The translations under genes were made by a program, and so were the position numbers. This document shows positions 1-49,569 of a DNA stretch of 49,569 bases, piece by piece (position 1 is the first letter of the stretch; the number at the start of each line of letters is the position of its first letter). Below the pieces are notes generated by a model. The model had not been told where the DNA came from and searched no databases. It saw only the letters and a program-made list of their open reading frames with translations. Source of the DNA: Bacteroidota bacterium (lineage in GTDB: Bacteria > Bacteroidota > Bacteroidia > NS11-12g > UBA955); assembly GCA_018333525.1 (NCBI GenBank), contig JAGXTF010000004.1, forward strand, positions 1 to 49,569, written 5' to 3'.

Positions 1-2
1 AC

Positions 3-623
3 TTCTCTCAGCTCTCAGATTTCAACGAGCAATTGATGGTGAATTTAGAATTGCTTATAGAGCAAACCGGCGCCAGAATAGTTATCATAGATAATTTGAC
101 GTTTCTGCGCACGCAGTCAATGGACACTGCTAAGGAGGCTCTGCCACTGATGCAGAGGCTTAAGGCACTGAAAACAAAGCACGGATTGTCTATGCTGGTG
201 CTTGCTCATACACCGAAAAGATCCTTGTACAATCCGTTGACAAGAAACGATATCGCCGGTAGCAAACACCTGGCAAACTTCGCGGATAGCATTTTCGCCA
301 TCGGTGAAAGTGCCATTGACAAATCTTGTCGCTATATAAAGCAGCTAAAGGCACGGGCAACGGAGATCGTGTTTGATGCTGAGAATGTCTTGGAATGCAG
401 GATTGTCAAGGATTTCAACTTTCTAAAATTTGAATTTACCGGAACGGGTTATGAAAAAGATCACCTCCAATCCGAACCTGAAAAGGAGGAGCTTGAGCAG
501 CGAGTTTTGGAAATTCAGCAGGAAAAACCACACGCATCATTGAGGGAGATCGCCGCTGAATTAGGCACCAATCAGGTTAGGGTTATGCGGATTTTGAAAC
601 GGAACAACATAAAATCAGAATAA
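3..623 (+). CDS. RecA-like (AAA_25/RepA-type) ATPase, 5'-truncated
   Basis: The reading frame is open to the left edge of the window, so the N-terminus and Walker A are missing; 206 residues are visible. The start of the visible part has a Walker B-like strand (RIVIIDNLTFL) followed by a RecA-type core (LVLAHTPKR, then a NDIAGSKHLANFADS segment), as in the AAA_25 / plasmid RepA-RegA ATPases and DnaB-like helicases. The C-terminus ends in a likely helix-turn-helix (SLREIAAELGTNQ to RILKRN), suggesting DNA binding. The next gene is a second HTH-ATPase, 76 bp downstream, with a repeat cluster between them. Such pairs are common on Bacteroidota plasmids and integrative elements. Role in replication or mobilisation is inferred from family and context only. 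Confidence 0.7.
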   Translation, partial: FSQLSDFNEQLMVNLELLIEQTGARIVIIDNLTFLRTQSMDTAKEALPLMQRLKALKTKHGLSMLVLAHTPKRSLYNPLTRNDIAGSKHLANFADSIFAIGESAIDKSCRYIKQLKARATEIVFDAENVLECRIVKDFNFLKFEFTGTGYEKDHLQSEPEKEELEQRVLEIQQEKPHASLREIAAELGTNQVRVMRILKRNNIKSE

Positions 624-634
624 TAAAATGAACC

Positions 635-686
635 GTTACACCCTGTTACAGGTGTTACACCCGTAACAGATGTAACACTTGTAACA
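635..686. repeat. GTTACA/TGTAAC iteron-like cluster
   Basis: Six copies of GTTAC or its complement GTAAC lie within 52 bp, spaced about 8-10 bp (one helical turn). The first three are in GTTACA orientation (635, 645, 654) and the next three in GTAACA orientation (663, 672, 681), so the cluster is an inverted arrangement centred near 661. It lies between two ATPase/HTH genes, directly before the start codon of the second. It could be a replication iteron set or an operator for one of the flanking HTH proteins. Confidence 0.6.
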
Positions 687-699
687 CCAACAACAAAAC

Positions 700-1869
700 A
701 TGAAAAAGCAAGTATATGAATTGAGAATGCAAGGCCTGAGCTTCGGGCAAATTGCCAGGCAACTTGGTATCAGTAAGTCAACGGCTTTTGGGTACTTCAA
801 GGAGTACTGCCTTACAGTGAAAAGTCAAGAGTCGAAACCCGTTCAGAACAGTTCTGGACTGGATTTGAACGTTCGTGCAGAACGTACAGAACATCCCCCG
901 ATAGTAAAAAAGCTTATCGAAATCAAAGGGCCAACGTTGAAGGAAATACTCGCCGACGATTTGGTTAAGGTGGAGTTCGACAGCCTGGATTTTTCCGGCA
1001 AGTTTTTAGAGTTGATCGGCAAACCATCTCGAATTTTCTCCGGGATTATTTGGGGGCTGCCTAAAGGTGGCAAGAGCAACCTGTCAATTCGCTTCGCCGA
1101 CTATTTACAAGAGTATTTCGGTGATGTGGTTTACATCGCAGCGGAAGAGGGTGTCAGTGCTTCTCTAAAAGAAAAGTTCATCCAGATCAAAGGCGGCGGT
1201 GTAACGGTGGTTGAATGCCGTAACAGGGAGGAAATCAGGGAATATCTCAAGAGCAAATCGTTCCAGTTCGTTTTTATCGACAGCATAAATGTTGCAGGGA
1301 TTGACAATGAATATCTGGAACTGATCAAGGCTGAGAACACAAAGAAATCCTTTATCTCTATTGTGCAAGCCACCAAATCAGGCAACTTTAAGGGGGATCA
1401 GGGGTTGACCCACAACTGTGACTTTGTGATAAAGGTCGTTGGCGGTATAGCCCATCACCACGGCAGATTTGGGCCAAGCTCCGAGATCAATATCTTCGAA
1501 GGGGAGCTTTACACAAAAAACGAAGCCAAGCGCACAACAATAGCGAAGAAGTTAACATCCAAAGGCTCCAAAGAAACTGAACCAGAAAAACCGTCAATTA
1601 TACCCGTCCTCCCAGCGGAAAAGAAGCCGGTGGTTCCTGAAATCAACTTCAACATTCCATTGTTTATTGAAACGCCGGAGGAGAGGGCAAGAAGGATTGA
1701 AAATACCAGGCTTAGGCTGCTGAAAGAAGAAGCTGAACGCAAGCGTCGTGAAGAGGAACAAAGGATGGCCAATCAAGAAGCGCTAAAGGTTGGATTAAAG
1801 GTAGTAGCAGGGATTGCCATCTTCAGCGGTTTGGTCTCGCTATTTGAAAAAAAGCCGCCTAAGAAATAA
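700..1869 (+). CDS. HTH-RecA-like ATPase with C-terminal hydrophobic segment
   Basis: 389 residues. Residues 1-36 form a resolvase/Hin-type HTH (GLSFGQIARQLGISKSTA). Residues 115-260 are a RecA/RadA-like P-loop domain with Walker A GLPKGGKS (119-126) and Walker B FQFVFIDS. Residues 315-365 are charged and likely coiled coil (EERARR, AERKRREEEQR). A hydrophobic helix (VGLKVVAGIAIFSGLVSLF) lies near the end, so the protein may touch the membrane. The repeat cluster at 635-686 lies just upstream and is the obvious candidate for its binding site. Family and neighbour suggest a replication or partition ATPase of a mobile element. The exact function is not recognised. Confidence 0.65.
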   Translation: MKKQVYELRMQGLSFGQIARQLGISKSTAFGYFKEYCLTVKSQESKPVQNSSGLDLNVRAERTEHPPIVKKLIEIKGPTLKEILADDLVKVEFDSLDFSGKFLELIGKPSRIFSGIIWGLPKGGKSNLSIRFADYLQEYFGDVVYIAAEEGVSASLKEKFIQIKGGGVTVVECRNREEIREYLKSKSFQFVFIDSINVAGIDNEYLELIKAENTKKSFISIVQATKSGNFKGDQGLTHNCDFVIKVVGGIAHHHGRFGPSSEINIFEGELYTKNEAKRTTIAKKLTSKGSKETEPEKPSIIPVLPAEKKPVVPEINFNIPLFIETPEERARRIENTRLRLLKEEAERKRREEEQRMANQEALKVGLKVVAGIAIFSGLVSLFEKKPPKK

Positions 1870-2454
1870 AGCGGCATTAGCTACTACAGGTTTCGCGCTT
1901 ATACTCATCCATATCTAGATAACACAAAGCTGGAGCGGCAATATACGTCCGAGATTTTGTTCGAGGAGATGAGTAACAAAGTTGCTCGAAAACGTGATAA
2001 TCAGAGCCTGTGGAAGTAAGTATTTCACACCTTGTAATGAATACTCCTGAATACAAGGATGTTTTCATTGGATACTTGGCTGGTCTGCCAAACTGCGAGA
2101 TTTTCGAGCCCCGTTGAGAAGATAGGGTAGGCATCTTCGCGTATTCGGATAATTTTTATGTACAAGAACGACAACCTGATAATCCGTTTTCACTTTTTGG
2201 CACTGAAATCTGAGAAATTCTTCAGGGTTGGTCAAGTCAATAATCCGAGTATCAGATTTATATGTATCACTTTAATATAATGTTTATATCAACCGCGTTG
2301 TACGGCTTGAGTTTCTCCAATTGATATACTTACAAAGGCCGAGAGCCTCATATCTGCAATATTTTGAATTATAGTCATTTACAGTGAATAGAGGTAGCTC
2401 GATCCTGATTTGCGGAAATATCAAGTGTAAGGAAGCAAGGTATTCTGCGACTTT
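1870..2454. other. Gap with possible decayed coding sequence
   Basis: No intact gene is seen. The frame of the upstream ATPase stays open for about 50 codons past its stop. Further short + strand stretches with gene-like composition follow in shifting frames, for example one ending GLPNCEIFEPR near 2115 and one with FAYSDNFYVQERQPDNPF near 2140-2200. This is what a gene broken by several frameshifts would look like, but the pieces are short and no family is recognised. From about 2285 to 2454 nothing is seen except the upstream region of the next gene. Confidence 0.3.
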
Positions 2455-2958
2455 ATGGCTATAAACCGTATGAAATGGTCGAAATTGAGTAATGCAAGGA
2501 AATTCGCTATCACACTTATAACAATGGTTATAACAGGCGCTGCTGTAGGACTATATTTATACAATATGCCAGCACGGGATGTCGTAAATACAAGTGCTGA
2601 TTTATCAATCAAGGCTGGAGACCTTGTAAGTGAATTCTTGAAGGACGCAACAGCGTCCAACGAAAAGTACTTGGCGGAAGATGGTGATAGCAAAATAGTC
2701 CAGATTTCGGGAAGCGTTTATGAGATTTCGGAGGATATGGAAGGCATGAAGGTAGTTGTACTCAAAGAGAAAAACGACAAAGCCGGTGTGTCCTGTACTT
2801 TTACAAAAGCCACAAATTCAGAAATAGTCGGATTGCATATTGGCCAGATCGTAACAATCAAAGGCGTAATCCGTGCCGGTGCCAATTTCGACGCCGATCT
2901 TGAAATGTATGAGAATGTGATCCTTGAAAAGTGTAACATAATTAAAATCAATAAATGA
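2455..2958 (+). CDS. Membrane-anchored OB-fold (tRNA_anti-like) protein
   Basis: 167 residues. A signal-anchor helix (FAITLITMVITGAAVGLYLY, residues 17-36) is followed by a periplasmic domain with the pattern of tRNA_anti-like OB-fold proteins of Bacteroidota: V-I-SGSVYEISEDMEG, then VSCTF, GQIVTIKGVI and DADLEMYENVILEKC. In this family the OB fold is assumed to bind a ligand outside the cytoplasm; no enzymatic role is known. The start at 2455 follows AAGGAAGCAAGG; an alternative ATG lies at 2470. The stop overlaps the yceI-like start by 4 bp (ATGA), so the two are probably co-translated. Confidence 0.7.
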   Translation: MAINRMKWSKLSNARKFAITLITMVITGAAVGLYLYNMPARDVVNTSADLSIKAGDLVSEFLKDATASNEKYLAEDGDSKIVQISGSVYEISEDMEGMKVVVLKEKNDKAGVSCTFTKATNSEIVGLHIGQIVTIKGVIRAGANFDADLEMYENVILEKCNIIKINK

Positions 2959-3512
2959 AAAATGGTATTCTTAGCCTCTCACTACTGCTCCTTTCTGGGG
3001 TATTTGTTTCCTTCACCTCGGTTCAGGACAAACGAACAAGCACAAAAAATCACGTTTACTTTTTTTCGCACACGGATCTTGAAGATATAACAGCAAACAA
3101 CTATAAAGCGGTAAGCACTCTGGATACTAAAACCGGGGAAATGGTTTATTCAATTCCAATGCAAAGTTTTGAATTTAAGAAAGCTTTGATGCAGAAGCAC
3201 TTCAATTCCAAAGGATTTCTGGACACCAAAACATATCCCAAGGCCAAGTTTGTAGGTAAGATCAATAACCTTGGTAGTGTAGACTTTACAAAGGATGGCA
3301 TATATCAGGGTTCCGTCACTGGCATAATGACAATTAAGGGAATTAGTAAGAGCGTGACAGAATCTGGCAGCATCGAAGTAAAAGGAAATTCAATTAACGT
3401 AAAAAGCAAATTCAAACTCATACTCGCCGACTACGGAATTACTTTCAGCAAAGGAAAACCTTCTACAAATGTTGCGAAAACTGTCGATGTGAGCGTTATT
3501 TCTGAATACTGA
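2955..3512 (+). CDS. YceI-family periplasmic protein
   Basis: 185 residues with an N-terminal signal peptide (ILSLSLLLLSGVFVSF). The mature part has the YceI signature: a conserved FNSKGFLDTKTYPKAKF segment, then G-V-GIMTIKGISK and a final strand (VDVSVISEY). YceI proteins are lipocalin-like beta barrels that bind isoprenoid or other lipophilic molecules in the periplasm. In Bacteroidota they often sit beside cytochromes and electron-transfer genes. It overlaps the OB-fold gene upstream by 4 bp and is 2 bp from the thioredoxin-like gene downstream, so the three probably form an operon. The actual ligand cannot be read from the sequence. Confidence 0.8.
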   Translation: MKNGILSLSLLLLSGVFVSFTSVQDKRTSTKNHVYFFSHTDLEDITANNYKAVSTLDTKTGEMVYSIPMQSFEFKKALMQKHFNSKGFLDTKTYPKAKFVGKINNLGSVDFTKDGIYQGSVTGIMTIKGISKSVTESGSIEVKGNSINVKSKFKLILADYGITFSKGKPSTNVAKTVDVSVISEY

Positions 3513-3514
3513 TC

Positions 3515-4186
3515 ATGATGAACACCGCGAATCCGGTAAAAATTAATGGGCCCATTTTTGACTATATGTCATTTCTGGCTTATATGAACGAATTAGCTGA
3601 ACAACGGCAAACATCGGGCAAGGTGAAAAGTGCCTCGCGTGTCGAATTCACAATACTGAATAATTCGAGATTAAGGAGAATTGATCAACACATACATATA
3701 TCTGATGAGCTTATGAATGAAGTTATTGCAATTGATCGCCCTCAGAAATGGTATGTGATCACAGAATCCTGGTGCGGGGATAGTGCGCAGGTTATGCCCG
3801 TGATTGGAAAGCTATCGTTGTACAATTTTGCCATGATTGAACTCCGTATAATATTACGGGACGAAAATCCGGAATGGATGAATTTCTACCATACCAAAGG
3901 AGCCCTTTCCATACCAAAGTTGGTCATAAGAGATTCTGATGAAAACGATATCGCTTCCTGGGGCCCGAGGCCAATACCGGCACAAAATATCATGGAGGAT
4001 TGGAAAGCTCAAGCAGGTAAAAGGAGTCATGATGAATTTGAAATTGAGCTGCACACATGGTATGCTCACGATAAAACAATAACGGTCCAAATGGAGCTCT
4101 TAAAAACCATAACATCCCTCTCGCTGCCAAGGGAAAAAGGGCAAAATGGAATGTTAACCAACAGCGCAAGAACCTTCCGCGCTTAA
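3515..4186 (+). CDS. Thioredoxin-family protein (Thioredoxin_9 type)
   Basis: 223 residues, no signal peptide, so probably cytoplasmic. The motif VITESWCGDSAQVMPV (about residues 86-101) is the hallmark of the Thioredoxin_9 group. It has one Cys followed by GDS instead of CxxC, which fits a monothiol role rather than dithiol oxidoreduction. A later SIPKLVIRD carries the cis-Pro loop of thioredoxin folds. The N-terminal 80 residues are helical, as in other members. It follows yceI by 2 bp. Two adjacent ATGs make the start ambiguous by one codon. Confidence 0.75.
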   Translation: MMNTANPVKINGPIFDYMSFLAYMNELAEQRQTSGKVKSASRVEFTILNNSRLRRIDQHIHISDELMNEVIAIDRPQKWYVITESWCGDSAQVMPVIGKLSLYNFAMIELRIILRDENPEWMNFYHTKGALSIPKLVIRDSDENDIASWGPRPIPAQNIMEDWKAQAGKRSHDEFEIELHTWYAHDKTITVQMELLKTITSLSLPREKGQNGMLTNSARTFRA

Positions 4187-4202
4187 GCTAAATCAGAGAT
4201 CA

Positions 4203-4715
4203 ATGAAAGCATTTACAACAACCTTCCTCGCTTTGTTTCTATCCTCCTATTCGCATCCAAAAAAAATCGACAATAGTCCTGTGCTTTTCAAAGTCACTCG
4301 AAGTAAGGACAAGAACCAGATCACGTATTCGGTTAACCAAGACGTAGCAGGAAACTTACAAATAGCAAATCCAATTGACATTTACTGGATAAAATATGAA
4401 AATGGCCCGAAACGGGAACCATTAACTTGGATACAGGAAAAATACGCATATGGATTAACCTTTTCAAAAAAAGAAAAAGACATTGCAAAATTTAAATTTG
4501 TGTCCTATTCAAAGCGTGAACTCACATTAAAAAAAATCAATACATCGGAATTCAAAATATTATGTCAAATTAATGGTACGATCGCTGAATTGAATAAAGT
4601 TTATGTTAAAATAAACGGAGGCACATTTTGGGTGCCGAAAGTCGAATATGTGGAGCTTAATGGATTAAGATTTTCGGACAAGGCGCCTGTTTCTGAAAAA
4701 ATAATACCAGATTAA
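4203..4715 (+). CDS. Secreted DUF4833-like protein
   Basis: 170 residues with a short signal peptide (TTTFLALFLSSYS). The mature part shows VLFKVTRSKDKNQITYSVN, PIDIYWIKYENG, PLTWIQEKYAYGL and a C-terminal FWVPKVEYVELNG. I associate this pattern with the DUF4833 family of Bacteroidota exported proteins; this is from memory and unverified. No catalytic motif is visible. It lies 16 bp after the thioredoxin-like gene and 1 bp before a small membrane protein, probably in the same operon. Confidence 0.6.
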   Translation: MKAFTTTFLALFLSSYSHPKKIDNSPVLFKVTRSKDKNQITYSVNQDVAGNLQIANPIDIYWIKYENGPKREPLTWIQEKYAYGLTFSKKEKDIAKFKFVSYSKRELTLKKINTSEFKILCQINGTIAELNKVYVKINGGTFWVPKVEYVELNGLRFSDKAPVSEKIIPD

Positions 4716-4716
4716 A

Positions 4717-5112
4717 ATGGAAGCATGGCATTTAAATCTTTCCATGATTCCAGGCATTGCGGTAATTCTGTCAAGCACTAACCGCATGGTTCTGGGCTTA
4801 ACAGACGAGATTAACAATCGGCTATTGTCAAGACCAGATGCGTACTATTTGGTGCTCCCAAAAAAGATACAACAATTAAAAAGGCTAAGCATCTCTATTG
4901 CTCTAATGTACATATCTATTGTTCTAATACTAACCCATACTCTTTTATTGGGAATGGATATTATTGCAATTGAGCATACCGACTTGTTAATCTATTGTGC
5001 CATTTCGATCTTCTTCCTTGGAGTATATTATCAATTGGTGTTTGCTATCAAGGCATATTCAATTCGACAAGAACAATTTCGCGAATTTATTAAACCAAAT
5101 GAGAGGATATAA
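4717..5112 (+). CDS. Small membrane protein, DUF2721-like
   Basis: 131 residues with two or three membrane helices (about 7-23, 54-77 and 89-111). The N-terminal pattern PGIAVILSSTNRMVLGL followed by a cytoplasmic loop of the RLLSRPDAYYL type resembles DUF2721 membrane proteins, whose function is unknown. It starts 1 bp after the previous stop and overlaps the next gene by 14 bp, so it is translationally embedded in the operon. Confidence 0.6.
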   Translation: MEAWHLNLSMIPGIAVILSSTNRMVLGLTDEINNRLLSRPDAYYLVLPKKIQQLKRLSISIALMYISIVLILTHTLLLGMDIIAIEHTDLLIYCAISIFFLGVYYQLVFAIKAYSIRQEQFREFIKPNERI

Positions 5113-5704
5113 TTCAGACTCAAAATCAATTGGTATAGCAATAGCATGGCCGGAAACTCTTTGCAAACAGGCAGGATCATGGTATGATTCTGCCCTAAAA
5201 ACATTGGGAATTAATAAAAATAATTATTATAGAGTTGGTCATGCGGCAGTGATACTCGTTGATCCTGTGAACGGAGAGTGCCGGTATTTTGATTTTGGAA
5301 GATACCATGCACCTGCCGGGTTTGGTAGGGTCAGAAGTGCGGATACGGATACAGACCTTAGAATCAGAACCAAGGCAGAAATTGATGAAAAAATGGGGTA
5401 CGTACTAAATTTACAGGCCATACTCAAGGAACTTGAAGGGAATCTATCATGTCATGGAAATGGCACTCCTATTGGGGCACAAACGACCATTCGGTTTCAA
5501 GCGGCCATGAGGAGAGCACTGAAAATGCAAGCGCATGGTTTTATCAAATATGGCCCATTTACAATCAGGGGTACCAATTGTTCCCGATTTGTTCGATCTG
5601 TCCTGGTAGCAGGGATGTTCTCCGGTTTGACAAAATTGAAGCTCAGATTTCCCTGGACACTTAGTCCCTTGCCAATTTACAACGTTAAATGCCTTAGAAA
5701 GTAA
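5099..5704 (+). CDS. Conserved protein, possibly permuted NlpC/papain-like (DUF6695-like)
   Basis: 201 residues from the ATG at 5099, chosen because the frame upstream lies inside the previous gene. Conserved-looking blocks are SIGIAIAWPET, YYRVGHAAVILVD, CRYFDFGRYHAPAGFGRVRS and FTIRGTNCSRFVRSVL. A GHAA histidine in a strand followed far downstream by an NCSRFV cysteine on a helix is the order seen in circularly permuted papain-fold (YiiX/LRAT-like) hydrolases. That fold is my inference, not a confirmed hit. There is no signal peptide. The following small gene may be its partner. Confidence 0.5.
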   Translation: MRGYNSDSKSIGIAIAWPETLCKQAGSWYDSALKTLGINKNNYYRVGHAAVILVDPVNGECRYFDFGRYHAPAGFGRVRSADTDTDLRIRTKAEIDEKMGYVLNLQAILKELEGNLSCHGNGTPIGAQTTIRFQAAMRRALKMQAHGFIKYGPFTIRGTNCSRFVRSVLVAGMFSGLTKLKLRFPWTLSPLPIYNVKCLRK

Positions 5705-5718
5705 AAAAATACAGTAAA

Positions 5719-6015
5719 ATGAACCGAACATTACCTGCTCCAGATTACCCGGATAGTATTCCCTCAAATTCCCAATGGCTTTCTGGCGAGGGTGCGGGTT
5801 CCTGGTTTCACATTGAAAAATCGAATGAACTGTTCAGAATTGCAAGGTACGGACCAGCGGGTAACCTTGAGTGTTCCGGGCTTTTTTATCATCAATCAGA
5901 ATATAATTTCAATACATCCGAAACCTATAGGTTAATTTACCCATGTCATTGTAAATTTGTCAATGTCATTCAGTCGGACACAATCTTTACATTTTACCAG
6001 GTCTCAATGTTGTAA
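5719..6015 (+). CDS. Small conserved protein of unknown function
   Basis: 98 residues, soluble, no signal peptide. It has an aromatic-rich beta pattern (SQWLSGEGAGSWFHIE, FRIARYGPAGNLECSGLF, YRLIYPCHCKFVNVIQ) and cysteines at C-x-C spacing (PCHC). No family is recognised with confidence. It follows the possible papain-like gene by 14 bp, so the two are probably co-expressed. Confidence 0.55.
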   Translation: MNRTLPAPDYPDSIPSNSQWLSGEGAGSWFHIEKSNELFRIARYGPAGNLECSGLFYHQSEYNFNTSETYRLIYPCHCKFVNVIQSDTIFTFYQVSML

Positions 6016-6021
6016 ACGAGT

Positions 6022-6630
6022 ATGAAATTCAAAAAAAACGCAGCAAACCTGATCGCAATTATCTTCATGCAAATGACGACCCAAAGCTTGTTCGGCCAAT
6101 ATGTTGAAAACTACAAGCTTTCGCAACATCGCGGTACTGTTGTTCTTAATTGGACGATTACTACGGGTAATGTTTGCGACGGTGTTGATATAGAGAGGTC
6201 TTCCGATTCCATTCATTTTCAGGTAATTGGTTCAATACCTGGAGTTTGTGGCAGCGCTTCTGAACCGCGTAATTATACCTTTGTGGATACAGCGAAGAAC
6301 CTTGTTAGGAAATACTACTACAGGTTAAATCTTCGCTCTCTAGGCTTGACGGAGATCATTTCAATCTACATTCCTGCACCTTCAGATGGTTGGGTCACCG
6401 TATTCCCCAATCCTGCGCAAGGCCTTGTCTGGTTACGTCTGAATGATAGAAGTTACCGGGATAGCATAACCCTGGTTTTGTATTCTGTACATTCCGGAAT
6501 GAGCCATCAAATGCGATTATTTCTTTCTGAAGAAATCCGGATTCCATTATTGCTGGAACCCGGAATCTACTTTTACACCATCAGGTTAGACCTGGGGATT
6601 TCGAAATCCGGACTTCTTGCGATCTACTGA
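6022..6630 (+). CDS. Secreted T9SS-sorted protein
   Basis: 202 residues. It has an N-terminal signal peptide (ANLIAIIFMQMTTQSLFGQ), then a beta-rich region with GTVVLNWTITTGN and VDIERSSDSIHF, a fibronectin-like pattern common in front of sorting domains. The last 75 residues begin VTVFPNPAQGLVWL and end with a strand pair (PGIYFYTIRL), as in type IX secretion C-terminal signals. It should be exported and attached to the outer surface. There is no enzyme domain. Confidence 0.7.
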   Translation: MKFKKNAANLIAIIFMQMTTQSLFGQYVENYKLSQHRGTVVLNWTITTGNVCDGVDIERSSDSIHFQVIGSIPGVCGSASEPRNYTFVDTAKNLVRKYYYRLNLRSLGLTEIISIYIPAPSDGWVTVFPNPAQGLVWLRLNDRSYRDSITLVLYSVHSGMSHQMRLFLSEEIRIPLLLEPGIYFYTIRLDLGISKSGLLAIY

Positions 6631-6717
6631 ATTTTGGAATTCGGCTGGTTTTGTAAGTTTTCGCTGTATCCGGCGACATCATTGGAGATACAGCATCAAA
6701 TTAAACATTGTTCAGTC

Positions 6718-7236
6718 ATGAGTAAAACACACTTAAAGGTATTTATCAATCCCCGAAGTGGTACGCAACCACAAAACTCCGGCATTAGGGTGAAATTCAC
6801 AATAGGTGCCATTCTTCTAATCCTTGGAGTTATGTTTCTCTCACTGAATGCTTTCAACAGCCAAAGCGAATCCGATGTTAACCCCGCCCAGGGCATCCAA
6901 TTCAGGCATATTGGCATAGAAGAAGCCCTCAAATTGGCAAAATACGAGAAGAAGATCATTTTTGTGGATGCCTATGCAGACTGGTGCGGACCATGTAAGC
7001 GTCTTGCCAGGACAACATTCATGGATACAGGTGTGGCCTCACTTTTTAACAACACGTTCGTAAATGTAAAAATGAACGTTGACCAGTCTTGGGGCAAGTC
7101 ATTTTCACATTCGTATGGCATTCAGTCTCTACCAACGCTGCTCTTCATTGATACCTCTGGGAATGTATTGCAAAGGACAGTGGGGACGATAGATGCGGAA
7201 AGGCTGGTATCTTTGGCAATGTCCTTAAAAAAGTGA
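6718..7236 (+). CDS. Membrane-anchored thioredoxin-like protein (DsbD-gamma type)
   Basis: 172 residues from the ATG at 6718; the frame is open further upstream but without a better start. A membrane anchor (VKFTIGAILLILGVMFLSL) precedes a periplasmic thioredoxin domain with YADWCGPCKRLAR, the classical CGPC redox centre, and a cis-Pro loop QSLPTLLFID. This resembles the C-terminal domain of DsbD and the Thioredoxin_7 group, which reduce periplasmic disulfides. It is 6 bp upstream of the ECF sigma factor gene. Confidence 0.8.
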   Translation: MSKTHLKVFINPRSGTQPQNSGIRVKFTIGAILLILGVMFLSLNAFNSQSESDVNPAQGIQFRHIGIEEALKLAKYEKKIIFVDAYADWCGPCKRLARTTFMDTGVASLFNNTFVNVKMNVDQSWGKSFSHSYGIQSLPTLLFIDTSGNVLQRTVGTIDAERLVSLAMSLKK

Positions 7237-7242
7237 CAAGGA

Positions 7243-7824
7243 ATGGTAAAAGCAGAAAACACGGCTCAAAACATTGAGAATATACAGATTACGGATTGGG
7301 TCAAAACCTATACAAAGCCTCTTTTGGCATATACAATGACAAAAATATCCCACAGGGAAACAGCTGAAGACATTGTTCAACTTGTTTTTGAAAATGCCCT
7401 TGTGGCATCTCGAAAACAAAAGGAAATTAGTTCGGTCAAGGGATGGTTGTTCTCCATATTGAAAAACAAGATCGCAGATCATTTTCGCGACCAATACCGA
7501 CATCCGAGTCACCAAAGCCTGGAGGAATTGAATGAGACTGGCGATTTTTTTGATGGAAATGGGAACTGGAAACCAGAGAGCCGACCCGGGCAAACAGATA
7601 CAGGGCATTTACTTGATGACCCTGAATTTACCAATATCTTGCAAAGATGTATCAATGCGTTGCCACCTCGAATGAATGCAGTAGTCCAGTTAAAGTATAT
7701 TGACGATAGGGAAAGTACACTGATTATAGATGAGTTGGGTTTATCGGCCAATAATTTCTGGCAGCTTATGCATCGCGCAAAATTGCAATTAAGGCAATGT
7801 ATTGAAAAACATTGGTTTAAATAA
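7243..7824 (+). CDS. ECF-type RNA polymerase sigma factor
   Basis: 193 residues. Region 2 is visible in ETAEDIVQLVFENAL and SVKGWLFSILKNKIADHFR. Region 4 is in NALPPRMNAVVQLKY and GLSANNFWQLMHRAKLQLRQCI. The linker between them is unusually long and acidic/polar (EELNETGDFFDGNGNWKPES). ECF factors direct polymerase to stress or surface-related promoters and are held inactive by an anti-sigma factor. The next gene, overlapping or 7 bp downstream depending on its start, encodes a small Cys-containing protein of that type. Confidence 0.85.
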   Translation: MVKAENTAQNIENIQITDWVKTYTKPLLAYTMTKISHRETAEDIVQLVFENALVASRKQKEISSVKGWLFSILKNKIADHFRDQYRHPSHQSLEELNETGDFFDGNGNWKPESRPGQTDTGHLLDDPEFTNILQRCINALPPRMNAVVQLKYIDDRESTLIIDELGLSANNFWQLMHRAKLQLRQCIEKHWFK

Positions 7825-7831
7825 TAATTAT

Positions 7832-8116
7832 ATGAGGAAAATCAAGAACAAACTCATGTTGTCCTGTAAGGAAGCAGCAGCGTTAATCGAAAAAAAGCAA
7901 CATTTCGGATTAACCCTCAGGGAAAAGGTTGATCTTACACTACATAAGATGGCATGTAGCGCGTGTCGCATGTACGAAAAGCAGAATAATGCGCTGGACA
8001 AGAAATTGAAAGAAGCCAATGATATTGACTTTGCTCATTCCAACCTCATCGATACACAGGATTTTGAACAACGGATTTTGACAGAACTTTATACCAAAAC
8101 GGACAAGAATCTGTAA
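7832..8116 (+). CDS. Small putative anti-sigma factor (zf-HC2-like)
   Basis: 94 residues from the ATG at 7832. It contains LSCKEAAALIEKK and, about 30 residues on, HKMACSACRMYEKQ. This is the C...HxxxCxxC arrangement of the zinc-binding anti-sigma domain (ZAS / zf-HC2). No membrane helix follows, so it would be a soluble cytoplasmic anti-sigma factor. Position directly after the ECF sigma gene supports the role. Zinc binding is inferred from the residue pattern. Confidence 0.75.
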   Translation: MRKIKNKLMLSCKEAAALIEKKQHFGLTLREKVDLTLHKMACSACRMYEKQNNALDKKLKEANDIDFAHSNLIDTQDFEQRILTELYTKTDKNL

Positions 8117-8156
8117 GGAACCACCACAAAATGCGACTTCACTGTAAAATCAAACA

Positions 8157-8591
8157 ATGAAGACTAATCCAGTAAACTCAGTAATTGTAGGGGTGGCATC
8201 TACGATAGGAATGTCAATTCTTATGTTCATTTTATCGAATGTCGGATTTCCTGAGATGAATCCTCCCAAAATGATGGCTGGAATCATGCATCAAAGTCTA
8301 TTCGTTGGCTGGATCATTCATCTAATGATAGGGATCGTATTCACCATTACGTTTCGTTTAATATATAACTGGAAGCTGCAATCAAAGTCATGGTATATGA
8401 ACGGCTTATTATTTGGTATACTGGCTTGGGTTCTAGGGCAAATTGGCTTTGGTGTGATTGGTGCGGTCGTAGGAATGCCCGCACCCAGAGATGGTTCCAT
8501 GGGATTGATGATGGCTGGTAGTGTAATAACGCATTTATTCTTTGGATTTTGTGTGGCCTTAGGATTTAACCTTTCAGTTCGTAGGAACTAA
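8157..8591 (+). CDS. Four-helix integral membrane protein
   Basis: 144 residues with four hydrophobic helices (about 8-27, 49-67, 81-104 and 118-139). Motifs include SLFVGWIIHLMIGIVF, YNWKLQSKSWYMNGLLFG and GSVITHLFFGFCVALGF. The pattern of His and Gly in the helices resembles small membrane families such as DUF6789, but I cannot confirm this. It follows the sigma/anti-sigma pair by 40 bp and precedes the DinB gene, so it may be part of the regulated set. Confidence 0.55.
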   Translation: MKTNPVNSVIVGVASTIGMSILMFILSNVGFPEMNPPKMMAGIMHQSLFVGWIIHLMIGIVFTITFRLIYNWKLQSKSWYMNGLLFGILAWVLGQIGFGVIGAVVGMPAPRDGSMGLMMAGSVITHLFFGFCVALGFNLSVRRN

Positions 8592-8624
8592 CCATTGCCG
8601 AATGACAACAAATTGCGAGAAAGA

Positions 8625-9164
8625 ATGCAGTTGAAAACGAATAACCCGCTTTATGCCCGAATAGAAAGTTTGCTTGGTCAGCTCAAAAACCTGCTCCGAA
8701 ATTTAGGGGATAACGAGTACGTGCAACCTGTAGCAATAATGGATGATGCAACCATAGGTCAACATACTAGGCATATCCTGGAAATATTTAATGTTCTGAT
8801 AGATGGCCATGATAGGGGTGCTGTAAATTACGACGAGCGCCCAAGAAATATTGAGCTAGAGGCAAATCCACATTTTGCATTAACCCTGATAGATAAAATA
8901 CTGGAGTCTATTACTCAAAGGGACAAAACCGTGATAATGATTCATACGGTACTCCTTGCTGGGGTAACCACTTCCTTTGATACACTTTCCAGTTACCGCA
9001 GGGAACTGGTATATAATATAGAGCACACCGTGCACCATCTGGCTTTGATAAAAGTTGCCGTAAGAACAATTCGTCCTGAATACGAATTTGATCAGGATTT
9101 TGGATATGCTGATTCAACCCTTATTAACAAAAATGGAATTTATAGAACTTCCGCGATCTCATAA
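8625..9164 (+). CDS. DinB-family putative metal-dependent protein
   Basis: 179 residues from the ATG at 8625 (a TTG at 8595 would add 10). The fold is a four-helix bundle with the DinB metal ligands: a first histidine in DATIGQHTRHILEIF and a HTVHHLALIK segment near residue 135. DinB/YfiT proteins bind a divalent metal through three histidines; many act as thiol-dependent S-transferases. The substrate is not apparent. It starts just after the four-helix membrane protein. Confidence 0.75.
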   Translation: MQLKTNNPLYARIESLLGQLKNLLRNLGDNEYVQPVAIMDDATIGQHTRHILEIFNVLIDGHDRGAVNYDERPRNIELEANPHFALTLIDKILESITQRDKTVIMIHTVLLAGVTTSFDTLSSYRRELVYNIEHTVHHLALIKVAVRTIRPEYEFDQDFGYADSTLINKNGIYRTSAIS

Positions 9165-9363
9165 TTTAGTTGGCTTTTACATGTAAACTATCCTGTAATT
9201 TGGTTTCCGACAGCTTGTAGGTCTCAATGATCTTCCAAGCCATAATGCAAACATTCACAATATATTCCATGTGTAAGACAAAGAAGAATTGTCATATTTC
9301 ATATTTTTTGTAAGGATTAGTAATACCAGGCGACTTCGAGTATAGGCTAACCTAAAAAATCAA

Positions 9364-9885
9364 ATGAAAAAGACTCAATTACTTGCGATTGTCATTACCT
9401 CGGCTATGGCTGTTGTTGCCTTTGAATCGTGCAAAAAAACAGACTCCAAGACGACACCCGCGGAAGAATTCGTTGCCAATGACAGTACTTTCAAGGACTT
9501 TATGACCTGGACCCTTGTAAAAACGAATCAAGGGCCCGATCCGGCTTTAGGCGGAGTTGCGCACAGTGGAAATGACAGTACTGTAAAAAGGGATGTTTAC
9601 GTTAAAAACAACCAAAAGGCCATTAACGGAGTTTATCCTGTTGGGACTTTGGTCGTAAAACACTCTTACAACCCCGGCGCAACAGTCAACGAGTACACTG
9701 CCATGGTAAAACGCGGAAATGGGTTCAATCCGTCCGGCGGCGATTGGGAATATTTCGTAATCATGATGGATGGAAAGATTGCCACAGATAATGGAATGAA
9801 ATTGCGTGGTGCTGATCTGATGTCAGGAATGTGCAAAGGTTGCCATGCAGGTGCAACAACGGATCATTTGTACTCACAGAAATAG
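9364..9885 (+). CDS. Cytochrome P460-family lipoprotein
   Basis: 173 residues. A lipoprotein-like signal ends at ESCKK (Cys about residue 22), so the protein is probably lipid-anchored. The domain has FMTWTLVKTNQGPDP, RDVYVKN, YPVGTLVVKHSY and EYFVIMM. It ends with a c-type heme motif CKGCH (about residues 156-160), as in the cytochrome P460 family, which handles nitrogen oxides or one-carbon substrates in other bacteria. The heme-Lys cross-link typical of true P460 cannot be judged here. The next gene, a propeller lipoprotein, begins 11 bp downstream and is probably co-transcribed. Confidence 0.8.
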   Translation: MKKTQLLAIVITSAMAVVAFESCKKTDSKTTPAEEFVANDSTFKDFMTWTLVKTNQGPDPALGGVAHSGNDSTVKRDVYVKNNQKAINGVYPVGTLVVKHSYNPGATVNEYTAMVKRGNGFNPSGGDWEYFVIMMDGKIATDNGMKLRGADLMSGMCKGCHAGATTDHLYSQK

Positions 9886-9896
9886 CAATTGAACGC

Positions 9897-11030
9897 ATGC
9901 CATTACAGTTTCCCTCAGTTAAGCAAAGCGCTTTGTTGCTTTGCTTAACTTGCTCAATATTCTTTTGTTCCTGCGGGAAGGAAAGGAAAAATAATTCCGC
10001 GGAAAATACCGAGATTATACCTGAATTCTACAGTAACCTGACAAAAAACCCACCAGTTTTTGTTGAGATTGGGAATGCGTCTTCGAAAATCAGTAATCCA
10101 CAAGACTTGGACTTTAATCCAACACGGGAAAACGAATTGTGGGTTATTAACAAGGGGACTGAAAATTCTGGAGGTTCCACGGTTATGTTTACAAAAACGG
10201 GAACCACATCTCAAAAATATGACTACAGACAAGATCTAAATGCCTGGCATTTTATGTCATTACCTTCAGCTATTTCTTTTAGTTCAACAGGAAATTGGGC
10301 TACCACCGCAAACGTATTGGATGCCAATCATTCAGGGGGAACATATACAGGGCCAACATTATGGTCGGGAGATTTGAATATATATGCTAAATATGCTGGC
10401 CCTGGTACAAATGGAAGTCATTTAGATATGTTACATGGTAGCCCTTATTCCATGGGTATCGAAAGTGAATTTAGCAATGTTTATTGGTTATTAGATGGAT
10501 ATAATGAAGAAATCGTGAGATACGACTTTGTTGGGGATCATGGGCCTGGCAATCATAACCATGATGATGGAAAAATACACAGATATTCATCCTTAAAGGT
10601 AAAACGAGACCCAAGTGTACCATCGCATCTGGTTTTTGATAGTAATAAGGAGTGGCTATACATAGTTGATGGAGGAAATAAAAGAATTCTTAGGTTGAAC
10701 GTATTAACAGGAGAGAAAATAAGGGAATTGTCACAGATAAATGAAGTTTTATCTGAACATTGGGAAATAGGCAAATTTTCATGGGACGTTGTAGTCCCCT
10801 CAGAAGTGGGTCTCAAGCAGCCATGCGGGATAGAAATTAAAGACAATCGATTATTCGTCTCGGACTATGAAACCGGTGAAATAATATGCTTTAATATTGA
10901 TACCAAGAAAGAGATTGGGCGTATTAAAACACCCGCAGCCGGAATTATGGGAATAAAAATAGGTGCTGACGGAAAACTATGGTATGTTAATGCTGCAAAT
11001 AGCCAGGTTTACCGTATAGATCCTCAATAG
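9897..11030 (+). CDS. NHL-type beta-propeller lipoprotein
   Basis: 377 residues from the ATG at 9897; an in-frame extension would overlap the P460 gene and spoil the signal peptide. The signal LLLCLTCSIFFCSCGKE gives a lipoprotein Cys. The rest contains repeated blades of NHL/SMP-30 character: DLDFNPTRENELWVIN, EWLYIVDGGNKRILRLN, NRLFVSDYETGEIICFN and KLWYVNAANSQVYRID. These propellers bind ligands or partners; a histidine-rich loop (HGPGNHNHDDG) might bind metal. It probably works with the P460 cytochrome encoded 11 bp upstream. A 12-bp perfect hairpin lies in its signal-peptide coding region. Confidence 0.7.
   Translation: MPLQFPSVKQSALLLCLTCSIFFCSCGKERKNNSAENTEIIPEFYSNLTKNPPVFVEIGNASSKISNPQDLDFNPTRENELWVINKGTENSGGSTVMFTKTGTTSQKYDYRQDLNAWHFMSLPSAISFSSTGNWATTANVLDANHSGGTYTGPTLWSGDLNIYAKYAGPGTNGSHLDMLHGSPYSMGIESEFSNVYWLLDGYNEEIVRYDFVGDHGPGNHNHDDGKIHRYSSLKVKRDPSVPSHLVFDSNKEWLYIVDGGNKRILRLNVLTGEKIRELSQINEVLSEHWEIGKFSWDVVVPSEVGLKQPCGIEIKDNRLFVSDYETGEIICFNIDTKKEIGRIKTPAAGIMGIKIGADGKLWYVNAANSQVYRIDPQ
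9918..9949 (+). other. Perfect 12-bp hairpin at the start of the propeller gene
   Basis: Arms GTTAAGCAAAGC (9918-9929) and GCTTTGCTTAAC (9938-9949) enclose an 8-nt loop. The hairpin begins 21 nt after the start codon and 32 nt after the P460 stop, and has no T tract behind it. It could slow translation of the propeller gene or shield the 3' end of the P460 message. Confidence 0.6.
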
Positions 11031-11095
11031 ATCCATTTTTCCCGTGATGAATAATAAGAATTACGACATCTAAAATAAACTATAAAATAAACTAT

Positions 11096-11530
11096 ATGAA
11101 GAACATACTACTTTTGGCTCTGCTGACATTTATATATACAAATCCTAGCCATGGGCTGCAAATCTCCGAAGCGAGAATTGATTCAGTCAAGGTAATTGTT
11201 ATGATTAACACCGCCAAGTGGTGCCCTGTTTGCCGTGCCAATGGACAACGGATTGAAGATCAGGTAGTTTCTCAATTTGCAAACAATGACAGCTTCAACA
11301 TTTTATTGAATGATCTTTCCACTAATGAATCGAAAGAAGCATCAGCAACGAAATGCAAATTACTGGGGATAAGTGCAATTGCTGAGGCTAGTAACTCTAG
11401 CGGAGTAATATATTTCATTCATGCGAAAACGAAAGAAATAATTTCCGAAATTAGCGTAACAAAAAGTACTGAAGAGGTGATTCTTGCTTTTAATATGGCA
11501 TTGATGAAAGCAAAATTAAGTGCAAATTAA
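11096..11530 (+). CDS. Secreted thioredoxin-like protein (CPVC)
   Basis: 144 residues with a signal peptide (ILLLALLTFIYTNPSHG). The motif NTAKWCPVCRANGQRIE (from residue 39) is a thioredoxin-type active site, CPVC. The rest is short and lacks a clear cis-Pro block, reading SAIAEASNSSGVIYFI in its place. It should act on disulfides outside the cytoplasm. It is 65 bp after the propeller lipoprotein and may serve maturation of the c-type cytochrome encoded nearby; that link is inference from position. Confidence 0.65.
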   Translation: MKNILLLALLTFIYTNPSHGLQISEARIDSVKVIVMINTAKWCPVCRANGQRIEDQVVSQFANNDSFNILLNDLSTNESKEASATKCKLLGISAIAEASNSSGVIYFIHAKTKEIISEISVTKSTEEVILAFNMALMKAKLSAN

Positions 11531-11586
11531 CTAGTCCAAAATACATAACTTGCTTGGCATATTCTGGGTTGGCTTAAGTTCGACAT

Positions 11587-12249
11587 ATGTGTACAGTTTC
11601 CTATATTCCATTGGAGAGTGGTTTCGTGCTAACTTCCAATCGAGATGAAAACCCATTTAGAGATACTCTTGAACCATTTGAATATCAGTTAAATGATAAA
11701 ATAGTTACTTTCCCCAAGGATAAAATAGCCGGTGGAACCTGGATTGCACATGACCAAAAAGGAAGAACCGCATGTTTATTAAATGGGGGATTTATCAAAC
11801 ATAAACGCAAAACCGCATATAAAAGAAGTCGCGGCTTTGTGGTATTAGATGTATATAATTATGATACCAATTTGGAATTCATTATGTGCGTCAATCTTAA
11901 TGGATTTGAACCATTCACTTTTGTCTTAGTTGAGCCCGGTATTCGGATGCAATTAATCTCCTTTGTGTGGGATGGAAAACGCAAATACGCCAGGCTCTTG
12001 AATTCAGATCAGCCATATTTGTGGAGTTCATCCACTTTATATAATCAGGATGTGCATGATGACAGAGTTAAAGCTTTTATGAAATGGATTGAAGTAAATT
12101 CACAAATTACACCTCATTCAATCTTGGATTACCATAAAGATAATTACAATATTAAGATTGGCGAATTAATCGGCAATGAGGGAGTTGAAACAGTGAGTAT
12201 TACCCAAATTACAAGAATACACGAAATCACAAAAACGGTCTACCACTGA
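11587..12249 (+). CDS. NRDE/TANGO2-family protein
   Basis: 220 residues beginning MCTVSYIP, with Cys at position 2. The family signature LTSNRDENPFR follows at residues 15-25, then AGGTWIAHDQKGRTACLLNG. This is the NRDE (TANGO2) family, an Ntn-hydrolase-like fold in which Cys2 is thought to be the nucleophile; in eukaryotes it is linked to Golgi and lipid or heme handling. Bacterial function is not settled. The gene converges on merA with only 23 bp between stops, which may mark the edge of the mercury/efflux island. Confidence 0.75.
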   Translation: MCTVSYIPLESGFVLTSNRDENPFRDTLEPFEYQLNDKIVTFPKDKIAGGTWIAHDQKGRTACLLNGGFIKHKRKTAYKRSRGFVVLDVYNYDTNLEFIMCVNLNGFEPFTFVLVEPGIRMQLISFVWDGKRKYARLLNSDQPYLWSSSTLYNQDVHDDRVKAFMKWIEVNSQITPHSILDYHKDNYNIKIGELIGNEGVETVSITQITRIHEITKTVYH

Positions 12250-12272
12250 TGCATACCTTTTAATATTTTTCA

Positions 12273-13925
12273 TTAGCTCGCGCAGCAGCTAAGTTTTGAA
12301 ACGTCTTTCTCGAACATGATAGCTGCCAATTTTATTCCTTCTCCTAATGTTAAATAGGGATAAAAACTTTCAGCTAAATCCTTTACAGTTATTCCAAATT
12401 TAATTGCCATACTTAATTGTTGAATAAGTTCACCGCCTTCAGGTGCTACTATTCTTGCTCCGATAAGTTTGTCGGTGTCTGTGTTGCGAATGAGTTTGAT
12501 AAAACCTCTTGTGTCGTTTGCTGCAATAGCTCTTGGAACATCTTTAAGTTCAATTTTAGAAACTTCAAACGGAATATTTTGGGCTTCTGCTTGTGCTTCG
12601 TCTAACCCTGCACCTGCTACTTGTGGGTCAGTAAAGACCACCCAAGGTAATGAAGAATAGTCGGCCTTATTTTCTGCTCCCGTAAATGCGTTTTCAACGG
12701 CTATTTTTCCTTCAAAAGCCGCTGTATAAACAAATGCTGGTGTATTGGTTACATCACCAACAGCGTATATGTTGGGCAAATTGGTTTCCATTTTTTCGTT
12801 TACCAAAATATGACCTGTTTTACTAAGTTCTATTCCGATATTCTGTAATCCCAATTTTTGGGTGTTCGGTTTTGTTCCTGACGCAACCACAATTTTTCCT
12901 TTTTCTATGATTTGTGTATAAGAACCGTCAGGACATTTGCAATGAATGATAGTTTCGCTTCCTTGCTTCTCAAATTTTACCGCCCTGAAATTGGGCAAAA
13001 TTTCTATGTCTCCTTTTCGCATTTGAGTTTCCAATGCTTCGCTGATGTCAGGTGTTTGTGTTCGTAATACTCTGTCCGTAAATTCGATTATGCGAATCTT
13101 TACGCCCAAACGATTATATGCCATTGCTATTTCCAACCCGATATAACCTGCACCCATAATTGTAATGCTGTCGGGTTTTTCTTCCAAGTCAAAAAGGGAA
13201 ACATTGGTCAGATAACCAATTTCGTTCAATCCTTCAATGTTTGGTATGTTGGTCGTGGCTCCTGTGGCTATGGTAAATTTTAACGCAGAATACTCTGTTT
13301 TACCATCAACTGTAATGGTTTTGTTGTCTTTAAATTCTGCCCAACCTGTAACCATTTTTAGGTTTTGAAAATCGCTTACCACATCCATATATTTTTTTTC
13401 CTGAAGTGTAGCGACTAATCTTTTCTTATCCTTGATTACTTGAGCAAAATCAATGTCAACACCTTTGGGTTTAATGCCAGTAAAGTTAGAATGTGAAGCG
13501 TGATAAGCCGTTTCGCCTGCACGGATTAGGTTTTTAGATGGCACACAACCAACATTTACACAAGTGCCTCCAAAATCTAATCCACCGTTTACCATTAAGG
13601 TAGATAATCCCAAATTTTCGGCTTTTATTGCTGCTGAAAATGCAGCCGAACCACCACCAATAATTATTAAATCAAAATGATTTCTGTCTGTATTGTCATT
13701 TTCATTGACCGCTTTTACTTTATAGTTTTTGGTTTCGTTAATGGTATTAACAATTGCTTCTTTGCTTGTTTTAGTTGGGTCAAACGAACATTCACAACTG
13801 CCGTTTGGGTAACTTACTTTGGCTTCTGATATACCTTCATTTTTTGAAAGCAATATTTCAATGTCTGTCGCACAATGGTCGCAGGTCATTCCTGTGATGT
13901 CAAGTTGTATGGTTTCTTTGTTCAT
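12273..13925 (-). CDS. merA: Mercuric reductase MerA
   Basis: 550 residues. An N-terminal heavy-metal-associated domain (GMTCDHCA, residues 13-20) is followed by a FAD-binding segment (DLIIIGGGSAAFSAA), the redox-active disulfide GTCVNVGCVPSKN and an NAD(P)-binding site (IMGAGYIGLEIA). The C-terminal dimer domain ends KLSCCAS, whose vicinal Cys pair hands Hg(II) to the active site in known MerA. The enzyme reduces Hg(II) to volatile Hg(0) with NADPH in the cytoplasm. Its ATG overlaps the restored reading frame of the frameshifted merP-like gene by 4 bp. There is no merB, so only inorganic mercury resistance is supported. Confidence 0.93.
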   Translation of the reverse strand: MNKETIQLDITGMTCDHCATDIEILLSKNEGISEAKVSYPNGSCECSFDPTKTSKEAIVNTINETKNYKVKAVNENDNTDRNHFDLIIIGGGSAAFSAAIKAENLGLSTLMVNGGLDFGGTCVNVGCVPSKNLIRAGETAYHASHSNFTGIKPKGVDIDFAQVIKDKKRLVATLQEKKYMDVVSDFQNLKMVTGWAEFKDNKTITVDGKTEYSALKFTIATGATTNIPNIEGLNEIGYLTNVSLFDLEEKPDSITIMGAGYIGLEIAMAYNRLGVKIRIIEFTDRVLRTQTPDISEALETQMRKGDIEILPNFRAVKFEKQGSETIIHCKCPDGSYTQIIEKGKIVVASGTKPNTQKLGLQNIGIELSKTGHILVNEKMETNLPNIYAVGDVTNTPAFVYTAAFEGKIAVENAFTGAENKADYSSLPWVVFTDPQVAGAGLDEAQAEAQNIPFEVSKIELKDVPRAIAANDTRGFIKLIRNTDTDKLIGARIVAPEGGELIQQLSMAIKFGITVKDLAESFYPYLTLGEGIKLAAIMFEKDVSKLSCCAS

Positions 13926-14277
13926 TGTGATTTCTTTTTAGTCGCTTCGCTGATGGTTACAGCTTTGTATCGTGCTTTTTCAATTGCCCTAATCATTTCA
14001 TTAGGATTTGTTTTAGTTGCGTCATATTTGATAGTGGCAACATCTCGGGATATTCTGCATTTTGTTCAATGACACCATCAATATTTTCAAGTACTACTGA
14101 AACGTGATTGGAACAACCCGCACAAGTCATTCCCGTGATTTTTAGTTTTACTGTCTTGATTTCGTTAACAGCATTATTGAAGGTTGATGTTTGTGCAACC
14201 TTACAACTGCCACAACCGCACATTTGAGTTCCTGCCAATAAAAGTAAACTTGATGCAAAGATTAAAATCGTTTTCAT
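13922..14277 (-). pseudogene. MerP-like HMA lipoprotein gene with a frameshift
   Basis: The uninterrupted frame covers 13993-14277 (94 residues): a lipoprotein-like signal (SLLLLAGTQMCGCGSCK), then a heavy-metal-associated motif GMTCAGCSNHV. After EYP, near 14041-14050, the frame goes wrong. Reading on in the other frame restores a normal HMA C-terminus (DVATIKYDATKTNPNEM, then IRAIEKARYKA) and ends at 13922, overlapping the merA start as ATGA. A single missing base explains this. The intact product would be about 118 residues, a periplasmic mercury scavenger passing Hg(II) to MerTP. Either the gene is inactive or the base is a sequencing error. Confidence 0.8.
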
Positions 14278-14320
14278 ACTTCCTTATTTAATTGAATTCT
14301 TAATAATTTGGTCAAAAAAA

Positions 14321-14989
14321 TTATTTACAACCGTTCGGTCCACAAACGTGTCCTGCTTTGCCGTGTGAAGGATTTACTTTTGTTTCTTCTCCTGAAACTT
14401 TGTAGCCTGTTCCATCAATCGCTTTGATAATTGTTGCTTTATCCGTTTTAGAAATGTCAAATTTCACATTAGCAGTTCCCTTTTCGTTATCTGCGGAAAC
14501 GCTAACAATTCCAGGTAATTCATTCACTGTTTGTTTTACATGTTCTTCGCAACTTGCACAAGTCATTCCGCTAACATTGAATTTTACTTCTTGAATGTTA
14601 TCAGAAGAAACTACAACCACTTCTTTGTCTACTTTCGGGTAAAAAATATGCCCGTAATATGGAAAAGCCATCATCAAAAATGCAAACACGGTTACAATCC
14701 CTAAAAAAATTTTGGTTTGCATAAAAGGCGGCTTCTCGTCTTCTTCGCAAGCACATTGCATTTCTTCGGCTGTGCGGGGTTTCAATTTTTGATACCAAGC
14801 AAAACCTAATACCAAAACGGTGATACCAAGTAGATAAGGTCTTGCAGGTTCTAACCAAGAAAATGATGAGGCAATGCCTCCTGCACCTGATATAAGGGCC
14901 AAAACTGGTGTAATACAACACAATGATGCTGCAATTGCTGTTAGGACACTTACTCCAGCAAGTTTTCCTGATCTGGTAACATTGTTCAT
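14321..14989 (-). CDS. merTP: Mercuric transporter MerTP (MerT-HMA fusion)
   Basis: 222 residues. The MerT part has three membrane helices, with the first-helix Cys pair SLCCITPVLALISG and a cytoplasmic CAC pair (EEMQCACEEDE). The C-terminal third is a periplasmic MerP-like domain with GMTCASCEEHVKQ, and the tail has a further CGPNGCK. MerT moves Hg(II) across the inner membrane to MerA; fusion with MerP is common in Bacteroidota. The start overlaps the arsR stop by 4 bp (ATGA) and the merP-like gene follows after 43 bp, so this is one operon. Confidence 0.9.
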   Translation of the reverse strand: MNNVTRSGKLAGVSVLTAIAASLCCITPVLALISGAGGIASSFSWLEPARPYLLGITVLVLGFAWYQKLKPRTAEEMQCACEEDEKPPFMQTKIFLGIVTVFAFLMMAFPYYGHIFYPKVDKEVVVVSSDNIQEVKFNVSGMTCASCEEHVKQTVNELPGIVSVSADNEKGTANVKFDISKTDKATIIKAIDGTGYKVSGEETKVNPSHGKAGHVCGPNGCK

Positions 14990-15366
14990 ACTGTTTCCTT
15001 TATTAAATTTTTGCCTGTGATGATTTTGAAAAATGGTCGAAGTAAAGTCAGTTGTTCAGGTTTGAGTGAATAGAAAATGGTTTGTCCATCTCTTCTTCCT
15101 TCAATAATGTTGCCGTCTTTGAGTTTTCGCAGATGTTGTGAAACCGCGGGGATGCTCATCCCTAAAATGTCTGATAAGTCGCAAGGACAAAGTTCCTTTT
15201 CTTCCTCAAGGAGGAACAAGATTTTTAATCTCACTTCATTTCCGGCTAGCGCCAGTAAATTACTCAACTTGCCAAATGCCTTTTCGTTCGCTTGTAAAGT
15301 TCTCCTGCAATTATCTATCTGAACCTTATCAGCAAACACCCTAATACAGGATTGATTGTTGTCCAT
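14986..15366 (-). CDS. ArsR/SmtB-family metal-responsive repressor
   Basis: 126 residues with the ArsR winged helix: NEVRLKILFLLEEEKELCPCDLSDIL, then the recognition helix IPAVSQHLRKLKDGNIIEGRR and the wing DGQTIFYSL. The Cys pair in ELCPCDL occupies the usual metal-sensing position (alpha-3 type site), and two more Cys lie near the N-terminus (SCIRV, NCRRT). It is first in the mer operon, so it should repress its own promoter and release it on metal binding. It takes the place of MerR, as in other Bacteroidota mer operons. A matching inverted repeat lies in the promoter at 15417-15440. Confidence 0.88.
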   Translation of the reverse strand: MDNNQSCIRVFADKVQIDNCRRTLQANEKAFGKLSNLLALAGNEVRLKILFLLEEEKELCPCDLSDILGMSIPAVSQHLRKLKDGNIIEGRRDGQTIFYSLKPEQLTLLRPFFKIITGKNLIKETV

Positions 15367-15396
15367 TATTTCTCTCTTTTGATGTTAATAACGCAG

Positions 15397-15429
15397 AAAA
15401 GGTACAAATAGTTTTCTTATTTAAGCAAA
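15397..15429 (-). promoter_or_regulatory. Promoter of the arsR-merTP-merA operon
   Basis: Read on the minus strand, TTTG (15429-15426) is followed after exactly 21 bp by TACCTTTT (15404-15397). This is one mismatch from the Bacteroidota -33/-7 consensus TTTG-N19-21-TAnnTTTG. It lies 31 bp before the arsR start. Confidence 0.6.
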
Positions 15430-15440
15430 TACTTAAATAA
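15417..15440. promoter_or_regulatory. Probable ArsR operator
   Basis: A perfect inverted repeat has 9-bp arms TTATTTAAG (15417-15425) and CTTAAATAA (15432-15440) around a 6-bp centre. The AT-rich TTTAAG...CTTAAA form is typical of ArsR/SmtB operators. It covers the -33 element of the mer promoter, so a bound repressor would block polymerase. Confidence 0.65.
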
Positions 15441-15525
15441 AGTTTTCAACAAGTCGTCATTTTTGTCAGAGGTGGGGAATTTAGCTCTTTTGGTTTTATC
15501 AATGGTTAGCTTGTGTGCGGGCAAA

Positions 15526-16860
15526 TCATAATATTACTCCCCTGGCTACCTTCAAAGCAAACTGTGCCTTGTTGTATTCACTTACCACCTCGAAATAATC
15601 AATTTGGGCCTGTAAATAAAACTGTTGTGCCTGAAACACCTCAAAGGGTTTTACTGTTCCCAATTTTTGCCGTTCAATGCTCTGGTTTAATGCTTCGGTG
15701 GTTAACTCCAAACCTTCTTTGACAATTTGTATCTGTTCCTTCCCAAGAATAAGGCGCTGTAGAGCATTTGCAATTTCTTCATTGATTTGTGATCTGAACT
15801 GCTCCGACTTTATTTCTTGAATTTTGATTTGACTATTGTATTGCTTCAAGTCGCCACCATATATTAAATGCCCAAGCGGAATATTCCAGGTAAAGGAAGC
15901 ATTAAACATCCCCGTCGGATATAGTTGTTTTGTTTCGGGATATTGCAAAGGAAACATTGGACTGACTGCACCATTTATTCTACCAAAATAAGAACCATAC
16001 GTTCCTATGCTGAATGTTGGAATCAGCAATCCGGTTGTTCCTATTTTCCGCTCTGTCTGTAAGGAACGAATGGTAAAATCAATGAATTTTATTTCTGATC
16101 TATTTTTATAAGTTGTGTCATTGACCGATAAAAGCTCATTCTGGAAATCCAATGGCAACATCACAGTATCAATGCTTACCAGTTTTACTTTGCTGTCAAG
16201 GTTGAGTAAACGCACTAATTCGGCTGACTTTTGATTGTATTTCGATTGTGCATTGAGCATTTCAATTTTTAAATGACTTTGATTGCTTTTCGACAATAAT
16301 AGTTCCGATTGATAACGCAGACCTGCTTCTACCTGAAGTGCGATTTGCTGAGTAATGGTGTCGGACTGTGCTACTAGGTTCTTGTAAGCAATCAATTTCA
16401 GTTGGGAGGTCTGCAAATCGTAGTAGGCTTTTATAGTTGCTAACAGCGTATTATTTCTCTCAGCCAGTGTTTCATAAGCGGAAGCCTGAACATGAAGTTT
16501 CGCGGATTTAGTTTTGTAGATACCTTCTGCAAAATTCCAATTGGTATTTAGTCCCAAGCCAGCCCGAAGATTTTGCCTGCTTACATCTAAAAAGAAACGT
16601 CCGTCCGCATTCATTGCAGCACCCCAAAGCTGATGTGTTTGTAAACCTGCATAAACTTCAGGTAGCCACCATTCTTTGGTTTTGGATAAATTGGCGGCTG
16701 CCAATTCTTGCTTTGCCTGAAACTCTTTTATAGTTAAATTATTTGCACCACCCATTTCCAAAACCGTTTGTAAATTGATTGGTAATGTTTCCTGTGCATT
16801 TGCCGTGAATGTTGCTGTCACCAATAGTGAAGCGACTAAATGTTTTATTTTATTTTTCAT
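15526..16860 (-). CDS. TolC-family outer-membrane efflux protein
   Basis: 444 residues with a signal peptide (HLVASLLVTATFTANAQ). Two long helical halves of OEP type are visible: LPINLQTVLEMGGANNLTI with KEFQAKQELAAANLSKTKEWWLP, and later the repeat of helices around ERQKLGTVKPFEVFQAQ. A strand region between (FSIGTYGSYFGRING) fits the barrel. TolC-like trimers form the exit duct of RND pumps. It starts 11 bp after the permease/adaptor gene stop and is last in that operon. Confidence 0.88.
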   Translation of the reverse strand: MKNKIKHLVASLLVTATFTANAQETLPINLQTVLEMGGANNLTIKEFQAKQELAAANLSKTKEWWLPEVYAGLQTHQLWGAAMNADGRFFLDVSRQNLRAGLGLNTNWNFAEGIYKTKSAKLHVQASAYETLAERNNTLLATIKAYYDLQTSQLKLIAYKNLVAQSDTITQQIALQVEAGLRYQSELLLSKSNQSHLKIEMLNAQSKYNQKSAELVRLLNLDSKVKLVSIDTVMLPLDFQNELLSVNDTTYKNRSEIKFIDFTIRSLQTERKIGTTGLLIPTFSIGTYGSYFGRINGAVSPMFPLQYPETKQLYPTGMFNASFTWNIPLGHLIYGGDLKQYNSQIKIQEIKSEQFRSQINEEIANALQRLILGKEQIQIVKEGLELTTEALNQSIERQKLGTVKPFEVFQAQQFYLQAQIDYFEVVSEYNKAQFALKVARGVIL

Positions 16861-16871
16861 CTTCGTTTCTT

Positions 16872-19800
16872 TTATTTAGTGATCAATTCTTTGATTTGAA
16901 CGCTTGCTCCGTTCGAGCAAAACTCTTTTCCCTGCACAACAATTTTGTCCGATAGTTTAATTTCTCCGCTTAGTAGCTCTGTGAATTTTTCATCTCGGAT
17001 ACCCGTTTTTACCTCAACTTTGCGAACGGTTCCATTTTCTATAACATATATGAAAGATTGGCCTTTGACGTTTCCGATTGCTTCATTAGGCACGGACAAA
17101 GCATCTTTGTGTCCGCTTCTTTGTATTTCAACTTTCGCATACATTCCCGAACGAATTTTCAAATCACCATTAGGTAAATCAATTTCTACTTTCATTGTTT
17201 TAGTGGTTTCGTTCAAACCAAACGCAATACGTGAAACTGCCCCTGAAAATTTTAAGTTGGGCATTTCAGGAAATGTAATTTCTACCATTGTTCCTTTGCT
17301 TATTAAAGCTGCATCCGTCTCGGAAACATCAATAGTCAGCCTAATTGGCTGAACGTCTTGAATTTCAAACAAAGGAATTGCATTGGAATTATTTAATCCA
17401 CTTTGAATTACTGCTCCTTTGTCAACAAAACGATTAACGATTACACCAGAAAAAGGTGCTTTCACATTCAGATAATTGATTTGTTGCAATACATTTTTGA
17501 GTTGAGCATTCGTGCTTTCATATTCTGCTTCCGTTTTCTCCACATCGGCAATGGTTGTTAATTGCGGCGTTTTTTCATAAATGCCTTTCAATCGGTCGTA
17601 TATAGATTTTTTACCTTTTAGTTCTGCTTCTAATTTTGATTTTTCGCTAAACAATTCTGGGTTTTCCAACACGGCAAGTACTTGTCCTTCTTTTACAAAA
17701 TCACCAATGTCGGCTTTCAGTTGTTGTATATAACCATTAGTCATTGCGAACAATTTTATTTGTTGATTTGGTTTTGCCGTTCCTGAAATTTGGAGCGAAC
17801 CGCTGAACTGGTGTTGTACAGGGCTTTCCACCAAAACAGTCGGTGTTTTACCACTTTCAGATTTTGTTTCTTGCTTTTTATTTCGATGGTTATCGGAATT
17901 ATTTCCGCAGGATGACACAAGTGCAACTACCAACGGAATGAACATTATATTTATTGAATTCATTTTTATTTTAGATTTTTTGTTGAGTAAAAAGAAAAGT
18001 ATCGGCACTACAAATAGTGATAGGAAGGTAGCTGCTAATACACCGCCGATGATAGCCCTTGCCAAAGGCACATTGGCCTCGCCGCCTGTTTCATAGCCCA
18101 ATGCCATCGGGAACAAGGCTAACACCGCTACTATGGCAGTCATCAGGATAGGGCGAAAACGGTTGGCAACACCTTCTTTAATGGCTTCCACAAGTGGTTT
18201 TCCATCTTTCAAAAGGTTGTTCATTTTGTCCACTAACAAATTGCAGTATGCAACGGTAATACCCACCATCATGATGATGCCCATCAGGGATTGTATGTTG
18301 AGATAGGTATTTGTCGCCAGCAGCATTGCTGTTACACCAATCAACCCTAACGGAATAACGGTGATGATAATAAGCGGCAGTTTGAACGACCGCAACAGCG
18401 GAACGATAACCAGATACACTAAAAGGATAGCAAGTATCAAGCCCAAACCGAGATTGCTAAATCCCTCTTGCATACTTTGTACTTCGCCCCGGATTTCTAT
18501 TTTATACCCTTCAGGAAGGCCTTTGCGAATCGCTTGAAGTTTGCTTTCAATTTCACCTGCAACAGAACCAATGTCCCTGCCTTCTACGTTAGCAAATATG
18601 TCCGTAACTCTTTGCAAATTCAGGTGATTGATTTCAATGGGGGCGGAAGTGAGTGAAGTTTTTGCAACGTTTTTTAATTGCGTAACCTGTCCGTTCGTAC
18701 CTTTCAGCGAAATGTTCTCTACTGACTGTGGATTGTCCAGTTCCACTTCAGGGTAAGTAACGCCCACGAAATAGTGATTGCCGTTTTTTTCATCAATCCA
18801 AAATGACGGCTTAAAATTCACTGATGAATTAAGTGCCGACACTGTGTTTTTCACGATATGCTCGGCATCAATACCTAACTGTGCTGATTTGGTGCGGTCA
18901 ATTTCCACCTTGATTTCTGGATGGTCATAACGCTGCTGAATGCGCACGTCTTCCGTTCCTTCAACCTGGTTGATGACATCCCGAACTTGGACAGCTATCT
19001 CATGCGCCTTATACAAATTGTTGCCGGTTACTTGCACGTCAATGGGTGAGGGTAAGCCAAAATTCAAGGCGCTGGTAACAATTCCACCTGTATTAAAAAT
19101 AAACTGCACACCAGGGAATTTTTCTTTCAGTTTGGGGCGGAGGGTTTTTACATAATCAGCTGTTTTAGTTTTGTACCCTTCTTTCAATTGCACATTTACG
19201 GTAGCATCCTGCGTTCCCGAATTGTTGGTATATGCCGCAGGCCAGTCGTTCAGAACACCTATGTTCGACACAATCAAATTGGCATCATCCCCAATTTCCT
19301 GTTTCAGAAAATGTTCAATGGCGGTAATGGTTTCTTCGGCTTTTTCTATGCGTGTACCGCTTTCCATTCTTACATCCACGGAAATTTGCCCCACGTCCAT
19401 TTGCGGAAACAGTTCGCGGCCTATTTGCTGAAAACCGAACAATGAAACGATAAAAAGGATCGCCACACCACCCAATACCCACCAACGGAATTTCAGGGCT
19501 TTATCTACGAGCTTTATATAACGGCTGGTGAGTTTGCTAATACCTTTATCAAAGGCTCGCAAAAAACCTTTTGGCTTGTGTTCGCCCTTGTATCCTTTGA
19601 AAAATGCTGCTGCCATTATTGGCACAAGCGTCATTGAAATAAAGCGGGAACCAATCATTGCCAGTGAAACGACAATAGCCAACGGTGTGAACAGGTATTT
19701 GGAAATACCCGTAAGAAAAACAATCGGAAAAAATACAATAATGATAGTGAGCGTTGTTACCAATACTGGCATGGCAACTTCTTTTGCTCCGTCGAAGGCT

Positions 19801-21065
19801 GCGTGTGCAGCAGTTTTCCCCAACTTCAGATGTTTGTCAATGTTCTCCAGCACCACAATACTGTCGTCCACCAGCAGGCCGATTGCAAGGGCGATGCCGC
19901 CTAATGTCATGCTGTTAATGGTATCGCCTGTGAAAAACAACCCGATAAAAGCGAACATGACCGAAAGCGGAATGCTCAACGCAACGATGAACGTAGAACG
20001 GAAGTTTCCTAAAAACAAAAACAAGGCAAGTGATACCAATACCAAGCCCAAAACGCCTTCCTTTAGCAGCCCGTTAATGCTGTGCCGCACGTAGGTGGAT
20101 TGGTCAAGGATGACGTCTAGGTTTACGGATTGGGGAAGTCGCTCTTTCAGCTCTGCAAGTTTTGATTTCACCGCCTCTACCGAAGCAATGGTGTTCCCAC
20201 CTGTGCGCTTATAGATTGGGATGTACACTTGCCGTTTACCATTGACATGTACAATGTTGGTCTGAATGGCGGAGGCATCCTTGGCATAGCCAATATCCTT
20301 TAGAAAAATTGGTGAGCCGTCTGCATTCATTTTAATAACGATGTTGTCGAAATCGCCCACTTTGGGTAGCATACCATTGGCGTTTACGCTGTAATTGATG
20401 TCGCCTATATTCACATCACCCGTGGGTATCATCACGTTATTGCGCTGCACAGCATCTATTACGTCCGTTTGCGACAGATTGTATGCCTGTAACTTGTCAG
20501 GATAGACATACATAAAAATCCGGCGCAGCTTTCCACCATACACCGCAGGGGCTATGATTCCATTTACCGAACCCAATAAGTTCCGCAGATCAAAATAGGC
20601 AATGTCGTAAAGCTGTTTCTCATTAAGGCTGTCACTGCTCACGGCAAGCAGCGCCAAAGGCGTGGTTGCGGTGGGGTCATAGGGCATTACCATTGGAGGT
20701 ACAGTCCCGGGCGGCAGGTAATACAGGTCGGACATGGCCAGCGACGTCACCTGAGAAAGTGCCGTGTTCGGGTCAGTACTTTCCCCGAAAAAGTCTTTCA
20801 CGATGCTAACGCCAATCAGACTTTTGCTTTCCTGTTTTATAATGCCGTTAGATTGTCCAGTCCAACGTTCAATTCTTGATGTAATGTCCTTCTCCATGGT
20901 TTCGGCAGGCATACCAGGATAGAGGGTCAACACTTGCACTGCAGAGGTGTTATAATTGGGTAGAATATCTACGGGAAGTCGTGCAGTTACGACCACGCTG
21001 ATTACCGCTATCAACAGTGAAAGCACGATAATCAGATATTTATTTCTGAATGCTAATTCTAACAT
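16872..21065 (-). CDS. RND efflux permease fused in frame to periplasmic adaptor
   Basis: 1397 residues. Residues 1-1034 are a complete RND permease: first helix NKYLIIVLSLLIAVISVVV, TM4 motif LAIGLLVDDSIVVLENI, and a last helix ending VVPILFFLLNKKSK. Residue 1035 is a Met at 17963 that begins a full adaptor: lipoprotein signal IMFIPLVVALVSSC, hairpin and lipoyl-like halves (IGDFVKEGQVLAVLENP, INYLNVKAPFSGVIVNRF). The two normally separate genes are joined without a stop. Removing one A from the A6 run at 17976-17981 would end the permease with TAA just before the adaptor ATG. The Asp pair in TM4 is that of hydrophobe/drug pumps rather than CzcA/CusA, so a metal substrate is not proven. Confidence 0.85.
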   Translation of the reverse strand: MLELAFRNKYLIIVLSLLIAVISVVVTARLPVDILPNYNTSAVQVLTLYPGMPAETMEKDITSRIERWTGQSNGIIKQESKSLIGVSIVKDFFGESTDPNTALSQVTSLAMSDLYYLPPGTVPPMVMPYDPTATTPLALLAVSSDSLNEKQLYDIAYFDLRNLLGSVNGIIAPAVYGGKLRRIFMYVYPDKLQAYNLSQTDVIDAVQRNNVMIPTGDVNIGDINYSVNANGMLPKVGDFDNIVIKMNADGSPIFLKDIGYAKDASAIQTNIVHVNGKRQVYIPIYKRTGGNTIASVEAVKSKLAELKERLPQSVNLDVILDQSTYVRHSINGLLKEGVLGLVLVSLALFLFLGNFRSTFIVALSIPLSVMFAFIGLFFTGDTINSMTLGGIALAIGLLVDDSIVVLENIDKHLKLGKTAAHAAFDGAKEVAMPVLVTTLTIIIVFFPIVFLTGISKYLFTPLAIVVSLAMIGSRFISMTLVPIMAAAFFKGYKGEHKPKGFLRAFDKGISKLTSRYIKLVDKALKFRWWVLGGVAILFIVSLFGFQQIGRELFPQMDVGQISVDVRMESGTRIEKAEETITAIEHFLKQEIGDDANLIVSNIGVLNDWPAAYTNNSGTQDATVNVQLKEGYKTKTADYVKTLRPKLKEKFPGVQFIFNTGGIVTSALNFGLPSPIDVQVTGNNLYKAHEIAVQVRDVINQVEGTEDVRIQQRYDHPEIKVEIDRTKSAQLGIDAEHIVKNTVSALNSSVNFKPSFWIDEKNGNHYFVGVTYPEVELDNPQSVENISLKGTNGQVTQLKNVAKTSLTSAPIEINHLNLQRVTDIFANVEGRDIGSVAGEIESKLQAIRKGLPEGYKIEIRGEVQSMQEGFSNLGLGLILAILLVYLVIVPLLRSFKLPLIIITVIPLGLIGVTAMLLATNTYLNIQSLMGIIMMVGITVAYCNLLVDKMNNLLKDGKPLVEAIKEGVANRFRPILMTAIVAVLALFPMALGYETGGEANVPLARAIIGGVLAATFLSLFVVPILFFLLNKKSKIKMNSINIMFIPLVVALVSSCGNNSDNHRNKKQETKSESGKTPTVLVESPVQHQFSGSLQISGTAKPNQQIKLFAMTNGYIQQLKADIGDFVKEGQVLAVLENPELFSEKSKLEAELKGKKSIYDRLKGIYEKTPQLTTIADVEKTEAEYESTNAQLKNVLQQINYLNVKAPFSGVIVNRFVDKGAVIQSGLNNSNAIPLFEIQDVQPIRLTIDVSETDAALISKGTMVEITFPEMPNLKFSGAVSRIAFGLNETTKTMKVEIDLPNGDLKIRSGMYAKVEIQRSGHKDALSVPNEAIGNVKGQSFIYVIENGTVRKVEVKTGIRDEKFTELLSGEIKLSDKIVVQGKEFCSNGASVQIKELITK

Positions 21066-21166
21066 ATTTCTCTTTTTTAATTTAATTGATTAACTAGGTC
21101 AAGACACACGATTGCCATAAAGCAATTGTGTCTTAACACTTTTGAAATGGTGACAAACACAAAATC

Positions 21167-21184
21167 CCTTCTTGCAGGAAGGGT
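21167..21184 (-). terminator. Short hairpin between His-rich gene and RND gene
   Basis: Arms CCCTTC and GAAGGG enclose a 6-nt loop; on the minus strand the hairpin is followed by a T-rich stretch (ATTTTGTGTTT). It may attenuate transcription into the pump gene. The stem is only 6 bp. Confidence 0.35.
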
Positions 21185-21214
21185 ATGGCAATCTATGCCA
21201 ATCGTAAAGAAGGG

Positions 21215-21610
21215 TTAGATAAAAGGAGGTCCCCGGAGCGAAAATGAGGAAATTAAAGGCGCAGAACGGCAGGTGGGTTCAGGGGTGATAAAAAATGGCT
21301 GTTTTCGATGGCCTACATCTATTAGATTAAGAATCAGGGCTAAAGTTATAAATGTATAAATGCCCTTAGACGCTTTTTCTACCTGGGGGGGCTGGTAATC
21401 TGCAAGATGCAGGGAAAAGTGACCACATTCCATTGGAGGTAAAATATGCTGCCCCCCTTGTTGGGCTGCGAGTCTGTGCAACTCGCACGGACTTGGACCA
21501 TTATGACGGTGATGTTCGTGTCCAAAGGGATGAGCTATACAAATCACTTGCCAAGGGAAAAACATAATTCCCATTGTAAGGAGTAGCAAGATGGCTTTTG
21601 TTTTACGCAT
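21215..21610 (-). CDS. Small exported His/Cys-rich protein ahead of the RND pump
   Basis: 131 residues from the ATG at 21610 (a TTG at 21619 is also in frame). A signal peptide (KAILLLLTMGIMFFPW) is followed by a metal-ligand-rich part: AHPFGHEHHRHNG, SPCELHRLAAQQGGQH and MECGHFSLHL. Then comes a hydrophobic segment (GIYTFITLALILNLI) and a tail ending SLRGPPFI. Such small proteins often precede RND efflux operons in Bacteroidota. Metal binding in the periplasm is inferred from the His/Cys content. It lies 149 bp before the permease in the same direction. Confidence 0.6.
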   Translation of the reverse strand: MRKTKAILLLLTMGIMFFPWQVICIAHPFGHEHHRHNGPSPCELHRLAAQQGGQHILPPMECGHFSLHLADYQPPQVEKASKGIYTFITLALILNLIDVGHRKQPFFITPEPTCRSAPLISSFSLRGPPFI

Positions 21611-21616
21611 CCAAGG

Positions 21617-21649
21617 CAAATATAACCATCATGGAGATAGAATCTCAAT
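21617..21649 (-). promoter_or_regulatory. Candidate promoter of the RND operon
   Basis: On the minus strand ATTG (21649-21646) is followed after 21 bp by TATATTTG (21624-21617), a perfect TAnnTTTG. The -7 element ends 6 bp before the ATG at 21610, so transcription would begin at or next to the start codon (leaderless message). A longer leader would need another promoter, which I do not see. Confidence 0.4.
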
Positions 21650-21661
21650 ATTATCCTTTCT

Positions 21662-21990
21662 TTATACTTCTACTGCTGGTCTTCAGAGCAAGAGAACTTT
21701 GATACCAAATAGGACCGCAAAATCTCGTTATCCAACGGCAAACTCTGGGTTGAAACGCAACAAACAGAAAATCATTAATTTACGCAATAATTGTGTATTT
21801 TTTACTGATAACAGACTATTAACCATTACATTACACGTGATTCGGCTCCTCGTGCACCAATTTTGTACCTTTGCTGAGTATTTTTGAAAGGCAATCCCGT
21901 GCTACTTTGGTATTGCGATAGAATAAATGCTCGGTTTTTGAGAATGCGTGGTTGGAGAAATGATAGGTTGGAATTAATAGACCAGTTTAG
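21662..21990. repeat. 329-bp direct repeat, copy 1 (promoter plus decayed otsB start)
   Basis: This stretch is nearly identical to 25909-26237, with only about 18 differences by eye over 329 bp and one pair of compensating 1-bp indels. It contains the same promoter region and the first codons of otsB. Here the otsB start (ATGATAGG at 21960) runs into TAA after five codons because one T is missing. The two copies bracket the operon 22054-25602. The rest of the region up to 22053 holds only the leader of the next gene. Confidence 0.9.
21841..21873 (+). promoter_or_regulatory. Promoter copy 1, ahead of the T9SS/oxidase operon
   Basis: TTCG (21841-21844), 21 bp, then TACCTTTG (21866-21873). The -7 element is perfect TAnnTTTG; the -33 has one change (TTCG for the TTTG found in copy 2). 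It would drive the operon starting at 22054 with a leader of about 170 nt. Confidence 0.5.
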
Positions 21991-22053
21991 ATTAGTACCA
22001 CAATATTTAACTGTAAAAATACAAAAAAATCGTAACTTGCCCTTCCAATTGAT

Positions 22054-22839
22054 ATGAAGCAGATATTTTTGAACCTATCTGTCGGATTTTTAGGCATTTG
22101 CGCCTTCAGCGTTCAAGGGCAGACCCAAGCTACCAATTTTGACCTTACTGACTGTAGCGGCAAGAGTTGTAAGCTGTTTGACGTGCTTGACTCCGGCCAT
22201 GTGGTAGTAATGTGCTGGGTAATGCCTTGCGGCAATTGTACCGGTGGCGCTACAAAGTCCTTCAATGCGGCAAAGGCAGCGCAGGGCAATGCCAATCACA
22301 AAGTGTACTACTTCCTGATTGATGATTATGGGAACAGTGCCTGCTCGACAGTTACATCCTGGGGAGGATCTAATGGTGTGACCATGACTGCTTCCTATGT
22401 CAGGGCATTTTCGAATGCCGGAAACGCCATTAATATGACGAATTATGGTACAGCGGGAATGCCCAAAGCAGCGGTTATTGCCGGGGCCTCTCACAAGGTC
22501 TATTATAATGTTAACGGGTCATCATCCATAAATACTACAGCCATGACTGATTCTATCAACAAGGCAATTGCGGAAATGAATGCTGCCGGTGTTGGTATAT
22601 CATTGGCTACTGAAAAGACCGTTTTAGCACCAAATCCTGTTTCTAGTGAATTTAGGCTGACATCCGCTGTACCAGTTGAATGGATCACGATCAAAGATAT
22701 TTCAGGTAAGGAGATCATGACAGTGGTATTGGATGGTTTACAGATTGTCGATGTAGGCTTTCTGAATGCCGGTGTCTATTTTGTTCAATGCTTTAGTCCG
22801 GGCCATGAAGTTGAAACCATTAAGATTATCAAAAACTGA
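22054..22839 (+). CDS. Secreted thioredoxin-like protein with T9SS sorting domain
   Basis: 261 residues. A signal peptide (LSVGFLGICAFSVQGQ) is followed by a thioredoxin-like domain with FDLTDCSGKSCKLFD and VVVMCWVMPCGNCTGG, where CGNC is the candidate redox pair. A cis-Pro-like AGMPKAAVI comes later. The C-terminal 75 residues start TVLAPNPVSSEF and end GVYFVQCF...IKIIKN, a type IX secretion signal. The product should sit on the outer surface. It is first of four genes in the repeat-flanked cassette. Confidence 0.75.
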   Translation: MKQIFLNLSVGFLGICAFSVQGQTQATNFDLTDCSGKSCKLFDVLDSGHVVVMCWVMPCGNCTGGATKSFNAAKAAQGNANHKVYYFLIDDYGNSACSTVTSWGGSNGVTMTASYVRAFSNAGNAINMTNYGTAGMPKAAVIAGASHKVYYNVNGSSSINTTAMTDSINKAIAEMNAAGVGISLATEKTVLAPNPVSSEFRLTSAVPVEWITIKDISGKEIMTVVLDGLQIVDVGFLNAGVYFVQCFSPGHEVETIKIIKN

Positions 22840-22849
22840 TCATTGCGTA

Positions 22850-23518
22850 ATGAAAAAGCTGATTTCCACAGCTGCCATAGCCTTTCTGACCTTTCTGCTA
22901 TCGGCCCAAAGTTTTAAAATTACACCAAATGATACAATCATTGCCACGGCACCAGCCGGGGGAGTTGAAGTATATGATATTTGGCAGCTGAACACCGGGT
23001 CTAATACTATCATTTTGCATTGGAAGCCGGTAGGGGTGAGTATCCCGTCAGGCTGGGATTATTCCATGTGCGATCTAGGCACTTGCTATCCCGGTGTTCC
23101 CGGAGGCACTATGTCGCCCGTTTCGCCTGGTGATAGTGGCTTTTTGGGATTCAACGTAATTCCAGGAGGTTTGGGTGGTGTGGCTATTGTGCGCTGCTAT
23201 GTATATGCCGATAGCTTTATAAATGATGGAGACACTCTTACATGGATAATTACTTCGGACGCTAACTCTGGCTTGTCCGCATCTCATATAACGCAATTCA
23301 GTTTTTATCCCAATCCGGTGTCAGACCTTTTGCATTTTAACAGACCACTAAGAACAATCGAGGTTTTCGATATTCAAGGCAGATCTATCTTGCAGAGCTA
23401 CAATAGTGAATCGTTGCTGAATTCGATTGATTTATCAGCGGCCCATTATGGAGTTTATTTACTCAAAGGATTTGACGAGCAAAATCGGATGGTCACAGAA
23501 AAAATCTACAAAAACTAA
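22850..23518 (+). CDS. Secreted T9SS-sorted protein, cupredoxin-like
   Basis: 222 residues from the ATG at 22850, 10 bp after the previous stop. It has a signal peptide (ISTAAIAFLTFLLSAQS). A beta domain follows with NTIILHWKPVGVSIPSGWDYSMCDLGTCY broken into short conserved-looking turns; the single His and a CDLGTC pair might bind metal. The end is a sorting domain, FSFYPNPVSDLLHF to GVYLLKGF...KIYKN. No enzyme family is recognised. The neighbouring oxidase-like genes suggest a shared surface role. Confidence 0.65.
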   Translation: MKKLISTAAIAFLTFLLSAQSFKITPNDTIIATAPAGGVEVYDIWQLNTGSNTIILHWKPVGVSIPSGWDYSMCDLGTCYPGVPGGTMSPVSPGDSGFLGFNVIPGGLGGVAIVRCYVYADSFINDGDTLTWIITSDANSGLSASHITQFSFYPNPVSDLLHFNRPLRTIEVFDIQGRSILQSYNSESLLNSIDLSAAHYGVYLLKGFDEQNRMVTEKIYKN

Positions 23519-23521
23519 TTG

Positions 23522-24394
23522 ATGCAAAAAAAGTTAGTTGCGTATTCCTTGTTTGTTATCGCACTAACCGCAACAAATCAATTAGCGGCTTTGTCGCGCG
23601 ATACGATTTACATTAATCGCGGATTCTTTACAACTGTTGATACAATTTCATTTCCCTATCTGGCATTTAATAAAACTACAACTTTTAATAACTTAAACAC
23701 AGTCCTTCGGGTTGAGATCTACGACACCCTTGAGCTTACGGTCGTGAATAATGACAGTATTCCACACGGGTTTGATCTGAAAGGGGTATCGGGATACAAA
23801 TTGGGTTTATTTCCCGGAGCATCTGCAACCGTGAAGTTGAGCTCGAATTTAAGAAAGGCAATTTGTTATTTCGACCCCACCGATTACCCTTTGAATCGGT
23901 ACATGGGACTCGCGGGTATGATATGCTTCGATGACTTTGGCAATAAAAAAACAAAAAGATTTTATTGGAACCTGAAAGATCACGATAGCACATATAACAA
24001 GATTATTCCATTCGGTGCTACCGTGGATTTTAATACTTATTATCCAAATTATTTTACCATAAATGGGCTGAGCTTTCCACAATTACAGAACGATACAACT
24101 GCCGTCATTAATGGTAAAATTGGTGACACTATCAGGATATTCTGTTTAAACTCTGGGCAAAGTTCACACTCCATTCACTTCCACGGATTTCATACGAAGG
24201 CCATTTACCATAGTCAAATATTTAAAATAGATTGGGAAAAAGACACATGGGGAACTCCGTCAATGGAAACTATGGTACTGGAATTTGTGCCGGATAAATC
24301 CGGAAAATATAGTGTTCACGATCACAATCTAGTAGCTGTGAGCGGCGGTGGAGTGCATCCTAATGGTATGTTCATAATCATGTCCATACAATGA
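23522..24394 (+). CDS. Multicopper-oxidase-like protein with altered type-1 site
   Basis: 290 residues from the ATG at 23522, 3 bp after the previous stop. After a signal peptide (YSLFVIALTATNQLAAL) come two cupredoxin domains. The second has HSIHFHGFH and, near the end, SVHDHNLVAVSGGG followed by VHPNGM. This is the layout of the multicopper oxidase motif HCHxxxH...M, except that the type-1 copper Cys is Asp. The protein has no sorting domain of its own. It overlaps the next oxidase gene by 4 bp (ATGA), so the two are probably made together, perhaps as a complex sharing copper ligands. Confidence 0.7.
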   Translation: MQKKLVAYSLFVIALTATNQLAALSRDTIYINRGFFTTVDTISFPYLAFNKTTTFNNLNTVLRVEIYDTLELTVVNNDSIPHGFDLKGVSGYKLGLFPGASATVKLSSNLRKAICYFDPTDYPLNRYMGLAGMICFDDFGNKKTKRFYWNLKDHDSTYNKIIPFGATVDFNTYYPNYFTINGLSFPQLQNDTTAVINGKIGDTIRIFCLNSGQSSHSIHFHGFHTKAIYHSQIFKIDWEKDTWGTPSMETMVLEFVPDKSGKYSVHDHNLVAVSGGGVHPNGMFIIMSIQ

Positions 24395-25602
24395 GGAAAA
24401 TATTTTGGATAGCAATTTTTTGTTGCTCTGTTTCTAAATCAACGGGCCAAAGTACTATTCATAAAAATATTTTTCTGAGAAGTAATTTTGGAACAGATAC
24501 AATGTATGATGGGGTATCCTTTAGAGTCTTTGGACTGACGCATGCCTTAACAGCCTCGCCAAAAATACCAGCACCTATAATTTATTGTAACGAAGGAGAT
24601 AGTGTGGTTTTGAACGCCCTGAGTATTTCCCAGACGGACCACCATACAATTCACTTGCACGGTTTGGATGTTAATACCAGGAATGATGGCGATCCGGCGA
24701 CATCGTTCTATCTCTCACATCTGCAAGACACCACATACAGTTTCAGGGCGAGGCATGCTGGTTCCTACCTTTATCATTGTCATGTCGGAGATGTAGTTCA
24801 TGTCCAAATGGGGATGTACGGCATGATCGTAGTAAGGGCTGCCGGTGGAGCAAAGCAAATTTACACTGGTGGGCCTACTTATAGTAAAGATTACAACTGG
24901 CTGATGAGTGAGGTAGATAGAAGCTGGCATGATTCTATTCCTGTTCATGATACCAAAACGGATAGAATCAATTTACCACGTTATGTTCCAGACTACTTTT
25001 TGATCAACGGTAAGAGTGAGTGGGAAATTGGAGTTGATTCGACTATTCATGTGGTTGCGAGCCAAAATGAACCTGTATTGCTAAGACTTGCAAACATCGG
25101 ATTTTATGATAACAGAGTTATTTTTCCGAAATATCTTCAGGCAAAGGTTTACGAAAGCGATGGACGGATAATGCCCAAGGTAATTGCAACAGACACCTTA
25201 TTGATTTCACCGGGAGAGCGTTTTGGGGTCTTAATTCTACCCAATGACCAACAACAAGACAGCATCAGAATGGAGTATTTAAACATGAATACCGGATTAC
25301 CTGAGAATGTACAACATATCCCGGTTTCGGTTACTGGGATTTACACAAATACACAGGATGTGAATTTGGATAAGACAATTTCCGTATATCCGAACCCCAC
25401 TTCAGGCGTATTTAATATTACTTATAATTCAACAGATCTCTTAAATGTTGAACTTTTCAGCTCACAAGGAAAAGTACTTCTCAATTCAGCGATGATAATG
25501 GGAAATCTGACTCTCGACCTGAGCGCATTTCCCGTTGGGCTTTACTACCTGAGGATGACTTCGGATGACGCCATATTCACAAAAAAAATAATTAAGGATT
25601 GA
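24391..25602 (+). CDS. Multicopper oxidase-like protein with T9SS sorting domain
   Basis: 403 residues. It has a short signal peptide, then a cupredoxin domain carrying DHHTIHLHGLDV and SYLYHCHVGDVVHVQMGM, that is HxHG plus a full type-1 site (HCH, H, M). A second cupredoxin domain (PDYFLINGKSEWEIGV to SPGERFGVLIL) lacks obvious copper ligands. The tail, from SVYPNPTSGVFNIT to GLYYLRM...KKIIKD, is a type IX sorting domain. The type-1 site in domain 1 recalls copper nitrite reductase and two-domain laccases. Substrate (Cu(I), phenols, nitrite) cannot be told. Transcription likely stops at the hairpin 25723-25757. Confidence 0.78.
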   Translation: MRKIFWIAIFCCSVSKSTGQSTIHKNIFLRSNFGTDTMYDGVSFRVFGLTHALTASPKIPAPIIYCNEGDSVVLNALSISQTDHHTIHLHGLDVNTRNDGDPATSFYLSHLQDTTYSFRARHAGSYLYHCHVGDVVHVQMGMYGMIVVRAAGGAKQIYTGGPTYSKDYNWLMSEVDRSWHDSIPVHDTKTDRINLPRYVPDYFLINGKSEWEIGVDSTIHVVASQNEPVLLRLANIGFYDNRVIFPKYLQAKVYESDGRIMPKVIATDTLLISPGERFGVLILPNDQQQDSIRMEYLNMNTGLPENVQHIPVSVTGIYTNTQDVNLDKTISVYPNPTSGVFNITYNSTDLLNVELFSSQGKVLLNSAMIMGNLTLDLSAFPVGLYYLRMTSDDAIFTKKIIKD

Positions 25603-25908
25603 TCTTCATTACCGGAATTTGATAGATTCTAACACCCATGTCTTCAGGGGATAGCCAACTTGTCCGGGATGACTGGGTTATCTGTGATGATCCAGATGGG
25701 GGTCTCAACAAAAGTCTTCAGTCGCAAAAGCCGTTGTGTGGCTTTTGCGTTTTTATTCCGCTTGCTGCTTTGGATCAGACTTCAAAAATGCAAAGAAAAA
25801 TCTCACTTCGTCAAGGCTTTTGTCGGTCGGATGACTGGATCAATTTCGAACTTTTTTGAGGATGACTTGGCTGCCTTCCTGCCTATGTTAAATAAGGATT
25901 GCTAGATG
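25603..25908. other. Gap after the oxidase operon
   Basis: About 300 bp without a convincing gene. It holds the terminator at 25723-25757. Open frames run through the terminator hairpin and have no family resemblance, so they are not called. The second 329-bp repeat begins at 25909. Confidence 0.6.
25723..25757 (+). terminator. Rho-independent terminator of the oxidase operon
   Basis: A perfect 10-bp stem CGCAAAAGCC (25723-25732) / GGCTTTTGCG (25740-25749) with a 7-nt loop is followed by TTTTTATT. It lies 120 bp after the last cassette gene and isolates the cassette from otsB. Confidence 0.85.
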
Positions 25909-26237
25909 TTATACTTCAACTGCTGGTCTTCAGCGCAAGAGAACTTTGATACCAAATAAGACCGCAAAATCTCGTTATCCAACGGCAAACTCTGGGTTGA
26001 AACGCAACAAACAGAAAATCATTAATTTAGGCAATAATTGTGTATTTTTTACTGATAACAAACTATTAACCATTACATTACACGTGATTTGGCTCCTCGT
26101 GCACCAATTTTGTACCTTTGCTGAGTATTTTTGAAAAGCAATCCCGTACTACTTTGGTATTGCGATAGAATAAATGCTCGGGTTGGAGCATGCTTGGTTG
26201 GAGAAATGATAAGTTGGAATTTAATAGATCAGTTTAG
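25909..26237. repeat. 329-bp direct repeat, copy 2 (intact otsB promoter and start)
   Basis: This is the partner of 21662-21990. It continues into the functional otsB start at 26206, so it is probably the original copy, with copy 1 left behind by insertion or duplication. Both copies have the same length and are 4247 bp apart. Confidence 0.9.
26088..26120 (+). promoter_or_regulatory. Promoter of otsB-otsA
   Basis: TTTG (26088-26091), a 21-bp spacer and TACCTTTG (26113-26120) match the Bacteroidota promoter TTTG-N19-21-TAnnTTTG without a mismatch. The otsB ATG lies 85 bp downstream. Confidence 0.7.
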
Positions 26238-26961
26238 GACAGCGAAGAGCAAGCTCGTGCTGTTGGATTACGATGGTACGCTGGTTCCATTTGAATCTAC
26301 CCCGGACAAGGCGAAGCCCACGACACACGTTGAATCTTTGCTCGAAAAACTGAATCAGAGAAGCCAGACTCAGGTAATAATAATCACAGGCCGTCAATTT
26401 CAAAGTATCGATCGCTTCCTAGGTCACTTACCTATTACCATAATAGCTGAACACGGCGCTATGATAAAGGAAAACGGGAACTGGGAGCCACGTCTACATT
26501 TAGACAATAGCTGGAAAGATCATGTGATGGTAATCCTCAAAAAATGGACATTGTTTTGTCCCAATTCTTTCGTTGAAAATAAATCATTTTCCATTTCCTG
26601 GCACTATAGAAATGCCGATGAATTCCTTGGGACTTCGTGCGCTTGGCTATTACAAATGGAAATTAAAGGCATGTTTACTAGTAAGAACTTTAAAATTATT
26701 GAGGGGAATAAAGTGGTTGAAATTATTCCAGCAAATATCGGGAAGGGAGAGGCAACTGAATACGTCTTAAACCGATGCCCGCATGACTATATTCTCTCCA
26801 TTGGCGATGATACAAGCGACGAAGACATGTTCAGGGTACTGTCTGCTTCTGAAGAATATCACACCGTAAAAGTTGGAACTGGACACACAGCGGCCAAACA
26901 TAGAGTCGACCACGTTGAAGGAGTTCTTTGGTTACTTGAAACAATTGCGAATGAAGTTTAA
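26206..26961 (+). CDS. otsB: Trehalose-6-phosphate phosphatase
   Basis: 251 residues from the ATG at 26206, the start shared with the decayed repeat copy. HAD-phosphatase motifs are clear: VLLDYDGTLVPFES (nucleophile Asp), IITGRQFQSIDRFLG, AEHGAMIKENGNWE and GDDTSDEDMF (metal-binding Asp). It removes phosphate from trehalose-6-phosphate in the cytoplasm, the last step of OtsA-OtsB trehalose synthesis. It overlaps otsA by 11 bp. The perfect promoter upstream suggests strong expression. Confidence 0.9.
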   Translation: MISWNLIDQFRTAKSKLVLLDYDGTLVPFESTPDKAKPTTHVESLLEKLNQRSQTQVIIITGRQFQSIDRFLGHLPITIIAEHGAMIKENGNWEPRLHLDNSWKDHVMVILKKWTLFCPNSFVENKSFSISWHYRNADEFLGTSCAWLLQMEIKGMFTSKNFKIIEGNKVVEIIPANIGKGEATEYVLNRCPHDYILSIGDDTSDEDMFRVLSASEEYHTVKVGTGHTAAKHRVDHVEGVLWLLETIANEV

Positions 26962-29170
26962 TCTAGCGCTTATATTTTCCATAATAATCGCCTCGGGCCT
27001 GGTTTCTTTCGGTTTCACTTATTACCAAATTTCAACTGAAAGGGCCAAACTGAATAATGAATTGGAGGCCAAAATCAAACAGGTCGTTCAAGACATATAT
27101 CAGGGAGATTACAACTTCTTAGACAGCATTTCCGAGAATAATATCGAGAAATTCGCCAAGCATCTAAGCGTAAAATACGGTTTGAAAGGGGTTGCCATTT
27201 ATGGTAACGAAAATCGATTTATTGGTAATCAAGAAATCGCCCAATTCAAGGGGCACTCTGTGGATTATGCCACACAATCATTAGCGGCAGACACAGCTTT
27301 TGGAAATTTCATAAGCATTGACGGCAAAGAAACGTACCAATATATTCAGCCAATAACCAGAGACCATCTCGCCGCGAGCTCAGTAATTTTGTATGCTGAT
27401 GCTGAATATATTGATAATATTATCGGAGATATATGGTTTCGGAATTTTCTGCGATGGTTTTTTCAAGCATTTATTGTTTCTATCATTACGGTTCTGATAA
27501 TGAGGTATGGGATATTTAGTCCCATAAATAGAATCGTTAATTGGGTTAAATCAGCGCGAATGGGGGACGTAGAAGAGCTGGAACAAAACCCACCGGCAAA
27601 GTTTCTTGCTCCCCTTCATAAGGAAATAACACATATTGCCAGGGCCATGAACGAAGCAAAGGCTGCGGCAGAGGAAGAAGCAAAGCTGAGAAGTAAGTCA
27701 GAAGCTATTTGGACTCCAGAACGTCTGAAGATAGAGATGCGGAATTTGCTGCATAACAGAATGATGGTTGTCGTCTCCAACCGGGAGCCATATATGCACA
27801 TTCGGTCTGGGAAAGAGATCAAATGTATAGTTCCTGCCAGCGGCATGATTACAGCCATGGAGCCAATCCTTAAGGCTTGTGGAGGACTTTGGATTGCAGC
27901 GGCAAGCGGCGACGCGGACAAGGAGACTGTTGACGAAAACAACAGACTTCGTGTACCTCCGGAAGAGCCAAAATACACATTAAAGAGATTGTGGCTGACC
28001 AAAGAAGAAGAAGATCACTATTATTATGGTTTTTCTAATGAAGGAATCTGGCCGCTTTGTCATATTGCACATACCAGGCCGATTTTCCGAATCGAAGACT
28101 GGAGCTATTATCAGAAAGTAAATGAAGATTTTGCAAATGCAGTTCTGGAGGAAACAGCAGATGAGGAACAGCCCCTAATTCTGATACAGGATTACCATTT
28201 TGCACTTTTGCCTGAATTGATTAAAATGAAAAAACCGAAAGCTCGTGTTGCCATTTTCTGGCATATCCCCTGGCCCAATCCTGAATCATTCGGCATCTGC
28301 CCATGGCAAAAGGAAATACTTACCGGTTTGCTCGGGGCTGACCTTATCGGATTTCATACTCAATACCATTGTAATCACTTTCTTGAAACTGTGAACAACT
28401 CCTTGGAGAGCAGGGTTTTATGGGAGAGATTTTCAGTAAAGATGGGTGGACATACTACGTTAATCAAACCCTTTCCAATCAGCATTGACTTCACTATGAA
28501 GGATTTGAATAATGAAGAGAAAAAACCCGATCTGGAATTGCTTATGAAGGATCACGGAATCAAGACAAAATTCATTGGTATAGGTGTAGATCGTCTGGAT
28601 TACACCAAAGGAATAATTGAGAAGTTCTTGGCCGTAGAGTTGTTTTTGGAACAAAATCCGGCTTATCAGGGCAAATTCACATTCATTCAAATTGGGGCTC
28701 CGAGTCGCACGTCCATCAAGAGCTATGCAGACACAGCCATGGCTATCGAAAAAGAAGCAGACCGAATAAATATGCGGTTTAAAGCAAAGAACTGGAAGCC
28801 GATTCTTTTACTGAAAAAACACCACAGCCATGCCGAAATTCAGCCATACTACAAAGCTGCGCTATTCTGTATGGTTACCTCTTTGCACGATGGGATGAAT
28901 CTGGTAGCAAAAGAATTCGTATCGCAGCGGAATGATAATGACGGTGTGCTCATATTAAGCCGTTTTGCGGGGGCATCTCAGAAAATGCAGGGAGCGATCG
29001 TTATTAACCCTTACGATACCGAAAAATCGGCAAATGCCATAAAGCAGGCACTTGAAATGCCTGCCGAGGAACAACTATCACGCATGCAGTCTATGCGGAA
29101 GGAAATTCTCAGCAACAATATCTATTCCTGGGCAGCCGATTTATTGCGGACCATGGCGTCGATTCGTTAG
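26951..29170 (+). CDS. otsA: Trehalose-6-phosphate synthase with N-terminal sensor/HAMP module
   Basis: 739 residues from the ATG at 26951, chosen because it gives a clean first helix and overlaps otsB. Residues 4-26 and about 168-186 are membrane helices around a 140-residue extracytoplasmic domain. A HAMP-like segment follows (FSPINRIVNWVKSARMGDVEEL) and an Ala/Glu-rich helix (AAAEEEAKLRSKSE). The GT20 enzyme then runs from about 260 to the end: VVSNREPYMHI, FWHIPWPNPESFGICPW, GVDRLDYTKGI and LHDGMNLVAKEFV. It joins UDP- or GDP-glucose to glucose-6-phosphate. Ordinary OtsA is about 470 residues and soluble, so the front half is an added sensor-like anchor. Confidence 0.9.
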   Translation: MKFNLALIFSIIIASGLVSFGFTYYQISTERAKLNNELEAKIKQVVQDIYQGDYNFLDSISENNIEKFAKHLSVKYGLKGVAIYGNENRFIGNQEIAQFKGHSVDYATQSLAADTAFGNFISIDGKETYQYIQPITRDHLAASSVILYADAEYIDNIIGDIWFRNFLRWFFQAFIVSIITVLIMRYGIFSPINRIVNWVKSARMGDVEELEQNPPAKFLAPLHKEITHIARAMNEAKAAAEEEAKLRSKSEAIWTPERLKIEMRNLLHNRMMVVVSNREPYMHIRSGKEIKCIVPASGMITAMEPILKACGGLWIAAASGDADKETVDENNRLRVPPEEPKYTLKRLWLTKEEEDHYYYGFSNEGIWPLCHIAHTRPIFRIEDWSYYQKVNEDFANAVLEETADEEQPLILIQDYHFALLPELIKMKKPKARVAIFWHIPWPNPESFGICPWQKEILTGLLGADLIGFHTQYHCNHFLETVNNSLESRVLWERFSVKMGGHTTLIKPFPISIDFTMKDLNNEEKKPDLELLMKDHGIKTKFIGIGVDRLDYTKGIIEKFLAVELFLEQNPAYQGKFTFIQIGAPSRTSIKSYADTAMAIEKEADRINMRFKAKNWKPILLLKKHHSHAEIQPYYKAALFCMVTSLHDGMNLVAKEFVSQRNDNDGVLILSRFAGASQKMQGAIVINPYDTEKSANAIKQALEMPAEEQLSRMQSMRKEILSNNIYSWAADLLRTMASIR

Positions 29171-29462
29171 TTACGGAATTACAAACACTCTCTTAAGATA
29201 AAAATTCAGCCATTTTCAACTTGTATTTTCAATGTTATTTTAAGAAATGCATAACCTATAATTCCACTAATGCAATCCATAATTTGCTTCAAAAACTCCT
29301 AAAGCAACAAAGCCGGGAAAATTCCCGGCCCTGCTGGCTATGAAAACTTAAATCTACCCGTGGCAAAAATAAGAAAAAAGCAAGAGTTAAATTTGATAGG
29401 GATTAGCAATATCGAAAAGTCAATCCAAATGTTTGAACCATGTTTGAACCAGCTCAAAACAA
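29171..29462. other. Gap after otsA
   Basis: About 290 bp with no gene seen. It contains the GC-rich hairpin at 29312-29329 and an A/T-rich stretch that, read on the minus strand, forms the T tract of the tRNA terminator. Confidence 0.6.
29312..29329. terminator. GC-rich hairpin after otsA
   Basis: Arms GCCGGGAA (29312-29319) and TTCCCGGC (29322-29329) pair perfectly with a 2-nt turn, 140 bp after the otsA stop. A T-rich run follows only on the minus strand, so direction is unclear. Confidence 0.5.
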
Positions 29463-29492
29463 ACAAGGCTCTCAGTTTCCTGAAAGCCTTGT
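29463..29492 (-). terminator. Terminator of tRNA-Ala
   Basis: On the minus strand a 13-bp stem (one G-U pair) closes a GAAA tetraloop and is followed by TTTGTTTT. It starts 11 bp after the tRNA 3' end. Confidence 0.8.
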
Positions 29493-29502
29493 CCTGATTG
29501 GG

Positions 29503-29577
<75 letters not shown>

Positions 29578-29630
29578 TTTATTAGAACGAAAAGGAAATT
29601 ATATTCCTTTTTATTGTTTCTGTGGCTATT

Positions 29631-29751
29631 GCGCAGGCGCGTTCTAGCCAGTCCCGACAAAGCTTGGCAGCTCTGCTGCTTAGCTTGTCGAGGACCCACG
29701 ACAGGCTAAGTCCGAAGGACGTAAGCCTGGTCGGGGCTGAGCTAATCCCCC
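29631..29751 (-). pseudogene. Broken tRNA-Ala copy interrupted by REP-like element
   Basis: Minus strand: GGGGGATTAGCTCAGC (29751-29736) equals the first 16 nt of the intact tRNA-Ala. After 84 bp of inserted palindromic sequence the tRNA resumes as CTGGCTAGAACGC (29651-29639) and then diverges. The rest of the tRNA is lost. It lies 54 bp upstream of the intact tRNA on the same strand, consistent with a former tandem pair. Confidence 0.75.
29652..29735. mobile_element. Two-hairpin REP/BIME-like element
   Basis: 84 bp that starts TCCCGAC and ends GGTCGGG (inverted ends). It folds into two successive hairpins: CGACAAAGCTTGGCAG against CTGCTTAGCTTGTCG (29655-29690), and CGACAGGCTAAGTCC against GGACGTAAGCCTGGTCG (29699-29733). 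It interrupts a tRNA-Ala copy, which shows that it moved. Paired hairpins of this size are typical of REP doublets spread by RAYT transposases; no RAYT gene is in this window. Confidence 0.6.
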
Positions 29752-29800
29752 AATGGGAGGGCAAAAATGAAGAAAATTCAGGAATTTTACAACTTTATAT

Positions 29801-31330
29801 TTAACGCACCCGTAGTCTTCGCCCAATACGCAGCAGCGTGGTGGAACGGATACCATTTAACTGGCAAAGCCGGTTTACAGTTGTATGGTGTTTTCTGGCA
29901 ATCCCGCCCAACGTTTCTCCCTGCCTTACTACATGGTAGGTTGCACCATATGCGCTTACTGCCGGCTTGGCTACCTGTTTTTTGGAAGGCTTATTTTCCT
30001 TTATGTATGTAAGGATGTTATCGGAATTAACCTTATTCTCTGCAGTAGCAACTTCATTATATGCGGTTAGAAATGCATCCATAAACAGATAGGCCTGCAA
30101 TTTGTAACCATTCGGTTTAAAATGGATATGGTCGTTTTGTGCCAATCCGTTTGCATGCCATTGATTCATGCTACCCATTCCACCCATTACCTGGTTTAGA
30201 TCCCAGTATGCACAATTTTGATTTATTGCTGCAGATTTTATTGCCCTGCATACCGCATCCATATATTTGGGATACCTGTATTTATAAACGATATCCGGTG
30301 GAGTTGTAAAAATAAATGCAGCATTCGGTAACCTTTTGCGCAATTCCGAAATGGTATTTTCAATTAACAATCGATATCCAATGGTATCAAAATAAATACT
30401 ATATGATTCATTGGTTCCCAAAGAAACCAAAACCAGATCCGGTTGCAATGCTGCTGCCTGATCGAGAAAAAGAGAGGTGCGTGTAAAATTGACCAGTTGT
30501 GCAGCCCCTACTCCGGCGGTATGATAGGTAATCCCTTTTGCATTAGAATTTTCGAGCACCAAACCATAAATAATACTTTGATATTGCTGTGCTGAATTCT
30601 GAAGAGGACGAAGGGTAATATGGTCATTCAAAATCCCCAGATTTAAACTTTGGTAAGACCATGGCTGATCCAACTGGTGTTTGCCTTTCATAAGCCCGAA
30701 TTCACTTGCATACGGTTGGTCATCTGCATAAAAACCGATGTCAAACTGGTTGCTGTCATTTCCCATCAACAAAGAAATTTTATTGAATGAATTTCTGTGT
30801 TGGTCGTAATTTAATTTTGCATTTAAAACATAATTTGGATTGTTGCTCAAAATGGCAAAACCACTTATACCCAATGGTATTGAGTCTTCTTCAAAAAAGT
30901 TCCGTTTGGTAGTCCAAATCGTATTGGAAGAAAATAGTACATCGTTAGAACCATAAGACTTAGCAAGGGCAAATGGGAAAACCAACCCACGGCCTGAATT
31001 TCCGAAAATATCCTGCAAGCCGACACGAATATTTCCGCTTAAATAATCACCCTGAATATGCGAATCACCGATGTGAAGAATGCTGACTCTCTCATTTCCG
31101 GATTTTGTTTTTTCCAGTTTCTGAAAAAGAGATTGTAATGTTTGGACATTCGAAATCTGATTTTGATTCAGATTTATAACTTCTGAGGGCGCAGTGGAAT
31201 CAACGTTTTGAGATTTGACATTTCCTACAAGGGCAAGCAGGAACAGGAGGATTGGGTAACGCAATGGGGAATACGGATTTTTGCTATTTATACAGCAAAA
31301 ACCAATCCAATATGAGACATTTTGTAACAA
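29801..31330 (-). CDS. Exported SGNH/GDSL hydrolase with C-terminal LysM
   Basis: 509 residues. After a signal segment (YPILLFLLALVGNVKSQ; a TTG at 31264 gives the cleanest start) the SGNH blocks appear: ILHIGDSHIQGDY (Ser), LVSLGTNES (Asn) and NDHIHFKPNG (Asp/His). The last 50 residues are a LysM domain (YHVVRQGETLGGIARKHHTT, cut here) that would hold it to peptidoglycan. It is last of three genes with MBOAT and DHHW proteins, so it probably transfers or removes O-acetyl groups on a cell-envelope glycan. The polymer is not known. Confidence 0.8.
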   Translation of the reverse strand: MLQNVSYWIGFCCINSKNPYSPLRYPILLFLLALVGNVKSQNVDSTAPSEVINLNQNQISNVQTLQSLFQKLEKTKSGNERVSILHIGDSHIQGDYLSGNIRVGLQDIFGNSGRGLVFPFALAKSYGSNDVLFSSNTIWTTKRNFFEEDSIPLGISGFAILSNNPNYVLNAKLNYDQHRNSFNKISLLMGNDSNQFDIGFYADDQPYASEFGLMKGKHQLDQPWSYQSLNLGILNDHITLRPLQNSAQQYQSIIYGLVLENSNAKGITYHTAGVGAAQLVNFTRTSLFLDQAAALQPDLVLVSLGTNESYSIYFDTIGYRLLIENTISELRKRLPNAAFIFTTPPDIVYKYRYPKYMDAVCRAIKSAAINQNCAYWDLNQVMGGMGSMNQWHANGLAQNDHIHFKPNGYKLQAYLFMDAFLTAYNEVATAENKVNSDNILTYIKENKPSKKQVAKPAVSAYGATYHVVRQGETLGGIARKHHTTVNRLCQLNGIRSTTLLRIGRRLRVR

Positions 31331-31335
31331 TTAAT

Positions 31336-32646
31336 TTATTTTTTTCTTGTAGAATCCTTTGGATTTTTCACCTGTAACGACGGAACTTTTTTATACATCA
31401 TACTTTTGATTTTACTTCCGAAATAGGGGTTATTGGCCATAAAAATCCCGTCGATTACCAGCACTTCGTTGATTTTATTTTTTTGAATAAAGTCAAGCAG
31501 CGCAAATTTAAAATACCGGATATCCGCCACATAAACATTTTCAAAATGTGGCGCCATAAAAGGTACAAATGCATTTCCGAAACTTTCCTTTAAAACCAAA
31601 ATTCTTCTGCCGTTTTTATTCTCCGATTCAATTTTCATTACCGGATAATCAGAACCTAAAAAAACCGCATAAGTACCCACCGAACTTCTGCTTTCTGCCA
31701 GCAGTGAACCCTTGGTCCATGTATTTTCATCTGCACTTTGATTGACCGTTACCTTGTGATTTCCTGGTATCATATAATATTCAACTACATCCGGATTCTT
31801 TGCCAGTTCAGGATCTCTGGATAAAGCATATAGGGTTCCGAGAAAATTCTTTTTGGATTTTTTGGTGAGGTTTTCCAGCAGCAACGGTTCAAATCCAGCA
31901 CAAACTGAAAATGCCGAATAAGCATAATAGGCACCCAAAGCAGTCCAATGGTGGTCTGTTCTGAAATACAGGTATTCGTTTTTGTGTTCTATCAGTTTGG
32001 AATAAGCATCTGCTTTGCAAATGGATGTATTTAGGTTTTTGTACACTGCATCAATATTTGCTTTTTCTGACTTGCCTATTTTTAAATATTTATCCGGCAG
32101 CGACATCTCCGAAGCACTGGGAACCACTACACTATAAAATTTTAGGGAATCGCCTAATGCAAGTTGAAAAGTATTCAAACAGGATGCATAATAGGCGGCC
32201 ATTTTGTGGCTGCTGCCAAAAACCTGAAATGCCTTTCCTTCATAGATTAAAAGTGAATGTGCTGTTGCTGAATCTTTCACTGCAGAATCCGGAATAATTT
32301 CTTTTAATGTTTCTTTTGGAATAAATTCAGGACTGGCGGTACTTACGATTTTTACCCTTCCTTCCGGATTCCAGCCCCTTATGTTTCGCAGAAAATAACT
32401 GAACTCTATCCAATCATCCCGAAATGGAAAATTGTCAGCCACATAAGCATCCAAATCCCGGGTGTAATTGCCTTTCCACATTTCTTTTTCGTTAAATTCA
32501 GGAAAGGTTGCCAGATCGCGTTTTTCGATGATGGAAACCTTTTGCTTTTGCAATACGAAAAACATAACACCAAAAGCTGTTGAAACCCCAATAAAAAGGA
32601 TCAGATTCAGATAGTGTAACAGACTTGAATATGGTATCTTTTTCAT
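31336..32646 (-). CDS. DHHW/AlgJ-like membrane-anchored acetylation protein
   Basis: 436 residues with one N-terminal membrane helix (YLNLILFIGVSTAFGVMFFV). The periplasmic domain has the DHHW family signature YFRTDHHWTALGAYYAY and a late Ser-containing LVLKESFGNAF. These give the Asp-His and Ser of an SGNH-like acetyltransferase, as in AlgJ/AlgX-type partners of MBOAT proteins. It shares one base with the MBOAT stop (TAATG) and is followed by the SGNH-LysM gene after 5 bp: a tight operon. Confidence 0.82.
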   Translation of the reverse strand: MKKIPYSSLLHYLNLILFIGVSTAFGVMFFVLQKQKVSIIEKRDLATFPEFNEKEMWKGNYTRDLDAYVADNFPFRDDWIEFSYFLRNIRGWNPEGRVKIVSTASPEFIPKETLKEIIPDSAVKDSATAHSLLIYEGKAFQVFGSSHKMAAYYASCLNTFQLALGDSLKFYSVVVPSASEMSLPDKYLKIGKSEKANIDAVYKNLNTSICKADAYSKLIEHKNEYLYFRTDHHWTALGAYYAYSAFSVCAGFEPLLLENLTKKSKKNFLGTLYALSRDPELAKNPDVVEYYMIPGNHKVTVNQSADENTWTKGSLLAESRSSVGTYAVFLGSDYPVMKIESENKNGRRILVLKESFGNAFVPFMAPHFENVYVADIRYFKFALLDFIQKNKINEVLVIDGIFMANNPYFGSKIKSMMYKKVPSLQVKNPKDSTRKK

Positions 32647-34049
32647 TAGAATCTGAAATATAAGAATGGGTTATAACTTTTTCCAACCAACAAGGATACC
32701 GATACAACCAGCATCAAAACATTCAATAATACTTCGGCAGATATTGCCAGGTTTTTAATCGAAGTAGACCTGTGTTCCAAAAAAGATTGCATTACATTTT
32801 TCAGCGGCATGCAAAATAAGATGGCAAACAATATCCAAATAAAATTAGAACCCAGAGTGATTTGTAATTCCAAATCATAAAACTGTAATTGAGTTTGACC
32901 AATGAGTATACGCGAAAAATCGTACAATCTATGCAGGTCTGTGTAATAGAACAATGCCCAACCTATCATAGCTACCAATATCAAATAGAGATTGGAAAGA
33001 AATCCGATTTTCCCCAGGATTTTCTGTAAAAACAATTTTTCTATGGCAATAAAAAATCCAAAGTACAATCCCCATAAAATAAAATTCCAACTCGCCCCGT
33101 GCCACAATCCTGTGAGAAACCAAACCACAAGAAGGTTAAAGTACATTCTCTTTTGATTTCCACCCATGGGAATGTAAACGTAATCCCTGAAAAAACTTCC
33201 CAATGAAATATGCCATCTGCGCCAGAATTCTGTGGCGGATCTGGACACATATGGGAATCTGAAATTTTCGTGGTAATGAAAACCTATCATTTTTCCCATG
33301 CCAATTGCCATATCTGAATAACCGGAAAAGTCAAAATAGATTTGAAGAGAGAAAAGGAATAAACCTGTCCAGGCACCTGCAGTTGTTAAATGAGAGAAAT
33401 CTCCATCGAGATATTTCGTCGCCAATTCTCCGGCAGTATTTGCAAAGAAAACTTTCTTGAACAAACCGGTACAAAAACGCGTAATTCCCTGTGAAACTTC
33501 GTCCCATTTGATTTTTCGGTTATCAATTTCAGCCGCAATATCTACATAGCGAACAATGGGTCCTGCCACCAATTGGTGAAACAATGAGACAAACAACAGA
33601 AATTTATAGTATTGTTTTTGTGCCGGAACCTCTCCACGGTATACATCCAGTACATAAGATACAGATTGAAAAGTGTAGAAAGAAATTCCAATAGGCAGAC
33701 TGAATTGTGGAATTTGAAAAGTGGTTCCAAAAACAGCATTGATATTTTCATAAATAAATCCGCTGTATTTGAATGCCATCAATATACCCAGATTGAAAAT
33801 CAAAGAAGAGATTACCGCAACTTTCGCCCAAATTCTTCCCCGGAATTTATCTACAACAATGGCGTTGAAATAATCGATAAATGTAGTAAAAATCAACAAT
33901 GAAACCCATACAGGTTCCCCCCAGGCATAGAAAAACAAGGAAAAAACAATGAGCAGAATGTTCCTGTATATGTTGTTTTTGAATACATAATACAGCAGGA
34001 GATTCAGCGGTAAAAACAGACATAAAAATACAAGACTGGCAAATACCAT
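32646..34049 (-). CDS. MBOAT-family O-acyltransferase (AlgI/DltB-like)
   Basis: 467 residues, about 10-12 membrane helices. MBOAT marks include FSLPIGISFYTFQSVSYVLD, YFDFSGYSDMAIGMGKM, SATEFWRRWHISLGSFFRDY and the catalytic-histidine block LTGLWHGASWNFILWG. AlgI/DltB-type proteins pass acetyl groups across the inner membrane to partners that place them on alginate, teichoic acid or other glycans. With the DHHW and SGNH genes downstream it forms a complete envelope O-acetylation module. Confidence 0.92.
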   Translation of the reverse strand: MVFASLVFLCLFLPLNLLLYYVFKNNIYRNILLIVFSLFFYAWGEPVWVSLLIFTTFIDYFNAIVVDKFRGRIWAKVAVISSLIFNLGILMAFKYSGFIYENINAVFGTTFQIPQFSLPIGISFYTFQSVSYVLDVYRGEVPAQKQYYKFLLFVSLFHQLVAGPIVRYVDIAAEIDNRKIKWDEVSQGITRFCTGLFKKVFFANTAGELATKYLDGDFSHLTTAGAWTGLFLFSLQIYFDFSGYSDMAIGMGKMIGFHYHENFRFPYVSRSATEFWRRWHISLGSFFRDYVYIPMGGNQKRMYFNLLVVWFLTGLWHGASWNFILWGLYFGFFIAIEKLFLQKILGKIGFLSNLYLILVAMIGWALFYYTDLHRLYDFSRILIGQTQLQFYDLELQITLGSNFIWILFAILFCMPLKNVMQSFLEHRSTSIKNLAISAEVLLNVLMLVVSVSLLVGKSYNPFLYFRF

Positions 34050-34370
34050 AAGGTTTTTAGGACATTGTTTCGGCTATGATACAATAAATCGGTCAAATTT
34101 CAAGCAGAATAACCGCTAAAATTTTCTTTTTATCCTTTCCCTAAAACGATCTCCAAATGAATTTAAATGTCAATTGCAAGAAATTACATACAAAACCAAA
34201 CCGTCCTGATTAACGGTTCAAACTGGAGCTATTCGCCATTAACAACGGTTGCCATGACGAAGCTCGCTATGCTGTGTTTGGATAAAGATTGCAGATATAT
34301 TTTATCATTCAGTTGTCTTCACAAATAGGTAAACAGAAAATTTGAGATAGCTTCTGTATACATTTGCAGC
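34050..34370. other. Divergent spacer
   Basis: About 320 bp between the divergent MBOAT gene and a small membrane protein gene. No gene is seen. A TACATTTG (perfect TAnnTTTG) at about 34358-34365 lies directly before the + strand start but lacks a good -33 partner. Confidence 0.5.
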
Positions 34371-34799
34371 ATGAATTCAATGATCATTGGGGGTATCATT
34401 TTTATAGCCGCATATTTTGGGGCCAGGGTGTTAAACGAAAAGGCACTTAAACATTTGAGTCTGGAGCAAAAGGGCGAGTTGATTACTGCCTTCTCCAAAA
34501 CCAGAATCTGGTCAATGGTGATATTGGTGGTAATTATTTTGGGATTTCTGTTGCTTACTAATTTTGTTAAAATAGATTCTAAATTAAATACCCTCGCGTA
34601 TTTTGGAGCATTGCTTCTGTATATGCTGGTGTTGAATATAATGACACAGGTGCGTTTGCGAAAATTGCAATTTCCTGCGGAATATATTCGCCTGAATATG
34701 TATGCCATGTTGTTGCGGTATCTGGGACTTGTGGCAGTGGTTTTGAGCCTGTACGATATGATGGTGACCAATCTCAGCGCTCTTGAAAAAACTATTTAA
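34371..34799 (+). CDS. Four-helix membrane protein of unknown function
   Basis: 142 residues with four hydrophobic helices (about 3-20, 47-66, 75-93 and 112-132) joined by short charged loops (KHLSLEQKGELITAF, MTQVRLRKLQFPAEYI). No family is recognised. It overlaps the following lipoprotein gene by 17 bp, so translation of the two is probably coupled. Confidence 0.6.
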   Translation: MNSMIIGGIIFIAAYFGARVLNEKALKHLSLEQKGELITAFSKTRIWSMVILVVIILGFLLLTNFVKIDSKLNTLAYFGALLLYMLVLNIMTQVRLRKLQFPAEYIRLNMYAMLLRYLGLVAVVLSLYDMMVTNLSALEKTI

Positions 34800-35205
34800 T
34801 TCTGTTATCATCCTCTTCCTGCTTGGATGTAAGGTGCAGTACACCAGTCCGGAAATGGCATTTCCCAGACTGGAAGTGAGTGAAGGCGGTGGATTTACCG
34901 GTGCAGTTTCCACCTATAGTGTACTTACAAACGGCCAGGTGTTTCACAGCAATTCCTTTTCAGGTGGGTTTACCGTTTATGGCAAAGTGGGGAAAAAGGA
35001 TGCGGTAAATTGGATAAAAGAGGTAAAAAAATCTATTGCAATTCCTACCCCTGTAAAGGAGCCGGATAATATTTACAGGGTATTTAAAGTGATAGAAAAA
35101 GATACCACATATGAAGCAGTTTGGTATGAAAAAAGATCCGGATTGGATAGTATTTATAACAAAATTATTTCAAAAATAGAAAGTGAAAATGCAAAATATG
35201 AATAA
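34783..35205 (+). CDS. Small lipoprotein of unknown function
   Basis: 140 residues from a TTG start inside the end of the previous gene; no later start leaves the signal intact. The signal LFNSVIILFLLGCKVQY has a lipobox Cys at residue 16. The rest is beta-rich with SEGGGFTGAVSTYSVL and FSGGFTVYGKVGKKDAV, then VFKVIEKDTTYEAVWYE. No family is recognised. Its end overlaps the next gene slightly. Confidence 0.6.
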   Translation: MKKLFNSVIILFLLGCKVQYTSPEMAFPRLEVSEGGGFTGAVSTYSVLTNGQVFHSNSFSGGFTVYGKVGKKDAVNWIKEVKKSIAIPTPVKEPDNIYRVFKVIEKDTTYEAVWYEKRSGLDSIYNKIISKIESENAKYE

Positions 35206-36112
35206 TAATATCAGGATCTCATTAATATTCATAATTGGTGTATTTTCAATTTCACTTTCCGGACAATTGCTTTGGAAAGTGACACCGCCTAAAGGCTCTC
35301 CGGACGTGTATCTGTTTGGTACCATGCACATATCTGCCGGTGGATTTCTAGAGAAAAACCCATACATTTCTGATGTAATTAAAAAATGTGATGTGGTATA
35401 TACAGAAGCCGACGTGGAACAGGAAGGCATCGCAGAATTAATTAATCAATATATATTTTTGCCCCAAGGGGTAGTAATTTCAGATAGTCTTACTTCTGAA
35501 CAATGGAATATGTTGGATTCCATTGTGAATCATTTTGGAATTCCGGGACTTTCTTTGTCTGCACTTAATGGCTTCAAACCTATGTATATTTTGGTTTTAA
35601 TGACTGCAATGAACGCGAGCAAGGCAGATACAGCGCAAAACAAAGGAATGTATGGTTCCGTGGATTTGGCAGTCTTAAAAATTGCTAAGGAAAACAACAA
35701 GGAGATCATGTTTTTGGAAACGGCAGAACAGCAATTATCTTATTTGTTTAATGATCCGGATATTGCCATGCAATTTCGTTTTTTGAGAGCCGCTTTGAAT
35801 CCGAATAATGTTCCGGATACCGGTGCACTATCTACCCAAAAACTGGCTTATTATTACCAGGCACAAAGATTGGATACCATTTCTTTAATCATCGAAAAAA
35901 TGAATTTAGTGAATGAAGATACACGGCAATTGTATGCTTCCCTGTTGGAAAACAGAAATAAAAACTGGACCGGTACCATAGAAATGCTGGCGAATTCCAG
36001 TTCAAAATCTACCTTTATTGCAGTAGGCGCCGGGCACCTTGCAGGTAAATCAGGGTTGCTCGAAATGTTGCAAACAAAAGGATATAAGGTGGTTCCAGTG
36101 GAACAACATTAA
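35189..36112 (+). CDS. TraB/GumN-family exported protein
   Basis: 307 residues from the ATG at 35189. After a signal peptide (ISLIFIIGVFSISLSGQ) come the TraB/GumN marks: LLWKVTPPKGSPDVYLFGTMH near the start (broken here at its first strand), CDVVYTEADV, and AVGAGHLAGKSGLLEML near the end. The family belongs to the Tiki-like superfamily of putative metalloproteases, using the GTMH histidine, Glu residues and the GAGH histidine. Its stop overlaps the convergent menE-like stop by 4 bp. Confidence 0.85.
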   Translation: MQNMNNNIRISLIFIIGVFSISLSGQLLWKVTPPKGSPDVYLFGTMHISAGGFLEKNPYISDVIKKCDVVYTEADVEQEGIAELINQYIFLPQGVVISDSLTSEQWNMLDSIVNHFGIPGLSLSALNGFKPMYILVLMTAMNASKADTAQNKGMYGSVDLAVLKIAKENNKEIMFLETAEQQLSYLFNDPDIAMQFRFLRAALNPNNVPDTGALSTQKLAYYYQAQRLDTISLIIEKMNLVNEDTRQLYASLLENRNKNWTGTIEMLANSSSKSTFIAVGAGHLAGKSGLLEMLQTKGYKVVPVEQH

Positions 36113-37086
36113 AGAGCACTTAATCTGGTTTTTTCTCTTGCAATTTTTCCGGTTTCGGTGAATAAAAAATGTTTTAGATACATGACTTCTTTTGGTATGT
36201 GAAATTTGTTTTTAAGGAATGTAAAGTCTGTTTGTAAGGGTGTGTGGATTTTAGTGGAATCCACCAGCAAAACCAAACGTTCTCCCAATATTGTATCGGG
36301 CACACCAACAGCCAGAATGCTATTCTCCGGCAAATGCAGATAATCGGAAATATCTTTTTCCAAAATTTCGGCCAGAATTTTAATTCCTCCGGAATTGATG
36401 ACGGAATCCATCCTGCCCAATATTCGAAAACCTTCGTTTTCAAAAACTACAATATCATTAGTTGTAATCCATTCATGATTGGTTATTTCACCGGAAATTT
36501 CCAGACAATCCTTTTCATTTTTACGCAATTGAATTTCAGGTAATGGGAGAAATACCTTTTCTTTTCCTATTCTTCTCATGGCAATATGGGAGCAGGTTTC
36601 CGTCATACCATAGGTATGATAAAATGTACATGGGATTAATGTAAGTTCTTGTTCCAATGTTGCGGAAACAGGACCACCACCGACCAAAACCAATCGGAAT
36701 TTTTCCAGCTTGTTTTTGCTTTCCGGATTATCCAAAATCATTCGCAATTGCATCGGTGTAAGAGATGTAACCGAATGGTTACCTGAATATTCTTTTAATG
36801 GATTGGAAGTTGGTTCTGCAATTTCAACAGGGATGCCCCAAACCGCAGCGCGGATGATTTGCATCATTCCACCAATTTTATCCACTGGCAAACAGCAATA
36901 AATACTGTCATCAGGTTGTATTTGTAAAAAAGCACCTGTAATGCGAGCACTCGCCTCCAACTGATTTCGCAGGAGTTCTATTTTTTTGGGGAAACCGGTG
37001 GAACCGGATGTTTCCAGTTCAAATGCAGATGCTCCGTTCTGCCATTTATTCTGAATTTGTTCTGCCGCTTCGCTGTTAGCCGCCAA
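36109..37086 (-). CDS. menE: AMP-binding ligase, MenE-like
   Basis: 325 residues. The adenylate-forming core is visible: P-loop ETSGSTGFPKKIELL, YHTYGMTETCSHIAMR, TNDIVVFENEGFRILGR, a hinge at DSVINSGGIKI and the C-terminal catalytic-lysine region TETGKIAREKTRL. Length and sequence fit the short o-succinylbenzoyl-CoA ligases of Bacteroidota, acting in menaquinone synthesis. No other men gene is near, so the substrate is inferred. It starts with TTG inside the end of the aminotransferase gene (11-bp overlap), indicating coupling. Confidence 0.75.
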   Translation of the reverse strand: MAANSEAAEQIQNKWQNGASAFELETSGSTGFPKKIELLRNQLEASARITGAFLQIQPDDSIYCCLPVDKIGGMMQIIRAAVWGIPVEIAEPTSNPLKEYSGNHSVTSLTPMQLRMILDNPESKNKLEKFRLVLVGGGPVSATLEQELTLIPCTFYHTYGMTETCSHIAMRRIGKEKVFLPLPEIQLRKNEKDCLEISGEITNHEWITTNDIVVFENEGFRILGRMDSVINSGGIKILAEILEKDISDYLHLPENSILAVGVPDTILGERLVLLVDSTKIHTPLQTDFTFLKNKFHIPKEVMYLKHFLFTETGKIAREKTRLSAL

Positions 37087-38350
37087 TGTATTTTTTTAAT
37101 TCATCTACCAACAAATCCACCTCGTCTTCCATATTGTAATAATGCGTGGAAACACGAAGGCAATCCAAATCAGATTCTCCAACATATCGAATAACGATAT
37201 TCTTTTTATTGCATTCCGATTGAAAATCCTGAGTGGCTTTTTTATTTCCATTGTTGATGCGAAAACTGATTTGAGCCCCGCGGGAAGCAGCTTCTGTTGA
37301 TGTAATTACTTCCACCTTATTACCGAGTTCCAGCAATTTATCTTGCAAATAAGTCGCCAGACCGCGAATTCTTTTTTCAATTTTATCGGGACCTATATCG
37401 TTATACAATTGAAGCGCTTTTATAGCGCCATCGAATAGGGGGCCGCTGAAGGTTCCATATGTAAATCGCGATGCAGTTGGCACCAATTCTCCCATAGTTG
37501 GTGGATTGCTTGTCATATTGAACGTTGCACTGCTGTATGCTGCAATATGGGTGCATTTTGTTTTTTCCAATATATTTTTTGAAATATATAGGAATCCGGT
37601 ACCTAAAGGCCCCAATGCCCATTTGTGAATGCAGCCATAATAATAATCGCAGCCTATTTCGCGAATATTGAATTGTATCATTCCCAGAGGGTGTGCACCA
37701 TCTACAGCAGTAATAATATTTTTACTTTTTGCAAGTGCACAAATTTCCTTAACCGGCAAAATTTGTCCAATGGTACAGGGAATATGAGGTACTGCTACTA
37801 CTCTGGTTTTTTTGGTGATGGCCTTTTCGAAATTTCGCAGCGTTTCTTCTGCATTTTTTCCCGGATGAAATGTTTTAATTACAATTCCCTCAGATTTACT
37901 TCGGTGAATCCATGGCAGGCACCCCCCCACATGTTCATGGGTGCTTAATATTACTTCATCACCGGCCTTAAGTGGAATTCCCCAACATACATGGTTAGTT
38001 CCTTCGCTTACATTTTTGGTTATGGTAATTTCATCGGCAGTTACCCCGGTAAGACCGGCAATAAGTTTTAAAAGTTCATCGCTGTGCCCCGGGTATGCGC
38101 CTTCAGTAGCAGCTGTTAAAAAAGATTGTTCTACAGCCTGTAAAACAGGGTACGGAGTAATGCCCATGGTTCCGTTGTTTAGGTAAGTTCTTCCCTTTTG
38201 CAACGGAAATAAAGCGCGCAGATCTTTCCATAATTCCACATTATCTGCATTCCGGTTCAAATAAAATTCCGGATTGCTCTGATATAAATTACCAAAAGTG
38301 GGCTTTAAGGCTAAAAGGGCAGCGGCGGATAAAAATTTTCTTCTTTCCAC
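37076..38350 (-). CDS. Tat-exported class V aminotransferase-like PLP enzyme
   Basis: 424 residues. It starts MERRKFLSAAALLALKP, a twin-arginine signal, so it is exported folded. The class V fold shows TYLNNGTMGITPYPV, TKNVSEGTNHVCWGI, the PLP Asp in VDGAHPLGMI and the Schiff-base Lys in GCIHKWALGPLGTGFLY. Its closest pattern is the isopenicillin-N epimerase / cysteine desulfurase-like group. Substrate unknown. It is the first gene of a pair with the menE-like ligase, and divergent from anmK. Confidence 0.82.
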   Translation of the reverse strand: MERRKFLSAAALLALKPTFGNLYQSNPEFYLNRNADNVELWKDLRALFPLQKGRTYLNNGTMGITPYPVLQAVEQSFLTAATEGAYPGHSDELLKLIAGLTGVTADEITITKNVSEGTNHVCWGIPLKAGDEVILSTHEHVGGCLPWIHRSKSEGIVIKTFHPGKNAEETLRNFEKAITKKTRVVAVPHIPCTIGQILPVKEICALAKSKNIITAVDGAHPLGMIQFNIREIGCDYYYGCIHKWALGPLGTGFLYISKNILEKTKCTHIAAYSSATFNMTSNPPTMGELVPTASRFTYGTFSGPLFDGAIKALQLYNDIGPDKIEKRIRGLATYLQDKLLELGNKVEVITSTEAASRGAQISFRINNGNKKATQDFQSECNKKNIVIRYVGESDLDCLRVSTHYYNMEDEVDLLVDELKKYIGG

Positions 38351-38488
38351 AAGAGTAGATTAGCAAGTTTGAACAAATTTAAGCTTTGGCTATGAATTTT
38401 ACATGGGAGGTTGATAAATCCTAATGGGCTAAAATACACTGCCGGGGGCAAGCCTTAAATTCTGCTTTCTCTTATGAAACTATCCCCT

Positions 38489-38508
38489 TATTTTTGCGGC
38501 CGCAAAAA
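38489..38508. promoter_or_regulatory. Palindrome over the anmK promoter
   Basis: TATTTTTG (38489-38496) is a perfect -7 element for anmK. It overlaps a perfect 18-bp palindrome, TTTTTGCGG followed by its complement CCGCAAAAA (38491-38508), 12 bp before the start codon. This looks like an operator, or a stem in a very short leader. Confidence 0.45.
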
Positions 38509-38519
38509 GTGGTAAATAG

Positions 38520-39605
38520 ATGAAAGTTGTGGGAATTATGAGCGGTACCAGCATGGATGGAGTAGATCTGTGCCTGGCGGAAATCAGCGAGAGCAATGGT
38601 AGCTGGGACTATAAAATTTTGGCAAGGGAAACGGTGCCTTTTGAAGAAAAATGGCGCGTACGTCTTTCGCAATTGCGATATCAGAATTCAGAAGTGTATG
38701 TGAAAACAGATATCTTTTTCGGAAAATATCTGGGTGAACTGGTCAACAACTTTTTGCAGAAAAACAATGAATCTGCTGAGTTGGTGGCCTCGCACGGACA
38801 TACCGTATTCCACGACCCCGCTGGTTGGATTACATCCCAGGCCGGTGATGGAGCTACGCTTTCTGCAACATCGGGATTGCCTGTTGTGAGTAATTTCCGC
38901 AGGGCAGATGTTGCTCTGGGCGGGCAGGGAGCACCGTTGGTTGGAATTGGCGACGATATTTTCTTCGGGGAATATGATGCCTGCCTGAATCTGGGAGGAT
39001 TCTGCAACATTTCTGCAAACATCGAAGGCAAGCGCATCGCGTATGATGTGGCGCCTTGTAATATCATCCTCAACAGACTGGCCCGCGATCGCGGTCAGAA
39101 ATACGATGTAAATGGTCAGATTGCGGAAGCAGGCGAAGTAATTTATCCGTTGCTGAACGATCTGAACGAAATTCCATTTTATAAAAAATCCTGGCCAAAA
39201 TCTTTGGGAAGGGAATGGATCAATAAAGAATTCTGGTATATCGTAAGAGATTTTGATTCAGAACCTTTGGAGAACCGGATGAAAACTCTGGTGATGCACA
39301 TTGCGCAGCAGGTTGCCAATACCATCGATCATTTATTTGGTGAAAATGGAAACGGTAAAAAAATTCTGGTGACTGGTGGCGGTGCAAATAACCTGTGCCT
39401 TGTGGATTACCTGCGTTCAGAAAGCGATGCAGAAATTGTAATTCCCGAAAACGATATTGTAGAATACAAAGAGGCATTGGTATTTGGACTTTTAGGTGCC
39501 ATGCGCGTGAAAAATATTACCAATACACAAGGTTCGGCTACGGGTGCCAAAGCCTCTACCATCGCCGGTTCCCTTGATGGTAATTTTGCGAATTTAATTT
39601 CATAA
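38520..39605 (+). CDS. anmK: Anhydro-N-acetylmuramic acid kinase
   Basis: 361 residues. It begins VVGIMSGTSMDGVDLCLAE, the AnmK signature, and continues with LVASHGHTVFHDP, RRADVALGGQGAPLVGIGD, LNLGGFCNIS and ILVTGGGANN. The enzyme phosphorylates and hydrolyses 1,6-anhydro-MurNAc to MurNAc-6-phosphate during peptidoglycan recycling in the cytoplasm. The next gene starts 3 bp after its stop. No other recycling gene is in view. Confidence 0.93.
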   Translation: MKVVGIMSGTSMDGVDLCLAEISESNGSWDYKILARETVPFEEKWRVRLSQLRYQNSEVYVKTDIFFGKYLGELVNNFLQKNNESAELVASHGHTVFHDPAGWITSQAGDGATLSATSGLPVVSNFRRADVALGGQGAPLVGIGDDIFFGEYDACLNLGGFCNISANIEGKRIAYDVAPCNIILNRLARDRGQKYDVNGQIAEAGEVIYPLLNDLNEIPFYKKSWPKSLGREWINKEFWYIVRDFDSEPLENRMKTLVMHIAQQVANTIDHLFGENGNGKKILVTGGGANNLCLVDYLRSESDAEIVIPENDIVEYKEALVFGLLGAMRVKNITNTQGSATGAKASTIAGSLDGNFANLIS

Positions 39606-39608
39606 TAA

Positions 39609-40847
39609 GTGAATCTTCAACAATTAATACAAAAGTTCGAGGACAAACGTCCCGAAATAGTCTTTGAATGGAAAGACAGTGAGACAGATGCAGAGGGTTG
39701 GATCGTAATAAATTCTCTAAGAAATGGTAGTGCCGGCGGTGGAACCCGCATGCGCAAAGGGCTCGACAAAAGAGAAGTGGAAAGTCTTGCCAAAACCATG
39801 GAGGTGAAATTTACTGTTGCAGGACCACCAATCGGAGGCGCAAAATCCGGAATCAATTTTGACCCGGCAGATCCGCGCAAAAAAGGAGTGTTGGAGCGAT
39901 GGTACAAAGCAGTATATCCGCTCTTAAAACAATATTATGGTACCGGCGGAGATTTGAACGTGGACGAAATACATGAGGTTATTCCGATTACTGCCAATCA
40001 GGGTTTGCTTCATCCACAGGAAGGTACAGTTAACGGCCATTTAAAATCATACAGCAACGAGGAAAAGTTGCGTGCGATTACGCGTTTGCAGGAAGGTGTG
40101 GTTTTACCGATTACGGATGAAAGACTAAGTCCTGATGTGAGCAAAGGATACACCATTGCAGACATGATTACCGGATGGGGTGTGGCAGAAGCTGTTAAAC
40201 ATTATTATGGCGTTTATGGTGGCTTTATGAACAACAAACTCGCCATCATTCAGGGTTGGGGAAATGTAGCAGCAGCTGCTGCGTTTTACTTAACCAAATA
40301 TGGGGTGCGTATTGCGGGAATTATTGATCGCGATGGCGGTATTATTCATGAACAGGGTCTTGGGTATGAAGAAATTTGCAATCTGTTTATAAACCGCGAG
40401 GGGAATAAATTAAAAGCACCAAACATGCTTTCTTATGAAGAAGTGCATGAACGAATTTGGGATATTCCTGCGGAAATATTTATACCCGGAGCAGCAAGCA
40501 GATTGATTACCGAAGAACAAGTGCATCGCATGATTAAATCCGGAATTGAAGTAGTGAGTTGCGGTGCCAATGTGCCTTTTGCCGATAAGGAGATTTTTAT
40601 GGGGCCCATTTCCCAATTAGCAGATAATAACATGGCTGTAATACCTGATTTTATTGCCAACTGCGGTATGGCCAGGGTATTTGCCTACCTGATGAAACAA
40701 GACGCTAAAGTTCAGGATGAAGCTATTTTTGAAGATGTGAGCAACATCATCAAAAGCAGCATGATGCGCCTTCACCAGTTTAATCCGAAACATACCGGTC
40801 TAAGTGCCAAAGCACTGGAATTGAGTTTGACGGATTTGGTGAATTAA
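39609..40847 (+). CDS. Glu/Leu/Phe/Val dehydrogenase family protein
   Basis: 412 residues from a GTG 3 bp after anmK. The N-terminal dimerisation domain shows SLRNGSAGGGTRMRKGL and AGPPIGGAKSGINFDP, with the catalytic Lys in GGAKSG. Then GTGGDLNVDE follows, and the NAD(P) domain has IIQGWGNVAAAAAFYL, where GxGxxA is represented by GWGNVA. It deaminates an amino acid, probably glutamate. Its 3' end is echoed by a 29-bp fragment at 43286-43314. Confidence 0.88.
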   Translation: MNLQQLIQKFEDKRPEIVFEWKDSETDAEGWIVINSLRNGSAGGGTRMRKGLDKREVESLAKTMEVKFTVAGPPIGGAKSGINFDPADPRKKGVLERWYKAVYPLLKQYYGTGGDLNVDEIHEVIPITANQGLLHPQEGTVNGHLKSYSNEEKLRAITRLQEGVVLPITDERLSPDVSKGYTIADMITGWGVAEAVKHYYGVYGGFMNNKLAIIQGWGNVAAAAAFYLTKYGVRIAGIIDRDGGIIHEQGLGYEEICNLFINREGNKLKAPNMLSYEEVHERIWDIPAEIFIPGAASRLITEEQVHRMIKSGIEVVSCGANVPFADKEIFMGPISQLADNNMAVIPDFIANCGMARVFAYLMKQDAKVQDEAIFEDVSNIIKSSMMRLHQFNPKHTGLSAKALELSLTDLVN

Positions 40848-41013
40848 GTATGGATTTCACCATATGAAATACAATTTTGGTGGAAGATAAATTCGATTGC
40901 CATTCATTGTAAATGCAGAAATAAATAGCGCATTACAGTCATTGTATTTCGTAAACTTATACTCATGGATTTTTATTTCAATACCAAAATTTAGGATGAA
41001 ATCATAAAATAAA

Positions 41014-41039
41014 TGCGGAATATGAATTCATATTCCGCA
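41014..41039. terminator. Perfect 26-bp palindrome
   Basis: The palindrome is TGCGGAATATGAA followed by its exact complement, centred on GAATTC. On the minus strand it is followed by TTTATTTTATG, so it can work as a terminator for the H1-like gene upstream on that strand; it is also 166 bp after the dehydrogenase stop. Confidence 0.5.
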
Positions 41040-41368
41040 CCATATATTTTGGCAGCGCTGCAGCGAAAGTAAGTTACAAAGTTGTTCTGAATATTCAGAC
41101 ACTACTTCCACGGCATCCAATAAATTTTATTAAAATTCCAATTACCAAAATGGATTGGAATAAAGAAGAAAAGAAAGGGAGAGTATTCGATCCGGAGCCG
41201 GATAGCGCTTAAAGAATGCCAGGCGGATTTTGTGATATCTTATGGTGAAGATAGCCCGGATTCTTTACCATCAGGTATTTTTCAGGATTGGAATTCTCCC
41301 TCAAATCCCGGAAAAAGCAGAGCGAAAAAGTACCTCTTTCACAGCTTTTTTGGCTGCTATTTTTTCTA

Positions 41369-41397
41369 TGAAAGCGACATAGAATGACGCTTTCATT
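41369..41397. terminator. Hairpin next to the H1-like gene
   Basis: Arms ATGAAAGCG (41369-41377) and CGCTTTCAT (41389-41397) with an 11-nt loop, 16 bp past the H1-like stop. No T tract follows on the minus strand, so termination is uncertain. Confidence 0.4.
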
Positions 41398-41412
41398 TCA
41401 GTTTTAGCGCTG

Positions 41413-41910
41413 TTACTTAGCTGCTTTTTTGGCAACTTTCTTCGCAGCTTTCTTCGCAGCTTTCGGCGCGGCTTTTTTGGCTGCTTTCTTAGCTACTTTT
41501 TTTGCTGGTTTTGCTGCCACTTTTTTAGCTGCTTTCTTTACCGCTTTTTTAGCAACTTTTTTGGCTGCTTTCGGAGCTGCTGCTTTGGTTGCCTTTTTAA
41601 CTACTTTTTTTGCTGCCTTTGGAGCCGCTTTCTTTACCGCCTTTTTAGCTACTTTTTTAACTGCCTTTTTAGCAGGTTTTGGAGCAGCTGCTTTCGTTAC
41701 TTTTTTAACTACTTTTTTTGCTGCTTTCGGAGTAGCTTTTTTAACGGCTTTTTTAGCCACTTTTTTAACTACTTTTTTTACCGGTTTCGGAGCTGCTGCT
41801 TTAGTTGCTTTTTTAACAACTTTTTTTGCAGCCTTAGGTGCTGCTTTTTTTACAGCCTTCTTAGCAACTTTTTTCGTCGCCTTTTTGGTGGTTTTTGACA
41901 ATTTAGCCAT
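41413..41910 (-). CDS. Histone H1-like Lys/Ala-repeat DNA-binding protein
   Basis: 165 residues from the ATG at 41910. Almost the whole protein is built of degenerate KKAVKKAAPKAAKK and KKVVKKATKAAAPKP repeats; it has no aromatic residue and no acidic residue. This is the composition of bacterial H1-like proteins and AlgP/Hc1-type tails, which bind DNA non-specifically through charge and compact the nucleoid. The first residues (AKLSKTTKKATKK) are alike. Repeat number probably varies between strains because of the repetitive DNA. Confidence 0.85.
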   Translation of the reverse strand: MAKLSKTTKKATKKVAKKAVKKAAPKAAKKVVKKATKAAAPKPVKKVVKKVAKKAVKKATPKAAKKVVKKVTKAAAPKPAKKAVKKVAKKAVKKAAPKAAKKVVKKATKAAAPKAAKKVAKKAVKKAAKKVAAKPAKKVAKKAAKKAAPKAAKKAAKKVAKKAAK

Positions 41911-42388
41911 AATCAAAGTTCTTTATTCTTTAAGAATTTGTAGCCAAATGGTTAAATAGAATTTAGACAATCGCAAAAACTGTTCATTTGATTGGACAAC
42001 ATTACCGGGCTAGTCGCTTTATTTGTTCTTGATTTACTTGTTGAAAAACCCAGTGATGAAGAGGGTTTACATACGTTAAATAATTCAATTTTAATGTATC
42101 GAACAGAATGTCTGAGATATGTTCTCGCAACTCGCAAAAAGTAAATGAAAGTATCCGTTCACGGTGTAATCATGCAAACAAAAGTTAGATTTTGTACCAA
42201 CAACGGATTTAAAATCGGTAAAAATAGGTAACCATATGGTTACTAAAGGATGGATTTTTTAATTTGGTTTTCATCGATTATTTTATTCCTCAATTTTGAT
42301 TCGATTTTGAAAATGGATGTGGAATATTGACTGATTGAAATGAATGGCCGGCGGCATCAATTGAAAATGGAAAACATCGTATTCGGAT
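41911..42388. other. Gap upstream of the H1-like gene
   Basis: About 480 bp. A 61-codon minus-strand frame at 41952-42137 has no family resemblance and is not called. Nothing else recognised; the H1-like promoter must lie here. Confidence 0.5.
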
Positions 42389-43045
42389 TTAAATACCAAC
42401 TCCGAGTACCAGTTGGCATACAAAGAAATGGGATTCTACCGGCTGATATATTCCATAGGGCGATACAAGCCATTCGTATTCCTGCATTCGGTCAGGACCT
42501 TCAAATAAATTAATACCCAAAAAAGTTCTTCCCTTATTCCGGTCGAATATCGTATGTATACCAATTTTTGATGTAGGTGAGAAGATACTTTCCTTTTGAT
42601 CCAGAATAGTTTTGTAACACCAAATGCCTTTGGCAAATTGAAACCTGAGATCCATAGTTTTGGAAAGATGCCATACTTTGGCCAGTCCGAGGTATGAAAT
42701 TCCAAAATCTGTTTGGGATAGCCTTGTGTATTTTTTACCATTGTAGAAGTTATACAATGTATAATTTACCTGTGTATATTCCGCTGAAGCCGTTAATAAT
42801 AATTGGCTCTTTTCTTTTGAATTTAGCGGAAAATGAACTTCTAATCCGGCTTGTATGCCGGGTAAAGGTTTTAAATCAATTCCGCCGTAATTATCAAACA
42901 TAGGAGCTTGGCTGATAATCGGGCAGTTTACGCCAAAATAAGGCCAAAGCGTTATCGCCTTTTCGTTTTGGGCTGAAATGGAATGGGTGTATAAATGGGC
43001 TATTGAAAGTATAGCCAATAGGATAGATGATTTTGTCGATTTCAT
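42389..43045 (-). CDS. Secreted beta-strand-rich protein, possibly outer membrane
   Basis: 218 residues with a signal peptide (SSILLAILSIAHLYTHSISAQ, shown here without its end). The rest alternates polar and hydrophobic residues in strand-like runs (GIQAGLEVHFPL, LLLTASAEYTQVNYTLY, FLGINLFEG) and ends FFVCQLVLGVGI with a terminal aromatic-rich strand. This suits a small outer-membrane barrel. No family is recognised. It stands alone between two long gaps. Confidence 0.6.
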   Translation of the reverse strand: MKSTKSSILLAILSIAHLYTHSISAQNEKAITLWPYFGVNCPIISQAPMFDNYGGIDLKPLPGIQAGLEVHFPLNSKEKSQLLLTASAEYTQVNYTLYNFYNGKKYTRLSQTDFGISYLGLAKVWHLSKTMDLRFQFAKGIWCYKTILDQKESIFSPTSKIGIHTIFDRNKGRTFLGINLFEGPDRMQEYEWLVSPYGIYQPVESHFFVCQLVLGVGI

Positions 43046-43396
43046 TTTATAATGAATTCAGATTTAAACAATGTGAAGAAACTAAAACGAATTAGGATTG
43101 AATTCATTGTGGTTGTTGAAGTAGTATTTCATATATCGAATAATAAATGTAGATCCGTTCACTAGAGGAGATGACCGGGTATGAAGATCTGCAGTTCTAA
43201 GGCAATCTATTAAATTTGATCCTAATCAAATAAAGATCGCTGTTACACCTTCACCAATTCAATTCCTAAACCACTGATTTGTTTACCAAATCACTGGAAT
43301 TGAGTTTGACAGATAACGTGACGCAAACGGTTAGAAATTAATACACTTTTTGAATGCATTTATTCCGGCATTATTTTGCAGAAACAAAATGATATT
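43046..43396. other. Gap with a duplicated fragment of the dehydrogenase gene
   Basis: About 350 bp. 43286-43314 matches 27 of 29 bases of the end of the dehydrogenase gene (40807-40835), including 19 identical bases in a row. No gene is seen otherwise. Confidence 0.5.
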
Positions 43397-44461
43397 TCAG
43401 GGCCGGTTTGCCTGTGTTTCTGAATTCAACACTTCGTATATTTGAAGGGGAGTGGCTTTGTTTTTTAGGGTAACCATACCAACAGGTACCATGGTAAAAT
43501 CCTGTTTTATTTTTTGAAATGTTTCTTCGCTGATGATGATCTGCCCTTGTTGTGCAGCAGATTGTAGCCGCTGTGCGGTATTTACCACGTCTCCAATAAC
43601 TGTATAGTCCAGGCGCCGTAATGCAGAGGAACCAATGTTGCCCGAGATCATTTCTCCACTGTGAATTCCCACTGTAATTTTCGGTTTGAAATTCAGGTTT
43701 TCAAATAATGGTGGCAATGCCTCAATTTCGCGACGCACTTCCAAGCCCGCCTCCACACAATTTTTAAGGTGATTACCTGATTTAAATACAGCCATTACCG
43801 AGTCGCCAATAAATTTATCTATATAACCTCCATGTTCGAGAATTACCTTGACCATCACATCGAAATATTGATTCAACAAAGTAATAACCACATCCGGAGC
43901 TTCAGATTCGCTCAGAGCGGTAAAACTACATATATCAATGAAAACAACAGTCGCCTCAATGGTTTCATTTGCTTCCAGAGAAGATTCAAATTCGCGGCTG
44001 CCCATGAAATTCAGCACCCTTTCATCCACATACATTTTTAAAATGTTGTTTTCCTTAAGTGCCTTGAGAGTATCCCGGATCTGGTAAACATAATTCAGGG
44101 TTTTGTTTACGGTAAGCGCCAGGTCATCAAAATTGATGGGCTTGGTAATAAAATCAAAAGCACCGCGATTCATTGCAATGCGGATATTATCCATATCTCC
44201 GTAAGCAGAAACAATAACAGATTTCAGCAAAGGATTCGATTCATTCAGTCGGCTCAGCAATGTTAATCCGTCCATCTCGGGCATATTGATATCGCTCAAC
44301 ACAATATCGATATCCGGATTTTGGCTGATTTTTTCCAATGCATCATTTCCATTAATGGCAAAAATGAATTCGTATTTCTGATTTCTGATTTCCTGCCGAA
44401 ATTTTTGTGTGATAAGCGCCTGTATATCTGTCTCATCATCCGCTACTAATATTTTAGCCAT
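43397..44461 (-). CDS. Response regulator with class III adenylate/guanylate cyclase domain
   Basis: 354 residues. Residues 1-120 are a receiver domain: [11 protein letters not shown], phosphorylation Asp in [13 protein letters not shown], and Lys in FITKPINF. Residues 165-350 are a nucleotide cyclase: metal-binding [44 protein letters not shown] and [16 protein letters not shown]. It probably makes a cyclic nucleotide when phosphorylated. It is the last of three genes and overlaps the single-domain regulator by 8 bp. Both receivers share an unusual RFR-EIR-Q segment, so they arose by duplication. Confidence 0.9.
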
Positions 44462-44834
44462 TTTTGTTGAGTTTAGCCTTTAATTCGTTAAAATCTATTG
44501 GTTTAGTTATAAATTCATCTGCTCCTAACTGTGAAGCCTTCGCATAATTTTCTTCATCTCCATATGCGGTTATCATCATCACCACCGGAGGTGGTTTTCT
44601 ATAATCCTGTTTGATGTATTTTAGCAGTTCAATTCCACTCATTCCGGGCATATTGATATCTGATAAAATCAGCACAGAATCATGCGAATTTGTATTCAGA
44701 TATTCTACCGCTTCTTCACCCGAAAATGCAAAAGCAAATTCCATCAGTTGGTGCCGGATTTCAGACCGGAAACGCTGCATAAACAGATCCTGCACATCTG
44801 CTTCATCATCCACAACCAATATTTTTGTACTCAT
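44454..44834 (-). CDS. Single-domain response regulator (REC)
   Basis: 126 residues, receiver domain only: [14 protein letters not shown] (acidic pocket), [15 protein letters not shown] (phosphorylation Asp), [13 protein letters not shown] and FITKPIDF (Lys). It has no output domain, so it works by protein contact or as a phosphate carrier. It lies between the giant kinase (4-bp ATGA overlap) and the REC-cyclase (8-bp overlap), and could relay or buffer phosphate between them. Confidence 0.9.
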
Positions 44835-47800
44835 TCTGAAAGTATTATCGTAAATTGAGTTCCTTCTCCATCCACAGTTTCCACTTTTAATTCGCCGCCG
44901 TGTGCCTTGATAATGTCATAACTCAGCGATAAGCCCAGGCCTGTTCCCTGGCCCGTTGGTTTGGTGGTAAAAAAGGGCTGAAATATTTTGTCCATCACTT
45001 TTTGGGGAATTCCATTTCCATTATCCGATACGGAAACTTCTATTTTCCCATTTAATTTCTTTGTAGAAACAGATACCGTTGGATCATAAGAATCTCCCTG
45101 TTTCCTTTTCTTTTCATCTACAGTATAAAACGCATTCGTAATGAGATTTAAAATTACACGGCCAATATCCTGTGCAATGATATTTATCTTACCCAGATTC
45201 TTATCGAAATCTGTTTTCATGGTGGCATTGAAGGATTTGTCTTTAGCCCTTAAACCATGATACGCAAGACGCAGATATTCATCTGCAAGTGCATTTACAT
45301 CGGTGAGTTCTTTCACACCTGTGCTTGTTCTGCTATGATGTAACATGCTTTTGACAATACCTCCGGCGCGTTTACCGTGGTGTGTAATTTTGTCCTGATT
45401 TTCTTTGATATCGTTAGCGATTGCAATTACATTTTCAATATTTCCATTATTTATTTCCTCGCACATTTCACCAATTAATTCGGTATTTACTTCCGAAAAA
45501 TTATTTACGAAATTCAGGGGATTTTGGATTTCATGTGCAATTCCGGCTGTCAATTCTCCAAGCGATGCCATTTTTTCGGCTTGTACCAATTGTTCCTGGG
45601 CAGCTTTTAATTCCGTTAGGGCAGCCTGTAATTCCTGATATGCCTCGGCATTGTTCATGGCAATACCCACGTTAGCTGCGATGGTCGTCAGCAGTCTTTG
45701 ATCATTTTCCGTAAATACATTGTCTTGTTTGGTGCTCTGCACACTGATTACACCAATGGCATCTTTGCCCACAACGATCGGAACCCCGATATAGGATTCT
45801 ACAGTTTTGCCCTGTTTGGTAGCATTTAAAGCATCATAAACTTCCTCCAAAGTATGGTTTACCAAAAGAGGTTCCTTGTTCAATATTATTTTTTCGGTGA
45901 TGCCATTTGCAAATGGTCTGGATTCTATGGTATCTCCAAATACATATGGAAAATTGAGTACGTCATTTTTGCGATCATACAAAGCCAGATAAACAATATC
46001 GGCTTTGAAAGTATTTTTCATTTGCTCACCAACCAGGTGTATTAATGCATCAAATTCCAATTGTGCCACCAGCGCTCCGCTGATCTGGTTTACCGTTTGC
46101 ATTTCGCTAGCTCGCTGTTCTGTTTCTGCCAGCAGGCGTGCAGTTTCATCAAAAAGTCTGGCATTTTCCAGTGCAACACTCATACTGTTGGAAAATGTGG
46201 TGAGCAGATTTACATCGGAATCTGAAAATGCATTTTCTTCATCCAGGTTTTGCAAACTAATTACTCCTGTAATTCCATCACCTGCTACAATTGGCACAAA
46301 TACCAAAGATTTTGCACCTTGTCCGACCAATACGGAATTATGATATTTTAATCGCTGAGCATCGGCATCTTTGTTGATCAATAGCGTTTTCCCCGATTCA
46401 ATAATATACTTGCGAAAACCGGTAAGTGGCCTTGGGCCTAATAAACTGCGATCTCCTTTTTCATAAGAGTAACAATCTTCTATGGTGTTGTTATTCTTGT
46501 CGTAAGTAACAATATCAATTACCTGGGCATTAAAAATATCGCGCATTTTTTCGCCAACAAGTTCATAAATTCCATTTATATCCAGTTCTTTGGCCAGCCC
46601 TTCCTGTACGCTGTTGATCACAGAAAGTTCTGCAGTTCGCTTTTTGGTTTCTGTCAATAACCGATTTGTTTCATTAAATAATCTGGCACTCTCCAGTGCA
46701 ACGCTCATGCTGTTAGTGATGGTGCTAAGTAAGCGCAGATCTGCTTCTCCAAAGGCATTTTCTTCATCCACATTTTGCAAACTTATCACGCCGGTAACTT
46801 CATTTCCCGCGATCATCGGAACAAAAACCAAAGACTTTGCGGGGTCACCAATAAAAACTTCGTTGTCATATTTCTTGTGCATTTCAACGGAATTTTCATT
46901 GAAAACCAATAGCGATCCGGTTTCGATCACATGTTTTCTGAAACCCTTTGGCTCTCTCGGTCCGAGCAATGTTCTGTCGCCTTTTTCAAATGAATAACGG
47001 TCCTCGATCAGGTTATTTTCACGGTCAAAAATTACAATATCGATGACCTGCGCGTTGAATATCTGACGCAATTTTTCACCTACGAGCTCATAAATGCCAT
47101 CAATATCCAGTTCTTTTGCCAGGCCCTCCTGCACACTGTTGATCACAGAAAGTTCTGCCGTGCGTTGTTCTGTTTCCGACAACAATCTCGTAGTTTCATT
47201 GAACAATCTGGCGCTTTCCAGGGCAACACTCATGCTATTGGTGATGGTGGTAAGCAATCTCAGATCGGACTCATTAAATGCATTTTCTTCATCCAGATTC
47301 TGCAAACTTATTACACCGGTAACCTCGCTTCCAGCAATCATTGGCACCAATACCATGGATTTTGGTTGTGCACCGATTATAGTGGAATTGTTGAATTCCC
47401 CACTTACAGTATCATAATTTTCGTTGATCAGCAATAATTGACCGGATTTAATAATATGCTGCCTGAATCCTTGTGGTTCTCTGGGCCCTAACAGGGTTCT
47501 GTCGCCTTTTTCAAATGAATAACGGTCCTGAATAACATTGGCTTCGCGATCATATGTAGCAATATCAATAACCTGGGCATTGAAAATTTCGCGCATTTTT
47601 TCGCCCACCAATTCATAAATTCCATCAATATCCAGTTCTTGGGCGAGCCCTTCCTGCACGCTATTAATTACTGAAAGTTCCGCAGTTCGTTGTTCAGTTT
47701 CTGCAAGCAGGCGGTTGGTTTCATCAAACAATCGTGCATTTTCAAGCGCCACACTCATGCTGTTAGTCAGCGTAGTTAAAAGCCGAACATGTGCTTCTGT

Positions 47801-49569
47801 AAATGCATTTTCCCTGTCTACATTTTGCAGACTCACTGTGCCTTTTACAGTATCTCCAACCATCATGGGAACAAAAAGTGCAGATTTGGGAGGTTCACCT
47901 TTTGTAACCACAGAATTGCCATATTTTTTTGCAGTTTTTTCGTAATCTCTATTGATGAGAATAGGTTGTTTGGATTGAACCAGCACCTTGCTGGCCCACA
48001 TCAATGGCTTTGGATCCACATACAGATCTTCACCTTTTTCTACAAAATATTCGAAATTTTCCGTTTCGTATTTTGAATCAAAAACACGGATCACCAATGT
48101 TTGTGTATCAGGAAATAAACTTCCAATTCTATCACCTACAAGTTTATAAATTCCATGAATATTTAATTCTCTCGCCAGGCCTTCCTGCACGCTGTTGATC
48201 ACCGAAAGTTCTGCAGTTCTCTGTTCAGTTTCTTTTAATAATCGGATGGTTTCATCAAACAATCGGGCATTTTCCAGTGCAGCGCTCATGCTATTGGAAA
48301 GGGTAGTTAACAAACTGATATCCGAATCTGAGAAGGCATTTTCCTGGTCAATATTTTGCAGGCTGATTACGCCATTAACGCGATTTCCCGAAATCATGGG
48401 AACAAGCACAATGGACTTTGCAGCTTCACCGATAATTACAGATTGACCGTACTTCGGTTTTTCATTTTCAAGATTGGAATTAATGACCAAAACCTGTGCG
48501 TTTTCAATTACATGTTTTCGAAAACCTTTTGGTGCCCTTTGTCCGATTAATGTACGGTCGCCTTTTTCATATGCATATCGGTCTTCAATTAAATTGGCAG
48601 CGCGATCGTAAGTAACAATATCGATTACCTGTGCATTGAATATTTGTCGCATTTTTTCGCCCACCAATTCATAAATGGCCTGAATTTCCAGTTCCTTTGC
48701 CAAGCCTTCCTGCACGCTGTTGATCACCGAAAGTTCTGCAGTGCGCTGCTCGGTTTCTGCCAGCAGTCGATTGGTTTCATCAAACAATCGTGCATTTTCA
48801 AGCGCCACGCTCATGCTGTTGGCCAGAGTAGTCAAAAGGCTTACATCGGATTCTGAAAATGCATTTTCTTCATCCAGATTCTGCAGGCTGATTACACCGG
48901 TAACCTCGCTTCCCGCGATCATCGGCACCAATAACATGGATTTTGGTTGTTCCCCGATTACGGTGGAATTGTTGTATTCCACGCTTACCTCATCGTAATT
49001 TTCATTAATCAGCAATAATTGCCCGGATTTAATAATATGCTGTCTGAATCCTTGCGCAATTCTGGGCCCTAACAGGGTTCTGTCGCCCTTTTCAAAAGCA
49101 TATCGGTCTTCAATTAAATTGGATTTCTTGTCATACGTTACAATATCAATCACCTGGGCATGGAATATCTGGCGGATTTTTTCGCCTACCATTTCATAAA
49201 TGCTCTGTATATCCAGTTCCTTCGCCAGCCCTTCCTGCACACTGTTGATTACAGCGAGTTCGGCAGTGCGTTGCTCAGTTTCTGCCAATCGGCGCCTGTT
49301 TTCATCAAAAAGTAGCGCATTTTCTAAAGCCACGCTCATGCTATTTGCAAGGGTGGATAGCAGCGTAACGTCTGATTCCGTAAATGCATCCTCCTTGTCC
49401 AGGTCCTGCAGGCTGATGATACCTGTCAACTCATCTTTGGTGTATATGGGAACAAATACCAGGGACTTTGCGCCTTCCCCAACCAGCACTGTATTGTCGT
49501 ATTTGGACCGCTCCTCAACGGCATTTCTGTTAATGATCAGGGGCTGGCCATTGTCAATAATATGCTTTC
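44831..49569 (-). CDS. Giant multi-GAF sensor histidine kinase, 5'-truncated
   Basis: The frame is open through the window end; 1578 residues are visible. It consists of a partial GAF, six near-identical GAF units, one diverged GAF (VNQISGALVAQLEFDAL) and a kinase. Each unit starts with ELSVINSVQEGLAKEL, runs through VIDIVTYDR, DRTLLGPR, SLVFVPM and GVISLQNLDEENAF, and ends MSVALENARLFDE. The starts recur at 46611, 47136, 47661, 48192, 48717 and 49242, a period of 525 bp with one of 531. The kinase has the H box AGIAHEIQNPLNF, N box LITNAFYTVDE, and ATP boxes VSDNGNGIP and GTGLGLSLSYDI. No membrane helix is visible, so it is probably cytoplasmic. Its regulators follow in the operon. Confidence 0.9.
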   Translation of the reverse strand, partial: KHIIDNGQPLIINRNAVEERSKYDNTVLVGEGAKSLVFVPIYTKDELTGIISLQDLDKEDAFTESDVTLLSTLANSMSVALENALLFDENRRRLAETEQRTAELAVINSVQEGLAKELDIQSIYEMVGEKIRQIFHAQVIDIVTYDKKSNLIEDRYAFEKGDRTLLGPRIAQGFRQHIIKSGQLLLINENYDEVSVEYNNSTVIGEQPKSMLLVPMIAGSEVTGVISLQNLDEENAFSESDVSLLTTLANSMSVALENARLFDETNRLLAETEQRTAELSVINSVQEGLAKELEIQAIYELVGEKMRQIFNAQVIDIVTYDRAANLIEDRYAYEKGDRTLIGQRAPKGFRKHVIENAQVLVINSNLENEKPKYGQSVIIGEAAKSIVLVPMISGNRVNGVISLQNIDQENAFSDSDISLLTTLSNSMSAALENARLFDETIRLLKETEQRTAELSVINSVQEGLARELNIHGIYKLVGDRIGSLFPDTQTLVIRVFDSKYETENFEYFVEKGEDLYVDPKPLMWASKVLVQSKQPILINRDYEKTAKKYGNSVVTKGEPPKSALFVPMMVGDTVKGTVSLQNVDRENAFTEAHVRLLTTLTNSMSVALENARLFDETNRLLAETEQRTAELSVINSVQEGLAQELDIDGIYELVGEKMREIFNAQVIDIATYDREANVIQDRYSFEKGDRTLLGPREPQGFRQHIIKSGQLLLINENYDTVSGEFNNSTIIGAQPKSMVLVPMIAGSEVTGVISLQNLDEENAFNESDLRLLTTITNSMSVALESARLFNETTRLLSETEQRTAELSVINSVQEGLAKELDIDGIYELVGEKLRQIFNAQVIDIVIFDRENNLIEDRYSFEKGDRTLLGPREPKGFRKHVIETGSLLVFNENSVEMHKKYDNEVFIGDPAKSLVFVPMIAGNEVTGVISLQNVDEENAFGEADLRLLSTITNSMSVALESARLFNETNRLLTETKKRTAELSVINSVQEGLAKELDINGIYELVGEKMRDIFNAQVIDIVTYDKNNNTIEDCYSYEKGDRSLLGPRPLTGFRKYIIESGKTLLINKDADAQRLKYHNSVLVGQGAKSLVFVPIVAGDGITGVISLQNLDEENAFSDSDVNLLTTFSNSMSVALENARLFDETARLLAETEQRASEMQTVNQISGALVAQLEFDALIHLVGEQMKNTFKADIVYLALYDRKNDVLNFPYVFGDTIESRPFANGITEKIILNKEPLLVNHTLEEVYDALNATKQGKTVESYIGVPIVVGKDAIGVISVQSTKQDNVFTENDQRLLTTIAANVGIAMNNAEAYQELQAALTELKAAQEQLVQAEKMASLGELTAGIAHEIQNPLNFVNNFSEVNTELIGEMCEEINNGNIENVIAIANDIKENQDKITHHGKRAGGIVKSMLHHSRTSTGVKELTDVNALADEYLRLAYHGLRAKDKSFNATMKTDFDKNLGKINIIAQDIGRVILNLITNAFYTVDEKKRKQGDSYDPTVSVSTKKLNGKIEVSVSDNGNGIPQKVMDKIFQPFFTTKPTGQGTGLGLSLSYDIIKAHGGELKVETVDGEGTQFTIILSE

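Follow-up and report, generated by a model that had tools for sequence, protein, structure and literature searches.

Duplications that are made by recombination and bordered by repeats are documented in bacteria (PMC3784515, PMC9946442). In Streptococcus pneumoniae, transformation yields merodiploids in which host DNA is duplicated through unequal exchange between sister chromosomes during uptake, and the duplications span ~100–900 kb with IS remnants at their borders (PMC3784515). In Burkholderia thailandensis, direct IS copies bracket large segments and allow their RecA-dependent loss or amplification (PMC9946442). The locus described here resembles the first system in that host DNA is duplicated, and the second in that its direct repeats could permit loss or amplification of what lies between them. 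It differs from both in scale and in the nature of its repeats: only 329 bp is duplicated, the repeat is the front of a gene rather than an IS element, and the bracketed segment is smaller than in B. thailandensis.

Two copies of the otsB front

The window (the whole 49,569-bp stretch of DNA that was analysed) is the entire contig C4 of a metagenome-like genome bin of 118 contigs with an estimated contamination of 3.8%. It carries two direct repeats of 329 bp each, copy 1 at 21662–21990 and copy 2 at 25909–26237, with 4247 bp between them; the coordinates, equal length, direct orientation and spacing in a preliminary description of this DNA were reproduced exactly on re-alignment. The two copies are 95.2% identical (14 substitutions and 2 single-base indels, alignment E ~1e-147), their longest exact common stretch is 70 bp, and both end abruptly. 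The differences cluster at the downstream end of the repeat, where 8 fall within 50 bp (simulated P 0.03), and this is the region in which copy 1 lost function. A scan of the entire 3.7-Mb bin, as the preliminary description had proposed, returned these two places only. With two genomic copies and no transposase between them, a reading of the repeat as a MITE, IS or transposon was rejected. The repeat DNA was undetected in 69 genomes of the same family (none of the same genus) apart from a 32-bp match, at 29 other loci with the same OtsA type (nearly all in Bacteroidota) and among viral contigs, and Rfam found no known RNA element in it, the sole Rfam match in the window being a tRNA.

The ATG at 26206 in copy 2 opens a 251-codon otsB (trehalose-6-phosphate phosphatase; 26206–26961, + strand; Pfam Trehalose_PPase, 4e-46), and the protein read from this ATG can be aligned at its N-terminus with other OtsB proteins. 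The repeat alignment ends within otsB at about codon 10, and copy 1 accordingly consists of the upstream region plus ~31 bp of the otsB start. One T is missing after 21973 in copy 1, and its otsB ATG reads M-I-G-W-N-stop. Because the ATG of copy 1 runs into a stop and that of copy 2 opens OtsB, copy 1 is the duplicate and copy 2 the native front. The preliminary description had also read the repeat as a duplicated otsB front, with start codons followed by a stop after five codons in copy 1 and an intact gene behind copy 2, and both features are seen. Direct repeats of host DNA that was there beforehand, otsB codons included, flank the insert on both sides, as expected of an insertion-duplication. 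Downstream lies otsA (trehalose-6-phosphate synthase; 26951–29170, + strand), whose product has a membrane/sensor-like N-terminal region of ~250 residues; OtsA of this type occurs in Bacteroidota, Acidobacteria, Omnitrophota and others.

Promoters of Bacteroidota carry a -7 box, TAnnTTTG, and those of B. fragilis also a -33 box, TTTG, while in F. johnsoniae a -33 box could not be identified (PMC7366714, PMC9723704). Copy 2 contains a perfect promoter-like TTTG-N21-TACCTTTG at 26088–26120; the contig has four sites of this kind in all. Copy 1 retains the -7 box, and its -33 TTTG has become TTCG at 21843. The earlier view that each copy includes a promoter and the otsB start thus stands for the start codon and the -7 box, which both copies have, but not for the intact -33 box, which belongs to copy 2 only. 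Doubt also falls on the suggestion that the cassette between the repeats gained a ready promoter from copy 1, given the lost -33 TTTG and a TAACTTGC box (22033–22040, + strand) 13 nt before the ATG of its first gene. This box fits, as a weak match, the alternative-sigma motif SM5 of F. psychrophilum, TAnnTTGY. Since the copy 1 promoter looks decayed, the cassette probably does not rely on it, with the TAACTTGC box as a weak candidate for a promoter of its own.

The copper-oxidase cassette and its surroundings elsewhere

Between the repeats lie the four + strand genes for exported proteins, closed by a terminator, that the preliminary description reported. Gene 1 (22054–22839) encodes a TlpA/thioredoxin-like protein with a weak T9SS sorting tail and 28% identity to a protein encoded in the metal cluster of C108, another contig of the bin; gene 2 (22850–23518) encodes a small protein with a T9SS sorting tail; gene 3 (23522–24394) encodes a cupredoxin/multicopper-oxidase half (Cu-oxidase_2); and gene 4 (24391–25602) encodes a multicopper oxidase (Cu-oxidase_3, Cu-oxidase) with a T9SS sorting tail. 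A 12-pair intrinsic terminator follows at 25723–25749 (+ strand). The Cu-oxidase domains exceed the Pfam cut-off in both genes 3 and 4. Three T9SS signals had been claimed; Por_Secre_tail, the T9SS C-terminal sorting domain, exceeds the Pfam cut-off in genes 2 and 4, and falls below it in gene 1 (24.6 vs 27 bits). From the domain content and the neighbouring metal genes, the predicted role of the cassette is secreted copper oxidation or copper handling. A domain search found no recombinase or transposase in the cassette, all four genes being of T9SS/cupredoxin/oxidase type, and with no recombinase among them, a site-specific integrative element of the tyrosine-recombinase kind was rejected. 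The multicopper oxidase is apparently split into two adjacent genes here (23522–25602, + strand); in one other genome (G156) it forms one reading frame.

Among 395 genomes sampled from the class, 15 others have gene 3. A gene 4 homologue adjoins gene 3 or shares its frame in all 15, and a gene 2 homologue lies near the oxidase pair in 5, while otsB, otsA, the RND pump, MerA and TANGO2 are near the pair in none of the 15. These observations support the cassette as a unit that occurs independently of otsB in other genomes. Searches of 23 genomes of the same family did not find the cassette and gave T9SS-tail or weak matches only, and those of plasmids yielded just distant oxidases, the majority from halophilic archaea. 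OtsB as a query against GTDB genomes gave no match. Repeats around an oxidase gene in G067 were considered as a parallel and set aside, as they are dispersed short repeats that are found elsewhere in that genome too.

The space that separates the cassette from copy 2 holds a relic of a tRNA-Pro 3′ tail and its downstream palindrome (25640–25880, − strand), which surrounds the terminator and extends past it. The relic comprises a tRNA-Pro 3′ tail, the palindrome and a second tail, a layout similar to that of the units that follow tRNA-Pro(CGG) of contig C31 and tRNA-Pro(TGG) of C108, and its alignment scores against these two tRNA-Pro units of the bin (104 and 81) are well above the maxima of shuffled controls (61 and 46). 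The oxidase operon of G315 lies between two tRNA-Val-tail/palindrome units with the same orientation, one of which follows a tRNA-Val gene; in G032 the operon abuts tRNA-Gly; and the other metal/oxidase cluster of the bin begins behind tRNA-Pro(TGG) on C108. All of this would fit an operon that came from a tRNA 3′ end, either on an element that uses tRNA attachment sites or as the neighbour of one, with 25640–25880 as the old boundary and the duplication of the otsB front as a later or separate event. We consider this origin possible but unlikely: the stretches examined for 13 of the 15 other operons contain no tRNA, an integrase is lacking, and ordinary tRNA terminator regions, copied by some other route, could account for the palindromes. 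It is compatible with an insertion-duplication, and both can hold; the relic is a lead to the earlier location of the operon, not a proof of it. As a separate observation, a palindromic unit of ~200 bp, with a copy of the tRNA 3′ tail at its end, follows tRNA-Pro genes in the bin (G000:C31:12178–12445, L051:11200–11610); it is in tandem on C31, and similar units follow tRNA-Val in G315.

The left flank and contig C108

To the left of copy 1 lies a divergent efflux operon, whose promoter-like site (21648–21617) abuts the end of the repeat. Its first gene encodes a small His-rich exported protein (21218–21610, − strand), and the metal-resistance genes at 12273–21065 (− strand) encode the mercuric reductase MerA, MerT-HMA, an ArsR-type regulator, the outer-membrane efflux protein OEP and, in fusion with its adaptor, an RND pump. 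Beyond them, a TANGO2-like gene (11587–12249, + strand) marks the left edge of the accreted region; its 3′ end is shortened, with a product of 220 aa vs 251 aa for the C108 homologue and ~30–40 residues fewer at the C-terminus.

Between 4.2 and 9.9 kb of the window, contig C108 has the same gene order, over nine genes of 69–87% identity (L050:1–9634 on C108 compared with window 4203–29170). After these genes C108 has TANGO2, otsB and otsA in a row. The gap of ~630 bp between its TANGO2 and otsB contains no cassette, repeat or mer/RND metal genes, and its DNA in front of otsB cannot be aligned to the repeat. Relative to C108, nearly all of the DNA from 12.25 to 25.9 kb of the window (~14 kb) is extra. 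Because C108 is without the metal genes, the repeat and the cassette, the ~14 kb that separates TANGO2 from otsB in the window is accreted DNA made up mostly of metal genes, with the cassette as one part. The preliminary description, which had the cassette inserted at otsB, was right about the duplicated otsB front and too narrow about the extra DNA, which in this comparison spans the mer genes, RND efflux genes, repeat and cassette. C108 may be a paralogous segment or may come from a co-binned relative; another gene of the window, a putative anmK named from its sequence, occurs once in the bin, which speaks against wholesale mixing without settling the matter.

Between the window and C108, OtsA is 88% identical, OtsB only 48% and TANGO2 43%, and in other pairs with similar OtsA identity OtsB reaches 68–75%, far above this value. 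A swap of the TANGO2–otsB block from another lineage, as the 43–48% identity against 69–88% for the neighbours might suggest, was not upheld for otsB. The window and C108 OtsB proteins are sisters in a tree (support 0.998), and fast divergence is therefore at least as likely as a swap.

In two genomes (G084, G090), RND/efflux genes adjoin homologues of the left genes of the window (sigma factor or YceI, TANGO2, DinB-like and others), so parts of the metal block have an older association. The set of tRNA_anti-like, YceI, thioredoxin, sigma factor with small partner, DinB-like and TANGO2 genes (2455–12249) also recurs beside OEP–RND efflux genes in genomes of other families (L208, L210). The RND pump and its HlyD-type adaptor lipoprotein occupy one frame of 1397 codons with no stop (16872–21065, − strand). 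This fusion is conserved at 79–81% identity in G084 and G044, which belong to other families, other matches being ≤61%, which suggests that the fusion is real and that lateral transfer is possible; searches of plasmids with the RND protein gave generic matches only, at <60% identity. Elsewhere in the window, a gene for a 1578-codon signalling protein (44831–49567, − strand) contains internal DNA repeats with ~525-bp spacing and 72–79% identity, and adjoins two response-regulator-like genes.

Origin of the duplication and comparison with known systems

On balance we favour, with some confidence, the reading that the repeats are the scar of an insertion-duplication made by homologous recombination with DNA that carried the otsB front. 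It is favoured because the repeat occurs just twice, its directly oriented copies end abruptly and otsB codons are duplicated with it, and because the oxidase pair is never near otsB elsewhere and C108 is without the cassette. The following account of the donor, of the sequence in which events took place and of the promoters is inferred, and so would be any excision in nature. The split multicopper-oxidase operon would have entered between the divergent metal-efflux operon and otsB, on incoming DNA that also carried the 329-bp otsB front and recombined there by homology, either as a circle or in an unequal exchange between sister chromosomes. The product would have had the order copy 1, operon, copy 2, otsB. 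Copy 2 would have remained the working promoter and start of otsB, and copy 1, stranded upstream, would have decayed through a frameshift at the start and loss of the -33 box, the copies now being 5% apart. Recombination between the copies had been expected to remove the cassette and leave otsB working; a crossover made in silico, with the flanks joined by script, indeed gave an intact 251-codon otsB. Taken alone, the junctions at 21661/21662 and 25908/25909 favour no single recombination route.

The main rival to insertion-duplication is a tandem duplication followed by replacement, in which the segment with the otsB front was doubled and the oxidase operon then took the place of the otsB–otsA body behind copy 1. 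The sequence of copy 1 is precisely that of a truncated otsB front, tandem duplication by unequal sister exchange is documented during transformation (PMC3784515), and a second otsBA locus does occur in the bin. That second locus has no copy of the repeat, however, and self-comparison of the contig revealed no remnant of otsB or otsA in the 63 bp between copy 1 and the cassette or after the cassette. As it also requires two events, we think this route rather improbable.

Wider still is the proposal that the split multicopper-oxidase/T9SS operon is a small mobile module with no recombinase of its own, which would settle at tRNA 3′ ends and gene fronts with duplicated host DNA around it and could be lost by recombination; we regard it as speculative and give it little credence. 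Even less probable is a module kept for reversible recombination, in which the repeats persist as substrates through which some members of a population would lose or amplify the copper operon. Elsewhere, repeats are known to mediate RecA-dependent loss and gain (PMC9946442), and the 70-bp identical core, the direct repeats 4.2 kb apart and an excision that leaves otsB whole would suit such a module. Any direct repeat would permit loss or amplification, however; the copies have drifted 5% apart with copy 1 decaying, and a comparable bracket surrounds only one of the 15 other operons (that of G315). An assembly artefact that joined two strain variants of one locus is scarcely credible despite the metagenome-like, 118-contig bin and its 3.8% estimated contamination: the copies differ at 16 positions and lead into different unique DNA, and a repeat-collapse misassembly is unlikely because their longest exact shared stretch is only 70 bp, a length that common short-read assembler k-mers exceed.

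Insertion with duplication is a type of event already known, and the locus is informative rather than exotic. Read as an insertion-duplication, the scar shows how accessory metal genes can be added beside a sugar-stress operon without breaking that operon. The secreted copper-oxidase operon itself is widely scattered in Bacteroidota and possibly mobile. As with tyrosine-recombinase elements, the target gene remains whole and one of its ends is present twice; unlike them, the cassette contains no recombinase gene and the repeat is 329 bp, the usual attachment core being far shorter. The locus also has the marks of a circle integrated in the Campbell manner: host DNA repeated in direct orientation, one truncated copy, one copy with the intact gene, and the possibility of clean loss. 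It departs from that model in that no donor circle is seen here and the copies are 5% diverged, and this divergence implies that the event is old or that the donor was a related strain.
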